Of a stretch of 64,000 nucleotides of DNA, positions 1-64,000 are shown one piece after another; within the stretch, counting starts at the first letter, position 1; the number at the start of each line of letters is the position of its first letter. Below the pieces are notes generated by a model, which saw only the letters and a list, made by a program, of their open reading frames with translations, made no database searches and was not told where the DNA came from. Origin of the DNA: Mesobacillus persicus (GTDB lineage Bacteria > Bacillota > Bacilli > Bacillales > Cytobacillaceae); contig NZ_FOBW01000008.1 in the NCBI RefSeq assembly GCF_900109925.1, positions 124,001-188,000 of the forward strand, read 5' to 3'. The position numbers were made by a program, and so were the translations under genes.

Positions 1-572
1 ATGACACCAACACGTTTACCTTTAAAATCTACTTTCTCTTTCGGCCATTTTCCGGTATGATACCATTCACCTTTGAAGTTATTTAATCCTTTAAAGTTAG
101 GAACGTTGGCAGCTGAGAGGCCACCTACGGCAGGGATGAAGTACTTAGCTGTTACACTAGTACCGTCATTTATGTAAATCCGCCAGTTCTCGTTGTCCTC
201 GTCATAATGAGCGGCCGTGATGCGCGTATTGAGTTGAATATCTTTCCGTAAATTAAAATTATCTGCAACGTAGTTGAGATAACTTAGAATCTCCGGCTGA
301 TCAGGATACCTAGAACTCCATGTCCATTCATTGTAGAGCTTTTCTGAGAACAAATAGGTATAGACTATGCTTTCCGTATCACAACGTGCTCCAGGATAGC
401 GATTATGATACCATACTCCTCCTACATCCTCGGCTGCCTCAAATACTTTGGCGGAAAAACCAGCTTCACGTAAACTATGAAGCATGTACATTCCTGCAAA
501 ACCTGCACCAATGATGACTGCATCGAAATCATTAACTTGACTTGGTTTAGAACCTTGTTGAGCAACATTCAT
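1..572 (-). CDS. Baeyer-Villiger monooxygenase (FAD/NADPH), N-terminal part; gene runs off the left edge
   Basis: About 190 residues are present. The FAD-binding Rossmann motif GAGFAG lies at residues 22-27, followed by GGVWYHNRYPGARCDTES (51-68), the characteristic flavin-monooxygenase block. The type I BVMO fingerprint F-x-G-x3-H-x3-W-P is complete (F166, G168, H172, W176, P177), and the second Rossmann fold is just beginning at the edge. Enzymes of this family insert an oxygen next to a ketone carbonyl, giving an ester or lactone, using NADPH and O2. The start is the ATG at 572, preceded by a strong GGAGGGAG site. The family is certain; the substrate is unknown. Next to an acyl-CoA and SDR cluster, a ring- or side-chain-ketone oxidation role is plausible. 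A cre-like box and a GntR-type operator lie about 215-240 bases upstream. Confidence 0.93.
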   Translation of the reverse strand, partial: MNVAQQGSKPSQVNDFDAVIIGAGFAGMYMLHSLREAGFSAKVFEAAEDVGGVWYHNRYPGARCDTESIVYTYLFSEKLYNEWTWSSRYPDQPEILSYLNYVADNFNLRKDIQLNTRITAAHYDEDNENWRIYINDGTSVTAKYFIPAVGGLSAANVPNFKGLNNFKGEWYHTGKWPKEKVDFKGKRVGV

Positions 573-783
573 ATTATTTTCTCCCTCCTGATAAAGTGTT
601 TTAAAATCTCTCAGAATAATTTTAATGAATATTCAGACTAATAAACTGACAAATCTCCCTATTAGTTATTAAATCTTTATGTTGTGAAAAAATTGAGCTA
701 TGGTTTGCAATTAATAACATATAAATCTTCTAATTAATTTAGTGAAGTCTCTTCATCAATAAATAATAAAATATTCGCACCAT

Positions 784-798
784 TTGTAAACGCTTAAT
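784..798. promoter_or_regulatory. cre-like box (CcpA)
   Basis: TTGTAAACGCTTAAT differs at one position from the B. subtilis consensus WTGAAARCGYTTWNN. It lies in the long leader upstream of the monooxygenase gene, next to a GntR-type operator. The 573-1309 stretch otherwise holds AT-rich sequence, this control region and a terminator; I see no gene in it. Confidence 0.4.
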
Positions 799-802
799 CA
801 AC

Positions 803-813
803 TTGTAATACAA
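803..813. promoter_or_regulatory. Putative GntR/FCD operator TTGTAATACAA
   Basis: The perfect 11-base dyad TTGTAATACAA fits the FadR-subfamily pattern TNGTNNNACNA. The same motif recurs at 2254-2264 and 6298-6308, with a near copy at 6172-6182. This copy and the 2254 copy share the longer form TTGTAWTACAANCATACAA. It probably serves the monooxygenase promoter region. Confidence 0.55.
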
Positions 814-1110
814 TCATACAAGAATGTAAAATTATTTTCAATCTATTTTTTGAGTTTTCACAATATTCTTGTTGTTTTGAGTCACTCTAAACTTTTTTGT
901 TTCTTGAAGAAGAATTTTATTGTTTATTCTAATTAGTTATCCTTTTCCAACACAAGCTTAACGTGCTATTTGTTAGTACCCATTTCAGACAATCAATTTT
1001 TGTAATTTGAGCTTTTAATCGATTTAGTTTTTATAGTGTTGAATTTTTCCGTTACGTCCTCTCTACCGCAGAAATGCATATTGGGGTGTAAAAAATTTTA
1101 GGAAGTATAA

Positions 1111-1148
1111 AAAAAATCCCCATTTCATTGAATAGTTGGGGATTTTTT
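1111..1148. terminator. Bidirectional rho-independent terminator
   Basis: The arms AAAAAATCCCCA (1111-1122) and TGGGGATTTTTT (1137-1148) form a stem with T-runs on both strands. It would end minus-strand transcription of the GntR gene at 1310-2017 about 160 bases past its stop. Confidence 0.75.
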
Positions 1149-1309
1149 ACCTATACGTACTAAAAGCAATACGACTGGTAAAGTGCTAGTCATTTGTTTA
1201 GTTTTTTTAACTGAAAAATCAATATTGGGTATCTTTTAGAAAATAGGAGGATAATGCTACTATGGTTGTAATCATATGCTTTGGCTGTCAAAAAAAACAA
1301 AGGGTCTAT

Positions 1310-2017
1310 TTAATTCACGCGTGGATCCCCAAGTTTTCTCCTTGCATTTGTTAAATGTTCTTTCATATAAAATGCAGCTGCTGTTTTATCTCTTCTTTTA
1401 ATTGCTTCAAAAATATTTTGATGTTCCTGGTACACTTGTTCCCGCTTTTCTTTTCTACCCACGTTTTTCTGTAACGAATATGTAAGTGCTTTTTGGTAAA
1501 GGTCTCTTACATTTTCTACTGATTGTGTTAGAAAAGAATTTTTGGCAGCTTTTACGATAAGCATATGGAAAGCATAATCTGCTCTATCTCCAACAATGGA
1601 CTCATCATTAATTGTATCTGACACTTGCTGAAGTGCCACATATATCTCCTTAATATCTTCTTCTGTATGCCTTTCTGCTGCAAATGCTGCCGCTTCTGAC
1701 TCAATTACTGTTCGCAATTCAAGCAAGTTATAAATTTCTTCATCTGTAATCATTTCAAATGCAACCGTATCTAGTAGATCTTCTTTGCGCATTTTTTTTA
1801 CAAAGTTTCCGCCACCTTGAATCGATTCTATTAGCCCACTTGCAACGAGCACACTAATTGTTTCACGAATAGGTGCCCTACTAACACCAAACATTTCAGC
1901 AAGCTTATTTTCGGATGGAAGTTTTGAACCTTCTGGAAAATCCCCATTTCGTATTTTCTGTTTTAATTGTTCAAGTATTTGGTCTGCTATTTTCATTCGC
2001 TTTACTGTATTAACCAT
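1310..2017 (-). CDS. GntR-family transcriptional regulator, FCD (FadR-type) effector domain
   Basis: This is a 235-residue cytoplasmic DNA-binding protein. The N-terminal winged helix-turn-helix covers roughly residues 10-75 (SKLPSENKLAEMFGVSRAPIRETI is the region around the recognition helix, ending in the GGGNFV wing). An all-helical FCD ligand domain covers about residues 90-225. FCD regulators usually sense organic acids or CoA metabolism intermediates. The ATG start is preceded by AAGGAGAGG. Its recognition helix is nearly the same as that of the second GntR protein (5449-6141), so the two may bind the same TTGTAATACAA motif, one copy of which lies 237 bases upstream. The gene appears monocistronic. 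The family is certain; the effector is unknown. Confidence 0.92.
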   Translation of the reverse strand: MVNTVKRMKIADQILEQLKQKIRNGDFPEGSKLPSENKLAEMFGVSRAPIRETISVLVASGLIESIQGGGNFVKKMRKEDLLDTVAFEMITDEEIYNLLELRTVIESEAAAFAAERHTEEDIKEIYVALQQVSDTINDESIVGDRADYAFHMLIVKAAKNSFLTQSVENVRDLYQKALTYSLQKNVGRKEKREQVYQEHQNIFEAIKRRDKTAAAFYMKEHLTNARRKLGDPRVN

Positions 2018-2253
2018 AAAATCCTCTCCTTAAAAAGGTGTAAATGAATGGCTAAACCTCGAAGAATGTAGAGGTCTTCACAATCTATTAGTTTTACAAT
2101 ATTCTCTTAATCCCCTCTTGGTTACAATTTTTCCACCTGATGATGAATACGTTAATTTTATGAATATTTAGATAATTCTAAATAAAACTTTCCTTCTTAC
2201 TATAAATTTATTCTTGGTCATTTAAATAACTTAATTATGTTAAAGTTTCAATG

Positions 2254-2264
2254 TTGTATTACAA
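2254..2264. promoter_or_regulatory. Putative GntR/FCD operator TTGTATTACAA
   Basis: This is the inverted copy of the 803-813 site and is followed, like that site, by the bases CATACAA. It lies upstream of the first GntR gene and suggests autoregulation. The surrounding 2018-2474 stretch is AT-rich with no gene that I can support. Confidence 0.5.
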
Positions 2265-2474
2265 GCATACAATTATCAATTCTCATAGTCAATATTATAA
2301 TCTTCAATTCAGCTATGAATAGTAAATTTATATTTCTGTTCTAATAAAAAAGTTCTGGGTCGTGGGATTGTAGCACTCTGAACCATCTTTTCCAATGTGC
2401 TTGGCATCGGGCTTGAACATACAAGGATGTAGACACGTGGATGTGGATACTGAGGATAAATAAGCCAACAATAG

Positions 2475-2532
2475 CAAAAATAAGCGTAAATAATCGCCAA
2501 CTGTAATTAGATGGGGATTATTTTACGCTTAT
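2475..2532 (-). terminator. Terminator of the glcD-glcF operon
   Basis: The arms GATTATTTTACGCTTAT (2516-2532) and ATAAGCGTAAATAATC (2480-2495) form a 16-17 bp stem with one bulge and a 20-base loop. On the minus strand the stem is followed by a T-rich run, as expected downstream of the oxidase operon. The stretch 2533-2695 holds no recognisable gene. Confidence 0.6.
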
Positions 2533-2695
2533 GCGAAACAGAAATAGACAAACGGTTTGAAAGTAAGGAGTGCCTATTAGCTGGTATTTGTTGGTCTAAG
2601 GGTACCGCCACGTCCCGTTATGTTAGGAACATCATTCTGCTAAATTTCAGAAAATAGATTATCCAACCTATAAATCTATTTATAAGTTGTTTAGA

Positions 2696-3997
2696 TTAGG
2701 AGATTCCAGTCACTTCTGCCAAGTATTCCACTAAGTGAATAGCGCGCATGCTTTCTTTCAAATTTTCACGATCAATTCCCAACTTCATTTGAATCAGGCA
2801 TCCTGGATTAGTTGTAATGATGGTCGTTGAGTTTGTATCTCTTACATTCTCCATTTTTTGATCCAAGATCTCCATTGAGGCATCATAATTCACAATGTTA
2901 TAAATCCCTGCCGAACCACAGCACATATTCGCATCGTTCATTTCTATGAATTCTACGTTAGGTACGCTTTGGATTAATTGAAGTGGATCTTCTGTTACTT
3001 TTAGAACATTTGTCATGTGACAAGATCTTTGATACGTTATCCTTTGCTGTGAACAGCCCTTCGCTTTAATGCCTCCGCATAAAACAAGGATTTGGGAGAT
3101 ATCTTTCGTTTTATCCGAAAAAAGTTTCGCGCGTTCGACCCACATTGGTTCATCCGCTAATAAGTGATCATATTCGAACAGCATTGCCCCGCAACCGCCG
3201 GCATTATTGACAATAAAATCTACTTCTTCCTTCTCGAAAGCTTCAATATTCCTTTTTGCTAAACTTTTACTTTCTTCTAATTCTCCCGAGTGAGCATGCA
3301 AAGCTCCACAGCAAGTCTGATTCTCTATGACAATTACGTCACAACCTGCCTCGGAAAGAAGCTTGACGGAAAGATGGTTAATCTTTCTGAACATGGCATC
3401 CATTACACACCCCACAAAGAACGCGACCGTATACTTTTTGTCCCCTTTAGCTGGTGTAACACGGAGAAGACTTGTACGTTCCCTAGGGGATACCGCAGAC
3501 GGGGTGATTGCTTCAAATTCACCTAAATGAGAAGGCAATTTTTTCATCAAGCCGCTCTTTCTTGCTAGTTTTTGAATCCCGCTTTTTTCATATAACCACA
3601 TGGAATTTCCGATGAAATTCATCGCTTTACGGCTAGGGAAAACCTCTTTAAATACGGTGTTTCGCAAAATTCGAACTGGAGTAGGCGACTTTTTACGTCG
3701 TGTGATTGCCGCTCGAGCTGCCTCTAGAATGCCCCCGTATTCAACCCCAGTAGGACAGGCGGTCTCACACGCACGGCAGCCAAGGCACAATTCCATTGGT
3801 TCTTCCAGAACGGATAAATCTGTAATTCTTCCTTCCCCTACCATCTTGACCAAATTAATTCTCCCTCTTGGCGAATGAGTTTCCTTCCCCATCGTCGCGT
3901 AGGTAGGGCATACTGGCAAACAATAGCCGCATTGAACACAGCTGTTTGTTTTTTCATATTTAAGTTCTTCTTTCAACTGTTCTAGGTCTTGCTTCAT
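2696..3997 (-). CDS. glcF: (Fe-S)-binding subunit of a glycolate/2-hydroxyacid oxidase (GlcF type)
   Basis: This 433-residue protein passes electrons from the flavin subunit to the respiratory chain. Two 4Fe-4S motifs are visible: Cys20, 23, 26, 30 and Cys71, 74, 77, 81. They are followed by two cysteine-rich CCG domains (CCGALHAHSGE and CCGSAGIYN), the signature of the GlcF/LutA/HdrB group. Length and order match GlcF. The ATG overlaps the stop of glcD in an ATGA arrangement, so the two are translationally coupled. It ends a three-gene operon GntR-glcD-glcF. The substrate could be glycolate, D-lactate or another 2-hydroxyacid produced by the neighbouring catabolic genes; the sequence does not decide this. 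Confidence 0.9.
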   Translation of the reverse strand: MKQDLEQLKEELKYEKTNSCVQCGYCLPVCPTYATMGKETHSPRGRINLVKMVGEGRITDLSVLEEPMELCLGCRACETACPTGVEYGGILEAARAAITRRKKSPTPVRILRNTVFKEVFPSRKAMNFIGNSMWLYEKSGIQKLARKSGLMKKLPSHLGEFEAITPSAVSPRERTSLLRVTPAKGDKKYTVAFFVGCVMDAMFRKINHLSVKLLSEAGCDVIVIENQTCCGALHAHSGELEESKSLAKRNIEAFEKEEVDFIVNNAGGCGAMLFEYDHLLADEPMWVERAKLFSDKTKDISQILVLCGGIKAKGCSQQRITYQRSCHMTNVLKVTEDPLQLIQSVPNVEFIEMNDANMCCGSAGIYNIVNYDASMEILDQKMENVRDTNSTTIITTNPGCLIQMKLGIDRENLKESMRAIHLVEYLAEVTGIS

Positions 3998-5406
3998 TCG
4001 CTTAACACCAGCCTTTGCCCCGGCTCTGGGAATATCTTTCCGGGATTCATAATATTATTCGGATCCCAAGCTTGCTTAATTTTTCTCATCATATCTAATC
4101 CCTCGGCTCCCAATTCCATTTCCATAAATGGAGCTTTCATGGTACCTATTCCATGTTCCCCAGACAAAGTTCCTCCCAATTGCACGGCTGCTTCAAAAAT
4201 CTCCGAAACGGCTTGTTCTACACGCTTCATTTCTTCTTTATCCGATTTGTCTGCAATAATATTGGGATGAAGGTTACCATCCCCGGCATGACCAAAAACC
4301 ACTAGGTGCACATTATACTTCTTCTTGATTTCCTGAAGTCGACGACACATTTCTGGGATTTTGCTCCGGGGAACGGTTGCATCCTCCGAGATTTTGGTTG
4401 GCTTAATCCTGGCAATGGCGGGAGAAACAAGCTTTCGTGCCTTCCAGACCTCTTCTGTTTCTGCCTTCGTTTTGGGCACTCGTACTTTTCTTGCCCCAAC
4501 TTCTTTACATACCTCTGATACCTGTTCAGCTTCATCAATAACCGCAGACGGGTGCCCATCAAGCTCGATGAGAATCAACGCTTCAGCATCCCTAGGAAGC
4601 CCAGATGGTTGATAATTTTCTACAGCTACTATCGAAGCTTGATCCATCAATTCCATTTTCGATGGCAGAATTCCGGAACAAAAAATCTTCGATATCGCTC
4701 TTCCTGCATCCTCTAGGCTATTAAAAATAGCCATCACTGTTTTCGAAGCGGGCGGTTTTGGAATCAAGCGCAAGATGGCTTTAGTAATGATTCCTAGAGT
4801 ACCTTCGGACCCTACAATGAGTTTGGTCAGATCATAGCCAGTTACGTTTTTCACCGTCCTGCCACCTGTCCGGATGAGTTCTCCCTGTGGCGTTATTATT
4901 TCCAAGCCAATGACATAATCCTTGGTTACTCCGTACTTCAATCCTCGTGGCCCACCAGAATTCTCCGCTAGATTTCCACCTATAGTGGAGACATGAGAAC
5001 TACTAGGATCAGGCGGGTACATCAGACCTTTCTTTTCGGCTGCATTATGAATATTCGCTGTTAATATACCTGGAGACACAACGGCAACTAGGTCTTCTTC
5101 ATGAATTTCTAGTAAATCATCCATAACGGACAAATCGAGTACCATTCCACCTAGGACGGGAAGTGGACCTCCACTTAAACTAGTCGCTTGACCGCGAGGA
5201 TAGACCGGGATTTTCTCTCGATTGGCTAATTTCACAAGTGCAGCCAATTCCTCTACACTTTTGGTCTGAATAACCACATCTGGTAAATATGTACCAAACG
5301 ATCCATCAAAGGAATAGCTGAAACGATCGGATTCATCTGTCAACACCCTTCCTGTTTTTACGGTGGATATAATTTCTGTCAAATGTGCAGAGGTAATTGT
5401 TTTCAT
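3994..5406 (-). CDS. glcD: FAD-linked 2-hydroxyacid oxidase subunit (GlcD type)
   Basis: This 470-residue flavoprotein of the PCMH/VAO fold oxidises a 2-hydroxyacid to the 2-oxoacid. The FAD-binding region contains the P-x-G-x3-S loop (PRGQATSLSGG, near residue 72), SSHVSTIGGNLAENSGG and GSEGTLGIITKA. The C-terminal cap carries FGHAGDGNLHPN and SGEHGIGTMKAPF, which hold the usual histidines of the GlcD/DLD group. The ATG start follows AGGGAGGG. It lies 42 bases after the GntR gene and overlaps glcF by four bases. It is the expected catalytic partner of glcF. The family assignment is secure; glycolate is only the best-known substrate. Confidence 0.92.
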   Translation of the reverse strand: MKTITSAHLTEIISTVKTGRVLTDESDRFSYSFDGSFGTYLPDVVIQTKSVEELAALVKLANREKIPVYPRGQATSLSGGPLPVLGGMVLDLSVMDDLLEIHEEDLVAVVSPGILTANIHNAAEKKGLMYPPDPSSSHVSTIGGNLAENSGGPRGLKYGVTKDYVIGLEIITPQGELIRTGGRTVKNVTGYDLTKLIVGSEGTLGIITKAILRLIPKPPASKTVMAIFNSLEDAGRAISKIFCSGILPSKMELMDQASIVAVENYQPSGLPRDAEALILIELDGHPSAVIDEAEQVSEVCKEVGARKVRVPKTKAETEEVWKARKLVSPAIARIKPTKISEDATVPRSKIPEMCRRLQEIKKKYNVHLVVFGHAGDGNLHPNIIADKSDKEEMKRVEQAVSEIFEAAVQLGGTLSGEHGIGTMKAPFMEMELGAEGLDMMRKIKQAWDPNNIMNPGKIFPEPGQRLVLSE

Positions 5407-5448
5407 TGAATGTTTGTTCCCTCCCTTGTTTTCCTAAATAAGACCAGT

Positions 5449-6141
5449 TTAAAAAAGCAAGCTTATTTTTTTCTCTGCATTTTTCAAGTGAATAATAGAC
5501 TGGATTTTTGCCAACTCTGGTTCTTCCGTCTCAATCGCTAATAGGATATCCTGGTGTTCTTTAAGAACGGCCTTCCGTCTTTGTTTTAACCCCAAATTAG
5601 GCTCGAGTGTAATCTTTAACGCTCTTTCATAAAGAGCAGATAAACTCTCCATCGTGTGAATCATGATTGGATTCTGCGTTGCTAAAATAATAGATTGATG
5701 GAATTCGATGTCGGCCTCTCTCCCAGTTTTCTCCTCATCGGCATATTCTATTTCCAGCCATTTCATGGCCTTTTGCATTTGTTCCAATTGTTCTGGTGTA
5801 CGTCTGATAGCAGCTAAATAGGCAGCCTCAGGCTCTAAAATTTTTCTCATCTCAAATAGATGTTTGATGACTTCTTTATCATCGTTCTCGATACGAATTT
5901 GATGCAGCAAGAAAGTTGCGGCTCTTTCTTCAACGTAACTACCCCCACCTTGCCGTGAACTAATCACACCTGCTGCCCTTAGAACACTAAGTGCCTCTCG
6001 GATTGGAATTCTACTTACACCAAAATGTGCAGCTAGTTCCATTTCTGTAGGCAATTTTGAACCTGGAGGATACTTTCCGGTTTCAATCATATTTAGCAAT
6101 TCACGAGAAATCGTTTGCGATACTTTTACTTTTTCAGCCAT
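5449..6141 (-). CDS. GntR-family regulator with FCD domain, leader gene of the glcD-glcF operon
   Basis: I chose the ATG at 6141 (protein MAEKVKVSQTI...) because GGAG lies a proper distance upstream, whereas the further-upstream start at 6168 has no good site. The 230-residue protein has a winged helix domain (FGVSRIPIREALSVL recognition region, then QGGGSYV) and an FCD effector domain. It is 42 bases ahead of glcD and probably controls that operon in response to the 2-hydroxyacid or a related acid. A TTGTAATACAA operator and a near copy lie within 170 bases upstream. It resembles the regulator at 1310-2017 and may be its paralogue. Confidence 0.92.
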   Translation of the reverse strand: MAEKVKVSQTISRELLNMIETGKYPPGSKLPTEMELAAHFGVSRIPIREALSVLRAAGVISSRQGGGSYVEERAATFLLHQIRIENDDKEVIKHLFEMRKILEPEAAYLAAIRRTPEQLEQMQKAMKWLEIEYADEEKTGREADIEFHQSIILATQNPIMIHTMESLSALYERALKITLEPNLGLKQRRKAVLKEHQDILLAIETEEPELAKIQSIIHLKNAEKKISLLF

Positions 6142-6171
6142 AACCCATCTCCTATTCGGAATTACCACAAC

Positions 6172-6182
6172 CTGTAATACAA
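6172..6182. promoter_or_regulatory. Near-consensus GntR/FCD operator CTGTAATACAA
   Basis: One base differs from TTGTAATACAA. It lies about 30 bases upstream of the chosen start of the second GntR gene, a position that would block its transcription or early elongation. Confidence 0.45.
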
Positions 6183-6297
6183 ATTTTATGATGAAGAGGA
6201 AATCAAGTCAATATTTATTAAAGAATATTCGGATAATTAAGTTAATTATCCGTGTTTAACAAATTTTGGGGAGAATAAACTTTAAAGGTAATAAAAT

Positions 6298-6308
6298 TTG
6301 TAATACAA
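6298..6308. promoter_or_regulatory. GntR/FCD operator TTGTAATACAA
   Basis: Perfect copy of the motif at 803-813, about 160 bases upstream of the second GntR gene, in the divergent promoter region before the SDR-MarR-SDR operon. Confidence 0.5.
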
Positions 6309-6372
6309 AAATGTTTTTATATAAAATAAAGGACCTTTGACTCACCTGTCAATTAATCTAAAAAAATCCAAC

Positions 6373-6513
6373 CTAGAGATGATCCCCATTTATTTCTACT
6401 CACAAATAGCCGATTTCTTGGAATCGTCTTGCTGGGGGATGGCTAAATAAAGCTATGCCACAATTGATGTCCCATCCCCCTGTTTTCTATGGGAAAAATA
6501 AACCTATCTCTAG
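6373..6513. other. Nested inverted-repeat element between divergent operons
   Basis: Outer arms CTAGAGAT (6373-6380) and ATCTCTAG (6506-6513) enclose inner arms GGGGGATGG (6434-6442) and CCATCCCCC (6472-6480). The transcript could fold into a long two-tier structure of about 140 bases. I do not recognise it as a known riboswitch; a terminator-like leader, small RNA or relic mobile element are all possible. Confidence 0.35.
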
Positions 6514-6521
6514 TCAAAAAA

Positions 6522-6566
6522 TTAGTTTAATGCTAAACTATTTATAAATAGTTTAATACTAAACTA
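6522..6566. promoter_or_regulatory. Double MarR-type operator
   Basis: Two copies of TAGTTTA-N4-TAAACTA (6523-6540 and 6549-6566) are separated by 8 bases. The middle part is also a perfect palindrome, so four alternating half-sites form one array. It sits just upstream of the SDR start at 6588, whose operon encodes a MarR protein, so autoregulation by that protein is the natural reading. Confidence 0.65.
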
Positions 6567-6587
6567 CTTTTAGAAGGGATGATTCAG

Positions 6588-7343
6588 ATGGGGAAACTGC
6601 AAGATAAAGTCGTTATCATTACCGGCGGTGCTGCTGGCATTGGGAGCGGAATGGCGAAGTCGATGGTAAAAGAAGGGGCCATTGTCACGATTGTTGATCT
6701 AAACGAAGAAACCGGTAAAAGCATGGAGAAGGAACTTCAAACCATTTCGCCACAATCGATGTTTCTAAAAGCGAATTTGATGGACCAAGAAAACCTTGGT
6801 AACATCGTAACCACAGTCGTTGAAAAATACGGAAGACTCGATGTTCTCGTAAATAACGCCCATGCATCTAAGCAAAAAACCATTGAAGAAACCACAAAGG
6901 AAGATTTAGATTTGTCCTTTGGAACTGGATTTTATCCAACCTTTTACTTGATGCAGGCGGCACTTCCTTATTTGAAAGAGTCAAAAGGAAACGTGATTAA
7001 TTTCGCCTCTGGTGCAGGATTAAATGGTCATGAAACTCAAGCTGCATATGCCGCAGCAAAAGAAGCAATTCGAGGGGTTACAAGGGTAGCCGCTAATGAA
7101 TGGGGCCGGTTTGGAATCAATGTGAACATCATTAGCCCAATTGCCAATTCCCCAGGTGTCGAGGCATGGGCAAAAGCTCAACCGGAATATTATGAAGAAG
7201 TGAAAAGTAGAATACCATTAGGATACTTCGGCGATATTGAAAAAGATATTGGCCGTGTTGCCGTATTCCTTGCTTCCGAAGATTCTCAGTATATTACCGG
7301 ACAGACCATCATGGTAGATGGCGGAACAACGATGCTTCGCTAA
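6588..7343 (+). CDS. Short-chain dehydrogenase/reductase (SDR), operon-first gene
   Basis: This classical SDR of about 251 residues catalyses NAD(P)-dependent oxidation of an alcohol or reduction of a ketone. It has the TGGAAGIG cofactor motif near the N-terminus, the NNAHA structural motif and the Ser...Tyr-x3-Lys catalytic set in the SGAGLNG...YAAAK region. I chose the ATG at 6588 (MGKLQDK...) because AAGGG lies 9 bases away; the earlier ATG at 6579 abuts it. It leads an operon with a MarR regulator and a second SDR, under a double MarR operator. It is closely similar to the SDRs at 8663-9418 and 12069-12821, so three paralogues serve this region. The substrate is unknown. Confidence 0.93.
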   Translation: MGKLQDKVVIITGGAAGIGSGMAKSMVKEGAIVTIVDLNEETGKSMEKELQTISPQSMFLKANLMDQENLGNIVTTVVEKYGRLDVLVNNAHASKQKTIEETTKEDLDLSFGTGFYPTFYLMQAALPYLKESKGNVINFASGAGLNGHETQAAYAAAKEAIRGVTRVAANEWGRFGINVNIISPIANSPGVEAWAKAQPEYYEEVKSRIPLGYFGDIEKDIGRVAVFLASEDSQYITGQTIMVDGGTTMLR

Positions 7344-7364
7344 GCTAGATATGGAGAGGATAAT

Positions 7365-7796
7365 TTGCAAGAAAAAGATCTTTTTAAACTCATTCACATG
7401 ATTGATAAAATTAATAACGAAAACATTGTCAGATTTACGAAGGCTTTCCCCTACCCTCTTGGAATTTCTCCGATTCTTGTATTGTCGGATTTGAAAACAA
7501 ATGGGGTCCAAAAGCAAGTGGATTTAGCCGATAAACTCGGCTATACAAAAGGGGCAATGACGAATATTGCTACGAAACTTTTAGATTTAGGTCTTGCTGA
7601 AAAGGTGTTTGATGAAACCGACCGCCGGGTCATTCAACTGCGGATTACCCCTGCTGGTAAAAAGGCATTATTAGAAGCACAGGCGATTGGTCAAAGCTTA
7701 TTTATGCAACATTTTGAAGCCTTAAATGAAGAGGAAATCAAACAGTATTTTAAAATTCAAGAAAAGCTCTTAAAACATATGAAAGACCAGAAATAG
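7365..7796 (+). CDS. MarR-family transcriptional regulator
   Basis: This 143-residue winged-helix protein has a typical MarR core: the DNA-binding helices around QVDLADKLGYTKGAMTNIATKLLDLGLAE, and a wing with DETDRRVIQLRITPAGKKAL. The start is a TTG preceded by GGAGAGG at five bases; no ATG fits. It lies 21 bases after one SDR gene and just before another, inside a three-gene operon. The TAGTTTA-N4-TAAACTA pair upstream of the operon is its probable operator. Proteins of this family usually dissociate from DNA on binding an aromatic or lipophilic ligand, which would fit a catabolic operon. The ligand is not predictable. Confidence 0.92.
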   Translation: MQEKDLFKLIHMIDKINNENIVRFTKAFPYPLGISPILVLSDLKTNGVQKQVDLADKLGYTKGAMTNIATKLLDLGLAEKVFDETDRRVIQLRITPAGKKALLEAQAIGQSLFMQHFEALNEEEIKQYFKIQEKLLKHMKDQK

Positions 7797-7817
7797 AGCA
7801 TATTGGGAGGTATTTTA

Positions 7818-8552
7818 ATGAGCCGATTAGCTGATAAAGTTGCGATTATTACAGGTGGTGCACGAGGAATGGGAGCCAGTCACGCCCGCTTGTTTGTCAA
7901 AGAAGGAGCAAAAGTCTTGATTGCCGATATTCTTGAGCAAGAAGGACAAGCTCTTGCCGATGAACTAGGAGAGAATGCAAGGTTCATGAAACTAGATGTC
8001 ACCAACAAAGAAAACTGGGAGCAAGCGATTGCTTTTACAGAGGAAGCATTCGGCCCGGTGAATGTGTTAGTGAATAACGCCGGAATCACGATGAATAAAT
8101 CGATCGAAGAAATGACTCTAGAAGAGTACAAACGTATCGTAGAGATCAACCAAGTGTCGGTATTTCTAGGAATGAAAGCAGTTATCCCTTCGATGAAAGA
8201 AGCAAAAGCCGGTTCGATTGTGAACATCTCATCAATGAACGGCCTAGTCGGTGGTGCGATTGGCTATACTGATACGAAATTTGCTGTTAGGGGAATGACC
8301 AAAGCAGCCGCGCTAAGCTTGGCTCACTATGATATTCGCGTGAATTCCGTACACCCAGGTGTCATTGAAACACCAATGATTGTCCAAGAAGAAACAAAAG
8401 ACGCCGTCAAAGAATTTGCGAAATACATTCCGAACGGCCGAGTTGCAAAACCAGAAGAAGTATCGAACTTAGTTCTGTTCCTTGCTTCGGACGATTCCAG
8501 TTATAGCACAGGGTCAGAATTCGTCGTTGATGGTGGAATGACTGCAAGATAG
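7818..8552 (+). CDS. Short-chain dehydrogenase/reductase, 3-oxoacyl-reductase/hydroxysteroid-dehydrogenase type
   Basis: The 244-residue SDR starts at the ATG at 7818, after GGGAGG. It shows TGGARGMG for cofactor binding, NNAG in the structural strand, and ISSMNG...GYTDTK, containing the Ser and Tyr-x3-Lys catalytic residues, followed by HPGVIETPM. This pattern is shared by 3-alpha/20-beta-hydroxysteroid dehydrogenase-like and cyclohexanol dehydrogenase-like SDRs, but family resemblance alone does not fix the substrate. It is the last gene of the MarR-controlled operon and ends at a strong terminator. It is less similar to the three other SDRs of region 1 than they are to each other. Confidence 0.92.
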   Translation: MSRLADKVAIITGGARGMGASHARLFVKEGAKVLIADILEQEGQALADELGENARFMKLDVTNKENWEQAIAFTEEAFGPVNVLVNNAGITMNKSIEEMTLEEYKRIVEINQVSVFLGMKAVIPSMKEAKAGSIVNISSMNGLVGGAIGYTDTKFAVRGMTKAAALSLAHYDIRVNSVHPGVIETPMIVQEETKDAVKEFAKYIPNGRVAKPEEVSNLVLFLASDDSSYSTGSEFVVDGGMTAR

Positions 8553-8585
8553 AAAAAAATCCCCCATTTCTGAGGGATGGTAAAG

Positions 8586-8627
8586 GTTGAGCTTGAAACT
8601 GGCATCCAGTTTCAAGCTCAACTTTTT
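8586..8627 (+). terminator. Rho-independent terminator of the SDR-MarR-SDR operon
   Basis: A perfect 17-bp stem (8586-8602 with 8606-8622) closes a three-base loop and is followed by a T-run. It lies between converging genes, 34 bases after the SDR stop. Confidence 0.85.
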
Positions 8628-8662
8628 TATATTGGCTCGTTTTCAAAGATTCTTGTGGTGAC

Positions 8663-9418
8663 TTATCGCCCAAACGTATGCCCTCCATCAAGGTAAATCG
8701 TTTGTCCTGTCATAAATCGACTGTCATCACTTGCGAGAAAGACAATGCCTGGAGCGATATCCCCATCAGGGTCCCCTAAACGCTGAAGAGGCACTGGCGC
8801 CATCGTCGCTTTATAGCCTTCGGGATCACGCTCTCTCCAACTTTTCGCAGCGGGTGTTAATGCCCCTGGTGAAACGACATTCACGGTAATATTGTATTCT
8901 CCAAACTCCCGCGCTGCCGTTTTCGTCAAACCACGAATTGCTTCTTTTGCCGAACCATATGCAGCGAATGTTTTCATCCCTTCTATTCCGGTAGCAGAAC
9001 AGGTATTGATAATGCGCCCTCCTTTTATCTTTAAATAAGGAAAGCACGCCTTCATGAAAAATAACGTTCCTAATGTTCCTGTTCGCCAAGCCAATTCCAT
9101 GTGTTCTTCTGTCGTATCAACAATTAACTGTGTCGATGAAGCTTGCGCATTGTTGATAAGAATGTCGACCGTTCCAAATTCCTCGACCGTTCGTTTCACG
9201 ACCTGCTGAACTTCACTTTCTTTGGCTACATCACACTGAACAAATAATGCGTTTCCACCGCCAGCGTTGATTTCACGAGCAGCCGCTGATCCTGTTTCTT
9301 CATTAAACTCTGCGATTGTAATCGCTGCACCTTCTTTAGCTAATGCCATCGCGTATGCTAACCCCAAACCTTGACCAGAGCCCGTAATAATCGCGACTTT
9401 TCCATCTAATTTCCCCAA
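8663..9418 (-). CDS. Short-chain dehydrogenase/reductase
   Basis: I place the start at a TTG at 9418 (MGKLDGKVAIITG...), because AAAGGAG lies seven bases upstream and the resulting N-terminus matches the paralogue at 6588; the ATG at 9439 has no upstream site. The roughly 251-residue protein has TGSGQGLG, NNAQA and the Ser...Tyr-x3-Lys set (CSATG...YGSAK). It is preceded by the aldehyde dehydrogenase gene on the same strand, so an alcohol-to-aldehyde-to-acid route is possible, but pairing is inferred only from position. It is a close paralogue of the SDRs at 6588 and 12069. Confidence 0.92.
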   Translation of the reverse strand: MGKLDGKVAIITGSGQGLGLAYAMALAKEGAAITIAEFNEETGSAAAREINAGGGNALFVQCDVAKESEVQQVVKRTVEEFGTVDILINNAQASSTQLIVDTTEEHMELAWRTGTLGTLFFMKACFPYLKIKGGRIINTCSATGIEGMKTFAAYGSAKEAIRGLTKTAAREFGEYNITVNVVSPGALTPAAKSWRERDPEGYKATMAPVPLQRLGDPDGDIAPGIVFLASDDSRFMTGQTIYLDGGHTFGR

Positions 9419-9472
9419 ATTCCCGCTCCTTTCCTCCATGGAATTGGTGCTGTGGGTTTTCGTATTTAAGTC

Positions 9473-10948
9473 TTACCCTATCTCAATCATCACGGTTTTT
9501 TCCCTTGTACTTTCTAAAATCGAATCTTTTCCAAATCCACTATCCTTAAATCCTCCAAATGGCAACTCAACGCCGACCCTGCGATACGTATTCACCCAAA
9601 CGTTCCCTGCTTCGATTCGCTGAACCATTCGCTGCGCTCGTGCAAGATTGGTTGTCCAGACCCCAGCGGCTAGTCCGTAAGAGGTATCATTGGCAATTTC
9701 AAGTGCTTCTTCCTCGGTGTCAAATGGAATGACGACAGCCACTGGCCCGAAGATTTCCTCCTGACATATACGAGCAGTATTTTTCTCCATTTGAATTAAC
9801 GTTGGTTCGACCCAATATCCTTGGGCAAATTCAGGCTGATCCGGTAATAAATTTTCTCCTCCACGTCTTCCACCGTAGACAAGTTTGCCACCTTCTTCGA
9901 GACCTAAATCAATATAAGCGCAGACCCTTTCGTACTGCTGTACGTTGGCAATTGGACCCATCGAAGTCATAAAGTCCATTGTAGGACCAAGTTGAACCTC
10001 ACTAGCAATCTTTTCTTTCATACGTACCAACATTTCATCAAGAATTGATCGTTGAATCAAAATTCTCGACCCACCGACACAAATTTGTCCGGCATTTCCA
10101 GTAAATATACCGTTTGTCGTGACTCCTTCAGCGGCTTTGTCCAAATCTGCATCTTCAAAGACAATATTTGGTGACTTGCCCCCCAATTCAAGGGTTAATG
10201 GCTTTGGATCACGAACCGTGGACTGAACAATGCTTCTTGCCGTCCGACCAGATCCTGTCAAACTTACACGATTCACACCTTTATGGCCGACAAGCGCGTC
10301 GCCGATTTCACTTCCTAGCCCCGAAATCACGTTTAACACACCCGGTGGTAAAATTTCAGCAAGCATTTCACCAAATCGTAAGGAGCCGATCGCGGCCAAT
10401 TCTGAAGGCTTAATAATCACAGTATTTCCAGCTGCAAGAGCGTAAGCGGCTTTCAAACTAAAAGTAAACAACGGGGCGTTCCATGGAATGATCCCTAATA
10501 CCACACCTAATGGTTCACGAATTGTATACCCGAAAGAAGTTGGCCCCAGTGGAGTCGTTTCCCCGCGACTTGCAATCGACGCCTGACCCGCAGCATCGTA
10601 CCAAATTTGTTTTAACACCGGAATCAATCCATAACTAGATTCTCTGATGACCCAACCATTATCTTGTGTTTCCAATGCTGAAAGTTCTTGACCATGTTCG
10701 GTCAAACTATCGCCAATCCGTCTTAAATAATCCGCGCGTTCTGTTGCAGGCAACGCCGCCCAACTAGGAAATGCTTTACGCGCCGACTCAACCACTGTTT
10801 CCACATCTTCTGTCGTACATAGTGGGATTTGTGCCCATACCTGTCCTGTCGCAGGATCGATGCTCTCCATTGTTTTTCCTGATGAAGATGGTGCTAGCTT
10901 TCCGGCAATAAGATTTTGATAGTGTTTCACTTCATTGATAATGGTCAA
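9473..10948 (-). CDS. NAD(P)-dependent aldehyde dehydrogenase
   Basis: The protein of about 491 residues oxidises an aldehyde to a carboxylic acid. It carries GIIPWNAPLF, the glutamate region LELGGKSPNIVFEDADLD and the nucleophilic cysteine in GQICVGGSR, so the active site is intact. I favour a TTG start at 10948, which has AAAGGGTGA just upstream; the longer reading from 10975 adds nine hydrophobic residues with no ribosome site. It lies 54 bases ahead of an SDR on the same strand. The probable role is producing the carboxylate that an acyl-CoA ligase or CoA-transferase of the cluster then activates. The physiological aldehyde is unknown. Confidence 0.93.
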   Translation of the reverse strand: MTIINEVKHYQNLIAGKLAPSSSGKTMESIDPATGQVWAQIPLCTTEDVETVVESARKAFPSWAALPATERADYLRRIGDSLTEHGQELSALETQDNGWVIRESSYGLIPVLKQIWYDAAGQASIASRGETTPLGPTSFGYTIREPLGVVLGIIPWNAPLFTFSLKAAYALAAGNTVIIKPSELAAIGSLRFGEMLAEILPPGVLNVISGLGSEIGDALVGHKGVNRVSLTGSGRTARSIVQSTVRDPKPLTLELGGKSPNIVFEDADLDKAAEGVTTNGIFTGNAGQICVGGSRILIQRSILDEMLVRMKEKIASEVQLGPTMDFMTSMGPIANVQQYERVCAYIDLGLEEGGKLVYGGRRGGENLLPDQPEFAQGYWVEPTLIQMEKNTARICQEEIFGPVAVVIPFDTEEEALEIANDTSYGLAAGVWTTNLARAQRMVQRIEAGNVWVNTYRRVGVELPFGGFKDSGFGKDSILESTREKTVMIEIG

Positions 10949-11063
10949 TATAATCACCCTTTCAATCCTTATCATGGTTCTTTATTCTTTGATTCTATGA
11001 AAATCGACTTAGTCATTCAATGGAGCTTTCCACAGTAAATGACAAGAATTTTTGGATAATATT

Positions 11064-12029
11064 CTAGTAAGAATTTACAGCCTTTTTAAAAAAATAATAA
11101 AGTCCATCATGATGATCTTTCTCCATTTTTACATGCCCGAGGGATTCCAAATAAACTAGATTTGTAATGGTTTGAATCAAAGCAGAACTTGCTCGTTCAT
11201 GTGACAGATTGCTTCCATAAACAAACTGGGACACTTCAAACGCCGTACTTCCCTTCTCCTGAATTCCCTGAAGCGTTTGTGCCCACCTTTTTTCATAGTG
11301 ACCAAGCAACTTTTCTATTCTTGCGTCGAGATCAACTATCTGCTGGCCATGTCCAGGAAGAGTGTATTTAACCTTAATTTCTCTTAGTCTTTTTAAGGCA
11401 GAAAGATACCCTTGTAACGGGTTATCTCCCTCCTTTTCAGAGATAACAATCGGATTGATTCCCTGTAAAATATGATCCCCCACTAAGAGAAGTTGATCTT
11501 GCGCTTGATAGAAAGCAACATGGTCTGGTGAATGACCAGGCGTTGGTATCGTTTGATAGATACTGTCACCTAATAAAAGTTCTTGATTTTCTTGAAACAA
11601 GACATCCGGTTTAAATTGATAAGCTTCAAATCGGTGGAACCGATCTTCTTGCCCTGTTTGTACAACCATCCCATGCTGTTCAATGAATGACCCGAGTGAA
11701 CTCCTATACTTCTGGTCAACAAATAAGGAGCGAGCCCGCTGCAATTCCTCATACCCCTTGACTGACATCCAAACACTTGCTTGATAGTTTTGTTGAAACC
11801 ATCCTGCTAAACCAAAATGGTCTGCATGGGCATGAGTGATTACAACCTTTTCAATCGGGATACTCGTTCCTAATGTTTTTACCCAAACCGCCATCGCTTC
11901 TTCCGTACAATCTCCTGTGTCCACAACCGTAAAGCCATTTTTCCCTTCTATTAAATAGCAATTCACTTCTCTGAAATCATAAGGAATCGGAATTCGGACC
12001 AGATAGACGTGGTCTGTAATCTTTTCCAT
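11064..12029 (-). CDS. Metallo-beta-lactamase-fold hydrolase
   Basis: The 321-residue protein has the THAHADH metal motif (HxHxDH), PTPGHSPDH and GDHIL, giving the complete set of zinc ligands of the MBL fold, then a helical C-terminal region. Members with this layout include thioesterases, lactonases and glyoxalase II-like hydrolases. Given a Baeyer-Villiger enzyme and acyl-CoA enzymes nearby, a lactonase or CoA-thioester hydrolase role is attractive, but this is inference. The ATG follows AGGAGG. It lies 39 bases after the SDR gene at 12069-12821, so the two probably form an operon, possibly continuing into the aldehyde dehydrogenase. Confidence 0.88.
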   Translation of the reverse strand: MEKITDHVYLVRIPIPYDFREVNCYLIEGKNGFTVVDTGDCTEEAMAVWVKTLGTSIPIEKVVITHAHADHFGLAGWFQQNYQASVWMSVKGYEELQRARSLFVDQKYRSSLGSFIEQHGMVVQTGQEDRFHRFEAYQFKPDVLFQENQELLLGDSIYQTIPTPGHSPDHVAFYQAQDQLLLVGDHILQGINPIVISEKEGDNPLQGYLSALKRLREIKVKYTLPGHGQQIVDLDARIEKLLGHYEKRWAQTLQGIQEKGSTAFEVSQFVYGSNLSHERASSALIQTITNLVYLESLGHVKMEKDHHDGLYYFFKKAVNSY

Positions 12030-12068
12030 TTTAAAAAACCTCCTCGCCTCTCCATTTCCTCAACAAGC

Positions 12069-12821
12069 CTAACGAACCATCACCGTTCCCCCATCCACCA
12101 TCAGAGTCTGTCCGGTAATGTATTCCGAATCCGAACTAGCGAGGAAAACGGCAGCCCGGCCAATATCATGCTCACAATCTCCTATTCTCTTAAGTGGAAC
12201 AAGTGAAACCATTTTATTGTAAGCATTCGGGTGTTCCTCCTGTAGGCGCTCCACACCTGGGGAGTTTGCGATTGGAGACAGAAGATTTACATTGATTCCA
12301 TATCGACCCCATTCTGTGGCCGCTACTCGCGATAATCCACGAATCGCCTCTTTTGTAGCAGCATAAGATGCTTGTTTGCTGAGTCCAATCATCCCCGCGG
12401 CTGAGACAAAATTGATCACTTTCCCTTTTGTTGCCTTTAAATGCGGCAAAGCGCTTCTCATGAGAATGAAAGTCGACCATAAGCCCGTGTTCAATGCCAA
12501 GTCCATCACATCATCTGTTGTCTCTTCTAATGGAACGTTTTTCGAACTTTGTGCATTGTTCACTAAAATATCAATCTTCCCAAATCTTTCAACCGTTTTA
12601 TCGATTAAACTAGGTAATAGCTCTCGATTATTCACATCTGCCTGTAAAAATAAAGCATCACAGCCGATAGCAAGTAATTCGTTTTCCGTTCTCTTCCCCT
12701 TTTCCTCATTCAACCCGACGAAAACAATAGAGGCACCTTCTTTCGCAAAAGCAAGGCAAATGCCTCTACCAATCCCGGAAGATCCTCCCGTCACAAAAGC
12801 CACTTTATCTTTTAATTTCAT
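12069..12821 (-). CDS. Short-chain dehydrogenase/reductase
   Basis: This 250-residue classical SDR has TGGSSGIG, NNAQSS and VSAAG...YAATK holding the catalytic Ser, Tyr and Lys. The ATG follows GGAGGAG. It is a close paralogue of the proteins at 6588 and 8663; all three share the unusual NNA(H/Q)xS region and the SPIANSPGVE-type or equivalent loop after the active site in two of them. It probably starts an operon with the MBL-fold hydrolase. The divergent amidohydrolase begins 91 bases away. Confidence 0.92.
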   Translation of the reverse strand: MKLKDKVAFVTGGSSGIGRGICLAFAKEGASIVFVGLNEEKGKRTENELLAIGCDALFLQADVNNRELLPSLIDKTVERFGKIDILVNNAQSSKNVPLEETTDDVMDLALNTGLWSTFILMRSALPHLKATKGKVINFVSAAGMIGLSKQASYAATKEAIRGLSRVAATEWGRYGINVNLLSPIANSPGVERLQEEHPNAYNKMVSLVPLKRIGDCEHDIGRAAVFLASSDSEYITGQTLMVDGGTVMVR

Positions 12822-12912
12822 TTATTGCTCCTCCCTCACTGAGTTATTTGAATAGTTTGTTATTATTGTCTAAAATAAAAGGAACTATATTCTTTGTTTA
12901 GGAGAATCTTTC

Positions 12913-14469
12913 ATGCAGCCAACTCTTCCTGCACATCTACTCATTCAAAACGTCAACGTCCTCACAATGGATCCTAACCGTCCCTTTGCCTCAGGCGTTG
13001 CAATCGCTGATGGAAAAATAATCGGCATTTTAGATAAGGAAACCAACTGGCCTCTTAGTCCACAAGGTAAAATCGTTGACGGAAATGGTCTTACCTTGAT
13101 GCCCGGACTGATTGATGCCCATTGTCACCTGCGCGCACAAATAAGCCAAATGTCCGCACTCTCTTTTAGTAGGGCAGATATCACTGGGATTGACGAAATG
13201 ATTCTCGCAATCAGGGAAAAAACCAGGACTCTCCCCAATGGCACATGGATTCGCGGCACTGGCTATGATCCTTTTTATCTAAAAGAAAAACGTCATCCAA
13301 CACGCTGGGACTTGGACCAAGCCACCACCCATCATCCAATTCGCCTTCGCCATATAACGAGACATGCTAGCGTGTTAAATAGCTTAGCTTTAAACATGGC
13401 AGGACTGAATGAATTCAGCCAAGATCCACCCGGTGTTAAGGTCGAGCGACAACCTGATACCAATATCCCTACAGGCGTCATTTATGGAGGAGATTCTTGG
13501 CTTTCACAGCATGTGATTCCCCCTATCACAACTTCAGAACTCGAAAACGGTTCTGGACAATTGCAAAGGAATTTGCTTCAAAGAGGCATTACCGCTGTTC
13601 AAGACGCAACCCCAACGAGTTCGATTCAAGATGTAAAGTTTTGGACCGCTCGAATCCAAGAAAATAAATGGCCAATCACGATTCAACTAATGGCATCAGC
13701 TATTCAACATCAGCAAATGGAAAAACACCTCATAAACGAAACCAATCACCAAGTCAGAAAAGGGCTTGAAATAGGGCCAATCAAAGTTGTTTTAGAAGCA
13801 AATCCTGATCTTTTCCCAGCTCCAACGGAACTGACACAGATTGTCGTGAATGCAACAGCGAAAAACATCCCCGTCGCGATCCATGTTGTCGATCCCGAAA
13901 TGGTTTGGGCAGCAGTCGACGCGATTGAAACTGCACGATCAAAGTTCCCAAATAACCTAGTACGACATCGACTTGAACATCTTAGCCTTTGCCCTGATGC
14001 GTTTTTACCTGCGATTTCCAAGGCAAGGATCATGGTTGTTACAAATCCAAGTTTCATTTACCAACATGGCGATCGTTATTTATCTGATGTCGATCCAACC
14101 GAACGAAATTGGTTGTATCCAATGAATTCAGTCCTACAATCAAAAATTCCACTGGCGGCTGGTTCGGATGCACCTGTTGCTGTTTCCGACCCCTGGATGG
14201 GAATTCAGACAGCATGTACCCGCGAGACCCTTTCCGGAATGCTTGTGAATCAACATGAAAAACTAGACCGCTATCAAGCTTTATCCCTTTATACGGTCGG
14301 CGCGGCGTTGGCAGCAGGCTGGCAACACAAACGAGGAATGATTCATCCACAATTTGAAGCCGATTTAATTTTGATTGATCAGAATCCATTAAACTGCCCG
14401 GAAAGAGAAATAAACAAAATCCAGGTGAAAAAGGTCTGGATTGGTGGAAATCTCGTTTTTCAAAGCTAG
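12913..14469 (+). CDS. Amidohydrolase family protein (YtcJ/amidohydrolase-3 type)
   Basis: The 518-residue protein belongs to the metal-dependent amidohydrolase superfamily. It shows the IDAHCHL metal motif near the N-terminus, a second histidine region (IHVVDP), RHRLEHLSL with another histidine, and GSDAPV with the conserved aspartate, so the active site looks intact. The ATG follows AGGAG at seven bases. YtcJ-type enzymes are often of unknown substrate and act on cyclic amides or N-acyl compounds. It is divergent from the SDR operon and is followed by an IclR regulator on the same strand. Its link to the acyl-CoA modules is positional only. Confidence 0.9.
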   Translation: MQPTLPAHLLIQNVNVLTMDPNRPFASGVAIADGKIIGILDKETNWPLSPQGKIVDGNGLTLMPGLIDAHCHLRAQISQMSALSFSRADITGIDEMILAIREKTRTLPNGTWIRGTGYDPFYLKEKRHPTRWDLDQATTHHPIRLRHITRHASVLNSLALNMAGLNEFSQDPPGVKVERQPDTNIPTGVIYGGDSWLSQHVIPPITTSELENGSGQLQRNLLQRGITAVQDATPTSSIQDVKFWTARIQENKWPITIQLMASAIQHQQMEKHLINETNHQVRKGLEIGPIKVVLEANPDLFPAPTELTQIVVNATAKNIPVAIHVVDPEMVWAAVDAIETARSKFPNNLVRHRLEHLSLCPDAFLPAISKARIMVVTNPSFIYQHGDRYLSDVDPTERNWLYPMNSVLQSKIPLAAGSDAPVAVSDPWMGIQTACTRETLSGMLVNQHEKLDRYQALSLYTVGAALAAGWQHKRGMIHPQFEADLILIDQNPLNCPEREINKIQVKKVWIGGNLVFQS

Positions 14470-14599
14470 CAAACCCGTAATTTCCTAGTTTGTTAAATTT
14501 TTTGAATTCCCTTATAATTGACTTAACCATTCATTTTTCTTAAATAACAAAAAGCCAGCTCATTATCGCGGCTTATTGCAAAGTAATTGGGGGACCATC

Positions 14600-15373
14600 A
14601 TGGAAGCTAAAAAACAGATTCATAAACTAAGTACAGTAGACAATGCCATCTCGCTTTTATCCCTTTTTCTAAAATACGATTCCATCGGATTAATGGATAT
14701 TGAACGTGAATTAGGCATTTCAAAAACAGCAGCTTTCCGTTTAGCGGTTACTTTAACGGATCGTGGGTTTTTAGTTAAAAACTCCAAAACAAAACAGTAT
14801 CACCCTGGCCCCATTCTTTTTCAACTCAGCCGTAAATTCCAAGTGAATGATATTATTTCGGTCTCGCAACCATATATTCAGGAGCTAGCCAGTTTGACCA
14901 ATGAATCTGTTTATCTCTCGATTCGTTCTGGGAACAAGTTTCTATTTTTAACCGGAATAGATAGTGTGTACCCTGCCAAAGTCACGAGCCCATTCGGTGA
15001 TGAAATTGACTTGTATTTTGGTGCTGCTGGGAAGCTCCATATGGCATATATGTCGTCTGCTGATATTGATACCTACTTCAAACGTGTCGTACTTGAACAA
15101 TTCACACCCGCTACCCACACAGAACCAATTCAGCTTAGAGCGGAACTGAAGAAAATTCGTGAAAATGGTTATTCTACGAGTCTTGGAGAAAGGGATCCCG
15201 ATTCTGCCGGTATCGCTGCACCGATTTGGGGGCTGGGCGAAGAACCAACAGGTGCTCTAGGAATCTATCTTCCTATGTCCCGACTAAATGATCAAAAGCT
15301 TCCTGAACTAATCGCGCTGGCGAAAGGGTATGCTGAGAAAATTTCGGCTGAAATTATCTTAGAAAAAGAATAG
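14600..15373 (+). CDS. IclR-family transcriptional regulator
   Basis: The 257-residue regulator starts at the ATG at 14600, preceded by GGGGGA; the ORF extends 24 bases further without a good site. It has an N-terminal winged helix (LMDIERELGISKTAAFRLAVTLTDRGFL) and a C-terminal IclR effector domain ending in a GGLGIYLPMS-like region (LGIYLPMSRLND). IclR proteins control aromatic and acid catabolism, commonly binding pathway intermediates. It probably regulates the amidohydrolase, the module A operon, or both. Its TAG stop directly abuts the stop of the convergent enoyl-CoA hydratase gene, leaving no space between them. Confidence 0.93.
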   Translation: MEAKKQIHKLSTVDNAISLLSLFLKYDSIGLMDIERELGISKTAAFRLAVTLTDRGFLVKNSKTKQYHPGPILFQLSRKFQVNDIISVSQPYIQELASLTNESVYLSIRSGNKFLFLTGIDSVYPAKVTSPFGDEIDLYFGAAGKLHMAYMSSADIDTYFKRVVLEQFTPATHTEPIQLRAELKKIRENGYSTSLGERDPDSAGIAAPIWGLGEEPTGALGIYLPMSRLNDQKLPELIALAKGYAEKISAEIILEKE

Positions 15374-16099
15374 CTACCGAGTTGCCCATGAACGGGCGAC
15401 CACCACTTTTTCTCTTAAAAGACCTTGCGACAAACTTCCATCCAAACCGTGGCAAACTAACGATTTAATCCATTTAGCACGCTGCGGATTGCCTTGGACG
15501 ATGTTTTTCATATAGTCAACCGTAGTTGGAATCATCACATCTTTAGGAATGATTTTACTTATGAAACCAAGTCGATAGCCTTCTTCAGCGGTTATTTGTT
15601 CTCCTAACAAGGACATCTCCAGCGCTTTTCCCTGATGCACAAGTCTTGGCAAGCTTTGAGTTCCCCCCGCTGCGGGGACCATGCCAATTCTTCCTTCTGG
15701 AAGTGCCAGTTTGGTTCCTGGCGAAGCAAACCGAAAGTCAAATAACATCGACATCTCAAGTCCCGAGCCAACGGCAAACCCATGAATAGCACTAGCAATT
15801 GGCTTTGGGAAACGCCTAATTTCATCCCATAGGTCATGTTGCAGTCGAATTCTTCGTTTGCGAATCACCGTCGATTCTGTACCAAACTCTGTCAGATCTG
15901 CCCCTGCACAAAATCCACGACCTTCTGCTTTGACAACAACACCATCAACAGTTGAGTCATCACGCAGAGCCAAGAACGTTTCATATAATCCATCACGAAT
16001 TTCCACATTAAAAGCATTTAATATTTCAGGCCGATTTAAGGTCACAATGGCAATGTTTTCATCCTTTTCTAATAAAACCGCTGGCTCCAGATTACTCAC
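15374..16099 (-). CDS. Enoyl-CoA hydratase/isomerase (crotonase), active-site glutamates present
   Basis: The 241-residue crotonase begins at a GTG preceded by GAGGGGG. The oxyanion-hole region (AEGRGFCAGADL) is present, and both catalytic glutamates of the hydratase type are in place: Glu115 (GSGLEMS) and Glu135 (ALPEGRIG). It should hydrate a 2,3-enoyl-CoA to a 3-hydroxyacyl-CoA. It is the last gene of the long module A operon, 12 bases after a second crotonase that has lost one of these glutamates. Confidence 0.92.
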   Translation of the reverse strand: MSNLEPAVLLEKDENIAIVTLNRPEILNAFNVEIRDGLYETFLALRDDSTVDGVVVKAEGRGFCAGADLTEFGTESTVIRKRRIRLQHDLWDEIRRFPKPIASAIHGFAVGSGLEMSMLFDFRFASPGTKLALPEGRIGMVPAAGGTQSLPRLVHQGKALEMSLLGEQITAEEGYRLGFISKIIPKDVMIPTTVDYMKNIVQGNPQRAKWIKSLVCHGLDGSLSQGLLREKVVVARSWATR

Positions 16100-16111
16100 G
16101 TTCCCCCTCCT

Positions 16112-16888
16112 CTACTGACTTTTGAACTGAGGTGTTCGCTTTTCAAGAAATGCCTGGACGCCTTCCATCCGGTCCCCATTCGTTTGTAATAGCATATATA
16201 GGTCCAATTCTAATCTTAGAGCCTGTTCGAACGGCATCTCACTCCCCTTTACGACACACTCTTTCGTATATTGAGTGGAAATGGACGACATCCTCGCCAA
16301 GTTTTTACCTAGCTCACAGGCCGTAGCCCACACTTCCTCCAACCTAGCTACTTTCGTAACGAATCCTCGTTGAAATGCCTCGGACGCTTGCATCCTTTCT
16401 CCTCCAAGCAGCATCGAAAGTGCCGGACCTTTGCCAATCAAGCGCGGCAATCGCTGAGTGATTCCACCTGCTGGAACCACCCCCCAAGATGATTCAGGTA
16501 CTCTAAAGCTCACATCTTCAGATGCAATACGGAGATCCGCCACACAAGCTAAGCTCATCCCCAATGACTCACACCTGCCATGGATCGCCGCAACAATCGG
16601 AAAAGGCAGTTTCCCCCATTCCTCTATTGCATCAGCGGCAATTTTTGCCGCATGGTACGTTTCGTCTTCTAGCTCTTGTTGAAAAACTGGGTTGAGTCCG
16701 ATGGAAAAATCCGCTCCCCGTCCACCTAACACAATTGCCTTTATATCGTCTAGTTCTTGTAAATCTCGCGCTAAACAAGATAAATCTTTAGCCATTTCAG
16801 CATTTAATGTGTTTTGATTCGCTGGCTGATTTAGCATGACATGAACAATCGATTCCTCAGCCCAAACTTCGAGAAAACGGTACTTCAC
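16112..16888 (-). CDS. Enoyl-CoA hydratase/isomerase family protein lacking one catalytic glutamate
   Basis: A crotonase-fold protein of about 258 residues. I prefer the GTG at 16888, six bases after GGGGG; ATGs at 16894 and 16906 lack spacing or a site. Counting from the GTG, the second glutamate is present (Glu132 in RVPESSWG), but the position of the first is Ser112. In crotonases that replacement usually means isomerase, lyase or other chemistry rather than simple hydration. The oxyanion loop (GRGADFSIGL) is kept. Its start lies inside the end of the two-domain CoA-transferase gene, which suggests translational coupling. It pairs with the canonical hydratase downstream. Confidence 0.88.
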   Translation of the reverse strand: MKYRFLEVWAEESIVHVMLNQPANQNTLNAEMAKDLSCLARDLQELDDIKAIVLGGRGADFSIGLNPVFQQELEDETYHAAKIAADAIEEWGKLPFPIVAAIHGRCESLGMSLACVADLRIASEDVSFRVPESSWGVVPAGGITQRLPRLIGKGPALSMLLGGERMQASEAFQRGFVTKVARLEEVWATACELGKNLARMSSISTQYTKECVVKGSEMPFEQALRLELDLYMLLQTNGDRMEGVQAFLEKRTPQFKSQ

Positions 16889-18719
16889 AGCCATCCCCCT
16901 TTCCATCTTTTATTAAATTAAAAATGAATTCATTATGCTGACCAAGTTCTGGCGGTGGTTGTGTAGGGACATCCCACCCATCACTATGCCAAGGTACTCC
17001 AAGGGTCGGTTCGCCTCCAGGTATGGAAAGAGTGGAAATGCGTTTTTCTTTATACAATTCTGCAATCTCACGAACAGGAGCCGAAGTTTTGTTCTTTTTT
17101 TGAAACAGTATTCCTTGTTCAATAAACTGTAGTGCCGTTTCATATTGAGATACATCGATATGCAAGCCCCTACCATTTTTAGATTGAAAAAACAATCCAG
17201 CAGCAAGGACAAACGCCCCATGGATTCCTGCGTTAATATCACTAATTGAAAAACCTGGGAGGCATGGGGCATCCACTCCTGTCAAAGCAGCAATCCCTGA
17301 CATCGCTTCTAACGTTGGACCATACCCAACGAAATCACGATAGGGCCCTGTTTGCCCAAAAGCCGAAAGAGAAACAATGGTTAGCCCAGAGTGGAGTTTC
17401 CATAGTTCTTCACTTGTAAAACCAAAATTCTGCATCACACGAGGACTAAAATTCTCCACTAAGATGTCACTAGTAGCAACCAATTCCAAAAATCGTTTTC
17501 GATCATGTTCCAATCGAAAGTCGAGAGTAACCCCCAGTTTGTTGCGATTCAGTTCTCTAAAAAAAGGAGCAGCTGACCCCTGATTCATTCGAATCCCATC
17601 AGGTCGATGGGGCGCTTCAATTTTAATTACTTCTACACCTAGATCAGCAAAGATCCTTGTGCAATAAGGTCCTGACCACATCCCCGTCAAGTCGAGAATT
17701 CTTAAGTCTGACCACTTTGAAACTGAGTTCCTTCTTTTATACTGTTCATTTTCTTGTTTCACTTTCCAAGGCAATGCAAGGCAGGGGGTTCCCTCAAGAG
17801 AATTTGTCCAGGCTTCTCGAAAAGCTAACTGCGGACACTGGAGTAGTTCCCCAGGTGTCTGCACTTTCGCAAACGGAAGTCGGAATTGTTGACCTGCCTG
17901 AAATAACTCTTCTTTTGGCAGCGTAGTGGTCCATGCAGAAAGGTTCTCCTCTAAATCGAAACAACTCTCCAAACGACCCTGATTCGTCTTCCAGGCCGGT
18001 CGGTCAGACAACTCTGCCCATCTTCTTACTAGCTCCCATTTTTCATCAACAGGGGCCGCAACCAATGCATAGCCATCTTTTGCAGGAAGGAGCGCCATTG
18101 GGGCCAAACGATAATGGCGGTTCCCTACACGCCCCCTTGTTTCCCCTGTAGATAGGAAGGTGGAAAAGGCACCTTCAAGCGCACTCACCATAACGGTTAG
18201 GGCATCGACCTCTACGAATTTCCCCTTTCCATTCCAAGAACTTTCGATGCTCACAAGTAAACCCGCGGTTGCAGCATGAACACCGACCAAGCAGGTTGCT
18301 GGATGTCCACCGATAAGTAGCGGTTTTCCAAGCGGGTCCCCCGTTAACTCCATCCAGCCCCCAAGCGCCTGAAGTGAAGCTTCTTCTTCTTGAAGGTCAA
18401 CTCCTTTCGGAACCTGAATTTTCACACCACTTAATCCAAGCTTCTGACACCTATTCTTTACCCATTCATCCAAATCAAAGTGACTAGTCCAAAGCACTAT
18501 ATCCCACACTTGCTTAAAAAGTGTTTCAATTGCCCTCTTTGCTTCCAACTCTGTAGAAACCTCGATGATTTTGAGGCTCTCTTCCTGGATAAATGGTTTT
18601 ATAGACTGAACCTTTGTGACACTCGCACCACTTTTAGCTAGTAGCTTTATTGCATATTCACCGGACGGTCCCTCTGTTAGATCTAATACTCGAAGCCCAG
18701 TTAACAGTTTCTTTTCCAT
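16857..18719 (-). CDS. Two-domain CaiB/BaiF (family III) CoA-transferase-like protein
   Basis: From the ATG at 18719 the protein has about 620 residues, longer than the roughly 400 of a single-domain family III CoA-transferase. Two copies of the CaiB N-terminal block occur: GLRVLDLTEGPSGEYAIKLL near the start, and DLRILDLTGMWSGPYCTRIF after about residue 335. The second is close to the canonical sequence (DLGVEVIKIEAPHRPDG, NRNKLGVTLD, VENFSPRVM), while the first is degenerate. This indicates tandem fusion with a decayed N-terminal half. Family III enzymes move CoA between acids through an aspartyl-CoA anhydride. It probably activates or recycles a pathway acid. The gene overlaps the following crotonase by about 30 bases. 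Confidence 0.88.
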   Translation of the reverse strand: MEKKLLTGLRVLDLTEGPSGEYAIKLLAKSGASVTKVQSIKPFIQEESLKIIEVSTELEAKRAIETLFKQVWDIVLWTSHFDLDEWVKNRCQKLGLSGVKIQVPKGVDLQEEEASLQALGGWMELTGDPLGKPLLIGGHPATCLVGVHAATAGLLVSIESSWNGKGKFVEVDALTVMVSALEGAFSTFLSTGETRGRVGNRHYRLAPMALLPAKDGYALVAAPVDEKWELVRRWAELSDRPAWKTNQGRLESCFDLEENLSAWTTTLPKEELFQAGQQFRLPFAKVQTPGELLQCPQLAFREAWTNSLEGTPCLALPWKVKQENEQYKRRNSVSKWSDLRILDLTGMWSGPYCTRIFADLGVEVIKIEAPHRPDGIRMNQGSAAPFFRELNRNKLGVTLDFRLEHDRKRFLELVATSDILVENFSPRVMQNFGFTSEELWKLHSGLTIVSLSAFGQTGPYRDFVGYGPTLEAMSGIAALTGVDAPCLPGFSISDINAGIHGAFVLAAGLFFQSKNGRGLHIDVSQYETALQFIEQGILFQKKNKTSAPVREIAELYKEKRISTLSIPGGEPTLGVPWHSDGWDVPTQPPPELGQHNEFIFNLIKDGKGDGCEVPFSRSLG

Positions 18720-18832
18720 AGACCTTTTCCACCTCCCCAAGCTCAGATCTATTCTTTAAAAACAAACAAAGTGAACCTTTTCAAAGCCATTCTTTTTTTA
18801 GGGACAATCACTCTCTTAGTCTAGCTACTTCG

Positions 18833-18976
18833 TTAATCAGCAGTTGGAAGGGCAACAGGTGTTTTGAGTTGCATCTCTTCCCCGCAACATTGAATCGTCC
18901 CTGCCCCTGGTTTCGTACAGAGTACTTCACCACCGCATTCTTTACATTCCAATCGTTTGCCGAGCTGGTTCGCCAT
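18833..18976 (-). CDS. Small desulforedoxin-like Cys4 metal protein (47 aa)
   Basis: This gene is too short for routine calling. From an ATG preceded by GGAAAGGAG it encodes MANQLGKRLECKECGGEV... with CxxC at residues 11-14 and a CC pair in the TIQCCGEEM motif. The spacing and the adjacent CC pair match desulforedoxin and the N-terminal domain of desulfoferrodoxin, which bind one Fe or Zn in a Cys4 site. It lies between two CaiB-type genes in the module A operon, next to a 38-residue paralogue. A redox or metal-structural role for a partner enzyme is possible; none is shown by the sequence. Confidence 0.75.
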   Translation of the reverse strand: MANQLGKRLECKECGGEVLCTKPGAGTIQCCGEEMQLKTPVALPTAD

Positions 18977-19024
18977 TCGGTCCACTCCTTTCCGATTTCA
19001 AACATTCCGATAACAACGAAGCCA

Positions 19025-19141
19025 TTACTTCTTTTCCACCGGCTTCCCGCAACATGTTAAATCCTCATTGCCTATTTTCGTGACAATAAATTCGCTTTTG
19101 CAGTTCGTACAAGCAAACTTCGTTCCAATTTTGATTGACAC
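19025..19141 (-). CDS. Small desulforedoxin-like Cys4 metal protein (38 aa)
   Basis: The reading frame begins at a GTG preceded by GGTGGAG and encodes a protein starting MSIKIGTKFACTNC, with CxxC and then a CC pair in DLTCCGKPVE, ending in KK. It aligns along its length with the 47-residue protein downstream, so the two are tandem paralogues. The fold expected is the desulforedoxin-type rubredoxin-like knuckle. It follows the CaiB gene by 35 bases and precedes its paralogue by 48. Two such micro-proteins side by side in an acyl-CoA operon are unusual, and the conserved cysteines plus good ribosome sites argue that both are real. Confidence 0.72.
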   Translation of the reverse strand: MSIKIGTKFACTNCKSEFIVTKIGNEDLTCCGKPVEKK

Positions 19142-19176
19142 CAATCTCCACCCCCCATTTAAGAAAACGGTTATAT

Positions 19177-20412
19177 TTATTTGCTGATCTTTGCACCTAA
19201 CGGCTGATTTCCAATGATTTCATTTTGCTCTAAAAACTGTATTCGTTCATCAGATAAACCTAAAATCGCTTTTAGGACATAATCATTGTGCTGGCCTAAT
19301 GTTGGCGCAGGACTGTGGTGTTCTAGACGAGCCTCCGAAAATTTTACCGGCCAAGAAGGAAATAGGTGGGTCCCGGTACACTCACGGCTTACTTCTTGAT
19401 ACATTCCTGATAAAAACGGATCGTTTTCCATTTCATCCACTTCTAATACCGGCCCAGCACTGATCCCAGCATCTTGAAGAATAGTAGCACTTTCATGATG
19501 ATCAAGTTGTATCGTCCAACTTGAAATCAGCTGATCGAGTTCATTATGATGCTGATTGCGTCCCTCATTTGTATGAAAACGAGAATCATTTGCCAGTTCA
19601 GGGCGTCCGATTACCTTACAGAAAGTCTTCCATTCATCATCGTTTTGAACAGAAATCGCCACCCATCTGTCGGTTCCTTTCGAAGGATATACACCCTGTG
19701 GAGCGATAGTAGGATGTCGGTTTCCAACTCGTTCCCAATTGCGGTTGTTCATGGACGCATCGATAATCGGCTGACCAACTAAGTTTGCACAAGCCTCGGA
19801 CTGAGCAATTTCCATATGCTGTCCTTTGCCAGACTCTGCTCGATATTCTAATGCAGCCAAAAGTCCATAGGCACAGTGGAAACTAGCAATAACGTCGCCA
19901 ACCCCAGATATAATCATCGGGTTTTCTCCCTCATACCCGTTGGTTTGCGCAATTCCAGATAAAATTTCAAATGTATACGCAAAGCCAGGCATATCACGAT
20001 AAGGCCCGCTACTCCCGTAAGCTGGCATCGAAACCATGATGATCCGAGGGTTCACCTCTTGTAGTTTTTCATAGGTTAATCCAAAGTTCCCCATGACACG
20101 CGGAGAAAAGTTCTCGACGACGACATCACTTTTAGCCACCAAGTCTTTAAATAGTTCGCGTCCTTCTGGATCATTTAAATTCAGCGTTAAGCCTAGCTTA
20201 TTCATATTCGCTGCATTAAACTGCGGCCCTAACTCCCACCAATCCTTCTCTCCTGGCGGTGCCATCGTATAGCGAAAGCCATCCGGAAACTGAATGGATT
20301 CCACTTTAATCACTTCTGCCCCAAGTGCCCCAAGATAGGAATTACACATTGGACCTGACCACCACATACTTAAGTCAAGAATACGAATTCCTTCTAACGG
20401 TAAAGATGACAT
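19177..20412 (-). CDS. CaiB/BaiF (family III) CoA-transferase
   Basis: This single-domain enzyme of 411 residues is of normal length. It shows GIRILDLSMWWSGPMCNSYLGALGAEVIKVES at the N-terminus, then NKLGLTLNLNDPEG, VVENFSPRVMGNFGL and a C-terminal LGQHNDYVL motif. It should transfer CoA between a donor thioester and a carboxylic acid substrate. The ATG follows AGGAGGG. It sits in module A between another CaiB gene and the two desulforedoxin-like genes. Family III enzymes sometimes work as two-gene heteromers (as in the BbsEF pair), so the adjacent CaiB proteins could be subunits of one enzyme. Confidence 0.92.
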   Translation of the reverse strand: MSSLPLEGIRILDLSMWWSGPMCNSYLGALGAEVIKVESIQFPDGFRYTMAPPGEKDWWELGPQFNAANMNKLGLTLNLNDPEGRELFKDLVAKSDVVVENFSPRVMGNFGLTYEKLQEVNPRIIMVSMPAYGSSGPYRDMPGFAYTFEILSGIAQTNGYEGENPMIISGVGDVIASFHCAYGLLAALEYRAESGKGQHMEIAQSEACANLVGQPIIDASMNNRNWERVGNRHPTIAPQGVYPSKGTDRWVAISVQNDDEWKTFCKVIGRPELANDSRFHTNEGRNQHHNELDQLISSWTIQLDHHESATILQDAGISAGPVLEVDEMENDPFLSGMYQEVSRECTGTHLFPSWPVKFSEARLEHHSPAPTLGQHNDYVLKAILGLSDERIQFLEQNEIIGNQPLGAKISK

Positions 20413-20441
20413 GGATTTTCCCTCCTTAATGGTACAAATTT

Positions 20442-21644
20442 TTATACAACACCTTCGGCTTGAAGTTGTTCAAGTTCCTCACCATCTAGTCCGAGAACTT
20501 CCTTGTACACATAGGAGTTATGTTCGCCTAACAAGGGTGCTGGTCGTTGGATTTTCCATGGCGTTTCCGACATCGTGTAAGGAGCTCCAGGCTGAGTCAC
20601 CTTTCCCATTACAGGGTGCTCAATCTCGACAAAGAACTTTCTTGCTTCATATTGAGGAAAGTTCAGCATTTCGGTAAATGTTGGCACAGGGTTGACAGGA
20701 ACTCGCCACTGCTGTCCGAGTTCAATAATTTCCTCTCGTGTATGTGCCATTAGCCATGGATCAAACCGTTCCCTGAAAAGGTCCTTGTGAATTAGCCTCT
20801 GTCCGAGAGTGGTAAACCTTTCATCTTCAATCCATTCATACATTTCAGTCATCAAGCAGAAGTCCTGCCAATGCTTTCCTGTGAGAAGGTTGATACCGAT
20901 ATATCCATCTTTACATTTTTCAATGCTTGGCATCATCACGTATCTTCGGACATGTTTGGCTGGACTCGTCGGGAAGGAGTTTTGAACAGTTTGATAAGAG
21001 CGCTGCAACAAACCACATTCCGTTATTGAGACATCCACATGTTGCCCTTGATTGGTTTTCCGTCTTTGGGCAACAGCGGCCAGTGTTGACATCCCTGCGA
21101 AGGATCCGGAGATGTATTCTAATAACCGTAAATTCCCTCCGGCTCGTAACGGCTCGCGATTGGGTTCACCAACGGAACTCATAAACCCACCCATTGCTTG
21201 AGCAACGATTTCCGTTCCCTTGCGATCCCTGAAGGCTCCTGTCTGTCCGAAATTCGTAATAGAGGTCATGATCAAACGAGGATTGATTTCAATAAGGGTT
21301 TCGTAGCTTAACCCTAGACCTTCCATTACTCTAGGACTAAAGTTTTCTACTACTATATCCGCTTCCTTCACTAGTTTTTTAACAAATTCACTACCTTGTT
21401 TTGATTTTAAGTTTAAAGTGATACCTTTTTTATTATTGTTCAGGTAAGCATATAGACCGCTGGCGTTCAAGTCTTGTTGATCATTTGGAAACGGACCTTC
21501 TCGTCTAGAAGGATCGCCTATTCCAGGTTGCTCAATTTTAATTACATCTGCACCGAGATCGGCCAGTAGTTTTGTACAGTATGGCCCAGCAATATGCCAA
21601 GATAAATCGATGACTTTCAGACCACTAAGGGCTTGCTTAGACAT
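20442..21644 (-). CDS. CaiB/BaiF (family III) CoA-transferase
   Basis: The protein of about 400 residues starts at the ATG at 21644, eight bases after GGGG. It has GLKVIDLSWHIAGPYCTKLLADLGADVIKIEQPGIGDPSR, NKKGITLNLKS, ENFSPRVMEGLGL and a final LGEHNSYVYKEVLGL, all typical of the family. It is 30 bases upstream of the next CaiB gene, and an acyl-CoA dehydrogenase gene precedes it by about 137 bases, a gap that holds a conspicuous inverted repeat. It probably activates the pathway acid with CoA, as an alternative or complement to the ATP-dependent ligase at the operon start. Confidence 0.92.
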   Translation of the reverse strand: MSKQALSGLKVIDLSWHIAGPYCTKLLADLGADVIKIEQPGIGDPSRREGPFPNDQQDLNASGLYAYLNNNKKGITLNLKSKQGSEFVKKLVKEADIVVENFSPRVMEGLGLSYETLIEINPRLIMTSITNFGQTGAFRDRKGTEIVAQAMGGFMSSVGEPNREPLRAGGNLRLLEYISGSFAGMSTLAAVAQRRKTNQGQHVDVSITECGLLQRSYQTVQNSFPTSPAKHVRRYVMMPSIEKCKDGYIGINLLTGKHWQDFCLMTEMYEWIEDERFTTLGQRLIHKDLFRERFDPWLMAHTREEIIELGQQWRVPVNPVPTFTEMLNFPQYEARKFFVEIEHPVMGKVTQPGAPYTMSETPWKIQRPAPLLGEHNSYVYKEVLGLDGEELEQLQAEGVV

Positions 21645-21683
21645 TGGTTTCACCCCTTCTCCCTTTTCATTATTCTCTATTCG

Positions 21684-21748
21684 TAAAAGCGCTCACCATA
21701 ATCTTCCTGTTTGTATTTCGGCATTTCAGATATAAATGAGCGCTTTTA
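21684..21748. repeat. Intra-operon inverted repeat with GCGCT cores
   Basis: Perfect 12-bp arms TAAAAGCGCTCA (21684-21695) and TGAGCGCTTTTA (21737-21748) are separated by 41 bases. Each arm also resembles a cre half. It could be a weak terminator, an RNA processing stem or a pair of regulator sites between acyl-CoA dehydrogenase and CaiB genes. Confidence 0.5.
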
Positions 21749-21780
21749 TTTCGGATACTCAACAGGAAGCACCAAAGCTA

Positions 21781-22920
21781 TTAAACCTTTGTCGCAACCG
21801 CCTTTCTCTCTAACGAACTTGCAATTTTCTTCAGATGAATGGGAGCTGTTCCCATGCTCAACTGAAAACGTTTAAAGCGGCGGAAGCAGAATTGGAGAGG
21901 GTAATCGATGTCAATCCCCATGCCTCCATGCAATTGATGTGCACCTGTTAACACATTTTGACCTTCCTTGCTAAGCCATGCTTTAGCAATTGCAAGTTCT
22001 CTGTCTGCAGGTAATCCTTCTGCTAACCGCCACATCGCTTGATAAGCTGCGAGACGTCCGCCTTCGACCACCGTTAGCATATCAGACAAACGATGTTGAA
22101 CCGATTGATAGCTTCCGATTGGTCGATTAAACTGCCTGCGTTCCTTCACATACTCATTCGTCACCTCAACTGCCCTGCGTAGGACCCCAACCATTTCAAT
22201 ACACTCTAGTGCCGTTGCCATCTGGATGACTCTATTGGTTTGCGACCACCCATCTCCCCCGTTTCCGAGTACATCCTCGCTTGTTAACGGAACGTCACGA
22301 TAATTCACTTCGTATACTCGCTCAGGACCTATCGCTGGAATCGATGTTATTAGAATGTCAGGCTGCCCACCTTTTACCAATAAAAGACGAACATCACCAT
22401 TCGAGCTCTTCGCCAAAGTTAGCAGATAATCTGCAGACTCCGCAAACGGAACAAACAGCTTCTTTCCATTCAGTGAATAGGTTGAACCTTTGTCAGACAG
22501 AGTTGACTTTATTAGACGATAATCATAATGGGACTGCGGTTCCGAAAACGCTCCGGTAAAAATGAACTCACCCTCTGCAATTCGCGGCAGAAGCTTTTGT
22601 TTTTGCTCCTCCGTTCCACTTTGCAGAAGAGGAATCGCACCGTACGCAATCGTAGACAGAAAGGGCGTAGGTAAGTTTGCATAACCTGCCTCCTCCACCA
22701 CAATCGCCAAATCCATGAAAGTACCACCTGCTCCCCCGTATTCTTCTGGAATAATCAATCCAACAAACCCTAAATCAGCAATTTCCTTATATAGAGCTGG
22801 AGAGTAGTTTTTCGCACTCTTTTCCGCTTCTTTTAATGCAGTGATCGTACACTTCTCTTTGAAAAATTTATTGGCTGTGCTTTTAAACACTTCTTGCGTT
22901 TCACTCAATGTGAAATCCAT
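21781..22920 (-). CDS. Acyl-CoA dehydrogenase, second (divergent) subunit type
   Basis: The 379-residue protein has the acyl-CoA dehydrogenase fold: DFTLSETQEVF at the N-terminus, IIPEEYGGAGGTFMDL, and HGGMGIDIDYPLQFCFRRFK at the C-terminus. The usual SEPxAGSD substrate/flavin loop is replaced by SEPQSHYDYRLIK, so this chain is divergent. In actinobacterial steroid degradation, pairs of dissimilar dehydrogenases (ChsE1-ChsE2 type) form alpha2beta2 complexes in which the chains share the active sites. Here the probable partner is the 25574-26737 chain of the same operon. The ATG follows GGAGGAGGGG. It should oxidise an acyl-CoA to a 2,3-enoyl-CoA, passing electrons to ETF. Confidence 0.88.
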   Translation of the reverse strand: MDFTLSETQEVFKSTANKFFKEKCTITALKEAEKSAKNYSPALYKEIADLGFVGLIIPEEYGGAGGTFMDLAIVVEEAGYANLPTPFLSTIAYGAIPLLQSGTEEQKQKLLPRIAEGEFIFTGAFSEPQSHYDYRLIKSTLSDKGSTYSLNGKKLFVPFAESADYLLTLAKSSNGDVRLLLVKGGQPDILITSIPAIGPERVYEVNYRDVPLTSEDVLGNGGDGWSQTNRVIQMATALECIEMVGVLRRAVEVTNEYVKERRQFNRPIGSYQSVQHRLSDMLTVVEGGRLAAYQAMWRLAEGLPADRELAIAKAWLSKEGQNVLTGAHQLHGGMGIDIDYPLQFCFRRFKRFQLSMGTAPIHLKKIASSLERKAVATKV

Positions 22921-22938
22921 AATTCCCCTCCTCCTAGC

Positions 22939-23361
22939 TTATTGCTCACGTCGTTTAAACTTCGGCAGTGCAATATCTTCGAACACCTGATCAACGACCA
23001 CTTCAACAGGCATCCCAATATATACTTCATCCGGTTCACAATCGACCATGTTCGAAATAATACGGACACCCTCCTCTAACTCAACGAGAACGACTTCATA
23101 CGGTACTTCAAAGCCAGGATGAACAGAACGGTGGTAAATGACGTAACTATAAACCGTTCCTTTCCCACTCATCGGCACCCATTCCAATTGATATTGACGG
23201 CAATGATGACAGATCGGACGTGGTGGATGTGAATAGGTCCCACAATTTTTACATTTTTGCACATGCAACTGCTTTGTTTCTTGTAGAAGTTGCCAATACT
23301 CTATCGTATCTTCATTCACATCAGGTCTTGGAATGGGAAATTTGCCAGTATATTGAACCAT
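22939..23361 (-). CDS. DUF35 Zn-ribbon/OB-fold protein, thiolase partner
   Basis: This 140-residue protein has an N-terminal helix, a Cys4 zinc ribbon (CKNCGTYSHPPRPICHHC) and an OB-fold domain (GKGTVYSYVIYHRSVHPGF...). DUF35 proteins bind lipid-transfer-type thiolases and complete their active complex, as in Ltp2 with the ChsH2 DUF35 domain, BbsAB and archaeal thiolases. It is six bases downstream of the thiolase gene, so the two are surely coexpressed. The ATG follows GGAGG. A paralogue sits in the same relative position in module B (34615-35031). Confidence 0.93.
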   Translation of the reverse strand: MVQYTGKFPIPRPDVNEDTIEYWQLLQETKQLHVQKCKNCGTYSHPPRPICHHCRQYQLEWVPMSGKGTVYSYVIYHRSVHPGFEVPYEVVLVELEEGVRIISNMVDCEPDEVYIGMPVEVVVDQVFEDIALPKFKRREQ

Positions 23362-23367
23362 CTTCTA

Positions 23368-24540
23368 TTACCTCCTTTTTAATATTAGGCCTGCGGTAGG
23401 AACACCTGGACCACCAGTAACTAACGAATGCTCAACATGATCGATTTGGGTCGTAGAAGTACCACGAACTTGGCGAACTCCCTCTGCAATCAGATTCATC
23501 CCGTGGACATAACCTTCTGACATTAACCCTCCGGAAGTATTAATTGGCAGCTCACCATCCGGACGGATGCGGTGCCCCCCTTCACAAAAATCAACCCCTT
23601 CTCCCTTCCCGACAAAACCCAGGGCTTCTAACTGCATCGGAACCTCTGAACTAAATGCATCATAGAACTGTGCAACATCAATCTCGTGAGGGGTAATACC
23701 AGCCATCTTAAACAGCTTTTTCCCGTATTCCTCAATCTCTGGATAGCCTGTTATATCTGGTCGATAAAAACTTGTCATCTGTTCTCCATTCGTAGACATT
23801 CCCTGTACTACTCCAGAAATATAAGCCGGACGTTGTTTTAAATGTTTCGCCCGTTCAGCCGAGGTCACGATAATAGCCACTGCGCCATCAATATTTACAC
23901 AACAATCATGTCTTCTTAATGGCGTTACATTTATTGGAGAATCCATATATTGTTCATATGTTAATTTTTGATTATAAAATAGAGCATTTGGGTTACGATT
24001 CGCATTCTCCCGGTTAACTTGGGCAATTGGATAGAATGCGCCATCTTTAATGCCATATTGATGCATATAGCGCTGCGTATACATCCCAATCCAGGAAACA
24101 GGGGTGATTAACCCATAAGGGAGATACATCCCCCAATATACATTGTTGTCATAAGATGACTTTGATGAATCAAAATCGCCAATCTTTACTGGGGAGGAAG
24201 CATCACGAATGGACCGAACACATACGACGTAGTTTGCAAGGCCAGCCGTAACTGCTGCTACTGCATGGGCGATTGTTCCACAACTCCCCCCACCACCATA
24301 GGGCGTTTTACTAAAAAAGCTGAGGTTGGGGATGCCTAAAGATCGAACAATTTCAATTTGTTCTGCGGTGTCCATTGTGTAGTTAACCATCCCATCAATA
24401 TCTTCTATGTTTAGTCCGGCATCCTCTACTGCAGCTAGGATCGCTTCCGTTGCCATCTTTAGTTCTGTTCGTCCGCAGTTCCGACTTATTTCTGTCTGGC
24501 CAATCCCAACAATGGCCGTTTGATCAGGTACCCATTCCAT
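23368..24540 (-). CDS. Thiolase-like (SCP-x/lipid-transfer type) acyl-CoA thiolase or aldolase
   Basis: The 391-residue protein starts at the ATG at 24540 after AAGGAGG. It has TAIVGIGQTEISR, the glycine-rich nucleophile region GGGGSCGT with Cys87, and late motifs QFYDAF, NTSGGLMSEGYVHG and TGGPGVPTAG. It lacks the classical GHPxGxxG of biosynthetic thiolases, as do SCP-x/Ltp proteins. With the retained Cys it could perform thiolysis; with the DUF35 partner, a retro-aldol function like Ltp2 is also possible. It overlaps the MaoC gene by one base of a TGATG junction. The module B paralogue lacks this cysteine. Confidence 0.9.
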   Translation of the reverse strand: MEWVPDQTAIVGIGQTEISRNCGRTELKMATEAILAAVEDAGLNIEDIDGMVNYTMDTAEQIEIVRSLGIPNLSFFSKTPYGGGGSCGTIAHAVAAVTAGLANYVVCVRSIRDASSPVKIGDFDSSKSSYDNNVYWGMYLPYGLITPVSWIGMYTQRYMHQYGIKDGAFYPIAQVNRENANRNPNALFYNQKLTYEQYMDSPINVTPLRRHDCCVNIDGAVAIIVTSAERAKHLKQRPAYISGVVQGMSTNGEQMTSFYRPDITGYPEIEEYGKKLFKMAGITPHEIDVAQFYDAFSSEVPMQLEALGFVGKGEGVDFCEGGHRIRPDGELPINTSGGLMSEGYVHGMNLIAEGVRQVRGTSTTQIDHVEHSLVTGGPGVPTAGLILKRR

Positions 24541-24989
24541 CACGATTTCCTCCTTTCTAGTGCTACAACTGCCTTCCCGCTTGCATGATAGCCCAGTGAA
24601 TTCTTTCCGCCAAATTCCACTTCCACTAAATGCTCTCCGTCCTTTTCATATTTTTCACTAACCTTTCCGCTCATTGTCATGACATCTCCAGGATAATTCG
24701 GCACCGCAAGTCTCAAGGTAATGCTTTTAAGTTTCGCGGTTGGTCCAGCCCAGTCCGTTAAGTACTTCCCAATCAATCCATTGGTAGTTAGGATATTCAT
24801 AAACACATTGTCAGCACCTGCTTTGCGGGCGGCATGATAATCATGATGAACTTCTGCATAATCATGTGTAGCTGAAATGGCACCACCAACTATTAGGGCA
24901 GCCGTTATCTCCCGTTCATGTACAGGCAATTGATAACCAACATCAACCTCATCCCATGTAACCGTCGAACTTACATTTGTCGTATTCAT
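24540..24989 (-). CDS. MaoC-like hydratase, active (C-type) subunit
   Basis: This 149-residue hot-dog-fold protein carries THDYAEVHHD, which fits the D-x4-H hydratase-2 catalytic dyad. It ends in DVMTMSGKVSEKYE..., the usual last strands. It is 12 bases after a larger MaoC-like gene that lacks the histidine, so the pair resembles the ChsH1/ChsH2 heteromeric enoyl-CoA hydratase of steroid degradation. It should hydrate a bulky enoyl-CoA to the 3-hydroxyacyl-CoA. The ATG follows AGGAGG. Its stop overlaps the thiolase start. Confidence 0.88.
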   Translation of the reverse strand: MNTTNVSSTVTWDEVDVGYQLPVHEREITAALIVGGAISATHDYAEVHHDYHAARKAGADNVFMNILTTNGLIGKYLTDWAGPTAKLKSITLRLAVPNYPGDVMTMSGKVSEKYEKDGEHLVEVEFGGKNSLGYHASGKAVVALERRKS

Positions 24990-25000
24990 CCTTTTTCCTC

Positions 25001-25516
25001 CTATTCATTTGAAATTGCGTTATAAGCCAAGATCGTAAACGTCTGTTTACAGACCACTTCATTGCGTTGATTTGTAAACTCGTAAAGGAACGTAACAAAA
25101 TACCCTGGACCGCGGGCTGTTTGCTTTTCAGGTGATACTTTATCGACCGAAATTTGATAACTGATTTGATCGCCAACTTTCATTGGTTCAAAATATTCTT
25201 GTCCCTGCTCAGTCGCGACAATCGAGGTATACCCATGCTCCGCTAATTCCGCCACAAATTTTTCCATCATATTTGGTTCACGCTGTGCCTTCGGCCATAT
25301 TGGGCTCATCGTATAAACTTGCACCTGCATGGGCGGTGCAATCACTTCCCCATATTCAGAATTTCGGGCATACTCCTCCTCTTGATACAACGGATTATTG
25401 TCTTCCATCACCTCACACCAATGCCGAATCATTTGCGGGCATACTTTATCTGGACCTTCAGTCCGTTCCGATTGAATGCCAATAAACTCATTTATTCTTT
25501 CTCGTGTTAACGTCAC
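25001..25516 (-). CDS. MaoC N-terminal-type (FAS1 dehydratase) hydratase subunit
   Basis: The 171-residue protein begins at a GTG with GAGGGGG upstream. It has the MaoC_dehydrat_N pattern: CEVMEDNNPLYQEEEYAR followed by VIAPPMQVQVY. The position of the catalytic histidine is Tyr in NPLY, as is usual for the non-catalytic half of double hot-dog hydratases. It probably forms a heterodimer with the next gene product, the catalytic half. Such pairs accept bulky substrates such as steroid side-chain enoyl-CoAs. Confidence 0.87.
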   Translation of the reverse strand: MTLTRERINEFIGIQSERTEGPDKVCPQMIRHWCEVMEDNNPLYQEEEYARNSEYGEVIAPPMQVQVYTMSPIWPKAQREPNMMEKFVAELAEHGYTSIVATEQGQEYFEPMKVGDQISYQISVDKVSPEKQTARGPGYFVTFLYEFTNQRNEVVCKQTFTILAYNAISNE

Positions 25517-25573
25517 TCTTGTTTCCCCCTCTTTTCATATGTTCACAGATTGCTAGCGCTTTCAATTTATAAA

Positions 25574-26737
25574 CTAGCTTTTTGGTAACCCTAATCCAAA
25601 ACGAGCGACGAGGTCGCGCTGAATGTCATTTGCTCCGCCACCGAACAAGTGAACAAGCCGCTTTTGTGCGTAAGTTTGCGCGCTTCCGTTTGCAATCGTC
25701 CATTCAGAACCTGCTGCAACCTGACCAAACATCCCCATGATTTGCATACAAGTATCAAACACCTTTTGATTCAATTCCGCAGCAAACACTTTGTTCATTG
25801 AAGGCCGAAACGGGGCGGTTTTTTCGTTGTTGTGTGCCCAAGCGGCACGATAGTTTAAGAGTTTAAGCACTTCCATTTCCATCGTTAACTCTGCTAAACT
25901 GTCACGTACCCAATGTTGATCGAGAACACGAACACCATCTACTTCATTTTCACTCGCCCACTCAATCGTTTCCTCGATCATTCGCTCCATTCGTGCATAA
26001 GTAGACAACATCAATCTTTCCAGGGAAAGCTGGGTGGTAATGTATTGCCAACCTTTATTTTCCTCCCCAACTAAGGCACTTAATGGTATACGGACGTCTT
26101 CATAATAGGACACATTTGAACGCTCCCCGATTAAATCCATCGGTGTCACTGAAAATCCTGGCGTTTTCGTCGGAACTAAAAAGATGGAAATCCCTTTATG
26201 CTTCGGCGCATCTGCATCTGTCCTGGCCGCCAACCAAATATAATCCGCCATATGGGCATTGGTGGTAAACACTTTCTGGCCATTAATGACATAAGAATCT
26301 CCCTCTCTTACCGCCCGTGTCTCTAAAGCAGCAAGATCTGTCCCAGCTTGCGGTTCAGAGTAGCCAATCGCAATCTCGACTTCTCCTTTTAAAATTTTCG
26401 GGAGAAAATAGTTCTTTTGCTCTTCTGTTCCTAGTTTCATTAACGTAGGACCAACCGTTTCAAGTGTTATAAACGGGATGTTGACACCAGTTCGTTCGAT
26501 TTCTTCTAGGAAAATATATTGCTCGAGCGGGGTTTTTCCCTGACCTCCATATTCGACGGGCCAACCAATCCCCAGCCAACCGTCTTTCCCTAAATTTTGA
26601 ATATATTGCCGCCACAGCGGACCGCCATCCGGATTTTCTATTAATTCCTCTAATAGTTCTGCCGTGATGTGTTCGTCTAAATAGGAACGGATTTCTTCTT
26701 TCAACTGACGCTGCTCATCTGTTAAATCAAAACGCAC
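25574..26737 (-). CDS. Acyl-CoA dehydrogenase
   Basis: The enzyme of about 387 residues starts most likely at the GTG at 26737, six bases after GAGGTG. Family features are complete: GWPVEYGGQG, GYSEPQAGTDLAALETRA, VINGQKVFTT and a C-terminal GGGANDIQRDLVARFGLGLP. It forms a 2,3-enoyl-CoA and passes electrons to ETF. It lies eight bases after the acyl-CoA ligase gene. It is probably the canonical chain of a two-subunit dehydrogenase with the divergent 379-residue chain of the same operon. Confidence 0.92.
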   Translation of the reverse strand: MRFDLTDEQRQLKEEIRSYLDEHITAELLEELIENPDGGPLWRQYIQNLGKDGWLGIGWPVEYGGQGKTPLEQYIFLEEIERTGVNIPFITLETVGPTLMKLGTEEQKNYFLPKILKGEVEIAIGYSEPQAGTDLAALETRAVREGDSYVINGQKVFTTNAHMADYIWLAARTDADAPKHKGISIFLVPTKTPGFSVTPMDLIGERSNVSYYEDVRIPLSALVGEENKGWQYITTQLSLERLMLSTYARMERMIEETIEWASENEVDGVRVLDQHWVRDSLAELTMEMEVLKLLNYRAAWAHNNEKTAPFRPSMNKVFAAELNQKVFDTCMQIMGMFGQVAAGSEWTIANGSAQTYAQKRLVHLFGGGANDIQRDLVARFGLGLPKS

Positions 26738-26753
26738 CTCTACCACCTCTTAC

Positions 26754-28328
26754 CTAGTTTTTTGTTTGTGATACATTTAAGAATTGCTCTCGAAGATCTT
26801 TTTTAAGAATCTTTCCTGATGAAGTTTGTGGAAGTTCTGTAACAAACTCAATCCTCACTGGACACTTAAAGCTAGCTAGATATTTGCGACAATGGGCGAT
26901 CAGTTCCTCCGGTTGTGGCGAGGCTTCTGGATTGGTCGCGACAATTACAGCCATAACCTCTTCTCCCCAGTCCAGGCTTGGCGTACCGATGACTGCCACA
27001 TCCGATACTTCCTCATGCTCTAAAAGGACATCCTCGATTTCTTGCGGGGAGATATTTTCCCCCCCACGGATAATCATGTCTGAGCTGCGTCCACTTAAAA
27101 ATAAATAGCCATCCTCATCAAGCCAGCCCATGTCTTTCGTGTTAATCCAACCGTTGATGATTGTTTCAGACGATGCATCGGGTCGTTTCCAATAGCCTTT
27201 CATCGACCGTTCTGTCCGAACATACACATTGCCAATTGTGTTCGCTTCAACAGGTTTGTGATTGTCATCCATGATCAGAATATCTACGCCTGGAAGAGGC
27301 TTGCCGACAGAAGACAATCGCTGAATTTTCTTTTCAATTTCTTTCTTCGAGCCTGTCAGTTTATGATCTTCTGGTCCTAGTACGGAGACCGTTGAGGTGG
27401 TTTCAGTCATTCCAAAACCGTTGGCAAATTCCGTCGTTTTCGGAAACAATTCAATTGCGCGGCGAATGACAGGAAATGGCATTGGTGCTGCTCCATAAGA
27501 AAGACTTTGCAAAGAGCTCAAATTGGTCTTCGAAAAATTCGGATGATCAATCACTCGTTTCAGCATCGTTGGGACTAAAAAGGCATGCGTCGCCTTTTCT
27601 TTTTCGACTGTCTGTAGCCAATCCTCTGCTTCAAACTGCCGCAGTAATATCAAGCGACGACCCGAATAGATTCCATTGCAAATGCTTGTTGCCCCCGCTA
27701 CATGATAGTTTGGGACGACAATCATAGAAGCCCCCTTGGGCAGTCCATCGGCAGCTTCTGAATGACCCATGACATAGTTGCTAAGCTGACCGTAGGTGAT
27801 CATAACCCCTTTCGGCCGACTCGTTGTTCCGCTTGTGTACAACAGAATCGCCAAGTCACTATCATCCACATCGGCAAAATCGATCAATGGGTGTGAACTT
27901 GACTGAATCACTTCTTCGTACTCTTGGCCAACTCGATGATAACCGTCGACAATAATCGTTCTTGCAATCCCTTTATCTGCGGCCAATGGTTCCAACAAGT
28001 CTGCATAGCGTTTTTCAATCAGGAGTACCTTCAATCCCGCATCTTCTAACATAAAGGCAAGTTCTTCCGCCTTTGCGCGGTAATTAATCGGCACCACTGT
28101 CGCCCCCAACTGAAATGTTGCAAAGAATGCTTCCACCACCTCAGGACTATTCGTGGAAATGATCCCAACTCGATCTCCTTGCCTCACTCCATAGGAAGCC
28201 AGTGCCGATGCTAATAAACCGGTACGCTCAATCACTTGAGCATACGTTTGGCGTCTTGTTCCGAACGTGAGGATCTCTTGGTCCGGAACTATACTCCCAG
28301 CAATATTTAATAACAAATAGGCATTCAA
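26754..28328 (-). CDS. ATP-dependent acyl-CoA ligase (AMP-forming), module A
   Basis: This ANL-superfamily ligase of about 524 residues starts at a TTG at 28328 (M-NAYLLLNIAG), preceded by GAGGAGGGG. The adenylate motif LYTSGTTSRPKGVMIT, the GFGMTETTS motif, the hinge region (KDMGWLDEDGYLFLSGRSSDMIIRGG in part) and the C-terminal lysine in SSGKILKKDLR are all present. It converts a carboxylic acid to its CoA thioester and opens module A. The start lies in a 256-base intergenic region facing the divergent MFS gene. A paralogue closes module B. Substrate unknown. Confidence 0.92.
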   Translation of the reverse strand: MNAYLLLNIAGSIVPDQEILTFGTRRQTYAQVIERTGLLASALASYGVRQGDRVGIISTNSPEVVEAFFATFQLGATVVPINYRAKAEELAFMLEDAGLKVLLIEKRYADLLEPLAADKGIARTIIVDGYHRVGQEYEEVIQSSSHPLIDFADVDDSDLAILLYTSGTTSRPKGVMITYGQLSNYVMGHSEAADGLPKGASMIVVPNYHVAGATSICNGIYSGRRLILLRQFEAEDWLQTVEKEKATHAFLVPTMLKRVIDHPNFSKTNLSSLQSLSYGAAPMPFPVIRRAIELFPKTTEFANGFGMTETTSTVSVLGPEDHKLTGSKKEIEKKIQRLSSVGKPLPGVDILIMDDNHKPVEANTIGNVYVRTERSMKGYWKRPDASSETIINGWINTKDMGWLDEDGYLFLSGRSSDMIIRGGENISPQEIEDVLLEHEEVSDVAVIGTPSLDWGEEVMAVIVATNPEASPQPEELIAHCRKYLASFKCPVRIEFVTELPQTSSGKILKKDLREQFLNVSQTKN

Positions 28329-28543
28329 CGTATCCCCTCCTCGCAAAGTTCATTTGAATTAATAATTAAAATTTTCAGAATTCTTATTGTTGTTTCGTTT
28401 ATGATAATATATAATTACGAATATAGCAATATTGAAAACGCAAAAAGATTAACACGATTAAATGACAAAGATTGACAAGGGGGTGATGTTTTACTACTTA
28501 TTGGTTCATACTTAACAAACTCTTTAGTTAATGGTAAGTAAAA

Positions 28544-28558
28544 TTGAAAGCGCTTAAT
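28544..28558. promoter_or_regulatory. cre box upstream of the MFS gene
   Basis: TTGAAAGCGCTTAAT matches WTGAAARCGYTTWNN at every position. It lies 45 bases before the MFS start and so probably gives CcpA-mediated glucose repression of the transporter, possibly also of the divergent module A operon. Confidence 0.6.
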
Positions 28559-28602
28559 CATTGGCGTAGCATGAAAAAATTATCCAATTAGGGGGGATTT
28601 GT

Positions 28603-30213
28603 TTGGAAACTAAGGTTTCAAGGAAAACGTGGACCCAATTTTTTGCACTTGTATTCGGAGGATTTGTATGTATTGAAGCTATGGTATTTCAAGCACCGGC
28701 TGTTCCACTCATTGCAGCGCATTTTGAAGTTCCTGCGTTCTTATCTGGTTTAATTATTCTATCGTTTTATATTACATCGACGGCCTTTTATCCATTAGCT
28801 GGCCGGGTGGCAGACCAAATTGGCCGGAAACGTGTCATTCTTTTCGGAATGATCCTTTTCACGCTTTCGGAAGTGGCTGCTGCTTTAAGCCCAACCTTCT
28901 CATTCTTACTGTTTGCTCGTGTCCTTCAAGGTTTCTCCGTGGCATGTATATTACCTGTTGCCCTCGCATACATTGGGGTTTTGTTTCCACAAGAGAAACG
29001 TGGGATGGCAGCCGGAATCTTTTCAGCTGTGCAAGCATTAGCTTCTGCAACTGGAGCTGTGATTGCCGGTTACTTAATTGGCATTTACGGCTGGCCCATT
29101 GTGTATTGGATAAGCGGTGTGCTAACCGCGATTGGTTTCTTTGTCATTCTTGCATTGGTTCCTGAATCAAAAGGTGAAGGTAGCAAGAAACTTGACCTAA
29201 CTGGTACGCTCTTAATCATCCTTACGGCTGGAAGTATTTTATCGGTCTCAACACTGGTCAGAAGTTTTGGCATTGATTCTCCAATTACGCTCGGTACATT
29301 AGGACTAGGGGTACTGTCTGCAATAATCTTATGGTTTAACCAAAACCGGAAAGCAAATCCACTTATTGAGTTATCACTCATTAAAAATCGGCTCTTCACG
29401 ATGGTCGTTATCATAAACTTAGTGATTGTAGCGGCCTACCAGCTCTTTATTTACGGAATGAACTTCTTTTTAACAACAAGACCTGGTGGAGATGTTTCTG
29501 AAACAGGATGGTTTTATACGGCCATATACCTTTCCGGTTTTTTCGGAAATTTAATATTTGGTAAACTAACGGATAAATTTAATAATGGTAAGAAACTCAT
29601 TATTGGCGCTCTCTTAATCCCAATCATCACCTTGGTCATCTATATCTTTACGGTTAATGCAGGTACTGCGTTTAACATCATTTTCATTTTAACTTTCTTC
29701 TTTGGCTTTACGATGGGAGCCGTTACTCCTGTGATTATCAAATTTGCTTTAGGTGAAATGCCAGCTGAAAAATATGGAGCCGGTGCCTCGCTGTTTCAAT
29801 TCATTCGTGACATTGGCGCACCTTTAGGGCAAGTAACTGGGATCGTCATTTTCACCACATTGACCGCGACATTCACCCAAAGTGCTCTCGTGAATGAAGC
29901 GGAGCAAGCAGGTGTGAACGCTTCCCTGATGGGTGCTGTGGAACAAGCAGCTCTCACCAATGGTTCCCAAGTCGATGAAAGTCTTGCTGCTGAATTAGAG
30001 ACACTTGGAGTTCCATTAGAAGACCTTTTGGCGACTGCAACAGCCAGTGCGTTTACAGATGCATTAAAAATTATCGCACTCATTACAATCGCATTCCTTG
30101 TTTTATCGATTATCCTAAGTGTTTTCATTCCGGTACAAAGAGATAGAAAGAAGACGAAGGATCCTAAGAATGAGTTCACTCCGCCCATCAAACCAGAAAC
30201 TGAAGCGTTATAG
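28603..30213 (+). CDS. MFS transporter (DHA2/14-TM type)
   Basis: The 536-residue membrane protein starts at a TTG with GGGGGGA upstream. Many hydrophobic segments are spread along it, and the GRVADQIGRKR loop between TM2 and TM3 is the MFS signature. The length and an extra TM pair in the middle fit the 14-helix DHA2 drug:H+ antiporter branch. A periplasm-facing loop of about 80 residues occurs near residues 425-480. It lies divergent from module A and before module B, with a cre box upstream, so uptake of the substrate or efflux of a toxic compound is likely; DHA2 members are mostly exporters. A strong terminator follows. Confidence 0.9.
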   Translation: METKVSRKTWTQFFALVFGGFVCIEAMVFQAPAVPLIAAHFEVPAFLSGLIILSFYITSTAFYPLAGRVADQIGRKRVILFGMILFTLSEVAAALSPTFSFLLFARVLQGFSVACILPVALAYIGVLFPQEKRGMAAGIFSAVQALASATGAVIAGYLIGIYGWPIVYWISGVLTAIGFFVILALVPESKGEGSKKLDLTGTLLIILTAGSILSVSTLVRSFGIDSPITLGTLGLGVLSAIILWFNQNRKANPLIELSLIKNRLFTMVVIINLVIVAAYQLFIYGMNFFLTTRPGGDVSETGWFYTAIYLSGFFGNLIFGKLTDKFNNGKKLIIGALLIPIITLVIYIFTVNAGTAFNIIFILTFFFGFTMGAVTPVIIKFALGEMPAEKYGAGASLFQFIRDIGAPLGQVTGIVIFTTLTATFTQSALVNEAEQAGVNASLMGAVEQAALTNGSQVDESLAAELETLGVPLEDLLATATASAFTDALKIIALITIAFLVLSIILSVFIPVQRDRKKTKDPKNEFTPPIKPETEAL

Positions 30214-30248
30214 AGCCTTCATAAAAGGAAGCTAACAATTCACAACCT

Positions 30249-30291
30249 CCCCCCAATGGTTAGATGGGTTTCTAACCATTAGGGGGATTTT
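30249..30291 (+). terminator. Rho-independent terminator of the MFS gene
   Basis: A C-rich arm ending AATGGTTAG pairs with CTAACCATTAGGGGG, with one mismatch and a loop of about eight bases, followed by ATTTTT. It starts 36 bases after the MFS stop. Confidence 0.8.
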
Positions 30292-30322
30292 TCATTTTAG
30301 CTCTCCCCTCAAGGCTTGTTCC

Positions 30323-30523
30323 TTTTAAAAAAGCTCTGTTATAGGACATTGTTGATTTTTTAAAAAGTTGATTGGAGCGGAAGGCACTTGACTCCTGCGG
30401 GAGTAGGGGCTGGGGAGACCCCACAGGCGCTTTCAGCGCCGAAGAGGCTCCCCGGCACGCCCGCGGAAAGCGAGTGCCTGGAGAGGACATCAACATTTTA
30501 GTTTAACAGAGCTTTTTAAAAAA
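30323..30523. repeat. MITE-like GC-rich palindromic element of about 200 bp
   Basis: Terminal inverted repeats with the core AAAAAGCTCTGTTA (around 30328-30341) and TAACAGAGCTTTTT (30504-30517) bound the element. Inside is a GC-rich section with several stems, for example GGCACT...AGTGCC outer arms and GGGGAG...CTCCCC inner arms. I associate such elements with many dispersed copies in Bacillus genomes, but could not count copies here. It lies between the MFS terminator and the module B terminator and holds no gene. Confidence 0.6.
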
Positions 30524-30568
30524 CACGCATCACTGTTATTAGGCAAACTTCCCTTTCTCACAAACAAA

Positions 30569-30599
30569 AATTGCCCCAAAATCATTCCTTGGGGCAATT
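30569..30599 (-). terminator. Terminator of the module B operon
   Basis: Perfect arms AATTGCCCCAA (30569-30579) and TTGGGGCAATT (30589-30599) with a nine-base loop; on the minus strand a T-run follows. It lies just past the last module B gene. Confidence 0.85.
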
Positions 30600-30619
30600 C
30601 GTTCACTCCTATTTATCTA

Positions 30620-32185
30620 TCAAGAAACGGTCAAATCCGTTCCTTGTAACTCATCTCGTAGCTTCCGTTTTAGAATCTTCCCTACACCGTTTCGCGGTAA
30701 TGCCTCTACAAATAGAATTCGGCGAGGAGACTTATATTTTGCAAGATTTTCCTGTGTATACTGAATCAATCCTTGTTCTGTTACATCCGCACCAGCCTTT
30801 TTCACGACACAAGCGATGACTTCTTCTCCCATTCTTTCATCAGGCAGTCCAATGACCGCGACTTCTGAAACTGCTTCGTGTTTGCTCAAGACTTCTTCAA
30901 GATCACGAGGATAAATATTAAATCCACCGCGGATAATCAAATCTTTTTTGCGATCCACAATATAGATGTAATCTTCGTTATCCATGGTCGCTATATCGCC
31001 TGTATACAACCACCCGTTTTTAATGGTCTTGGCTGTCTCTTCATACAGGCCATAATATCCAGGTGTGATATTCTCCCCTTTGACAATGATTTCCCCTACT
31101 TCGCCTCTTGGTAGCTCATTCCCTTCTTCATCGACGATTTTCACTTCGACGTAAGGGTAAGGAATGCCAGCCGATCCTCGTCTGACAGGTACCCCTTTTC
31201 GGTGTCCAGAAACACCACCAGTGGAGGATTCTGACAAACCATACGCTTCCCAAATTTCCGCATTAAACTTCTTTTCAAATGACTCAATCACCGCAAGTGG
31301 CAGAGAGGCAGAGCCGCAATTGACAGATTCTAAGCTAGATAGATTGTATTTATTTGTAGTTGAACTAAAGGTCATATCATGAAGCATTGCGGGAACAACT
31401 GCAAAAGTTTTCACTGAAAATCGCTCAATTGCCTGACAGACTTTCTCTAAGTCATATTTTGAAAAAACAACAATTGAATCGCCTAATATAAAGCTCGTCA
31501 CCATAATTCCAAAACCATAGATATGGGCCAATGGCAGGACACAGACCGTCGTATTCCGTTCCGCAATTCGTCCTTCAGTTTTCTTTGTATGATATGAATC
31601 TAGCGGACCAACAATCAGGTTCTTGTGAGTGAGCATGACCCCTTTTGGTCGTCCAGTTGTCCCAGACGTATAAAGAATGACAGCCACATTGTTCTCATCT
31701 GTGTCCGATACGACTTCTTGAGAACCTTCAATGGTTTCAATCGCTTGGTAAACATCTACTACATCATAGCCTTCTAGTAATTCTTTATCCTTCACCTCAT
31801 CCATCACAAAAATGGTCACGTGGTGAGACAACCCTTTCACAGCCTGGATCATATTTGGCAAACAAGCACTTGATGTAAAGATGGCTTTGGCCTTAGAATC
31901 ATTCAGGATATAGGCCATCTCGTTTGGACTTAAAATATGCATCACAGGGATGACAATATTTCGAGCACGTAGGATTCCTTGGTAAGCAAAGAAAACAGCT
32001 GAACTATTCTCCATACTGACAAGCACTCTTTCCCCATCCGAAACCCCATGATTTCTTAAAAGGACGGAGATTTTCTTTGCAACACGTTCCATATCAAGAT
32101 TTGTATATTCCTTTTCTCCATCATATAAAAATGGATACTCACCATACTGTTCTTTTGTATGATTGATCAAGTCCGTTAACAGCAT
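30620..32185 (-). CDS. ATP-dependent acyl-CoA ligase (AMP-forming), module B
   Basis: The ligase of about 521 residues starts at the ATG at 32185 after AGGAGGGAT. Motifs: LYTSGTTGRPKGVMLTH, EAYGLSESSTGG, WLYTGDIATMD, KKDLIIRGGFNIYPRDLEE and the C-terminal lysine in NGVGKILKRKLR. It forms an acyl-CoA from a carboxylic acid, ATP and CoA. It closes module B, whereas the homologous ligase opens module A, so the two modules are rearranged relative to each other. The end is marked by a terminator. Fatty, aryl or alicyclic acids are all possible substrates. Confidence 0.92.
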   Translation of the reverse strand: MLLTDLINHTKEQYGEYPFLYDGEKEYTNLDMERVAKKISVLLRNHGVSDGERVLVSMENSSAVFFAYQGILRARNIVIPVMHILSPNEMAYILNDSKAKAIFTSSACLPNMIQAVKGLSHHVTIFVMDEVKDKELLEGYDVVDVYQAIETIEGSQEVVSDTDENNVAVILYTSGTTGRPKGVMLTHKNLIVGPLDSYHTKKTEGRIAERNTTVCVLPLAHIYGFGIMVTSFILGDSIVVFSKYDLEKVCQAIERFSVKTFAVVPAMLHDMTFSSTTNKYNLSSLESVNCGSASLPLAVIESFEKKFNAEIWEAYGLSESSTGGVSGHRKGVPVRRGSAGIPYPYVEVKIVDEEGNELPRGEVGEIIVKGENITPGYYGLYEETAKTIKNGWLYTGDIATMDNEDYIYIVDRKKDLIIRGGFNIYPRDLEEVLSKHEAVSEVAVIGLPDERMGEEVIACVVKKAGADVTEQGLIQYTQENLAKYKSPRRILFVEALPRNGVGKILKRKLRDELQGTDLTVS

Positions 32186-32234
32186 CTTATCCCTCCTAAT
32201 CAATCCAAATTTTTTATCGTCCCTTCGGACTGCA

Positions 32235-33371
32235 TTACCAATTTAAAGCCAAGGCTGTCTTTTCCCTATATTGCTGAACACTACCAAGATAATTTTCATA
32301 ATATCGAGCGCGTTTTAAATAAAGCTGACAATCTAGTTCCTCCGTAACCCCAATTCCCCCATGAATCTGGATGCTTTGGGAAGCAATGCGAATATACGCC
32401 TCCGTTATAAATGCACGAGCACTGTAAATGGCTGCTTTCTTATCATCTACGTCCGTTTCTAGTGCCCAATTCGCATAATAACTGAGCGATCTTGCAGTTT
32501 CTAGGTCCGTTTTCATATCGACAATTCCATGCTTAATCGCCTGAAACCGTCCAATCGGTTGCCCAAACTGAACGCGAATAGTTGCATATTCAGCAGTCAT
32601 TTCGACAATTCGGTCCATCCCACCTACCATCAGCGAACAAAGCGCTCCATTTAAATGAAGCAACCCTTCTTGTAAAACGTCCCAGCCTTGATTCATTGCA
32701 CCAAGAACCTGACTTTTGGAAACCCTTACATTTTCAAATGTCACTTCTGCGAGGCGTTGTGTTTCATCAAAACATTTCTGATGACGTACGGTAATCCCCG
32801 TATCCTCACGATCAAGAAGGACAAGGGATAATCCGGCCCCATCTTTGCCATCCATGGTACGTACTAATAAGATATACGTATCGACAACGTCACCGTCAGG
32901 AATGAGTGACTTTACTCCATTTATGACAAGAGATTCTCCTTCGGCTGAAGCCGTCACCCCAACGCTGTCAGGGTTATACCCTTTCTTTGGCTCTAACCAA
33001 GCAAGCGTCATTTTTTTTGTTCCAGCTGCAATTTCTGGCAAATATTTTTGTTTCTGCTCATCCGTTCCATATTTCTCTAAAATCGGGATTGCAAAGCCAA
33101 TGGTCTCGAGTAGAGTTCCTGGAAGAAGTGCTCTTCCTAATTCTTCAAAAACAGGCACGAGATCGAGCGAACCAAGGCCTGACCCTTCAAATTCTTCAGA
33201 TACTGTCATGCCCGTACAACCAAGTTCTACTAACCCTCTCGTCACCTTATCTAACGACGTTGTGTTTCCTTTCACAACATCACGAGCTATCGATGTCTGC
33301 CCATGCTGATCAAAAAATTTACGGATAGAACGGCGAAACATTTCTTGTTCTTCACTTAATGAAAAGTCCAT
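32235..33371 (-). CDS. Acyl-CoA dehydrogenase, divergent subunit type, module B
   Basis: This 378-residue chain has DFSLSEEQEMFRRSIRKFFD and HGGIGVTEELDCQLYLKRAR, but the substrate/flavin loop is unusual (WLEPKKGYNPDSVGVTA), as in its counterpart of module A. It is 20 bases after a canonical dehydrogenase gene (33392-34588), and the two probably form a heteromeric enzyme of the ChsE1-ChsE2 type. The ATG follows AAGGAGGTG. It should desaturate an acyl-CoA together with its partner. Confidence 0.88.
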   Translation of the reverse strand: MDFSLSEEQEMFRRSIRKFFDQHGQTSIARDVVKGNTTSLDKVTRGLVELGCTGMTVSEEFEGSGLGSLDLVPVFEELGRALLPGTLLETIGFAIPILEKYGTDEQKQKYLPEIAAGTKKMTLAWLEPKKGYNPDSVGVTASAEGESLVINGVKSLIPDGDVVDTYILLVRTMDGKDGAGLSLVLLDREDTGITVRHQKCFDETQRLAEVTFENVRVSKSQVLGAMNQGWDVLQEGLLHLNGALCSLMVGGMDRIVEMTAEYATIRVQFGQPIGRFQAIKHGIVDMKTDLETARSLSYYANWALETDVDDKKAAIYSARAFITEAYIRIASQSIQIHGGIGVTEELDCQLYLKRARYYENYLGSVQQYREKTALALNW

Positions 33372-33391
33372 TATTATCCACCTCCTTTTAA

Positions 33392-34588
33392 TTAACGACC
33401 CAAATCTTTCGGCAATCCAAGAATTCGTTCGGCAATCGTATTTTTCTGAACTTCACTTGTTCCGCCACCAATGGTCATTCCAAATGAATGAAGGAATTTA
33501 TCTTGCCAGTACGTATCCACCAACGCATCTTCCTTCCATAAAACACCTTGATGATTTTGGAGAGAAACCGCATAGGAAAATACCTCTTTCGTCAGCTCAC
33601 TGACAAGGAGTTTATCCATCGAGCCTTCAGCACCTGGGTACCCTCTTTTCAAGGTCGTTGTTAGATTGCGATAATAATTTAATAGAGACCCTCGAGACCT
33701 CGTATAAAGATCGACCATTTTTTGACGAACAAATGGATCCTTGATTAGTGGCTTTCCATCTTCTTCAACCTCATTTGTCATTTTGACTAGATCTTTAAAT
33801 TGCTGTTCGAGCGTAAATAATTGTCCACCAATGCCTGTACGCTCATGCATCAGGAGCGCAATCATCACTTTCCACCCTTCATCGACTTCACCGATAATAT
33901 CCGCATCACTGGCAATGGCATCATTCAAATACACTTCATTGAAATCATGCTCGCCATCCATTTGAATAATCGGTCTAGTCTCGACTCCTTCTTGGTGCAT
34001 ATCAACAAGGAAAACGGTGATGCCTTTATGTTTCTTTTCAGTAGAACTCGATGTCCTTGCCAATAAAAAGCATTTATCGGCAACATGACCGAAGCTCGTC
34101 CAAACCTTTTGACCATTGATTACCCAATGATCTCCGTTTTTCACCGCACTCGTTTGAATTGCAGTTAAATCAGAACCAGCGTTTGGTTCCGAATACCCTT
34201 GACACCAGACTTCTTCTCCTGTGAGAATTTTTTCGATGTATTTCTCTTTTTGCTCTTCCGTTCCTATTTGGATTAACGTTGGTCCCACCATGTGGATGCC
34301 AACATAGTTTATAAGTTGAGGTGCATTGGCTCGAACCATTTCTTGTTGGTAAATAATTTCCTCCATTAATGTAGCGTTTCGTCCGCCATACTTTTCAGGC
34401 CATGCAATGGCTGCATACCCGCCCTCATACAAGGTTTTTTGCCAACTTCGGAGAAAATCCCAATACTCAGCATTCTCCTTCGTAATCACATTTTTTCCTT
34501 CCAGCCAGCCCTCAGGAAGATTTTCTTCGAGCCAGCTCCTTAACGTGCTACGAAATTTCTCCTCTTTTTTTGAAAACGAAAAATCCAT
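33392..34588 (-). CDS. Acyl-CoA dehydrogenase, canonical subunit, module B
   Basis: The 398-residue enzyme has DFSFSKKEEKFRSTLRSWLEENLP, WPEKYGGRNAT, GYSEPNAGSDLTAIQTSA, NGQKVWTS and GGGTSEVQKNTIAERILGLPKDLG, a complete set for a flavin-dependent acyl-CoA dehydrogenase. Sequence style is close to FadE-type enzymes of actinobacterial steroid and isoprenoid catabolism. The ATG follows AAAGGAGG. Its start is 26 bases past the DUF35 gene, and it is followed by the divergent dehydrogenase chain. Confidence 0.92.
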   Translation of the reverse strand: MDFSFSKKEEKFRSTLRSWLEENLPEGWLEGKNVITKENAEYWDFLRSWQKTLYEGGYAAIAWPEKYGGRNATLMEEIIYQQEMVRANAPQLINYVGIHMVGPTLIQIGTEEQKEKYIEKILTGEEVWCQGYSEPNAGSDLTAIQTSAVKNGDHWVINGQKVWTSFGHVADKCFLLARTSSSTEKKHKGITVFLVDMHQEGVETRPIIQMDGEHDFNEVYLNDAIASDADIIGEVDEGWKVMIALLMHERTGIGGQLFTLEQQFKDLVKMTNEVEEDGKPLIKDPFVRQKMVDLYTRSRGSLLNYYRNLTTTLKRGYPGAEGSMDKLLVSELTKEVFSYAVSLQNHQGVLWKEDALVDTYWQDKFLHSFGMTIGGGTSEVQKNTIAERILGLPKDLGR

Positions 34589-34614
34589 CTGTCACATCCT
34601 CCTTTCGCGAGGTT

Positions 34615-35031
34615 CTACAATAGTTTCCACTGTGGAAGCGCTCGATCTTCTGTAATATCGACCCACACCATTTGTACAGGCTTACCGATTTTGATTTCTT
34701 CGTGATTACTTTCAATCACATTGCCAAGAATTTTCACTCCACTTGGGTTCTCTAACTCTACCTGTGCAATCACAAGTGGAAGGTCATCTTGAAATCCTGG
34801 CAGGAATGGTCGGTACGAAATCACATAAGAGTAAATCGTTCCCTTAACATCACTTCCAAATGTTTCCCAGCTAAGTTCTGTTCCGCCACATTTTGCACAA
34901 CTTGGACCCGGTGGGTGTGCATATTCTCCACAGCTCATACATTTTTGCAGTCTAAGTTCATGTTGATCGGCAGCATCCCAATAAGGGGAATTGTCTAGTG
35001 TTTTCAATGGAATTGGCTTTTGATAGCTCAT
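34615..35031 (-). CDS. DUF35 Zn-ribbon/OB-fold protein, module B
   Basis: The 138-residue protein has a Cys4 zinc ribbon (CMSCGEYAHPPGPSCAKC) and an OB domain (GTIYSYVISYRPFLPGF...). It is 12 bases after the thiolase gene, mirroring module A. DUF35 chains bind Ltp/SCP-x thiolases and help bind the CoA substrate. The ATG follows GGAGGG. It is clearly paralogous to the protein at 22939-23361. Confidence 0.93.
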   Translation of the reverse strand: MSYQKPIPLKTLDNSPYWDAADQHELRLQKCMSCGEYAHPPGPSCAKCGGTELSWETFGSDVKGTIYSYVISYRPFLPGFQDDLPLVIAQVELENPSGVKILGNVIESNHEEIKIGKPVQMVWVDITEDRALPQWKLL

Positions 35032-35043
35032 TCATAATCCCTC

Positions 35044-36207
35044 CTAGTTTCTTAGAATCATAGCGCCGGCAATATCCGGTCCAGCCCACCCTGTACAGAT
35101 CCCAATTTCACAGTTTTCTACTTGACGGTCTGTTCCTTTGTATTCATGACGAATCTGTCGAACAATCTCAAGAACATTATTCATCCCGTGGGTATAGCCT
35201 TCTGACAACATGCCGCCTGCGGTATTGGTTGGCAATTTTCCACCCATTTTTAAATTTCCTTCCGCAACGAAAGCACCAACCTCGCCGCGAGGAGCAAACC
35301 CATAGGCTTCCAATTGACGTAAAACCACCCAGCTGTAGCAGTCATAAATTGAAGCTACCTGAATATCTTCAGGCTTTACTCCTGCATTTTGGTAGAGATC
35401 GGGTGCAACGTAGTCAGCCGCTACTTGTGATAAATCTGACCAATAATGTGCATGTGGGTGACACTGTCTTGCTGACATGCCCATGATATACACAGGTCTT
35501 GACTTGCAATCCTTGGCCCGGTCCGCTGAAGTCACGATAATGGCATTGGCTTCATCCGACTCAAGACAATAATCATGCTTATTAAAAGGGAACGATAAGT
35601 CTGGTGTTTTTAAATACTCTTCCATGGTTAGTGGCTTGCCATAGAAAAACGCTTTTGGGTTTCGTTGTGCATGTTCATATGCGCTTACACAAACATGGCC
35701 AAAATGCTCTTTCGTGATTCCTGTTTCGTGCATATGACGGGTTGCAAACAGTCCAAACCATTGTGACGGGCTGCCTGCTCCGTAAGGAATAATAAAACTT
35801 CCTCCATCAAAAGCAGTTTGGAGCATATTCACATCCCAACCTCCACCGCCCATTCTTACTCCAGAGCGACCGTTCATCGAACGGTAAATCAAAACTGTAT
35901 TAACCATTCCTGCTTCAATCAAACCAATAGCATCGGCGATCAGCATTTCAGTACTGCTTCCGCCACCCATAATGTCCTTTACATACTTCGGACGAACGCC
36001 TAAGTAGGTCGCGAGTTGATGTGATGTACATGAATCATGCTCTGAATAACTCATAAAGCCATCAATTTCCGTGGCATTTAGGCCTGCATCGGCAATTGCC
36101 GCTCTCGCTGCATCTAACGCTAAGTGCAATGGCGTTACTCCAGAATTTTTTGAGCGTTCACTTTCCCCAACCCCAACGATTGCATACTTCTCGGTTAATT
36201 TACTCAC
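35044..36207 (-). CDS. Thiolase-like (lipid-transfer type) protein without the nucleophilic cysteine
   Basis: The 387-residue protein aligns throughout with the thiolase of module A: YAIVGVGESERSK, SIYDCYSWV, NTAGGMLSEGYTHG and TGWAGPDIAG. At the nucleophile position, however, it reads GGGSSTE with Ser85 in place of Cys87 of the module A protein. In the Ltp2-type side-chain aldolases the thiolase cysteine is not used, so this copy may be a retro-aldolase rather than a thiolase. The DUF35 partner gene follows. The ATG comes after the MaoC gene by 25 bases, with a strong ribosome site. Confidence 0.88.
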   Translation of the reverse strand: MSKLTEKYAIVGVGESERSKNSGVTPLHLALDAARAAIADAGLNATEIDGFMSYSEHDSCTSHQLATYLGVRPKYVKDIMGGGSSTEMLIADAIGLIEAGMVNTVLIYRSMNGRSGVRMGGGGWDVNMLQTAFDGGSFIIPYGAGSPSQWFGLFATRHMHETGITKEHFGHVCVSAYEHAQRNPKAFFYGKPLTMEEYLKTPDLSFPFNKHDYCLESDEANAIIVTSADRAKDCKSRPVYIMGMSARQCHPHAHYWSDLSQVAADYVAPDLYQNAGVKPEDIQVASIYDCYSWVVLRQLEAYGFAPRGEVGAFVAEGNLKMGGKLPTNTAGGMLSEGYTHGMNNVLEIVRQIRHEYKGTDRQVENCEIGICTGWAGPDIAGAMILRN

Positions 36208-36232
36208 TTGGAATACCTCCTTTAGTTATTTT

Positions 36233-36649
36233 TCAATGAAATCTGAGTACAGCTTGACCAGACCCAACTATTTCTTCTCCTGATTTAGCGGCTTTAAGGG
36301 CTAAAACCACAAAAGATTGGCCCTTTTCTTCATAGACATCCTCTACCACTGCTGAACATTTAATTTCGTCTCCGGGTTTCGTCATGCCTCCGAATCTCAT
36401 TCGAAACTGAGCTACTTCGGCTGTTGTTCCAGCTAGCTGCATGACATACTCTCCTAAAAATCCCATGATGAGCATCCCATGAGCGATCACCCCATCCATT
36501 CCTATCTTCCTCGCAAACTCATCATCTGTATGGAGAGGATTGTAATCCCCAGAAGCTCCTGCATACTTGACTAACTGTACTTTTGTTACTGGTGGCTTTG
36601 TAAGCGCTTCGAATTCTTGTCCTACTTTTAGTCCTGCAACTGCAAGCAT
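36233..36649 (-). CDS. MaoC-like hydratase, active subunit, module B
   Basis: This 138-residue hot-dog-fold protein has SGDYNPLHTDDEFA, the canonical hydratase-2 motif with the catalytic Asp and His, and HGMLIMGFLGEY. It should hydrate an enoyl-CoA. It lies 13 bases after the N-type MaoC gene, as in module A, giving a probable heterodimeric hydratase. It uses an ATG after GGAGGAG. Confidence 0.9.
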   Translation of the reverse strand: MLAVAGLKVGQEFEALTKPPVTKVQLVKYAGASGDYNPLHTDDEFARKIGMDGVIAHGMLIMGFLGEYVMQLAGTTAEVAQFRMRFGGMTKPGDEIKCSAVVEDVYEEKGQSFVVLALKAAKSGEEIVGSGQAVLRFH

Positions 36650-36662
36650 TCCATTCTCCTCC

Positions 36663-37106
36663 TTATTTCGCTAATGGACGATAAACGATATTCATCCTGC
36701 TGATGACGACCATTTCTCCTTCTTTGTCCTTCATCTCTGTATCAAGGACTAAAAACTGCATCATCCCGCTTCTGCCTTCCCGCTCATATAAATCCGCTAC
36801 TTTCATTTGGCAATACAACTGATCTCCGGGTCGAACGGGACGGTGATAGATAAATTCTTGTTCGCCGTGCAGCATACGGCGCTCATCTAATTGAAGTGGC
36901 AAACTTTTGCCTTCTGAAGCTAGCGCAATCGGATAGGTAAGTGGTGTGATTAATCCACCGTATGGTGAACTCGCTGAATAATCTTCATCCACATACAAGG
37001 GATTGGAATCCCCAATTGCTTCAGCAAATTGGCGTACATGCCTTTTTTCAACATCAACAACAAAGACCTCTCCCTTGAGACCAACGATACTTTTATCTAA
37101 ATCCAC
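36663..37106 (-). CDS. MaoC N-terminal-type hydratase subunit, module B
   Basis: The 147-residue protein opens the module B operon. It has FAEAIGDSNPLYVDEDY followed by GGLITPLTYPIAL, the pattern of the non-catalytic N-terminal hot-dog half with NPLY in place of NPxH. It should pair with the next gene product. The start ATG lies in a 215-base region shared with the divergent SDR gene at 37322, where the module B promoter must lie. Confidence 0.87.
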   Translation of the reverse strand: MDLDKSIVGLKGEVFVVDVEKRHVRQFAEAIGDSNPLYVDEDYSASSPYGGLITPLTYPIALASEGKSLPLQLDERRMLHGEQEFIYHRPVRPGDQLYCQMKVADLYEREGRSGMMQFLVLDTEMKDKEGEMVVISRMNIVYRPLAK

Positions 37107-37321
37107 CTATTTTCACTCCTTTTCATTCAGCTAAATCCACGTCGTTTAATTTGACTGAATTTTATTTATAATCAAAATTTTATCTCTAGAGCGATCGTGG
37201 TACAATGTGAGTTTTTCCATTAATCTTTGCTTTTTACTAGGCATTCCCCCATCGTTTAAGGAAGAGAACCTTGATAACATGAAAGGAATTTCAATAAGAA
37301 GAACGTTTTAGGAGGAGAAAA

Positions 37322-38119
37322 ATGGGAAGAGTCCAAGATCAAGTAGCCATTGTAACGGGAGGAGCCTCTGGGATAGGTTACGCAACAGCTTTGAAACTTG
37401 CAAAAGAAGGAGCTAAAATCGTCATTGGGGACTTCAATCAACATGGAGCAGAGCAAACAGCAAAAGAAATCAAACTTAATGGTGGAGAAGCATTTGGTTT
37501 ATTTATGGACGCAGCAAAAGAAGACTCGATTAAAAATTTGATTGATTTCACAGTGGAGTCCTTTGGAAAAATCGATATTCTATTTAATAATGTTGGTTCA
37601 ACGGACTTGAATAAAGATCTCGATGTAGTAAATCTAGATTTAGATGAATGGGATCGCCTTATGGACGTGAATGTAAAAAGTATAGTGATTGGTTGCAAGT
37701 ATGCGGTACCTCATTTAATAAAATCTGGAGGCGGTTCAATTATTAATACTGCCTCAATGGCTGGCTTTACTGGTGACAGTATTCGCACCGCTTATGGCTC
37801 TTCGAAAGCAGCTGTTGTCAATCTAACAAGATACATTGCCGCACAATATGGAAAATATTCTATTCGTTGCAACGCTGTTGCTCCAGGTTTGATCCTAACG
37901 CCTGCCTCAGAAAGGAATTTGCCACCTGATATTTTGGAACTCTTTTTAAAACATAATGCTCTTAGCTACCATGGGAAACCAGATGATATTGCAAATGCGG
38001 TTCTGTTCCTGGCCTCAAACGAATCAAAATTCATAACCGGACAAACGCTGCAAATTGAAGGTGGACATTATATATCCAATCCGACCATGCCTGATTTCAA
38101 TGCTTTCACGAGTGAATAA
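37322..38119 (+). CDS. Short-chain dehydrogenase/reductase, divergent from module B
   Basis: The 265-residue SDR has TGGASGIG, NNVGS and the catalytic TASMAG...YGSSK region. It starts at an ATG after GGAGGAG and is divergently oriented from module B, so it may supply the 3-hydroxyacyl-CoA dehydrogenase step or oxidise the starting alcohol. Its C-terminus is about 15 residues longer than in the SDRs of region 1. It ends at a terminator shared with the PucR-type regulator. Confidence 0.92.
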   Translation: MGRVQDQVAIVTGGASGIGYATALKLAKEGAKIVIGDFNQHGAEQTAKEIKLNGGEAFGLFMDAAKEDSIKNLIDFTVESFGKIDILFNNVGSTDLNKDLDVVNLDLDEWDRLMDVNVKSIVIGCKYAVPHLIKSGGGSIINTASMAGFTGDSIRTAYGSSKAAVVNLTRYIAAQYGKYSIRCNAVAPGLILTPASERNLPPDILELFLKHNALSYHGKPDDIANAVLFLASNESKFITGQTLQIEGGHYISNPTMPDFNAFTSE

Positions 38120-38123
38120 CATG

Positions 38124-38155
38124 AAAAAGGAGAAGGAAGCTCCTTCTCCTTTTTT
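38124..38155. terminator. Bidirectional terminator
   Basis: Arms AAAAAGGAGAAGGA and TCCTTCTCCTTTTT with a three-base loop, lying between the convergent SDR and PucR-type regulator genes, with T-runs on both strands. Confidence 0.85.
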
Positions 38156-38157
38156 CA

Positions 38158-40242
38158 CTATTTATTTTCTACTTTTTCATATGATTGAATTAAATAACAA
38201 GCTAACTGTATTCGCAGGACATGCTCGGGATTTTCCAATGAAATTTGTAACGACTCTTCTATCTTTTTCAACCTTAGATAGAGTGTATTGATGTGAATGT
38301 GTAACTTCTTAGCCGTTTGTGTTGCTGAACGATTGCAGTCGAAATAGGCTAACAATGTCTGTTCTAGTGAATTATTGTTCCCCTGCGTTGTCCTTAACGG
38401 TTCAAAGACCTGCATTACAAATTCCAAAATCTCTTCCTCATTTTGATTAATGAACAACCGGTTTACACCAATTTCTGAGTATTGGATAAAACCAGATCGC
38501 TTCCTTGATCGTAAATAGGAGAGTGCCTTTTTAGCCTCAAGATAGGACTTTTCAATCAGATGTAGGCCGTCATAAATCGAGCCCATTCCTATGTTTAAGA
38601 GAATTTCCTCCATGCTTGTCCAATCCGCGATCATTTGGTTTATCTTTTTCTTAAAGGTAAGCAAATCAGAAGGTGTTTTTACACAAGCAAGTACGGTAAC
38701 TTCATTGTTATGACCAAACACGGTTTGAATAGTCGGTGATAAGTCGATTTTCATCTGAGAAATCAAGCGATGAACATGCGTTTCAAGTTCTAGAGGATCT
38801 GTAAATCCAGAGAATTCAAATAGTACCGATACAAGATTTGTATGCTCTTTAATCCCAAGCTCCCTTGCTTTTTGTTGAAGCTCTTCCGTTTCCCTAACCT
38901 GAATGATTTCGTTAAATAACTCTCTTTTCTTTTTATAATAGAACTCAACAAGAGTTTGTTTTTTTACCAGCTGTAAAGCTAAGATTGAATGCCCTGTTTC
39001 AAGTGCGATTCGATCCATTTGTTCAAGTGGTCTTTGTGCCCGGATAATGATACAGCCAAGAATGACGTTTCCGCTACGAATAGGATAAAGATAGTGGCTT
39101 CCAGTTTTGGATTGAGTCAATATATACGATGAAGATTCTCGTTGATTGGTATGGTTGTTTAAGTAATTATAAAGTTCCTTGAAAGAGGGATTATCCGTCA
39201 GCCCTTTTGTTTCAGGAATACACTCGTTTTGAATTAAATCAACGAAGAATATCGTTAGACCGATCATCCGTGTTAATTCACGAATGACTTTATTTACTCC
39301 CATACTTTGTAAAGATAGATTCGTCAACGTTGTGTGGATGTCATCCCTTTTTAATAAGAGTTCGTTTTGTCTCTTTAGGTCGGAAAATAGTTTTGCATTT
39401 TTAAGGACTATGCCTACTTGCGAGGAAAAACCTTGAAGTAATTGAAGGTCTTGATCGGTCAATGTTGTTTTTGTTTTTATCTGGCATAGAATAATGACAC
39501 ATTCAACTCTATCATCAATCATGATTGGAGCGGTAAGCATCGATTTCACTGATTTTGATAAATCGATTCGCTTATCCCAATATTGATTATTATCTGGTGA
39601 GGCTGTCCAAACATCTTGACTCGTTAGTTCTACGATATTCGTAAATAATTCAGGAGTCTTTCTTTTAAATGAATAGCCAATAAACCCTTCATCATCTTTA
39701 AACTGCATTTGACGAATTCCGTGGAACAAGTTTCCATACGATGCTTTACAAACAAATCGATCGATTTCTGGTTTGTATAACCACAACGTCCCTAGATCAG
39801 CATTTGGAATCACTTCGATAGTGTTTGCTAGAATACTTGAAAACAAGTCCTCGACGTCTAACACTGAAGTGGTATGACGGATATTTTCAATTATTTTATC
39901 AATCTTAAACTGACTTGCCCTCAATGAATAGTCTGCATAACAAGGATAGAGGAAATGATAAAGAACCTCAAAATCATCATCTGAAATACGCAATTCCTGA
40001 TTCAGACAAATCACTACTTGATAATCGCCGGGATAATTAAAATAGAAGTACGTATTCCCATCTTGCACGTCTAGGATATATATTTGGTCTAGTGATTGTT
40101 GACTAGGCGGATTCGCTATACACTCACCGGTTTGATCAATTAAGACGAAATCTTCCATCTCTGGAGAGGTTAACCAAATATGATAATCTGCCCTTACGCC
40201 AAGTTTTAGAAGATAAGATTGTAATAGTTTTTGGTTATACAT
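38158..40242 (-). CDS. PucR/CdaR-type transcriptional regulator with GAF domain
   Basis: This large cytoplasmic regulator has 694 residues. A GAF-like sensor domain spans roughly 110-290, a second poorly defined sensor region 320-430, a GGDEF-like CdaR region about 450-570, and the PucR-type helix-turn-helix closes the chain (LLAYFDCNRSATQTAKKLHIHINTLYLRLKKIEE). Proteins of this layout usually activate catabolic or amino acid operons, sensing a small ligand through GAF. It is convergent with the SDR and 1.1 kb from the start of module B, the nearest candidate target. The ATG follows GGAAGGAGG. Confidence 0.88.
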   Translation of the reverse strand: MYNQKLLQSYLLKLGVRADYHIWLTSPEMEDFVLIDQTGECIANPPSQQSLDQIYILDVQDGNTYFYFNYPGDYQVVICLNQELRISDDDFEVLYHFLYPCYADYSLRASQFKIDKIIENIRHTTSVLDVEDLFSSILANTIEVIPNADLGTLWLYKPEIDRFVCKASYGNLFHGIRQMQFKDDEGFIGYSFKRKTPELFTNIVELTSQDVWTASPDNNQYWDKRIDLSKSVKSMLTAPIMIDDRVECVIILCQIKTKTTLTDQDLQLLQGFSSQVGIVLKNAKLFSDLKRQNELLLKRDDIHTTLTNLSLQSMGVNKVIRELTRMIGLTIFFVDLIQNECIPETKGLTDNPSFKELYNYLNNHTNQRESSSYILTQSKTGSHYLYPIRSGNVILGCIIIRAQRPLEQMDRIALETGHSILALQLVKKQTLVEFYYKKKRELFNEIIQVRETEELQQKARELGIKEHTNLVSVLFEFSGFTDPLELETHVHRLISQMKIDLSPTIQTVFGHNNEVTVLACVKTPSDLLTFKKKINQMIADWTSMEEILLNIGMGSIYDGLHLIEKSYLEAKKALSYLRSRKRSGFIQYSEIGVNRLFINQNEEEILEFVMQVFEPLRTTQGNNNSLEQTLLAYFDCNRSATQTAKKLHIHINTLYLRLKKIEESLQISLENPEHVLRIQLACYLIQSYEKVENK

Positions 40243-40445
40243 TTTTACACGCTTACCTCCTTCCCACTTATTGAAATCGCTTTCATTATTATCATACCCA
40301 ACAAACTACTAAGTTGCAATAATATTTTCAACATTCAGATAAGCGTCTTGAGCTTCTCTCTTGATATTGGTAACCTATAGGACGAAATTGGTTTCAATTC
40401 GCTCGTCCCTCTTTTCTTTTTCCTAAAATCTCCAACGGGCTGGTT

Positions 40446-40466
40446 GGGGACGGTTCTTATGCTTCC
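40446..40466 (+). repeat. Dispersed GGGGACGGTTC repeat, copy 1
   Basis: Contains GGGGACGGTTCTTATGCTTC. Related copies lie at 42842, 45150, 47486 and 56221. The surrounding 40243-40502 gap holds no gene. Confidence 0.65.
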
Positions 40467-40502
40467 TTTTTTAAGTAGGTCCCATTGATAAACTTAAAGA
40501 TA

Positions 40503-41523
40503 TCAAAAGAAGCAACGGATACGGCCCTTTGCTTTCACTGATTCCTCACGTTGTACAGCATGAGGGGGTCTTTCCAACCATCCATACTTTATTTGGAGAT
40601 TTATCCCATCCTCTGCAAATTGTCCAATCTCTCCGAGCAGACGAGTATAATCCGCCGCGATATCACGTCTTGGGCTGGCGGAATGAGCTGTTCCGTAATT
40701 CCCCATTCCAGATGCAGTCATCAAGCTTGCTTGGTACATCATCAATTTGTCTGAAAAGGGAGACTCTGTGATTGGCTGGACAAAATGATCCCATGAAGTG
40801 GGAGCTGGGAGATCATTTTCACTTAAATACTTGCTAAATATATTTGTCTGTTTTTTAGCTATCTCCTTCCCACGTTTCATGTAATCTCTTATATCTTCTA
40901 TCTGTGATACTTGTCCAAAGCCAGTTATTACGGTTGTGCCCATTGATATTAGAGTATAGGTGGGCGATTTCTGCAGCGGTCAAGGGTCTTTGCTTGCCCC
41001 ACCATCCTGCAAGAAACTGTTGTTTTTCCACCATATCTATCTTTTCGAGATATGGAATATAGGGCGAACGTACCTCTAACCCTTTTGATAAAAGTAAGTT
41101 TGTTGCCTCATTGAAGAGCTCCATTGTTGAAGATAAACATGACATAAAATGCTCACGAATGTCATTTCAGAAGGTATGAGGCAAAATCGCACCTTAAGTG
41201 ACCAAAGACCCTTTTGTCATATGCTTTGAATAAAAAAGAAAATATTCATCGGAAAACAGCCGAGGAGCATTTATATTCATATCCTCTTCCGTAAACCCTT
41301 GAGGGATAGCATGTCCTTCCTCGTTAAAGATTTTTGTAACCACCTGAACATGCTGTTTGGATAATTCTAAAGCATGCTCTATACGGTTTGAATCTCTGAA
41401 TCCTCCACTTTAGCTAAATAATATTTATAGACACAACAAAACATAGAATCAGCTATATAATTTGCCCATAAGCCACCGATTTCAGATGAAGTTAAACGGA
41501 TATGATGTGTCTCTAAATTGGAT
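40503..41523 (-). pseudogene. Decayed DUF3231 gene
   Basis: Three consecutive pieces in two or more frames together give a DUF3231 protein: THHIRLTSSEIGGLWANYI..., then IEHALELSKQHVQ...GFTEEDMNINAPRLFSDEYFLFY...HFMSCLSSTMELFNEATNLLL..., then TVITGFGQVSQIEDIRDYMKRGKEI...SPRRDIAADYTRLLGEIGQFAEDGIN. I count two frameshifts (about 41385 and about 40950) and two in-frame stops (about 41205 and 41182). The original start codon seems to be lost; a good GGAGGG site remains near 41530. DUF3231 is a spore-former family of unknown function, often duplicated, so loss of one copy is not surprising. Confidence 0.82.
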
Positions 41524-41741
41524 CCCTCCCTTTTGCATGATGTTAGAATATCCCATAAATAACAAAAATGTTTATTTTCCCAAAAACATAAAGAGTAGGT
41601 CTCTATTCGCCACCAGCACACAATTTCTATCATTTCTAAGGTGAAAGAAAAGTAAAGTACACCTAACTTTCAAAATATTTTAATAGATATTTCCTAAACC
41701 TCTTCATTTTTTACCAAATTAATGCAATAATATTTTACGAA

Positions 41742-41756
41742 AGTAATCGTTTACAA
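41742..41756. promoter_or_regulatory. cre-like box before the 3-hydroxyacyl-CoA dehydrogenase
   Basis: On the minus strand it reads TTGTAAACGATTACT, one base off the cre pattern WTGNAANCGNWWNCA. It abuts the ribosome site, so bound CcpA would block transcription as a roadblock. Confidence 0.45.
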
Positions 41757-41770
41757 AGGGGAGAATGGGA

Positions 41771-42667
41771 ATGGATTACAAAAATATTACCGTGGCTGGA
41801 AGTGGCGTTTTAGGAAGTCAAATTGCATTCCAGACTGCTTTTAAAGGATTTAATGTTACAGTTTACGATATTAACGACGAAGCCGTGGAGCGTGCAAAAG
41901 AAAGAATCGCGAAACTCATGCCTCGTTATCAAAAAGACTTAAAGGCTTCAGAGGAAGAAGTAACTGGTGCATTTAATCGTCTCTCTTTCTACAGCGACTT
42001 ATCAAAAGCGGTTGCAGAAGCGGATCTAGTCATCGAAGCTGTCCCTGAAGTGGTTCAAATCAAATCCGATTTTTACAAGAGATTAGGAGCCGTTGCGCCT
42101 AAAAAAACAATTTTTGCGACCAACTCTTCTACATTACTACCAAGCCAATTTGCCCAAGATACAGGACGACCAGAAAAGTTTCTAGCTTTACACTTTGCCA
42201 ATCAAATTTGGTTGAGCAACACGGCTGAAGTGATGAAACATCCAGGAACGGATTCACAAGTGTTTGAGGATATGCTGGAATTTGCCAAGGCAATTGGTAT
42301 GGTTGCATTACCGTTACATAAAGAACAACCCGGATATATTTTAAATTCCTTATTGGTTCCATTTTTAGAAGCCGCTCAGCTGCTTCTCGTAAATGAGATT
42401 TCCGATGTAGAATCAATCGATAAAACATGGCAGATTGCTACAGGCTCACCAAAAGGTCCATTTGCTATTTTAGATGTGATTGGAATTACTACTGCTTATA
42501 ATATCGCAAACGCAAAAGGACAAGCAGGAAATCCAGAGTTTGTTAAGGTTGCAGAGTTTCTGAAAACCGAGTATATCGATAAAGGAAAACTTGGCATCGC
42601 AACAGGCGAAGGGTTCTATAACTACAAAAAGCAAAAGGATAAGCAGGCAGAGTTATTGAATGTTTAA
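41771..42667 (+). CDS. 3-hydroxyacyl-CoA dehydrogenase (HAD family)
   Basis: The roughly 298-residue NAD-dependent enzyme oxidises a 3-hydroxyacyl-CoA to the 3-oxoacyl-CoA. It has the GSGVLGSQIAFQ cofactor motif, FATNSSTLLPSQ, LHFANQI with the catalytic histidine region and PGYILNSLL with the asparagine. I prefer the ATG at 41771, eight bases from GGGGAG, over that at 41765. It is a single-domain protein, unlike the FadB fusion. It stands alone between a pseudogene and a terminator, and a cre-like box immediately upstream suggests carbon catabolite control. It could supply the dehydrogenase step missing from modules A and B. Confidence 0.92.
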   Translation: MDYKNITVAGSGVLGSQIAFQTAFKGFNVTVYDINDEAVERAKERIAKLMPRYQKDLKASEEEVTGAFNRLSFYSDLSKAVAEADLVIEAVPEVVQIKSDFYKRLGAVAPKKTIFATNSSTLLPSQFAQDTGRPEKFLALHFANQIWLSNTAEVMKHPGTDSQVFEDMLEFAKAIGMVALPLHKEQPGYILNSLLVPFLEAAQLLLVNEISDVESIDKTWQIATGSPKGPFAILDVIGITTAYNIANAKGQAGNPEFVKVAEFLKTEYIDKGKLGIATGEGFYNYKKQKDKQAELLNV

Positions 42668-42673
42668 TAGATC

Positions 42674-42702
42674 GGGAGCACGAAACATTCGTGCTCCCCT
42701 TT
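42674..42702 (+). terminator. Rho-independent terminator
   Basis: Perfect 11-bp arms GGGAGCACGAA (42674-42684) and TTCGTGCTCCC (42688-42698) with a three-base loop and trailing T's, directly after the dehydrogenase gene. Confidence 0.85.
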
Positions 42703-42841
42703 CCTGAATTGATTTAAATCTAAAAAACTGCTAGAGGTAAGACCACACAGACACAGCTTATCCTCGTTTTCATCATCATCCGGCTTATGAAGATGATTTC
42801 TCGGTGGGTTTCCTCTCGTTTTCATCTTCATCATTGTTAAA

Positions 42842-42862
42842 GGAAGTAGAAGAACCGTCCCC
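42842..42862 (-). repeat. Dispersed GGGGACGGTTC repeat, copy 2 (variant)
   Basis: Minus-strand copy containing GAAGAACCGTCCCC, with an A-for-C change in the GCTTC half. The 42703-42900 stretch also has short repeats of CTCGTTTTCATC and no gene. Confidence 0.55.
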
Positions 42863-42928
42863 GTGTTTTCTTGATGAACGATCGCTCCCGGTGTAAAATA
42901 AGGCTTATTATACATATTGGAGGACATG

Positions 42929-43168
42929 ATGAGTTTACATTTAAATTTGGATTTTTATGAAGATAAGGTTGAGTTTTTTGAGGCTGAAAGTATTAAAGTG
43001 TTAGAAGATAAAATTCATGCTCAAATTGAAATCAATAAAGCGCTTATGCTTTCCGTTCATTCTGTGAACCATCAAATGTACGTTGGCGAGGACGGACGCC
43101 GCTTTTATAGTGCTGTTGTTCATTTTAAACTTAAGCAACTTGCCGGTTCTTCTCTATCGGGCAAATAA
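42929..43168 (+). CDS. DUF2536 (YrzA-like) small protein
   Basis: I choose the ATG at 42929 (MSLHLNLDFYEDKVEFFEAES...), five bases after GGAGG; an upstream TTG at 42917 and ATG at 42926 fit less well. The 79-residue protein matches the DUF2536 family as I recall it, with DKVEFFEA near the start and HFKLK close to the end. Function is unknown; the family is small, cytoplasmic and restricted to bacilli. It is monocistronic. Confidence 0.75.
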   Translation: MSLHLNLDFYEDKVEFFEAESIKVLEDKIHAQIEINKALMLSVHSVNHQMYVGEDGRRFYSAVVHFKLKQLAGSSLSGK

Positions 43169-43455
43169 GCTCCCTTGCTGGAGGACAATAAAATTAGGCT
43201 TGAAACCGATAACCACGGGTTTAAGCCTTTTTATTTTTAGTAAAAAACCTCAACGGACACTCTATTTTTTCTATGTTATCAATTTGCCCTTCCTTTAAAG
43301 GTTAGCCACGAGCAGGAAAATAGAGTCATAGGAAATCGTTTGGGACGAGAGCATGGATTTCAATTGTGTATTTAGCACATTGTGTAAGAGGACTCATCAG
43401 GTAGTGGTTAAATGTCTGTTTTGTCAGGCAGCGAATACGAAAGTTTACTTAGGCA

Positions 43456-43494
43456 AGGAAAAGCAGGTGTTTCTAAAAAACACCTACTTTTCCT
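43456..43494. terminator. Terminator between YrzA-like and XRE genes
   Basis: A long stem pairs AAGGAAAAGCAGGTGTTT with AAACACCTACTTTTCCTT, with one mismatch. It lies just past the XRE gene stop. The 43169-43455 stretch holds nothing further that I can support. Confidence 0.75.
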
Positions 43495-43496
43495 TG

Positions 43497-43718
43497 TTAT
43501 TCTTTCGTATCTTCCTCACTTCTATATTCTAAAAGATCTCCAGGCTGACAGTCTAATGCCTTACAAATCGCTTCTAAAGTGGAGATTCGGATCGCTTTTG
43601 CTTTTCCATTTTTCAAGATAGAAAGGTTCGCCATGGTGATTCCGACCTTCTCCGAAAGTTCCGTGACGCTCATTTTTCGTTTCGCCAACATTACATCAAT
43701 ATTGATAATTATCGCCAT
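43497..43718 (-). CDS. XRE-family helix-turn-helix regulator
   Basis: A 73-residue Cro/CI-type DNA-binding protein (MAIIINIDVMLAKRKMSVTELSEKVGITMANLSILKNGKAKAIRISTLEAICKALDCQPGDLLEY...). It starts at the ATG at 43718, six bases after GAGGTG. It is paired with a DUF2975 membrane protein ten bases upstream, a common Firmicute arrangement thought to link membrane signals to repression. Likely self-regulating; targets unknown. Confidence 0.92.
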   Translation of the reverse strand: MAIIINIDVMLAKRKMSVTELSEKVGITMANLSILKNGKAKAIRISTLEAICKALDCQPGDLLEYRSEEDTKE

Positions 43719-43728
43719 CGTCGTCACC

Positions 43729-44220
43729 TCAGACCGTTAAATCATTTTCAGATTTGATATTGATTGCTTCTTGTAAAAGCCTTTGGAGAACAGCAGCAAA
43801 GACAGCAATCACCATTGGTGCACCAACCATGACCATTCCGAGTAAAATGAGACCCGGGGCATCATCCCATTCTGCAACGATATAGACAAATGGAAGAGCT
43901 ACGACATACAAACCACTAATTGTGATGGCGGATTTTTTGATACTCTTTAGCGCTGTTACAGAAACTTGTGAGAACGCTTGATTATTGTCAATATAACGTA
44001 ACAGTTTAAATGATTGATACAAAGCATAGTAAAACGGAATCGCTGATCCATACATAATCAATAAAATCGCAAATACCACATAAGCCAATATTGCGCCATT
44101 TGCCGCATGTTCCATTGCTTCCATTGCAATTTGAGGCAACAAAAAGATGCATGCAGCTAGAACAGGTATGCCAATAAAAATAACCGCTATCTTTAAAAAC
44201 AGTGTTGATCCTTGTTTCAT
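43729..44220 (-). CDS. DUF2975 membrane protein
   Basis: The 163-residue protein has four hydrophobic segments (about residues 8-30, 40-65, 95-120, 125-150), typical of DUF2975. It is encoded upstream of an XRE regulator with a ten-base gap, the usual pair. The ATG follows a GAGGTGC site. Function unknown; possibly an anti-regulator or membrane sensor. Confidence 0.85.
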   Translation of the reverse strand: MKQGSTLFLKIAVIFIGIPVLAACIFLLPQIAMEAMEHAANGAILAYVVFAILLIMYGSAIPFYYALYQSFKLLRYIDNNQAFSQVSVTALKSIKKSAITISGLYVVALPFVYIVAEWDDAPGLILLGMVMVGAPMVIAVFAAVLQRLLQEAINIKSENDLTV

Positions 44221-44386
44221 TATTATCGCACCTCGCTATTTAATTTCACCTTGATAATATCATTGAATTTATCGTTTTACAATAAATAATTATCATTTTT
44301 TATATAGTTTTTATTGAATCACACTTCCACAACGATAAAAAATAGCCTTTACTGATCGCCATGTTTCTCCCTCAGCAAGTCTATTC

Positions 44387-44402
44387 TGTGACGGCTATCA
44401 CA
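44387..44402. promoter_or_regulatory. Fnr/CRP-type box TGTGA-N6-TCACA
   Basis: A perfect dyad. Its centre (44394.5) lies 41.5 bases before the start point expected for a -10 TATGCT at 44424-44429, which is the class II activation geometry. In bacilli this favours Fnr, the oxygen-limitation activator, over CRP, which they lack. Confidence 0.6.
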
Positions 44403-44423
44403 AGTTGTTGGAGATTTTTAGGT

Positions 44424-44429
44424 TATGCT
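44424..44429 (+). promoter_or_regulatory. -10 box TATGCT of the hemerythrin promoter
   Basis: Four of six bases match TATAAT. There is no good -35, as expected for an activator-dependent promoter; the Fnr-type box stands at that position. Confidence 0.45.
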
Positions 44430-44496
44430 TCTAAAAGAACAACAAAAGACTACACAGAAATTTTTGATGATAATAATACGTTGGGAGGGTTGAAGG

Positions 44497-45036
44497 ATGG
44501 AGGAGTTGAATCTAGTTTTATGTGCTCCCCTGCAACAATTAAAGGACGAGCATGTTTCACTACGGGCAGAAATGAATCTTTTCTATGAGATTGCTGAAGA
44601 AATTGAGTGCGAATCTGGCCCTGCAGTGGTTTTATTGTTTGCGGAATTATTTGCGCGGGTATCTGCTTTTACTGAAGAACTCAAAGCACACTCCAAACGA
44701 GAAGAAGATGGATTATTTCCGTTGATGGTCCGTCGTCTTGAAAAAAATGACCACACAATCGCTGAGATGGAAGAAGAACATGAGAAGGCCGAACAGCATC
44801 TACAGGATTTCCTAACCGAAGCTAATCAAGCTGGTACAAACATTGATGAACATGATGCCCAGTTCATCACAGTAAGCGCCGTGCAAGCTTATGCGACCTT
44901 AACGCAACACTTCGCCAAGGAAGAAAAAGTGCTATTTCCGTTGGCAGAGGCTATTCTATCATTGGATGACAAGACAGAACTAAAACAATTGCTTCAAACA
45001 AGTGATAGGCAGTCTAGAAAGAGTCAAATATCATAA
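44497..45036 (+). CDS. Hemerythrin-like domain protein
   Basis: The 179-residue helical bundle has the iron-ligand histidines and glutamates in LKDEHVSLRAE, HSKREEDGLFP, EEEHEKAEQHLQDF and QHFAKEEKVLFPLAE. Such proteins bind O2, NO or iron, or repair Fe-S clusters under oxygen or nitrosative stress. The ATG is preceded by GGGAGGG. It is monocistronic. The Fnr/CRP-type box upstream suggests induction under low oxygen, consistent with the role of related Ric/ScdA proteins, though this one lacks the ScdA N-terminal domain. Confidence 0.9.
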   Translation: MEELNLVLCAPLQQLKDEHVSLRAEMNLFYEIAEEIECESGPAVVLLFAELFARVSAFTEELKAHSKREEDGLFPLMVRRLEKNDHTIAEMEEEHEKAEQHLQDFLTEANQAGTNIDEHDAQFITVSAVQAYATLTQHFAKEEKVLFPLAEAILSLDDKTELKQLLQTSDRQSRKSQIS

Positions 45037-45149
45037 ATTTCCTATCAATTTACCAAACTGCGATCGCGAACAAGAATAGATGAGATGTGCCCTCTGGGGC
45101 AGGACCAGTCCCTCTGGCTAAAATGCTCCATTAAACCTAGCAGAAATAA

Positions 45150-45169
45150 GGAAGCATAAGAACCGTCCC
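45150..45169 (-). repeat. Dispersed GGGGACGGTTC repeat, copy 3
   Basis: Minus-strand copy containing GCATAAGAACCGTCCC, followed by two TTTGCTTCC tails, lying at the end of the helicase gene. Confidence 0.6.
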
Positions 45170-45189
45170 TTTGCTTCCCTTTGCTTCCT

Positions 45190-47472
45190 TTATATAATCT
45201 GAAAGTCTCTCCATTCCTCGGGGAGTAGGTGTTGATATTTCTGGGTCAGGAAACGATCGTCTACTAATACGATGGTTCCGGAATCACTTTCTGATCTGAT
45301 TAATCTCCCACCTGCTTGAATGACCTTGTTGATTCCTGGGAAAGTATAGGCGTAGTCATATCCATTTTTCCCTGTTGATTGGAAATATTCCTTCATTATG
45401 TTTCGTTCTAGACACACTTGCGGTAAGCCGACGCCAACAACAATGACCCCATTTAGCCTGTCGCCTTTTAGGTCAATCCCTTCAGAAAATACCCCACCTA
45501 AAACAGCAAAGCCTAGGAGTGATTGCCCACTATCTTCTTTAAACATGCCTAAGAATTGGTCCCGTTCCTCCTCGTCCATCTTATTCGTTTGGATGATGGT
45601 AGAAATATCAGGATAGCTGGATATAAAGTCCTCATATACAGTTTTCATATACTGATAGGAAGGAAAGAAAATTAAGTAGTTTCCCCTTCGCTCGCGGACT
45701 AGCTGCGAAATCATTTCAACCAAGTGTTTTTTCGTACTTTCACGATCATGATAACGGGTGGATAATTGTTGAATGTAAACGTCCGTTTGTTCCTCCCCAA
45801 ATAGTGAAGGGATTTTAATCGTATAGTCGTCAGACGTACCACCAAGCATATCGGTAAAATACGGAAGTGGTAATAAGGTTGCTGAAAAATAGACCGTTGA
45901 TCGAAACTTTTTTCGAATTTGCTGCAACAAATGCGAAGGATCTAAACAAAACATTCTTAGGTGAACTTCATTCTTCTCCGCTTCCACATAAGTCACATAT
46001 CGTTCATCATAAAGCTTGGATATTCGAACAAACCCCGCTGCTGCATAATACGTATCTAATAGAAATTGCTGACTGTCTGATTTTGGTTGTTGTAAAAGCT
46101 CCATCTCCGCAACACGGACAAACTCCTCAAGCATTTCGATTAGATCAACTTGTAATTCCTTTAGTACAAGCTGCCCTTTCTCCGAACACTTTTTCTTGAT
46201 TTCAATAAAATATTTATTTAGCTTCGTAACAGAGTCGTATAGAACGGAATCTTTATATTCCCTTTTCAAGGGAAGAAAATTTGACTTTGATAATTCTGCT
46301 GAAAACATCTCTCGAGACCGATCAACTAGATTATGGGCTTCATCTATCAATAACACAGATTGTTTTTTATGTTCGTCGAAAAACCGCTTTAACGAGACTT
46401 TCGGATCAAATATATAGTTGTAATCGCAGATTATAGCATCTGCAATAAAGGCTAAGTCTAAGGAAAACTCAAATGGACAAAGTGTATGCTTTCTCGCATA
46501 TTCTTCAATGGTGGCTCGGTCAATAAACGTTTCATGAGAGAAAATATCTAAGGCCGCTTCATTGATTCGGTCATAATATCCATTCGCAAACTCGCAATAT
46601 TCCTTCTGACAAATAGTTTCTTCTTTAAAACAAACCTTATCCTTTGCCGTAATCGTAACAGCGCTTAAACATAAACCTTTCTTTTTTAAATGAGAGAAAG
46701 CATCTTCAGCGTTTTGTCTTGTGATTGTTTTAGCTGTTAAATAAAACATTCGTTCAAGCTTACCTTCCCCCATCGCTTTCACTGTCGGGAAGATGGTAGA
46801 AATCGTTTTTCCAATCCCTGTTGGTGCGTTGGCAAAGATATTTTTCTCCACGGAGATGGTTTTATAAACTGCACCCGCCAGCTTGCGTTGACCTTCGCGA
46901 TAGTTTTCAAAGGGAAAAGCTAGTTCTTGTATGCTAAGATCTCTACGTAATCGATGCTTTTTCATTAAGGATGCAAAGGGTGAATACTCTTTAACTAGCT
47001 CGATAACAAATTGTTCAAGTTCTTGAAAGGTAAACCGCTTCTTAAATTTTTTTTGCTCATCGGTAACGACTTGTACGTAAGTTAACTGAACACTTATTTC
47101 TTGCAGATTATGATCTTTTGCATAGATATAAGCATAAACCATCGCCTGAGCCCAGTGTACAGGGTTACTATCCTCTTCTATCAAACTAAAGTCCTTTGAA
47201 GTAGATTTAATTTCGTCAATTAAAATTTCATCTGGTTGAAATAATAACCCATCACAACGTCCCTCAATCAGGAAAACCATCGAATCATATTCGATTTCCG
47301 TTTTAAGAAAAACTTCCTTTTGATCGGTTTCTGCATATGTACTTTGTATCGCCTTATGAGCCTTTGTCCCTTCGGTCATAGGGGTTAAGGTTCGGAATCT
47401 ATTATCAATACTTCCAGTTCTATATACATATTCAACTAATGAACGTACAGAAAGCTTTATTTCGGTTAGCAT
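45190..47472 (-). CDS. Nuclease-fused XPD/DinG-type Fe-S DNA helicase
   Basis: This 760-residue protein starts with a PD-(D/E)xK nuclease domain (Asp74 in EGRCDG, Glu87 and Lys89 in DEIKS), as in RecB/Cas4-like proteins. It is followed by a superfamily 2 helicase: Walker A PTGIGKT (217-223), the four Fe-S cysteines Cys281, 288, 293 and 332, DEAH (377-380), and late motifs GVFSEGIDLKGD and AGGRLIRSESD. The order nuclease-XPD-like helicase is known in bacilli. It probably acts in DNA repair or R-loop/structured DNA processing. The ATG follows AGGAG. It stands alone, flanked by two dispersed repeats. Confidence 0.9.
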   Translation of the reverse strand: MLTEIKLSVRSLVEYVYRTGSIDNRFRTLTPMTEGTKAHKAIQSTYAETDQKEVFLKTEIEYDSMVFLIEGRCDGLLFQPDEILIDEIKSTSKDFSLIEEDSNPVHWAQAMVYAYIYAKDHNLQEISVQLTYVQVVTDEQKKFKKRFTFQELEQFVIELVKEYSPFASLMKKHRLRRDLSIQELAFPFENYREGQRKLAGAVYKTISVEKNIFANAPTGIGKTISTIFPTVKAMGEGKLERMFYLTAKTITRQNAEDAFSHLKKKGLCLSAVTITAKDKVCFKEETICQKEYCEFANGYYDRINEAALDIFSHETFIDRATIEEYARKHTLCPFEFSLDLAFIADAIICDYNYIFDPKVSLKRFFDEHKKQSVLLIDEAHNLVDRSREMFSAELSKSNFLPLKREYKDSVLYDSVTKLNKYFIEIKKKCSEKGQLVLKELQVDLIEMLEEFVRVAEMELLQQPKSDSQQFLLDTYYAAAGFVRISKLYDERYVTYVEAEKNEVHLRMFCLDPSHLLQQIRKKFRSTVYFSATLLPLPYFTDMLGGTSDDYTIKIPSLFGEEQTDVYIQQLSTRYHDRESTKKHLVEMISQLVRERRGNYLIFFPSYQYMKTVYEDFISSYPDISTIIQTNKMDEEERDQFLGMFKEDSGQSLLGFAVLGGVFSEGIDLKGDRLNGVIVVGVGLPQVCLERNIMKEYFQSTGKNGYDYAYTFPGINKVIQAGGRLIRSESDSGTIVLVDDRFLTQKYQHLLPEEWRDFQII

Positions 47473-47485
47473 GTTATCTCCTATT

Positions 47486-47506
47486 GGGGACGGTTCTTTT
47501 GCTTCC
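47486..47506 (+). repeat. Dispersed GGGGACGGTTC repeat, copy 4
   Basis: Contains GGGGACGGTTCTTTTGCTTC, just upstream of the helicase start, so the helicase gene is bracketed by copies 3 and 4. The stretch 47507-47720 is the toxin leader. Confidence 0.65.
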
Positions 47507-47720
47507 TCCTACTAAATAGAGCAATAACTATCCGTTTGAATAGATAGGTCCCCTTCTGTTTGATTGAAAGAATACAAAATAGCTTATCCCTCCCTAGTTT
47601 ACCACAAACCAAAACATATGTTCCTGTTTGTGCAAAAATATGCTAAACTAAAGAAGCAATAGAATAGGTTTTCTCAAGGGTGGTCGGCCTATCTCCCCAG
47701 TAGAAAGGGGGTGGTGCTGA

Positions 47721-47804
47721 TTGACAGTGTTTGAGTCTCTGATGTTTGCGATTGCATTTACTACCTTAGTCGTAGCCATCCTGTCATTTAACCATAAAAA
47801 ATAA
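47721..47804 (+). CDS. Holin-like type I toxin (27 aa)
   Basis: A TTG start preceded by AAAGGGGGTGG encodes MTVFESLMFAIAFTTLVVAI..., a single hydrophobic helix ending in FNHKK. It matches the N-terminus and layout of TxpA/BsrG-type membrane toxins of bacilli (MTVYESLMI...). The gene is too short for normal calling. An 11-base segment of the leader (CTCAAGGGTGG, 47673-47683) is complementary to CCACCCTTGAG (47806-47816) at the 3' end, so the 5' and 3' ends of the mRNA can pair. An antisense RNA overlaps the 3' end. Confidence 0.78.
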   Translation: MTVFESLMFAIAFTTLVVAILSFNHKK

Positions 47805-47933
47805 TCCACCCTTGAGTTGACGCCTCTGGTGGATTATTTCTTTCACTGACAGCTGACCCCTCTACGGGAACCGTCTATTGCTGGACTGGACATGTTGACG
47901 CATGTTCGGTCCTTTTTACTATATGATGTAATC
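47795..47933 (-). ncRNA. Predicted antisense RNA antitoxin
   Basis: A promoter on the minus strand (47940-47968) would start transcription near 47933, running toward the toxin gene and ending at the hairpin 47800-47838, whose minus-strand product is followed by TTTTT. The transcript of about 139 bases overlaps the 3' end of the toxin mRNA by at least 40 bases, as RatA overlaps txpA mRNA. Confidence 0.5.
47800..47838. terminator. Bidirectional terminator shared by toxin and antisense RNA
   Basis: Arms AATAATCCACC (47800-47810) and GGTGGATTATT (47828-47838) are perfect. T-runs follow on both strands. The stop codon of the toxin lies in the stem. Confidence 0.8.
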
Positions 47934-47939
47934 ACTTTT

Positions 47940-47968
47940 ATTATAACGCATGTTTTAGGGAAGAACAA
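47940..47968 (-). promoter_or_regulatory. Sigma-A promoter of the antisense RNA
   Basis: On the minus strand TTGTTC (47963-47968) and a consensus TATAAT (47940-47945) are 17 bases apart. No minus-strand protein gene begins downstream before the helicase, 460 bases away and past a terminator. The 47839-48058 stretch otherwise holds no gene. Confidence 0.6.
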
Positions 47969-48058
47969 TCGGAGGAGGTGCATGTTCCCGCTGAAGAATT
48001 TTGTTTCACAACTTGTTCCAATATGCATCAGATCAGTTATGTTCTTCCCTCGTTTTGC

Positions 48059-48565
48059 TCACACCAGAGAAAGACGAAAACCTAATACTTTTATTCCATC
48101 CTCTGCCGGGATAAAATCAGATTCTGGCACACGCTCAAATCCTAAGTTTTCATAGAGATTCCTGGCTTCATTCATAAATTCACCAGTATGTAAGCCGATG
48201 GATTGATAGCCTTTCGCTATGGCCCTTTCCATACATTCATTGATCAATCTTTTTGCAGCGCCTTTCCCACGGGCTTCAGGGGAAACTGCCAGCATTCGGA
48301 TTTCTGGATACTCCAATTCCTCCACTTTTCCATCATACGCATCGATTTTTGCCGGAAACAATGCAACACTCGCAATGATTTCCCCAGCGAGTTCCGCAAC
48401 GAGTAGATCCACACCCTCTTCCACATCTGCCTCAGATAAAATCGCTTTTTTCAATTCTTGCCAATGACCTTGAGGGATTTTAGCGATATGGTCTTCGTAG
48501 GCCTTTACTCTTTGTTCACGTATGAATGGAAGTTCCTCTTCTTTTGCATCTCGTATTCTAATCAA
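48059..48565 (-). CDS. GNAT-family N-acetyltransferase
   Basis: The 168-residue protein begins at a TTG with GGAG six bases upstream. The acetyl-CoA binding region PEIRMLAVSPEARGKGAAKRLINECMERA shows the R/QxxGxG/A motif, and the chain has typical GNAT length and order. Substrate unknown (amine or amino group). It appears coexpressed with the GST-like gene 18 bases upstream. Confidence 0.9.
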   Translation of the reverse strand: MIRIRDAKEEELPFIREQRVKAYEDHIAKIPQGHWQELKKAILSEADVEEGVDLLVAELAGEIIASVALFPAKIDAYDGKVEELEYPEIRMLAVSPEARGKGAAKRLINECMERAIAKGYQSIGLHTGEFMNEARNLYENLGFERVPESDFIPAEDGIKVLGFRLSLV

Positions 48566-48583
48566 GAGTTTGTCTCCTTCCGA

Positions 48584-49600
48584 TTATTTCACTAAAAATT
48601 TACCTTCGGACTGACTTAATACTTGTCGATTATGTTTTGAGAGCAAACCTGATAAATCTGGTCCTTTTGGTAAAATGCTGTTATGCCCTTTTTGATCATC
48701 ACTCGATAGATGATTCGATAAGTAATAATGCACTTTGATTGCATGAAAATCAGTCGTATCACCAAACCCCGGCGTCTGGTACAAATCACATAAATAACCC
48801 CAAAGATTTGGAAAATCAATGATACGATTGCGGTTTGTCTTGAATGCAGAAAAGTAAGCCACATCAAAACGAATAAGTGTTGCATAAAATCGGACATCTG
48901 AATCCGTAATAAAATCTCCAAACAAATACCGCTGTTTTGAAAGACGGTCCTCTAACTCATCTAATCTAGCAAACAAGGCATCGTATGCTTGTTCATAGGC
49001 TTGTTGCGACTGAGCAAACCCACATTTATATACACCATTATTTACCTCGTGAAAAATGACATCATTTAAAGCATCAATTTCTTCTCTTAGGGGATCAGGA
49101 TATAAATCCGGGGCATTTTTTTTATGAAATGGTGCCCAAACCGTTTCGAAATAGTTGGTCAACTTAAAATAGTCATTGTTGACGACCTTTCCTTCTATTA
49201 AATCGACAATTGCTGGAACCGTTGGTCGGCCATTATAATCAACATCCGCATTTTTATATACTTCACTTAAATATTGAATTCCTAATACCGGATCGACTCC
49301 ACCAGGATCCAAAGAGAATTCCCAATCAACATGCGGGAGATTTGGGCGCAAGAGGCTTGCTGTGCCTAAACTGATGACATCTTCCAAACCAAGAACTTTC
49401 CGGACAATAACAGACCGGTGTGCCCAAGGACAAACCGCTGACCACAGAAGTCGGTAACGGCCCGCTTCTACCGGAAGTTCTCCCTCTTTCTCTCCAAACG
49501 GGGTAATGAATCGATTTTTTTGCCGGTTAAATGACCCATCTTTTTTTATTTCCTTCACTGACTTTGAATCAGAGTTACTTTCTTCATTTGATTGTGACAT
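48584..49600 (-). CDS. Glutathionyl-hydroquinone reductase-like (ECM4/YqjG) GST-fold protein
   Basis: From the ATG at 49600 (MSQSN...), preceded by AAAGGAG, the protein has about 338 residues. The thioredoxin-fold domain carries the CPWAHR active-site motif, and the C-terminal GST domain includes FGDFITDSDVRFYATLIRFD. Xenologues reduce glutathionyl-hydroquinones. Bacilli generally make bacillithiol rather than glutathione, so the natural thiol partner may differ. It is followed closely by a GNAT gene. Confidence 0.9.
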   Translation of the reverse strand: MSQSNEESNSDSKSVKEIKKDGSFNRQKNRFITPFGEKEGELPVEAGRYRLLWSAVCPWAHRSVIVRKVLGLEDVISLGTASLLRPNLPHVDWEFSLDPGGVDPVLGIQYLSEVYKNADVDYNGRPTVPAIVDLIEGKVVNNDYFKLTNYFETVWAPFHKKNAPDLYPDPLREEIDALNDVIFHEVNNGVYKCGFAQSQQAYEQAYDALFARLDELEDRLSKQRYLFGDFITDSDVRFYATLIRFDVAYFSAFKTNRNRIIDFPNLWGYLCDLYQTPGFGDTTDFHAIKVHYYLSNHLSSDDQKGHNSILPKGPDLSGLLSKHNRQVLSQSEGKFLVK

Positions 49601-49848
49601 GGCCAATCTCCTTTCCGACGAACAAAATTCCCATCCACAGAAAATCTGTTTTCTAGTTCTGCCTTATTTTCTTAAGTATATAAGAGTAGTTAGAATATTC
49701 ATACCCTTTTATTTGCCTAGGCATTAACATAAATGCCTGCCTCAAGGGCATTCTAATGGCGATTAAAAACTCAGGAAAATTTGAAAAAACTCCTTAGGCA
49801 AAATGAACGAAAAAAACGATTTCAACCAAACGACGTGGAGGTCTTCTC

Positions 49849-50724
49849 ATGAGCAACTCAAACAATCAGGAAAATCAAAATCTATTCCCTCCCCAGCATC
49901 AAGAGGAACACCCTGGCATGGAATATAAAATGGACCCGCTACCTGTTTTCGACGATCAGAAGTACATAGGAAGTGATAAGTTGAAAGATAAAGTCGCTCT
50001 GATTACTGGTGGAGACAGCGGAATTGGCCGCGCTGTGGCTTTGGCATTTGCCAAGGAAGGCGCAGATATTGTTTTTGTTTATTATAATGAAGAGAAAGAT
50101 GCAGAAAAAACGGAGGAACTCATTAAAGCAACTGGACGCAGATGCTTAGCGATTTCCGGTGATATTGCGGATGAATCCTTTTGTAAACAAGTAGTGGCAG
50201 ATACCATCCAAACCTTTGGGAAACTGAATGTCCTTGTAAACAACGCTGCTGTTCAATATGTACAAAATGGACTAGAAAACATTTCAACCGAGCAGATGCT
50301 TCGGACTTTCCAAGTTAATATATTTGGGATGTTTTTCTTAACCAAAGCCGCTCTTGCTCATATGAAACAAAACTCTAGCATCATCAACACCACATCTCTT
50401 TCAGCCTATGAAGGAAATCCGCAACTCATTGACTATTCGGCAACAAAAGGAGCGATTGTTTCATTTACTCGCTCTTTATCTAAATCACTAGCTCCTAAAG
50501 GAATTCGAGTGAATGGGGTTGCTCCCGGCAAGGTTTGGACTCCGCTTATTCCTTCTTCCTTCCCGGCAGATCAAGTCGCAAAATGGGGCAGCAAAACGGC
50601 GATGAAACGTGCTGGCCAGCCAGTAGAATTTGGACCGGCCTATGTATATTTAGCCTCTAATGATTCTTCCTATGTGACAGGGCAAATTTTGCATCTAAAT
50701 GGAGGGCTGTTTGTAACAAGCTAA
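49849..50724 (+). CDS. SDR oxidoreductase of the YhdF/YdaD general-stress type
   Basis: This 291-residue SDR has a hydrophilic N-terminal extension (FPPQHQEEHPGMEYKMDPLP) typical of the stress-induced SDRs of bacilli, then TGGDSGIG, NNAA and TTSLSAYEG...YSATKG. The ATG follows GGAGG. It differs from the SDRs of the catabolic cluster in this extension and in sequence, so it is probably unrelated to that pathway. NADP-dependent reduction is expected; substrate unknown. Confidence 0.92.
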   Translation: MSNSNNQENQNLFPPQHQEEHPGMEYKMDPLPVFDDQKYIGSDKLKDKVALITGGDSGIGRAVALAFAKEGADIVFVYYNEEKDAEKTEELIKATGRRCLAISGDIADESFCKQVVADTIQTFGKLNVLVNNAAVQYVQNGLENISTEQMLRTFQVNIFGMFFLTKAALAHMKQNSSIINTTSLSAYEGNPQLIDYSATKGAIVSFTRSLSKSLAPKGIRVNGVAPGKVWTPLIPSSFPADQVAKWGSKTAMKRAGQPVEFGPAYVYLASNDSSYVTGQILHLNGGLFVTS

Positions 50725-50745
50725 ATGAATGAATGCTATGGTCAG

Positions 50746-50778
50746 GCTTCCAAAAGGAAGCTGATCCAGCTTTTTTAT
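50746..50778 (+). terminator. Rho-independent terminator
   Basis: GCTTCC-AAAA-GGAAGC forms a short stem and an alternative AAGCTG-CAGCTT stem overlaps it, followed by a run of six T's, 22 bases after the SDR stop. Confidence 0.6.
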
Positions 50779-50809
50779 CACCCAACGAACCTCCTTTACA
50801 TGTTTCAAA

Positions 50810-51676
50810 TCATAATTGTTTATGAGAGTTAAGGAACTCTATAAGACTTTCATCCGTGTCTTTTGATGAATAACCAAGCCAAATCAAATGGCCCCATGTG
50901 TCCAATAGACATAATTGAGAATGTGGTATATTTTCATGAGCAAAATACGGATGTTCTAGAGGGACCGATCCATCATGTTTGCTGTGCATGATAAGGGTTG
51001 GACAATTGATCGCCTGTAACGTTTCAACAGATACCTCTTTAATCTGTTCTAAATCTAGAAAAAACCCATCTCTGGACCGTTGTCGGTTATTCATTTTTCT
51101 CACTGCTTCAACATCATCTCTACTATGCATCCCCTTTGCTTCTTTGTAGGTTAGTTTACTAAAAGAGGGAAACATCTGATTAAAAATGAACTGTGGAAAT
51201 ACATTATTCATACTAGAAATTAGCTTCCATGTGTATTTTTCTGTTTGTGGACGAAATAATATTCTCGCCGCTTTGTATTCTTTATCTTTTGGGGTAAGCC
51301 ATTCTTTCGTAACAGCGGATTGGAGCGTAAGTGAACAAACCCTGTCTGGATAGTTGGCAGCAAAATATATACCACTAGGACCGCCTGCGGATATAGCAAG
51401 TAGATGGACTTTTTGTAAATCTAAGTGTTTCAATAACTTCAAATAATACTCGCACGCGGTCGATAAACTTTCTCCCACTGCTTTTGATGTGCCGCCATAT
51501 CCCGCTCTTGATGGAGTAATGACCGAGAATCCATTCTCTACTAATGCTTGATACCCAAATTCTTCATGACAATTGGAATGTCCGCCGTGAAAGACAAATA
51601 TCGGCTCGCCATCACCAATAATTGAATATTCAATAGTTAATCCATCCACAGCAAAACTCTCTATTCTTCGTTCCAT
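50810..51676 (-). CDS. Alpha/beta-fold hydrolase
   Basis: The 288-residue enzyme shows FHGGHSNCHEEFG for the oxyanion region, a nucleophile elbow LAISAGGPSG in which the first usual glycine is alanine, an acidic residue in HSKHDGSVPLEHP and the catalytic histidine in TWGHLIWLG. It could be an esterase or related hydrolase; the substrate is unknown. The ATG follows AAGGGGGGG. Confidence 0.9.
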   Translation of the reverse strand: MERRIESFAVDGLTIEYSIIGDGEPIFVFHGGHSNCHEEFGYQALVENGFSVITPSRAGYGGTSKAVGESLSTACEYYLKLLKHLDLQKVHLLAISAGGPSGIYFAANYPDRVCSLTLQSAVTKEWLTPKDKEYKAARILFRPQTEKYTWKLISSMNNVFPQFIFNQMFPSFSKLTYKEAKGMHSRDDVEAVRKMNNRQRSRDGFFLDLEQIKEVSVETLQAINCPTLIMHSKHDGSVPLEHPYFAHENIPHSQLCLLDTWGHLIWLGYSSKDTDESLIEFLNSHKQL

Positions 51677-51821
51677 GAGAAATCCCCCCCTTGCTCTATT
51701 AGAGTACTTATCTTTTAAATTGTCTATCTAATTTTTCAGTTTATTCTTTAGTTTCCCTCCTGATGCGCTTTTTTTATAAGGATGTTCAAGCTCCTCTTCT
51801 AGGCACGCGCCGATGCAAAAA

Positions 51822-51864
51822 AGGTGCCAGGCACCATCCAGATTCTGGATGGTGCCTGGCACCT
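51822..51864. terminator. Perfect 21-bp inverted repeat acting as terminator of the TRAP operon
   Basis: Two 21-base arms (51822-51842 and 51844-51864) enclose a single T. The arms begin AGGTGCCAGGCACC, itself palindromic. On the minus strand it is followed by TTTTTTGC, 13 bases after the dctP stop. GGTGCCAGGCACC repeats are familiar from bacilli. Confidence 0.8.
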
Positions 51865-51876
51865 CAAATGTTTTCT

Positions 51877-52980
51877 TTATTCTGTTACTGCAGAAATTTC
51901 CTCTTCAAGCTTATCAAGAATCGCACCGTCTACTGTGGAGATGTTTTCTCTGTAGTAGTCACGGATTGGAAGTGCCAGTTTTCTGAACTCTTCACGTTGT
52001 TCTTCTGTTAGCTCAATGATTTCCGTTGGATTGTCCGTATCATTTTCCATTGCTTCCGCATACTCTGTGTTTTGGCGATCTTGCTCGTCATACACCCAAT
52101 CTTGCATTTCATCGACGGTTTCACTGATTACGTTTTGTACATTTTCTGGTTGGCTGTTATACCAATCTGTATTTACTGTTGTCATCGCAACATAGTTGTT
52201 GTGGTTTGATAAAGTTACTGTATCTTGAACTTCATTGAAAGCTGCATCATAGATGAAGAAAACAGGGTTTTCTTGTCCGTCAACGGTTCCACGATCTAGA
52301 GCTGTATACAATTCTCCCCAAGGCAATGCTTGTGGGCTTGCTCCATACGCTTTATACGATTCTTGCATTAAAGGAGACTCTTGAATTCGCATATTAAATC
52401 CATCAAAATCAGCTGGCTCACGTAGCCCTTTGTTACTAGACCACGCCATGGCTCCCTCTGTCCAAAATGCAAGCGGTGTAATTCCATGTGTTTCGTATTG
52501 TTTTACCAAGTCAACATTCAACGCTTCACTTGTATTTAAAATTTCTTGTGTTTTTTCCACGCTGTCCGGAAACAAGAAATGTAAGGCAAAGATTTGGCCT
52601 TCCATCACCATATTACCAGTAAAACCAGGTGACATAACTGCGAGTTCCACAGCACCACCTTGCAAGGCTGCTACTTGGTCTGTTTCTGTCCCTAGGCCAC
52701 CATACTCATATGGTTCCACCGTAATTTTACCATCTGTCTTTTCACTAATACGCTTCGCAAATTCTTCTGCATAAACATATTGTACTTGACCTTGAACTTC
52801 CTCTGTTACGAAACGCCATGTAGCGGTATCAAACTCATCAGATGTTGCATCCCCATTTCCTGAGTCTGCGCCTGAATCACCACTGTCTGAATTTGCTTCC
52901 TCGTTGTTTCCACATGCGGCTAAAAATAGTCCTAACGTCAGCATAAATACGATTGCTAGAATTTGTTTCTTGTTAAAGAT
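51877..52980 (-). CDS. dctP: TRAP transporter solute-binding lipoprotein (DctP family), non-standard start
   Basis: The extracytoplasmic binding protein of a TRAP C4-dicarboxylate-type transporter. A lipoprotein signal with lipobox LAAC is clear, but the positively charged stretch FNKKQILAIVF before it lies upstream of the first ATG (52944). Starting there would lose the n-region. The reading frame up to the AGGGGG ribosome site offers only ATT (52983) or ATC (52980). The mature protein has DGKITVEPYEYGGLGTETDQVAALQGGAVELAVMSPGFT and DGQENPVFFIYDA, typical of DctP. It probably binds an acidic substrate. The remaining operon genes are dctQ and dctM, upstream. Confidence 0.87.
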   Translation of the reverse strand: MFNKKQILAIVFMLTLGLFLAACGNNEEANSDSGDSGADSGNGDATSDEFDTATWRFVTEEVQGQVQYVYAEEFAKRISEKTDGKITVEPYEYGGLGTETDQVAALQGGAVELAVMSPGFTGNMVMEGQIFALHFLFPDSVEKTQEILNTSEALNVDLVKQYETHGITPLAFWTEGAMAWSSNKGLREPADFDGFNMRIQESPLMQESYKAYGASPQALPWGELYTALDRGTVDGQENPVFFIYDAAFNEVQDTVTLSNHNNYVAMTTVNTDWYNSQPENVQNVISETVDEMQDWVYDEQDRQNTEYAEAMENDTDNPTEIIELTEEQREEFRKLALPIRDYYRENISTVDGAILDKLEEEISAVTE

Positions 52981-53046
52981 AATAAAACCCCCTATTTGTT
53001 TTTAAATGTATTTAAGGATTCCTACATTCGCAGAAATCGACTTAAC

Positions 53047-54321
53047 TTAATCAGGAATCAGCATTAACGATAATTCCGGTATGAAAATTAACAGTACTGA
53101 TATAACGAGTAACATAATGATAAATGGTGGTGTTCCTCTGATTACATCCATATAGGACTTATTGAACACGGCACTAGCGGTAAAAATATCGACCCCAAAC
53201 GGAGGGGTTGCTGAACCTAGTGCAGCCTGGAACGTAATCACGATCCCTAAATGGATGAGGTCTACACCCGCTGCCTCTGCCGCAGGAGCAAAGATCGGTG
53301 TAAGAATCAAGATAACCACAATCGGATCGACGAACATACATCCGATAAAGAAGAAAATACTTACCATGATTAGCACAAATATCGCACTAGGATCTGTTCC
53401 CAATACAGTCTCTGTAATTTGCTGCGGAATTCTCGCGTAGCCTAGGACCCAAGTAAACACTTGGCCTCCTGCCACTAGCACAAATACCGCTGAAGAAACT
53501 AACCCTGTGGATAATGCAATCTTCGGTATTTCTTTTATATGAATCGAACGATAGATGACTACTTCCAAGATAAAGGCATACAGCACGCTAATCGCGGCCG
53601 CTTCGGTCGGTGTGAAATAACCGGAGTAGATCCCCCATACAATAATGACTGGGAACCCTAAAGGTAAAAGTGCCTTTCTTAAAAATACTAATCTATCTTT
53701 CCATGGTACCTTGTCTGCTAAAGGAATGTCTTTTATCTTTGCATAAAAATAACTGTATACCGCAAAGCTTCCAAAGACGATCAAGCCAGGAATAATCCCT
53801 GCGATAAATAAGTCACCGACGGATACGCTTCCTGCTGCAAGGGCATAAATAATCATTCCAATACTCGGTGGAATCAATAACGCTACGTCACTGGAGTTGA
53901 TAATCAGTGCAATGGCACTAGAGTCTTTATAACCAGCCTTGAGCAATCTCTCACGCATCGGCTTACCAATAGCTACCACCGTCGCCTGCGTCGAGCCCGA
54001 AATGGCCCCAAAAAGTGTACATGCTGCAGAAGTCGTAACCGCATACCCTCCGCGTATATGCCCGATAAAAGATCCGATAAAGTCCAATAGTCGATTGGAC
54101 GTTTTCCCTGATGTCATAATATCCGCCGCAAAAATAAACATCGGAACAGCCAATAACACGGGTGATTCAATCCCGGTTAACAACTGGTCAATCAGCAATT
54201 CCGGTCGCAAATTTGGAAAGAAGATAAATGCTACAGCAACAGGAGCTACGATTAGCGGGATCATCATCGGAAAATTTAGCAATAGTAAAACAACCATAAT
54301 CGCTAATAGTGTTGCTACCAT
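53047..54321 (-). CDS. dctM: TRAP transporter large permease (DctM)
   Basis: The 424-residue integral membrane protein has about 12 hydrophobic segments and the DctM-specific stretches FNPLLLLNFP-type start, SGSTQATVVAIGKPM, FIAGIIPGL and GCMFVDPIVVILILTPI, as well as QAALGSATPPFGVDIF. It forms the substrate channel with DctQ and uses a sodium or proton gradient. It lies 37 bases after dctQ and is followed by dctP. Confidence 0.93.
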   Translation of the reverse strand: MVATLLAIMVVLLLLNFPMMIPLIVAPVAVAFIFFPNLRPELLIDQLLTGIESPVLLAVPMFIFAADIMTSGKTSNRLLDFIGSFIGHIRGGYAVTTSAACTLFGAISGSTQATVVAIGKPMRERLLKAGYKDSSAIALIINSSDVALLIPPSIGMIIYALAAGSVSVGDLFIAGIIPGLIVFGSFAVYSYFYAKIKDIPLADKVPWKDRLVFLRKALLPLGFPVIIVWGIYSGYFTPTEAAAISVLYAFILEVVIYRSIHIKEIPKIALSTGLVSSAVFVLVAGGQVFTWVLGYARIPQQITETVLGTDPSAIFVLIMVSIFFFIGCMFVDPIVVILILTPIFAPAAEAAGVDLIHLGIVITFQAALGSATPPFGVDIFTASAVFNKSYMDVIRGTPPFIIMLLVISVLLIFIPELSLMLIPD

Positions 54322-54357
54322 ATTAAATTCCTCTCTATTCGTATTGTCATCTCAAGC

Positions 54358-54930
54358 TTACATTGGGAGTTCATGTTCGATTTCCCGCTTATTATCTTTA
54401 TCGTTGTAATCCACTGCATCGATTCCGAGATAAACTTTGTCCTTCACGCGAATATTAATCCACATGTTCCGTAAAAATTGAATTCCTCCTAGGAAAAAGC
54501 CGATGGGAATAAATAAAACCATTAGGTATTGCGGTATTTGTAAGGCTGGGGTAACGGTGCCTTTGGCAAATTCTGCCTGTACATACCCTAAGGAGAGATA
54601 GGCAAGACCGAGTAGGATAATCGCAGTGGTTCCATTGATCAGAATGGCTAAAACTTTTCTACCCTTGAGAGGAGCAAAATCATAAAATGCGGACATACTG
54701 ATATGTCGCCCTTTTCTAGCTGCATAACCTATTCCCATAAAGGTTGCAATGACAATCGCAAATTTACTAACCTCTAGATTCCAATAAAAGAAACTCGAAT
54801 TAAATACTTCCCGTGCAATGATGTTGGCAACAATTACAACTGAGATAAGAATGATGGAGAAACTCAAAATATACTCTTCTAGCTTCATCATCAACTTGTC
54901 AATCACATTAAAAACTTTCAAGTCGCGCAT
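54358..54930 (-). CDS. dctQ: TRAP transporter small permease (DctQ)
   Basis: The 190-residue membrane protein has four hydrophobic segments (about 15-40, 50-70, 90-110, 130-150) and the GIGYAARKGRHISM region typical of DctQ, then a hydrophilic C-terminal tail. It opens the dctQ-dctM-dctP operon. The ATG lies four bases after GAGGGG, which is close but acceptable. A palindromic operator lies directly upstream. Confidence 0.9.
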   Translation of the reverse strand: MRDLKVFNVIDKLMMKLEEYILSFSIILISVVIVANIIAREVFNSSFFYWNLEVSKFAIVIATFMGIGYAARKGRHISMSAFYDFAPLKGRKVLAILINGTTAIILLGLAYLSLGYVQAEFAKGTVTPALQIPQYLMVLFIPIGFFLGGIQFLRNMWINIRVKDKVYLGIDAVDYNDKDNKREIEHELPM

Positions 54931-54951
54931 TCCTCCCCTCTTTCACTTCAT

Positions 54952-54969
54952 TTGGTACAAATGTACTAA
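54952..54969. promoter_or_regulatory. Palindromic operator before the TRAP operon
   Basis: TTGGTACAAATGTACTAA is an 18-base dyad with one mismatch pair. It lies 22 bases before the dctQ start. A GntR, LacI or similar regulator encoded elsewhere could bind it. The rest of 54970-55308 is AT-rich and holds no gene. Confidence 0.5.
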
Positions 54970-55308
54970 GGATCAGTTAAATTAATGGTATGTGAAAATA
55001 CCACTCGCCTCAACTTCCAAATACGCCGATTATTTCCAGTAAACTTCTAAATAGATGGATGAGACCTGTTTAGCCCAGAAAATTCTTAAAGATCCTGCCA
55101 AATCGTCTAATATACTCTGAATATATTAATCTAATTCATAAATTCGAAATATTTTAAAAAGATAATTATATGCAGACTATTCACGTTTTTATCTAAACAT
55201 GATGATTTCGATAAGAAAACTGTAAAATAACTAGGATAAATGGTACCATCCTATATAGAGTCATAAAGATAAAATATTTCAATTTGTTAGAAAAAGAGGT
55301 TGTTTTCT

Positions 55309-56217
55309 ATGTATCCCTATCTATTAATGGTCTTTGTAGTCTTTTGTTATGCTGGAAATATACTAGTTGGCAAAGCGATCAATGAGTTGCCACCGTTCAC
55401 GATTGCCTTTTTTCGGGTATTTGTTGCGTTTGTTGTTTTAATCCCAATTGGAATGAGAACCGCTTGGAAAGCTCGTTTTACCTTTTGGGAACATCGGCGG
55501 CCCTTTTTGATCATGACCTTAACCGGAGTGACTTTCTTTAATACCTTTATTTATGGAGCGTTGCAGTTTACAACGGCCACAAATGTAGCCGTATTAGAAA
55601 CGGTGATTCCCGTTTTGACCGTCCTATTAAGTGTCTATCTATTAAAAGAAAGATTAAGAGGAATCCAACTGGTTGGGATTCTACTGTCGTTTTTAGGGGC
55701 TTTATGGGTGGTAATGGACGGAAGAATTCTTGAAATGGCTTCGATGGCTTGGAATATTGGGGACGGCATTATGATCGGGGCGATATTAACTTGGGTCGTC
55801 TATTCGATTTATGTGAAAAAGTATATGCATTTATTTCCACCGTTCGCATCGCTGTTTGTCATGACGGGCGTATCGGTCATCGTGTTGTTGCCGATTATGA
55901 TGGTGGAATGGTCTGTCGTAGGTGTTCCTACTTTTGTCCTTTCAGACCACCTGATATCATTCTTATATCTCGGGATCTTTCCATCCCTAATTGCTTTGAT
56001 CTTTTATAACCGTGCCGTTGATTTACTAAGTGCCTCACAAGCATCCGTATTCTTAAACCTAATGCCAATCGTCACCATGATCGGAGCCTACTTCTGGTTA
56101 GGCGAAAACATCAGCCTCATGGAAATAACCGGCACCATCATCGTAATCAGCGGAGTCATGCTAGTCACACAATTCAACCCAAAACCAAAAAAACTACCAA
56201 TAAAGGCCTCAGTATGA
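55309..56217 (+). CDS. EamA/DMT-family transporter
   Basis: The 302-residue membrane protein starts at the ATG at 55309 (MYPYLLMVFV...), nine bases after GAGG. It has ten hydrophobic segments in two EamA repeats (PFTIAFFRVFVAFVVL; LFPSLIALIFYNRAVDLL), typical of the drug/metabolite exporter superfamily. Substrate unknown. It ends at a repeat that can serve as terminator. Confidence 0.92.
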   Translation: MYPYLLMVFVVFCYAGNILVGKAINELPPFTIAFFRVFVAFVVLIPIGMRTAWKARFTFWEHRRPFLIMTLTGVTFFNTFIYGALQFTTATNVAVLETVIPVLTVLLSVYLLKERLRGIQLVGILLSFLGALWVVMDGRILEMASMAWNIGDGIMIGAILTWVVYSIYVKKYMHLFPPFASLFVMTGVSVIVLLPIMMVEWSVVGVPTFVLSDHLISFLYLGIFPSLIALIFYNRAVDLLSASQASVFLNLMPIVTMIGAYFWLGENISLMEITGTIIVISGVMLVTQFNPKPKKLPIKASV

Positions 56218-56220
56218 CAT

Positions 56221-56263
56221 GGGGACGGTTCTTTTGCTTCCGAGGAAGCAAAAGAACCGTCCC
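56221..56263. repeat. Inverted pair of GGGGACGGTTC repeats, copy 5
   Basis: GGGGACGGTTCTTTTGCTTC runs into its own inverted copy with a two-base centre. The pair makes a strong hairpin between the convergent EamA and HAAS genes and probably serves as terminator for both. Confidence 0.75.
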
Positions 56264-56276
56264 TTTGTTTCCACTG

Positions 56277-57032
56277 TCATATCCCCGCTTTCTTCCTTTT
56301 TTCCACACTCCATAGATTCAGAAAGAGGACTACGAACATCAATAGAAAAGATCCCAGTTGAACCATAAGGACTTTTTCAACTCCCCAGTCCGTGAATCGG
56401 GTAAATACATCAGGGATAAAAAGGATCGTTGGGAGCCAAATTGGAATCCAGGTTTTACTCCAAATTGCGGTGGTGATTAAGATACAACAGCAAATCACAA
56501 TGACAATGATATCTGTTTTCCAATTACCGATAAAAAACGGATCTACCAAAAAATAACTTCCCACCAATAAGAGAACGATTGTGATGGTTACAACTGAACT
56601 TGCAATCATACCCCCAATAAAAAACTTCTTATTAGAATATTGCTTCCGACCAGCTTGCTGTAAAAAATAAACGTAGATGATAAGGCCCAGCGTAGCAATA
56701 ATTGGGAAACCCACTACTTGGATACTATTTAATTCAAACTCCCCCCTTATCGCTGGCCCCATTAGGAAATAAGCAATGACCCCTAGAAAATAGATGGGAA
56801 GAAGCTTAATTAGTTGTTTATAATCCGTCTTCATTTCCTTTTTCAGTGAAGCCATATACTGTTCGGGTGTAAGATCAATAATGTCCTCGATGCTCCTCCC
56901 GCTTTTCTCCACTTCCATGAGATGATCTTTAAGTTCCTCAATTAATTCGTTAATATCCCGTTCATTTTTTCCGGACACTCTTAAGTACATTCTTAGGTTA
57001 TCAATAAATTCTTCACTTTTTGATGAAAGCAT
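56277..57032 (-). CDS. HAAS-type membrane protein
   Basis: The 251-residue protein has an N-terminal hydrophilic HAAS-like domain (FIDNLRMYLRVSGKNERDINELIEELKDHL) and six hydrophobic segments after about residue 75. Such proteins follow PadR genes in many Firmicutes, and it is the third gene of a PadR operon here. It is presumably a membrane sensor or stress protein. The ATG follows AAGGAGG. Confidence 0.75.
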   Translation of the reverse strand: MLSSKSEEFIDNLRMYLRVSGKNERDINELIEELKDHLMEVEKSGRSIEDIIDLTPEQYMASLKKEMKTDYKQLIKLLPIYFLGVIAYFLMGPAIRGEFELNSIQVVGFPIIATLGLIIYVYFLQQAGRKQYSNKKFFIGGMIASSVVTITIVLLLVGSYFLVDPFFIGNWKTDIIVIVICCCILITTAIWSKTWIPIWLPTILFIPDVFTRFTDWGVEKVLMVQLGSFLLMFVVLFLNLWSVEKRKKAGI

Positions 57033-57055
57033 CTCCTTACCTCCTTCCCCTTTTC

Positions 57056-57733
57056 TTACACTCCTTTTACTTTCTTACTCACATACATGGCGAATAAAAT
57101 TACACTACCAACGAGGAACGATGCCCACCACGAAAAATCAAACGACGGACCGCTTTCGGGTAGAAACTTGACTAATAACAATACAGCAGCCATTCCTGCT
57201 GCACCGATGAATCCTGCAATCATTGTTTCTCTACGTGTCTTCCGTTTTTCTTTGAACAATGAGCGTTCGACCATCTTAAAGATAAATACAATTGTAAAAA
57301 TGACAAAGGCTGCAATGATAAGTGCAATCACCATCACTGAAATTGGGTGAACCATTGTGTCTACATCTGTAAATGGAGATAAAACAAGGAAAAGAACACC
57401 TCTAATAATCAATACCCAGCCGAGAATATTCCCAATGATTCCTCCAATAAATGGGATAAACTCTCGTTTCTTCTCCTTTGGGAGATGTTCAATCATCTCA
57501 TCCGCAAAGCCCCTTGGATCATCACCAAAGATGTCTTTTGCTGTTTTCCCAGCCTGTTGGCCATCTAGTAAATGATCAAGCAATTCCATCAGCACTTCTT
57601 CCGATTTTTGCTCGGAAAGAGAAAACTGAAGTCGAATATAAATGAGCAAATCACTATAATAGGCCTCGTTTTCTGGAGTTAACCTTTCCCTTTTCCGATT
57701 GTTTTCTTCAATTAATTTCTTGGCGTTCATTCT
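57056..57733 (-). CDS. HAAS/DUF1129-type membrane protein
   Basis: From the ATG at 57733, after GGGAGGAG, the protein has 225 residues: a hydrophilic N-terminal domain (RERLTPENEAYYSDLLIYIRLQFSLSEQKSEEVLMELLDHLLDGQ) and four hydrophobic segments. It overlaps the PadR stop by seven bases and precedes a similar protein. The two membrane proteins are distant paralogues. Function unknown. Confidence 0.78.
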   Translation of the reverse strand, partial: RMNAKKLIEENNRKRERLTPENEAYYSDLLIYIRLQFSLSEQKSEEVLMELLDHLLDGQQAGKTAKDIFGDDPRGFADEMIEHLPKEKKREFIPFIGGIIGNILGWVLIIRGVLFLVLSPFTDVDTMVHPISVMVIALIIAAFVIFTIVFIFKMVERSLFKEKRKTRRETMIAGFIGAAGMAAVLLLVKFLPESGPSFDFSWWASFLVGSVILFAMYVSKKVKGV

Positions 57734-58059
57734 TCTCTCCTCCCCATCAGTAATTCGCTTACTGGTTGTGAGATTTGCTTCCACTCTTCGGTAATAATCG
57801 CTAACGCCTCCTGTCCCGCTTCGGTTAAAAAATAGTACTTCCGATTTGGTCCTGATTCAGATGGTCGCATTTCCCCCCGGATGAGTCCATTCTTTTGGAG
57901 CCGCAAAAGAATCGGATATATCGTTCCTTCACTTACATCCGCTAATCCAATCTTCATCAGCTTTTGTGAAAGCTCATAGCCATAGACAGGCTCTTTTTCA
58001 ATGACAGCCAATACACACCCGTCTAAAATCCCTTTTAATAATTGGCTTCTTATTGACAT
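57727..58059 (-). CDS. PadR-family transcriptional regulator
   Basis: A 110-residue winged helix regulator (LLKGILDGCVLAVIEKEPVYGYELSQKLMKIG...SEGTIYPILLRLQKNGLIRGEMRPSESGPNRKYYFLTEAGQEAL). The ATG at 58059 is preceded by GGGAAGGG at nine bases. It leads an operon with two HAAS-type membrane proteins and probably represses it. Confidence 0.92.
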   Translation of the reverse strand: MSIRSQLLKGILDGCVLAVIEKEPVYGYELSQKLMKIGLADVSEGTIYPILLRLQKNGLIRGEMRPSESGPNRKYYFLTEAGQEALAIITEEWKQISQPVSELLMGRREE

Positions 58060-58161
58060 GATCCATGTCCCTTCCCTCGCTATCTTGTTATGCAAGTTAG
58101 TGAATAATAAAAAATAATGTTATCTTTTGAGTATTTGGTAAAACAAGATAGCAAATTTAAA

Positions 58162-58198
58162 AATAACTACTTGGTTTTACCTAGTAGTTATTTTTATT
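58162..58198. terminator. Hairpin with flanking A/T runs
   Basis: AATAACTACTTGG and CCTAGTAGTTATT form a stem with one mismatch and a four-base loop, with T-runs on either side. No gene ends at it on the plus strand; on the minus strand the orphan frame at 58231 would. Confidence 0.6.
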
Positions 58199-58230
58199 GT
58201 AAATTTTTTTCATTTTTTCGTCAATAGGCT

Positions 58231-58423
58231 TTACTGCAAGGAACTATATATGGTCTTTTTTTTCATGGACAAACGACACCCGCGTTCCTTGTCCTTGACC
58301 TGTTTATCTATAGCGAAAAGTAGCCCCTGAGACTGGTAATATGCCCGCGCAAAACTTGTCAAATTTCCGATTAATTTACCGATTTCCCGAAAAATAGATG
58401 CAGTGAATTCCCCCTCCTCTTTA
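58231..58423 (-). other. Orphan open frame without a start codon, possible decayed small gene or repeat
   Basis: On the minus strand an open frame following GAGGAGGGGG reads ...SIFREIGKLIGN...AYYQSQGLLF... and ends in a lysine-rich tail. Composition and the ribosome-like site look coding, but there is no ATG, GTG or TTG at a usable distance. It could be a gene that has lost its start or part of a dispersed element. I do not recognise the protein. Confidence 0.3.
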
Positions 58424-58524
58424 GCTTTCTTTCTACTAATCTACAAAAGAAAAACTATTCCCTAATGTCGATTATTGGAACCTATATTTTATGTCCTGGT
58501 TGAAGATAACCATACGAATAGGTT

Positions 58525-58567
58525 TCAAGGGTAGGCACTCATACATGATCGGTGCCTTCCTTTTTGA
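58525..58567 (+). terminator. Terminator-like hairpin
   Basis: AGGCAC pairs with GTGCCT around a 13-base loop, flanked by AAGG and CCTT, followed by TTTTT. It lies 100 bases before trmL. There is no upstream gene on this strand, so a small RNA or an attenuator for trmL is possible. Confidence 0.4.
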
Positions 58568-58667
58568 CTAAAACTTTTTCTCGCAATGGCTCAAAAACAG
58601 AGTTTCTTATCTCCACAATCTGTATGCTATAATTTGGAGGGTAAAATACAGATCGAGGTGACCATTC

Positions 58668-59138
58668 TTGGCAATACATGTTGTCCTATATCAACCAGAT
58701 ATTCCTATTAACACGATAAATATTGCGCGTACTTGTGCCGCAACGGATACGGCTTTGCATTTGATTCGCCCACTTGGCTTTTCGACAGATGAAAAGATGA
58801 TTGAACAAGCAGGGATTGATTTCTGGCAGTCTGTAAACCTTATGTATTATGACTCATTGGATGACTTTTTTGCAAAAAACAAAGGTGAATTCTACTATAT
58901 TGAGACATTTGGTGAAAAAACACACTCAGCCTCTGATTTCAGTGATCTATCTAAGGAACATTATTTTATGTTTGGTAAAGAAACAACGGGTTTACCAACC
59001 GACTTATTAGAAAATAATCAAGATCACTTTTTGAGAATCCCAATGAATGAACATGTTCGTTCACTGAACCTGTCAAGTACAGCTGCTATACTGGTGTATG
59101 AAGCTTTACGCCAGCAAGGTTTTCCTAATTTAAAGTAA
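58668..59138 (+). CDS. trmL: tRNA (cytidine(34)-2'-O)-methyltransferase
   Basis: The 156-residue SPOUT methyltransferase uses SAM to methylate the 2'-O of the wobble cytidine or uridine of tRNA-Leu. It has NTINIARTCAATDTALHLIRPLGF, the knot motif FGKETTGLP and NLSSTAAILVYEAL. Length fits TrmL. A TTG start follows GAGGTGA at six bases. It is a monocistronic housekeeping gene with a terminator after it. Confidence 0.93.
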   Translation: MAIHVVLYQPDIPINTINIARTCAATDTALHLIRPLGFSTDEKMIEQAGIDFWQSVNLMYYDSLDDFFAKNKGEFYYIETFGEKTHSASDFSDLSKEHYFMFGKETTGLPTDLLENNQDHFLRIPMNEHVRSLNLSSTAAILVYEALRQQGFPNLK

Positions 59139-59303
59139 TAGGATGTTTTTAACAGGATCGCTGTTCAAATCCTAGTACCGATTTTCACTCAGAAAAACCA
59201 TTGGTTCCGACTAAACTAAGTTTGTAAGCTACTCCTCATTGACTAAGGAACGATAGTGATTTTACAATCCAAACATTCAATTAAATCCAATTTAAAGACA
59301 AAT

Positions 59304-59331
59304 AAAAAACTTCCGTCTTGGAAGTTTTTTT
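59304..59331 (+). terminator. Rho-independent terminator of trmL
   Basis: CTTCC-GTCTT-GGAAG with a 5' A-run and a seven-T run. It lies 166 bases after the trmL stop. Confidence 0.75.
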
Positions 59332-59415
59332 ATTTAGAGACTCCAAAATTTTACTGCCTGCCATTTCATTCAACCATCTTCCTTTATCCCACCAGGGCAA
59401 TCTTGCTTTTGAATA

Positions 59416-59622
59416 TTAACCATAATAGCCAATCGTGTTTAGGACTACAACACCAATAATCGAAACCCCTATTCCCGTCACTAACACAACCCCACATGTT
59501 TTCGCTTCTTTTGTATCAAACCAGACAACCAGTGTAATAATAATTGAAAAAATCAGCCCGAAAAATATGGAAGCAAAAGGATTCGTAGGCTGAATCCAAT
59601 CATACCAGTTTAGAAAACCCAT
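59416..59622 (-). CDS. Small membrane protein, unknown
   Basis: The 68-residue protein begins at the ATG at 59622, seven bases after AGGAG. Two hydrophobic helices (about residues 17-36 and 43-63) enclose a short charged loop (WFDTKEAKTC). I recognise no family. It stands alone; its function is unknown. Confidence 0.65.
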   Translation of the reverse strand: MGFLNWYDWIQPTNPFASIFFGLIFSIIITLVVWFDTKEAKTCGVVLVTGIGVSIIGVVVLNTIGYYG

Positions 59623-59884
59623 GACATCACTCCTCATTCAATGGTACCAAAATTTTAACCGATCCCAACTAAAATCCCGTTAAGATAGTAAACTAAAGCG
59701 GTGCTGACTTCTCCGTAAAAGCACATATTCTTAAGAAGGAAGTCCCCATTATTTACGTATGACGGTTTATGATACTACATACCAAATTCTTCCTTCTTCA
59801 CCTAATGAAAGCATATGAACGTTTCTATAAATCTCACTCTAAAATAGAAGCACAGAGAACTTCCCCTTCCCTCACGCAACAACC

Positions 59885-60628
59885 TCAACATTCTACTACT
59901 TCATAACTTGTCATCTTCTTTTCTAGACTGCTTACGAAATGTTGTGAATCCTCTATATAGATAAGTGCTTTATCGACCTGTTTTTTCAGACCAAAATACC
60001 CCTTATAATGAATCGGATGATGAAAAATAATTTCGTGCTTTAACTCATCAGAAATCCCAAAGATTCTCGTAAGTACCCTTGGAAAGGCGGTAGCATGAAA
60101 AACCCCCTTCTCATGAACAAGACCTTCACTATTATTATATTTAAGTTTCGCTCTTTGTATTTGCTTAATATCACTTATGTTAAAAGAGATCTCTCTTCTC
60201 GCGCCGATTTTGATTTCAATCCGATCGTCCTTCACCCGTATCGGAGTGTTTCTCACCCAATTATAATCACCCATAATATAGAAAATACTGTAAATATGGA
60301 GTCCTGTTATGATATAGGCGTATGAGGGATCTACCTTTTTTAAATAAATATGTAAAAACACCATCTCTATCACTTGTTCGTGCATAAGCGCCACGAATAA
60401 CCAAAAATAGCTAGAGTTCTTAACCAAAGAAAAGGAAAGCTCAACAGGCTCTTTCTTCCGCTTCCAACGGAAAAAAGCATAATACATTATTTTTGTTTCT
60501 TTAACCACTATGCTAATAAAAGGGTTCCGATCTAGCTTCCCTTGCTTATATTTAACAAATAAATAGAAAATAAAAAGATCCAATAAAATAAACAGCACAA
60601 TAGCTGAAACCACCATCTGTTTATCCAT
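59885..60628 (-). CDS. Membrane protein with C-terminal PH-like region, unknown
   Basis: The 247-residue protein has four hydrophobic segments (about 5-25, 70-92, 98-112 and a weaker one before 125), then a soluble region (IRVKDDRIEIKIGARREISFNISDIKQIQRAKLKY) that resembles a bacterial PH domain. The ATG follows GGGAGG. No family name is secure. It stands between intergenic gaps of about 240 bases that hold no other gene (59640-59884, 60629-60808). Confidence 0.7.
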   Translation of the reverse strand: MDKQMVVSAIVLFILLDLFIFYLFVKYKQGKLDRNPFISIVVKETKIMYYAFFRWKRKKEPVELSFSLVKNSSYFWLFVALMHEQVIEMVFLHIYLKKVDPSYAYIITGLHIYSIFYIMGDYNWVRNTPIRVKDDRIEIKIGARREISFNISDIKQIQRAKLKYNNSEGLVHEKGVFHATAFPRVLTRIFGISDELKHEIIFHHPIHYKGYFGLKKQVDKALIYIEDSQHFVSSLEKKMTSYEVVEC

Positions 60629-60808
60629 GACATTCCTCCCTACCTATAATTTTCTGTCCAGGCAGTCTAATCTGTAAAAGAATAATAGTTACATATATAC
60701 GTACCTCTAAGGTAGGAAATTAAAATCCCTATGATTTCAATATTTTCATTGTGTAAAACTGTAAAACTGTTTACCTGTTTTTATAGTACAACCTATAAAT
60801 GGAAAAAT

Positions 60809-60850
60809 AAAGGGTGAATTCCTTATACTGGGACAAGGACCTCACCCTTA
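60809..60850 (-). terminator. Terminator of the PadR-DUF2812 operon
   Basis: AAGGGTGA and TCACCCTT arms about 24 bases apart; on the minus strand TATTTTTCC follows. It lies about 20 bases after the DUF2812 stop. Confidence 0.65.
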
Positions 60851-60869
60851 ATCATTCAATATATACCTG

Positions 60870-61397
60870 CTATATTTTGAGTCTCAATTTTTGATAATAT
60901 ACAGCAGCTGCGGTCATCATTGCCGGGACAGTCAGAGCTAACACACCAAAAAAACCAATTCTAGCGATATCCTTAAATGTTCCCGTCGTTATTATACTTA
61001 ATAAAAAGAAGGCAATGGAGGCTACCAATAACACTCCTGCCGCTCCATTGATCAGCTTTCCTAGACGCTGATATTTTTCAACCTTTGAATCTTTGTCACT
61101 ATATATTGGTGTTGTATTTGAAGGTGCCTTAAACAAATGCATATTGGCTTCTGAACAAACATGTGTCCATCCTGCTGAGGAGAAGAATTCCATGTATTCT
61201 TCTTTCTCATCTTCCTCTAAAACACGATAATCAATATTGTAAATGACATCTTCTTTTTCCCCATATTCCAATTCATACCCCATAAATTTAAACGATTTCA
61301 CATGCCAGCCTTTGAGCGATTTTTTATGGAGCTTCTCCATATCCTTTTGTTCAGAGAATGCTAAGCCACCAGACATCATATATTTTGTCTTTTTCAT
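60870..61397 (-). CDS. DUF2812 membrane protein
   Basis: The 175-residue protein has an N-terminal DUF2812 domain (MMSGGLAFSEQKDMEKLHKKSLKGWHVKSFKFMGYELEYGE, with YRVLEEDEKEEYMEFFSSAGW) and two C-terminal hydrophobic segments. It overlaps the PadR gene by four bases (ATGA), giving the usual PadR-DUF2812 pair. Its role may be to respond to membrane stress; function unknown. Confidence 0.88.
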   Translation of the reverse strand: MKKTKYMMSGGLAFSEQKDMEKLHKKSLKGWHVKSFKFMGYELEYGEKEDVIYNIDYRVLEEDEKEEYMEFFSSAGWTHVCSEANMHLFKAPSNTTPIYSDKDSKVEKYQRLGKLINGAAGVLLVASIAFFLLSIITTGTFKDIARIGFFGVLALTVPAMMTAAAVYYQKLRLKI

Positions 61398-61711
61398 TCT
61401 TGCTCCTCCTTCAATCCGTTTTCCGCTAATTGGATCATTACCTTCCTTCGTTCAATATCTTCTCTTAACACTTCCCGCCCTTTCTGCGTTAAAAGATAGG
61501 TCTTCCTGCGCGAGTCAGAATCATCGTATAAATAGATAAGCTCTTGTTGAAGCAATTTTTTTATAATTGTATACATAGAAGCCGGACCAATGTTTACCGT
61601 TCCTTTTGTTGTTTCCTCAATTAAGGCCATCACAGCGTATCCATGACGTGGGTTCGATAAAGCTGCCATAATGTAAAATACAGAATCGGTCAGCTGTTCA
61701 ATTTGTTTCAT
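61394..61711 (-). CDS. PadR-family transcriptional regulator
   Basis: This 105-residue winged helix protein (MAALSNPRHGYAVMALIEETTKGTVNIGPASMYTIIKKLLQQELI...KTYLLTQKGREVL) is followed by the DUF2812 gene with a four-base overlap. Two tandem TATATCA-N5-TGATATA sites lie 14-62 bases upstream and are its probable operators. The ATG follows GGAGGG. Confidence 0.93.
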   Translation of the reverse strand: MKQIEQLTDSVFYIMAALSNPRHGYAVMALIEETTKGTVNIGPASMYTIIKKLLQQELIYLYDDSDSRRKTYLLTQKGREVLREDIERRKVMIQLAENGLKEEQE

Positions 61712-61724
61712 TCGTACCCTCCTT

Positions 61725-61773
61725 TATATCACTTTATGATATATCTAAATAAAATATATCACTAAGTGATATA
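61725..61773. promoter_or_regulatory. Tandem PadR operators
   Basis: TATATCA-N5-TGATATA occurs at 61725-61743 and at 61755-61773. The copies are exactly 30 bases apart, three helical turns, so two dimers would lie on one face of the DNA. They cover the region between promoter and ribosome site of the PadR gene. Confidence 0.7.
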
Positions 61774-61809
61774 TTAATCAACAAATGATTTGAATTTTTC
61801 TGATATAAA

Positions 61810-61839
61810 AAAGACCGAATCCCTTTGGATTCGGTCTTT
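61810..61839. terminator. Strong terminator
   Basis: Perfect arms AAAGACCGAATCC (61810-61822) and GGATTCGGTCTTT (61827-61839) with a four-base loop. On the minus strand it follows the MetRS-like remnant and has a T-run, so it is probably that gene's old terminator. Confidence 0.8.
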
Positions 61840-61852
61840 ATACCCTTTTATC

Positions 61853-62051
61853 TTACACCGCTTGATTACTTAGTCTCTCAAGCTCTTCTTCAATTTCACC
61901 ACATCTATTCGCTCAAATAATGGAGTTACTTTTGGCAAATGCTGTGATTTAACAACAAACGCCCTCCATCCCGTTTCATGAATATTTAGCATTTCGTTAA
62001 CTTTTCTGCTTGAAAAAGGCAAGAACGGAGCAAGGATATGAGCATACGACT
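61853..62051 (-). pseudogene. 3' remnant of a MetRS-like class I aminoacyl-tRNA synthetase gene
   Basis: On the minus strand a frame reads YAHILAPFLPFSSRKVNEML..., then ETGWRAF... and PKVTPLFERIDVV. A shift of one base then continues as EIEEELERLSNQAV followed by a stop. The LAPFLPFSS and TPLFERID blocks fit the C-terminal anticodon-binding part of methionyl-tRNA synthetase. Only about 65 codons remain, cut off directly beside the stop of the PAS-GGDEF-EAL gene. A deletion that removed the rest of a second metRS copy is the simplest explanation. Confidence 0.6.
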
Positions 62052-62067
62052 AAATATTGAAATGAAC

Positions 62068-64000
62068 TTATACGTTTCTAACTTCCTCTCGAATAACAAA
62101 TTGTTTCTCAATATCTTCTGCTAACATCGGTTTACTAAAGTAATAACCTTGTCCATAATGGCACCCATGCTGCTTTAAGAATTTCGCTTGTTCTTTGTTT
62201 TCAATTCCTTCAGCAACGAGTTTGAAATTTAGATTCATGCCCATTTCAATAATGGCTTTTACGATGTTTTGGTCGGTCATGTTGATATCCGCAATAAAAG
62301 ACTTATCGATTTTTAAATAATGAATCGGCAAATGCTTTAACACACTTAAGGAAGAATAACCGGTCCCAAAGTCGTCGAGGGATACCCTAACGCCTAATGC
62401 CCCTAGCCGATTGATAATCTCTTTCGATTCCTCTACATCTTGCAAGACACTTTCGGTAATTTCAATAATAAGATAGTGTGGTTCTAGTTTCGTCTTATCT
62501 AACACTTCCGAGATGGTTTTTACGATATCACCAGTTTTAAATTGAAGGACAGAAACATTGATCGCAATCAATAAGTCTTTGTATCCTTTATCATGCCATT
62601 CTTTATTCTGACGGCAAGCTTTTTCTAGTACTAGTGTCCCTAGAGGAACTATGAGACCAGTTTCTCTTGCAATAGGAATAAATTCAGAGGGTGGAATCCA
62701 GCCAAACGTCGGATGATTCCATCTTGTTAATGCTTCTGTTCCAATCATTCTACCTGTTTCTAAATCTACCTTTGGTTGGAAATGCAAGATTAACTCTTCT
62801 TCCCTAATCGCTTTTCTTAAACTGTTTTCCAAGGTTAACGTATCTAGATTGTGAATTCCGTATAAAGAATGATAAAACGAATACGTATTTCGTCCGATTG
62901 TTTTTGCTTGATACATCGCCGTATCAGCATTCTTAATCAAGTCAATACTACTCTCTCCATCCTTTGGATAAAGGGCAATCCCAATGCTAGTTGAGGAGTA
63001 CACTTCCAACCCTCTGAGATTAAACGGGTTTCGGAATTGATCTAAAATCTTTTTTACAATTGCTTCAGAATCCTCTCTCCCCTTGCCTTTCAATAAGAGG
63101 ATAAATTCATCCCCGCCTTGTCGGGCGACAAGTCCCTCATCTCCGACCGCTTGCTGCAATCTTTGTGCAACTTGTTCGAGCAACAGGTCCCCCATATCAT
63201 GACCTAAGTTGTCATTTATTCTTTTAAATCGATCTAAATCGAGGAAAAAGACGGATAGTGGTTGTTGACTCTGTTCACATTGTGATAGCGTATTTTGAAG
63301 AGTTTCGTTAAACATATAGCGGTTCGGCAAACCGGTTAGATCATCATGAAAAGCAAGGTACGTAATTCGATCCTGCATTTTCTTTTGTTCCGATACATCT
63401 TTTACAATGCAATAGGCTCCAACTATTTGATCTTTTACCTTAATTGGAATCGTCGTTGCATGGACGTAAACTTTATGCCCCTGCTTGTGCGTTAATTTAA
63501 ATTCCAAATTAATTGTTTCTCCTGTTAGCGCCTTCCCAAATTCAATAAGAACTTTATCCAAGTCATTTATATCGACTAAAGGCGCAAAAGGTCTGTCAAT
63601 CAGCTCTTCTGGATAATACCCGCACAATGGGTAAACCTGTGGATTTAAACTAACAAAGCTTCCATCTAAATCTAGAGTGACAATTGCATCAGGGCTATAG
63701 CTGAATAAAGACCGATAGCGCTCTTCTCTTTCAACAAGCTGAGCCAATGTCTTTTTTTGTTCAGTAATATCTTTTCCCACGACCATAATTGCTGGCTTGC
63801 CATAATAGTTAATCTTCGTTCCTAACAATTCAAGAGTGATGATTTCCCCATCTGGCCTGATTGATTGATATTCAACAAATTCGTCCCCTCTTTGGTTGTT
63901 GTAAATATCGTTCGTACGATTAACAAATATTTCCTTATCAAGGGGATGGACGAAATCAAAAATAGACTTATTTAAAACCTCCGACTCTTCCTTCTTCCCA
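62068..64000 (-). CDS. PAS-GGDEF-EAL cyclic-di-GMP signalling protein, N-terminus beyond the right edge
   Basis: The frame is open to the edge, so the gene is longer than shown and the internal TTG at 63828 is not its start. In order it has a partial PAS domain (EYQSIRPDGEIITLELLGTK), a second PAS (RYRSLFSYSPDAIVTLDLDG), a GGDEF domain with the intact motif RQGGDEFILLL, and an EAL domain with TEALTRWNHPTFGWIPPSEFIP. Both catalytic motifs are intact, so diguanylate cyclase and phosphodiesterase activities are both possible. The PAS domains would sense redox or small ligands. It is cytoplasmic as far as visible. Confidence 0.93.
   Translation of the reverse strand, partial: GKKEESEVLNKSIFDFVHPLDKEIFVNRTNDIYNNQRGDEFVEYQSIRPDGEIITLELLGTKINYYGKPAIMVVGKDITEQKKTLAQLVEREERYRSLFSYSPDAIVTLDLDGSFVSLNPQVYPLCGYYPEELIDRPFAPLVDINDLDKVLIEFGKALTGETINLEFKLTHKQGHKVYVHATTIPIKVKDQIVGAYCIVKDVSEQKKMQDRITYLAFHDDLTGLPNRYMFNETLQNTLSQCEQSQQPLSVFFLDLDRFKRINDNLGHDMGDLLLEQVAQRLQQAVGDEGLVARQGGDEFILLLKGKGREDSEAIVKKILDQFRNPFNLRGLEVYSSTSIGIALYPKDGESSIDLIKNADTAMYQAKTIGRNTYSFYHSLYGIHNLDTLTLENSLRKAIREEELILHFQPKVDLETGRMIGTEALTRWNHPTFGWIPPSEFIPIARETGLIVPLGTLVLEKACRQNKEWHDKGYKDLLIAINVSVLQFKTGDIVKTISEVLDKTKLEPHYLIIEITESVLQDVEESKEIINRLGALGVRVSLDDFGTGYSSLSVLKHLPIHYLKIDKSFIADINMTDQNIVKAIIEMGMNLNFKLVAEGIENKEQAKFLKQHGCHYGQGYYFSKPMLAEDIEKQFVIREEVRNV

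Follow-up and report, generated by a model that had tools for sequence, protein, structure and literature searches.

Two overlooked genes of Mesobacillus persicus, P2 and P1, encode the separate halves of a two-domain protein, found elsewhere as a single fused chain. This protein probably serves one clade of AMP-forming acyl-CoA ligases, which it would stabilise or activate. A dedicated ligase helper is the probable role because the protein accompanies this ligase across distantly related soil bacteria, including those in which the metal site is gone. The window, that is the whole 64,000-nucleotide stretch of DNA analysed, contains the two genes within a same-strand run of acyl-CoA and CoA-transferase genes, which the initial annotation had described as a CoA-transferase operon. 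The run is given below from its head to its end.

26754..28346, minus strand: AMP-forming acyl-CoA ligase, head of the run and proposed partner, assigned to the clade by trees and signature residues
25574-26746, minus strand: acyl-CoA dehydrogenase
25001-25516, minus strand: FAS1-DH-like protein
24540-24989, minus strand: MaoC
23368-24543, minus strand: thiolase/lipid-transfer type protein
22939-23361, minus strand: OB/zinc-ribbon protein (ChsH2-like)
21781-22920, minus strand: acyl-CoA dehydrogenase
20442..21653, minus strand: second CaiB family CoA-transferase
19177..20412, minus strand: CaiB family CoA-transferase, directly upstream of P2
19146..19153, minus strand: ribosome-binding-like stretch GGGTGGAG 5' of P2, judged by eye
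19025..19141, minus strand: P2, 38-aa micro-protein with CxxC...CC, 38 codons from a GTG start at 19141 to the stop at 19025 (stop included), corresponding to the first domain of the two-domain family
18985..18990, minus strand: ribosome-binding-like stretch AAGGAG 5' of P1, judged by eye
18833..18976, minus strand: P1, 47-aa micro-protein with CxxC...CC and the C-terminus ALPTAD, 47 codons from an ATG start at 18976 to the stop at 18833 (stop included), corresponding to the second domain
16857..18740 (ORF limits), minus strand: CaiB CoA-transferase of the double (two-domain) type, the next gene downstream of P1, with a likelier ATG start at about 18719 (by eye); the order is the same in Neobacillus kokaensis and in G075, a genome from another order of Bacilli
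16112-16906, minus strand: enoyl-CoA hydratase/isomerase
15374-16099, minus strand: enoyl-CoA hydratase/isomerase, end of the run

P2 and P1 are real genes. The two frames, each with a CxxC and a CC pair, were confirmed at the lengths and in the place that had been reported for them, between a CaiB gene and the two-domain CaiB gene, and their reported mutual similarity amounts to 32% identity. The ribosome sites likewise held up by eye, as purine-rich stretches 4 bases (P2) and 8 bases (P1) ahead of the starts. A six-frame scan of the window for the pattern C..C(11-18)CC matched P2 and P1 only, compared with a mean of 0.23 and a maximum of 1 match in 60 base-shuffled windows. Conservation and codon bias, the check that the initial annotation had proposed, came out in favour of coding. 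N. kokaensis, found by a contig scan with the window CaiB (77% identity) that returned only one close and one distant CaiB, has both frames, at 85% identity for P1 and 68% for P2. Differences at the three codon positions numbered 6/3/27 in P1 and 6/4/23 in P2, and pN (0.095 and 0.154, respectively) was far below a pS of about 0.82, at which synonymous sites are saturated. The neighbouring CaiB gene gave much the same picture (pN 0.15, pS 0.75), and the spacers between genes bore no visible likeness in an unaligned side-by-side view. All 14 gene-run proteins compared, P2 and P1 included, have collinear counterparts in N. kokaensis, as does the whole interval between ligase and CaiB (21781..26746). 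Chance or non-coding frames were thus ruled out by third-position bias together with homology.

The reported pair of tandem micro-proteins stands in so far as the genes are separate here; they are not independent units, their counterparts being fused elsewhere. In G075 both domains lie in one 95-aa frame, directly followed by a double CaiB and an enoyl-CoA hydratase as in the window. A tblastn search of 72,556 plasmid records yielded homologues of 96-103 aa on 18 records, 12 of them from Rhodococcus and the others from Mycobacterium branderi, Streptomyces, Sphingomonas and Sphingobium; where annotated, these carry the label 'hypothetical protein'. Models of the two domains were built from 16 of the 17 distinct plasmid sequences, leaving out the Bacilli in order to avoid circularity, and were searched against 2,358 frames of the window and the loci L010 and L012. 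The model of domain 2, itself free of ligand cysteines, retrieved P1 at E 2.4e-12 and that of domain 1 retrieved P2 at E 2.6e-5; elsewhere in the window nothing scored better than E 2. P2 and P1 accordingly are domains 1 and 2 of one protein, encoded separately. The two also share one reading frame, both in the window (18833-19141) and at L010 (11275-11604), with start-to-start distances of 165 and 189 bases, as if a fused gene had been split by stop codons or two genes stood ready to fuse.

Searches of 61 genomes of relatives, 7 of the genus, 397 of the order, 398 of the class and 398 of the phylum gave no further true member except G075, which is the sole genome of its order. Three Bacilli cases are known in this analysis (the window, N. 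kokaensis and G075). Two matches were set aside. One, in G737 (L033), covers the domain-1 half only. The other, in G399 (L007), consists of one domain only, in a frame of 203 codons that by eye has the look of an XRE-type regulator; its desulforedoxin-type domain keeps all four cysteines and is apparently unrelated to the P2/P1 family. The family, probably of desulforedoxin origin, did not turn up in the libraries searched and may be undescribed. In the PMC open subset, which sets the scope of the literature covered, no paper was found on the family or linking desulforedoxin with CoA-transferase or acyl-CoA, and for desulforedoxin-like proteins and the desulforedoxin domain the papers found in that subset concern C. 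difficile. Upstream of the fused micro-protein of G075 (L012:17182-18394), two genes were observed, one cyclophilin-like and one of the 2-oxoacid:ferredoxin oxidoreductase beta type.

The tie to the ligase was seen on plasmids, where an adenylate-forming ligase adjoins the micro-protein at most loci. The ligase next to the micro-protein of Rhodococcus sp. DMU1 was used as a tblastn query against the 72,556 records, giving 152 records at E <=1e-40. The best 18 of these (48-100% identity) were exactly the 18 micro-protein records; the 19th stood at 36%. On the 15 records examined gene by gene, which omit the R. koreensis, DK180 and R. erythropolis plasmids that the record counts include, there were 18 micro-protein genes and 18 clade ligases, in equal numbers per record, and the three records with two micro-proteins were the three with two clade ligases. 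All clade ligases on these records scored at least 468 bits, the next ligase 253 bits. In 16 of the 18 pairs the two genes are neighbours on the same strand, no more than about 105 bases apart, the ligase lying downstream in 11 and upstream in 5; the remaining two are unlinked, about 28 kb apart in R. gordoniae and about 15 kb apart for one pair of Rhodococcus sp. BH4. At 28 loci of background ligases a profile search found no micro-protein, within about 1.5 kb (L056-L077) or 3 kb (L111-L116) per side, a check that a very divergent micro-protein could escape. On pDND3A of R. gordoniae (L029) the micro-protein sits in an unusual context, among genes for an FAD-dependent oxidoreductase, a hydrolase and an aminotransferase. 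On the VOC-14 plasmid (NZ_CP130956.1) there are two copies, equal in score and opposite in orientation, of the pair and of several other ligase genes, which suggests a large inverted duplication or an assembly artefact.

The same method was applied to one gene of each other neighbour as a control. Among the 18 best records for each, the micro-protein was present on 12 for an acyl-CoA dehydrogenase (DMU1), 8 for a CaiB (DK17) and 5 for a thiolase (DMU1), with records that lack the micro-protein interleaved in the lists, and all three were rejected as primary partner since they were weaker than the ligase (18 of 18) in the same test. The result for CaiB bears on the suggestion, made in the initial annotation, of a component of a CoA-transferase or dehydrogenase complex, and it disfavours a CoA-transferase as main partner. 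It is a minor possibility that the neighbouring double CaiB CoA-transferase has the protein as a structural or metal-dependent subunit, given that in the window, N. kokaensis and G075 the micro-protein lies immediately upstream of the double CaiB gene, which an enoyl-CoA hydratase gene follows, that the R. qingshengii 7B and Rhodococcus DK17 loci run micro-protein, CaiB, CaiB, enoyl-CoA hydratase, and that in two sphingomonads an annotated CoA transferase directly precedes the micro-protein. Besides the control, however, in M. branderi and R. rhodochrous no CaiB is annotated within 9 kb of the micro-protein; for DMU1, the second BH4 copy and R. gordoniae the same is true of a 6-kb range.

That the gene pair is simply carried along on a mobile catabolic module and is functionally unrelated to the ligase would be a less probable account still. 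Distances among micro-proteins and among ligases were correlated in a Mantel test (r 0.75 with 17 pairs and 0.61 with 16 pairs, p 0.0001), which favours the ligase partnership; linked inheritance alone could, however, produce such a correlation, and it does account for part of this one. Many of the records are large catabolic plasmids of one genus, and several appear to be near-copies (DK17 and DK180, 7B and R. erythropolis, and the two identical copies on VOC-14); as many plasmid records are related, the number of independent events is below 18. Hitch-hiking is disfavoured by the controls, in which other genes of the module failed to show the same exact co-occurrence, by the position of the ligase on either side of the micro-protein and by the two pairs that were kept though unlinked.

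The ligase at the head of the window run was assessed for membership of this clade. Overall identity does not by itself decide this, as the window ligase is 33-38% identical to the plasmid clade and 33-41% identical to background Bacilli ligases; to the ligases of N. kokaensis and G075 it is 73% and 48% identical. A careful tree of 37 ligases was considered together with signature residues. The tree comprised the clade and its nearest background from a 72-row tree, one identical row removed; for the larger tree 7 of 63 ORFs had been dropped (two copies of window ligases, two partial ORFs and three distant or extra ligases), and for the ligase trees the program warned of long branches and odd composition in some rows. 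The ligases of the window, N. kokaensis and G075 fell with 17 plasmid ligases and that of G275 on one branch with support of 100/99. At 36 signature columns, picked from 18 plasmid versus 50 background ligases with the Bacilli left out, the window and G075 ligases each carry 17 of the clade residues, N. kokaensis 16, G275 10 and background ligases at most 9 (mean 2.6). Across 398 Bacilli genomes the best foreign match of the window ligase was G075 at 510 bits, the next being 379, and in the class draw of 398, presumably the same draw, G075 alone besides the source genome of the window carries the tandem domains. It is thus the trees and the signature residues, and not identity over the whole protein, that place the window ligase in the clade.

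The ligases of the window and G075 both contain the AMP-binding domain PF00501 and the C-terminal domain PF13193, as expected of AMP-forming acyl-CoA ligases. All 21 aligned clade members have the GK motif of the catalytic Lys region, and the TGD motif is altered to TKD, TRD, TND or TDD; residues conserved in and specific to the clade include, in window numbering, Y191, Y214, Y227, R230, W243 and N309. For four clade ligases scanned no NCBIfam cut-off was reached among the 25 best matches listed, the window ligase falling 0.2 bits short of that of subfamily PRK06187, and a PDB search with a clade ligase returned ordinary CoA ligases and NRPS modules. G275 is an exception: its ligase lies inside the clade on a long branch, and searches of about 9 kb around it and of the whole genome found no micro-protein. 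Placing this ligase outside the clade cost 6.8 log units and was marginally rejected (p-AU 0.0456), so that G275 may have a true relative of the clade ligases without the partner. The G275 ligase keeps 8 of 20 clade-specific residues and is without R230 and Y227, a pattern that would fit a ligase which never gained, or has lost, the docking face proposed below. This softens the exception and does not remove it.

The window offers a contrast of its own in a second, parallel acyl-CoA cluster (30620-37106, minus strand), headed by a second ligase of another clade (30620-32203), which is about 31-34% identical to the plasmid clade ligases over shorter stretches. This cluster holds the ligase, two acyl-CoA dehydrogenases, a ChsH2-like protein, a thiolase and two MaoC/FAS1-DH-type proteins, and pattern and profile searches of the window found no micro-protein in it.

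The label desulforedoxin-like, given to the frames at the outset, is right for the domain. Against the Pfam model PF06397 (cut-off 23 bits) P1 scored 25.1 bits and P2, just short, 20.7; the fused protein of G075 scored 48.2 bits over two stretches, the N. kokaensis pair 18.9 and 15.5 bits, and of six plasmid members one scored 13.3 bits and five gave no match. Nothing was above cut-off for these six in Pfam or NCBIfam. The best solved relative of P1 in a PDB sequence search was desulforedoxin 1cfw (E 0.0017). Profiles of the family found no relative among solved structures, one run returning nothing and the other ribosomal S16/uS9 chains at E of at least 0.37. AlphaFold models from two-row alignments reached a pLDDT of 56 for P1 and 62 for P2, with short strands only and no usable fold, and Foldseek gave no match below E 3.9 for the P1 model. 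The CxxC...CC pattern and the domain length are those of desulforedoxin and the N-terminal domain of desulfoferrodoxin (PF06397; 1cfw, 1dcd, 1dxg). Unlike desulforedoxin, the P2/P1 family has two domains, as tandem genes or as one fused gene, is tied to an acyl-CoA ligase clade, bears a conserved C-terminal LPxSD tail and lacks metal ligands in the plasmid members read. Unlike desulfoferrodoxin it is without a superoxide-reductase domain, none being listed in the proteins of 38, 47 and 95-103 aa, and NCBIfam dfx_rbo lay far under its cut-off.

The metal site was read in 18 plasmid copies (17 distinct) and the three Bacilli members. All four cysteines are present in both domains of the window and N. 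kokaensis proteins; G075 has four in domain 1, as seen by eye with the aligner off by one column, and CxxC...CH in domain 2. In domain 2 of all 18 plasmid copies none of the four ligand cysteines is present, the first position being Asp or Glu throughout. Domain 1 has, in every copy, Ser or Ala in place of the first ligand and Gly or Ala at the fourth aligned position, leaving ligand cysteines at no more than two aligned columns; extra nearby cysteines in R. opacus DSM 44186 and Streptomyces NBC_00564 might, in another alignment, make three but never four. This loss has spared GKR, E and GxG as well as the precise C-terminal end: all 21 members finish on Asp, 20 of them with LPxSD or LPTAD and G075 with MATSD. 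The metal site has been lost in the Actinomycetota and Sphingomonadaceae members read, and the domain has outlasted it.

A redox metal cannot be the function of the family as a whole, given that neither domain of the 18 plasmid homologues read has the Cys4 site. The initial annotation had put forward a metal or electron-transfer component; as a core function this is not supported, since homologues lost the site and kept signature, C-terminus and context. We accordingly regard as improbable an electron-transfer component, desulforedoxin- or rubredoxin-like, that serves the acyl-CoA dehydrogenases or some other dehydrogenase in the cluster, in spite of the complete Cys4 sites of the window and N. 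kokaensis proteins and the Pfam and PDB sequence matches to desulforedoxin.

LysW is a small Cys4 carrier used through its C-terminus, and LysW/ArgW carriers share with P2/P1 an acidic conserved C-terminus and a place beside an ATP-dependent ligase. The ligase might by analogy adenylate the C-terminal Asp of P1 or load substrate on the protein, the terminal Asp being common to all 21 members and the partner being a carboxylate-activating enzyme. This we consider very unlikely. The LysW/ArgW model TIGR01206 gave 15.2 bits against a cut-off of 53.2 on the G075 protein and was unlisted for the others scanned, the surrounding genes are those of ordinary acyl-CoA catabolism, for which CoA is the expected acceptor, and, unlike in LysW/ArgW systems, the partner is an AMP-forming CoA ligase and the pathway looks degradative. 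Small Cys4 proteins often bind DNA or protein, and a desulforedoxin-type domain does occur in the XRE-type-looking frame of L007, an unrelated Bacilli genome; even so, a regulator or metal/redox sensor of the operon, of the small zinc-ribbon type, is the least probable reading, as there is no DNA-binding domain in the 38-47-aa or scanned 95-103-aa forms, the plasmid members are without metal ligands and the tie to one enzyme clade is one-to-one.

A losable metal, a fixed C-terminus, a one-to-one tie to an enzyme and a changing gene order are most simply explained by a dedicated binding partner of the ligase. P2 and P1 would most likely come together as one small unit, dock on the ligase via conserved surfaces, namely GKR, E, GxG and the C-terminal LPxSD, and thereby stabilise or activate it. 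In Bacilli the cysteines of each domain would probably bind a single Zn or Fe as a structural metal that keeps the domain together. On the ligase side Y191, Y214, Y227, R230, W243 and N309 could, as a guess, form the docking face, and the altered TGD motif would be a further mark of the clade whose functional meaning is likewise a guess. Against the ligase-partner reading count the arrangement in Bacilli, where the micro-protein genes adjoin CaiB and lie several genes away from the ligase, and the two unlinked plasmid pairs. That a new family derived from desulforedoxin, its metal lost in the actinobacterial and sphingomonad lineages read, became an obligate accessory subunit or chaperone of a clade of stand-alone acyl-CoA ligases, as an MbtH-like arrangement within degradative metabolism, seems to us evenly balanced.

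ChsH2-type subunits, with an OB fold and zinc ribbon (PF12172/PF01796), are likewise small accessory proteins in acyl-CoA gene runs. Their partner is a thiolase or aldolase, whereas that of P2/P1 would be a ligase, and the domains are different. A closer likeness may be to MbtH-like proteins, which according to PMC7593251 are needed for the proper function of many NRPS and may be chaperones. P2/P1 would resemble these in being small, encoded apart from the enzyme and tied to an adenylate-forming partner, on which it would act as they do on NRPS adenylation domains; unlike theirs, its proposed partner is a stand-alone CoA ligase clade. Pfam listed no MbtH family match with an E of 1 or less for either window protein, the N. 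kokaensis pair or the six plasmid members.

Should the proposed partnership hold, CoA ligases that gate the catabolism of environmental compounds depend on a partner missed by annotation, which could explain such a ligase appearing inactive or insoluble when expressed alone. The family would, moreover, show clearly that an ancient metal-binding fold can outlive its metal, and one could then ask what the metal was for.

A minor observation concerns the double CaiB (16857-18740). Its C-terminal half carries the D in ISDINAG, which by comparison with formyl-CoA transferase would be the catalytic Asp, and the N-terminal half has, by eye, HPATCLVG at the apparent equivalent, so one half of this enzyme may lack the catalytic Asp.
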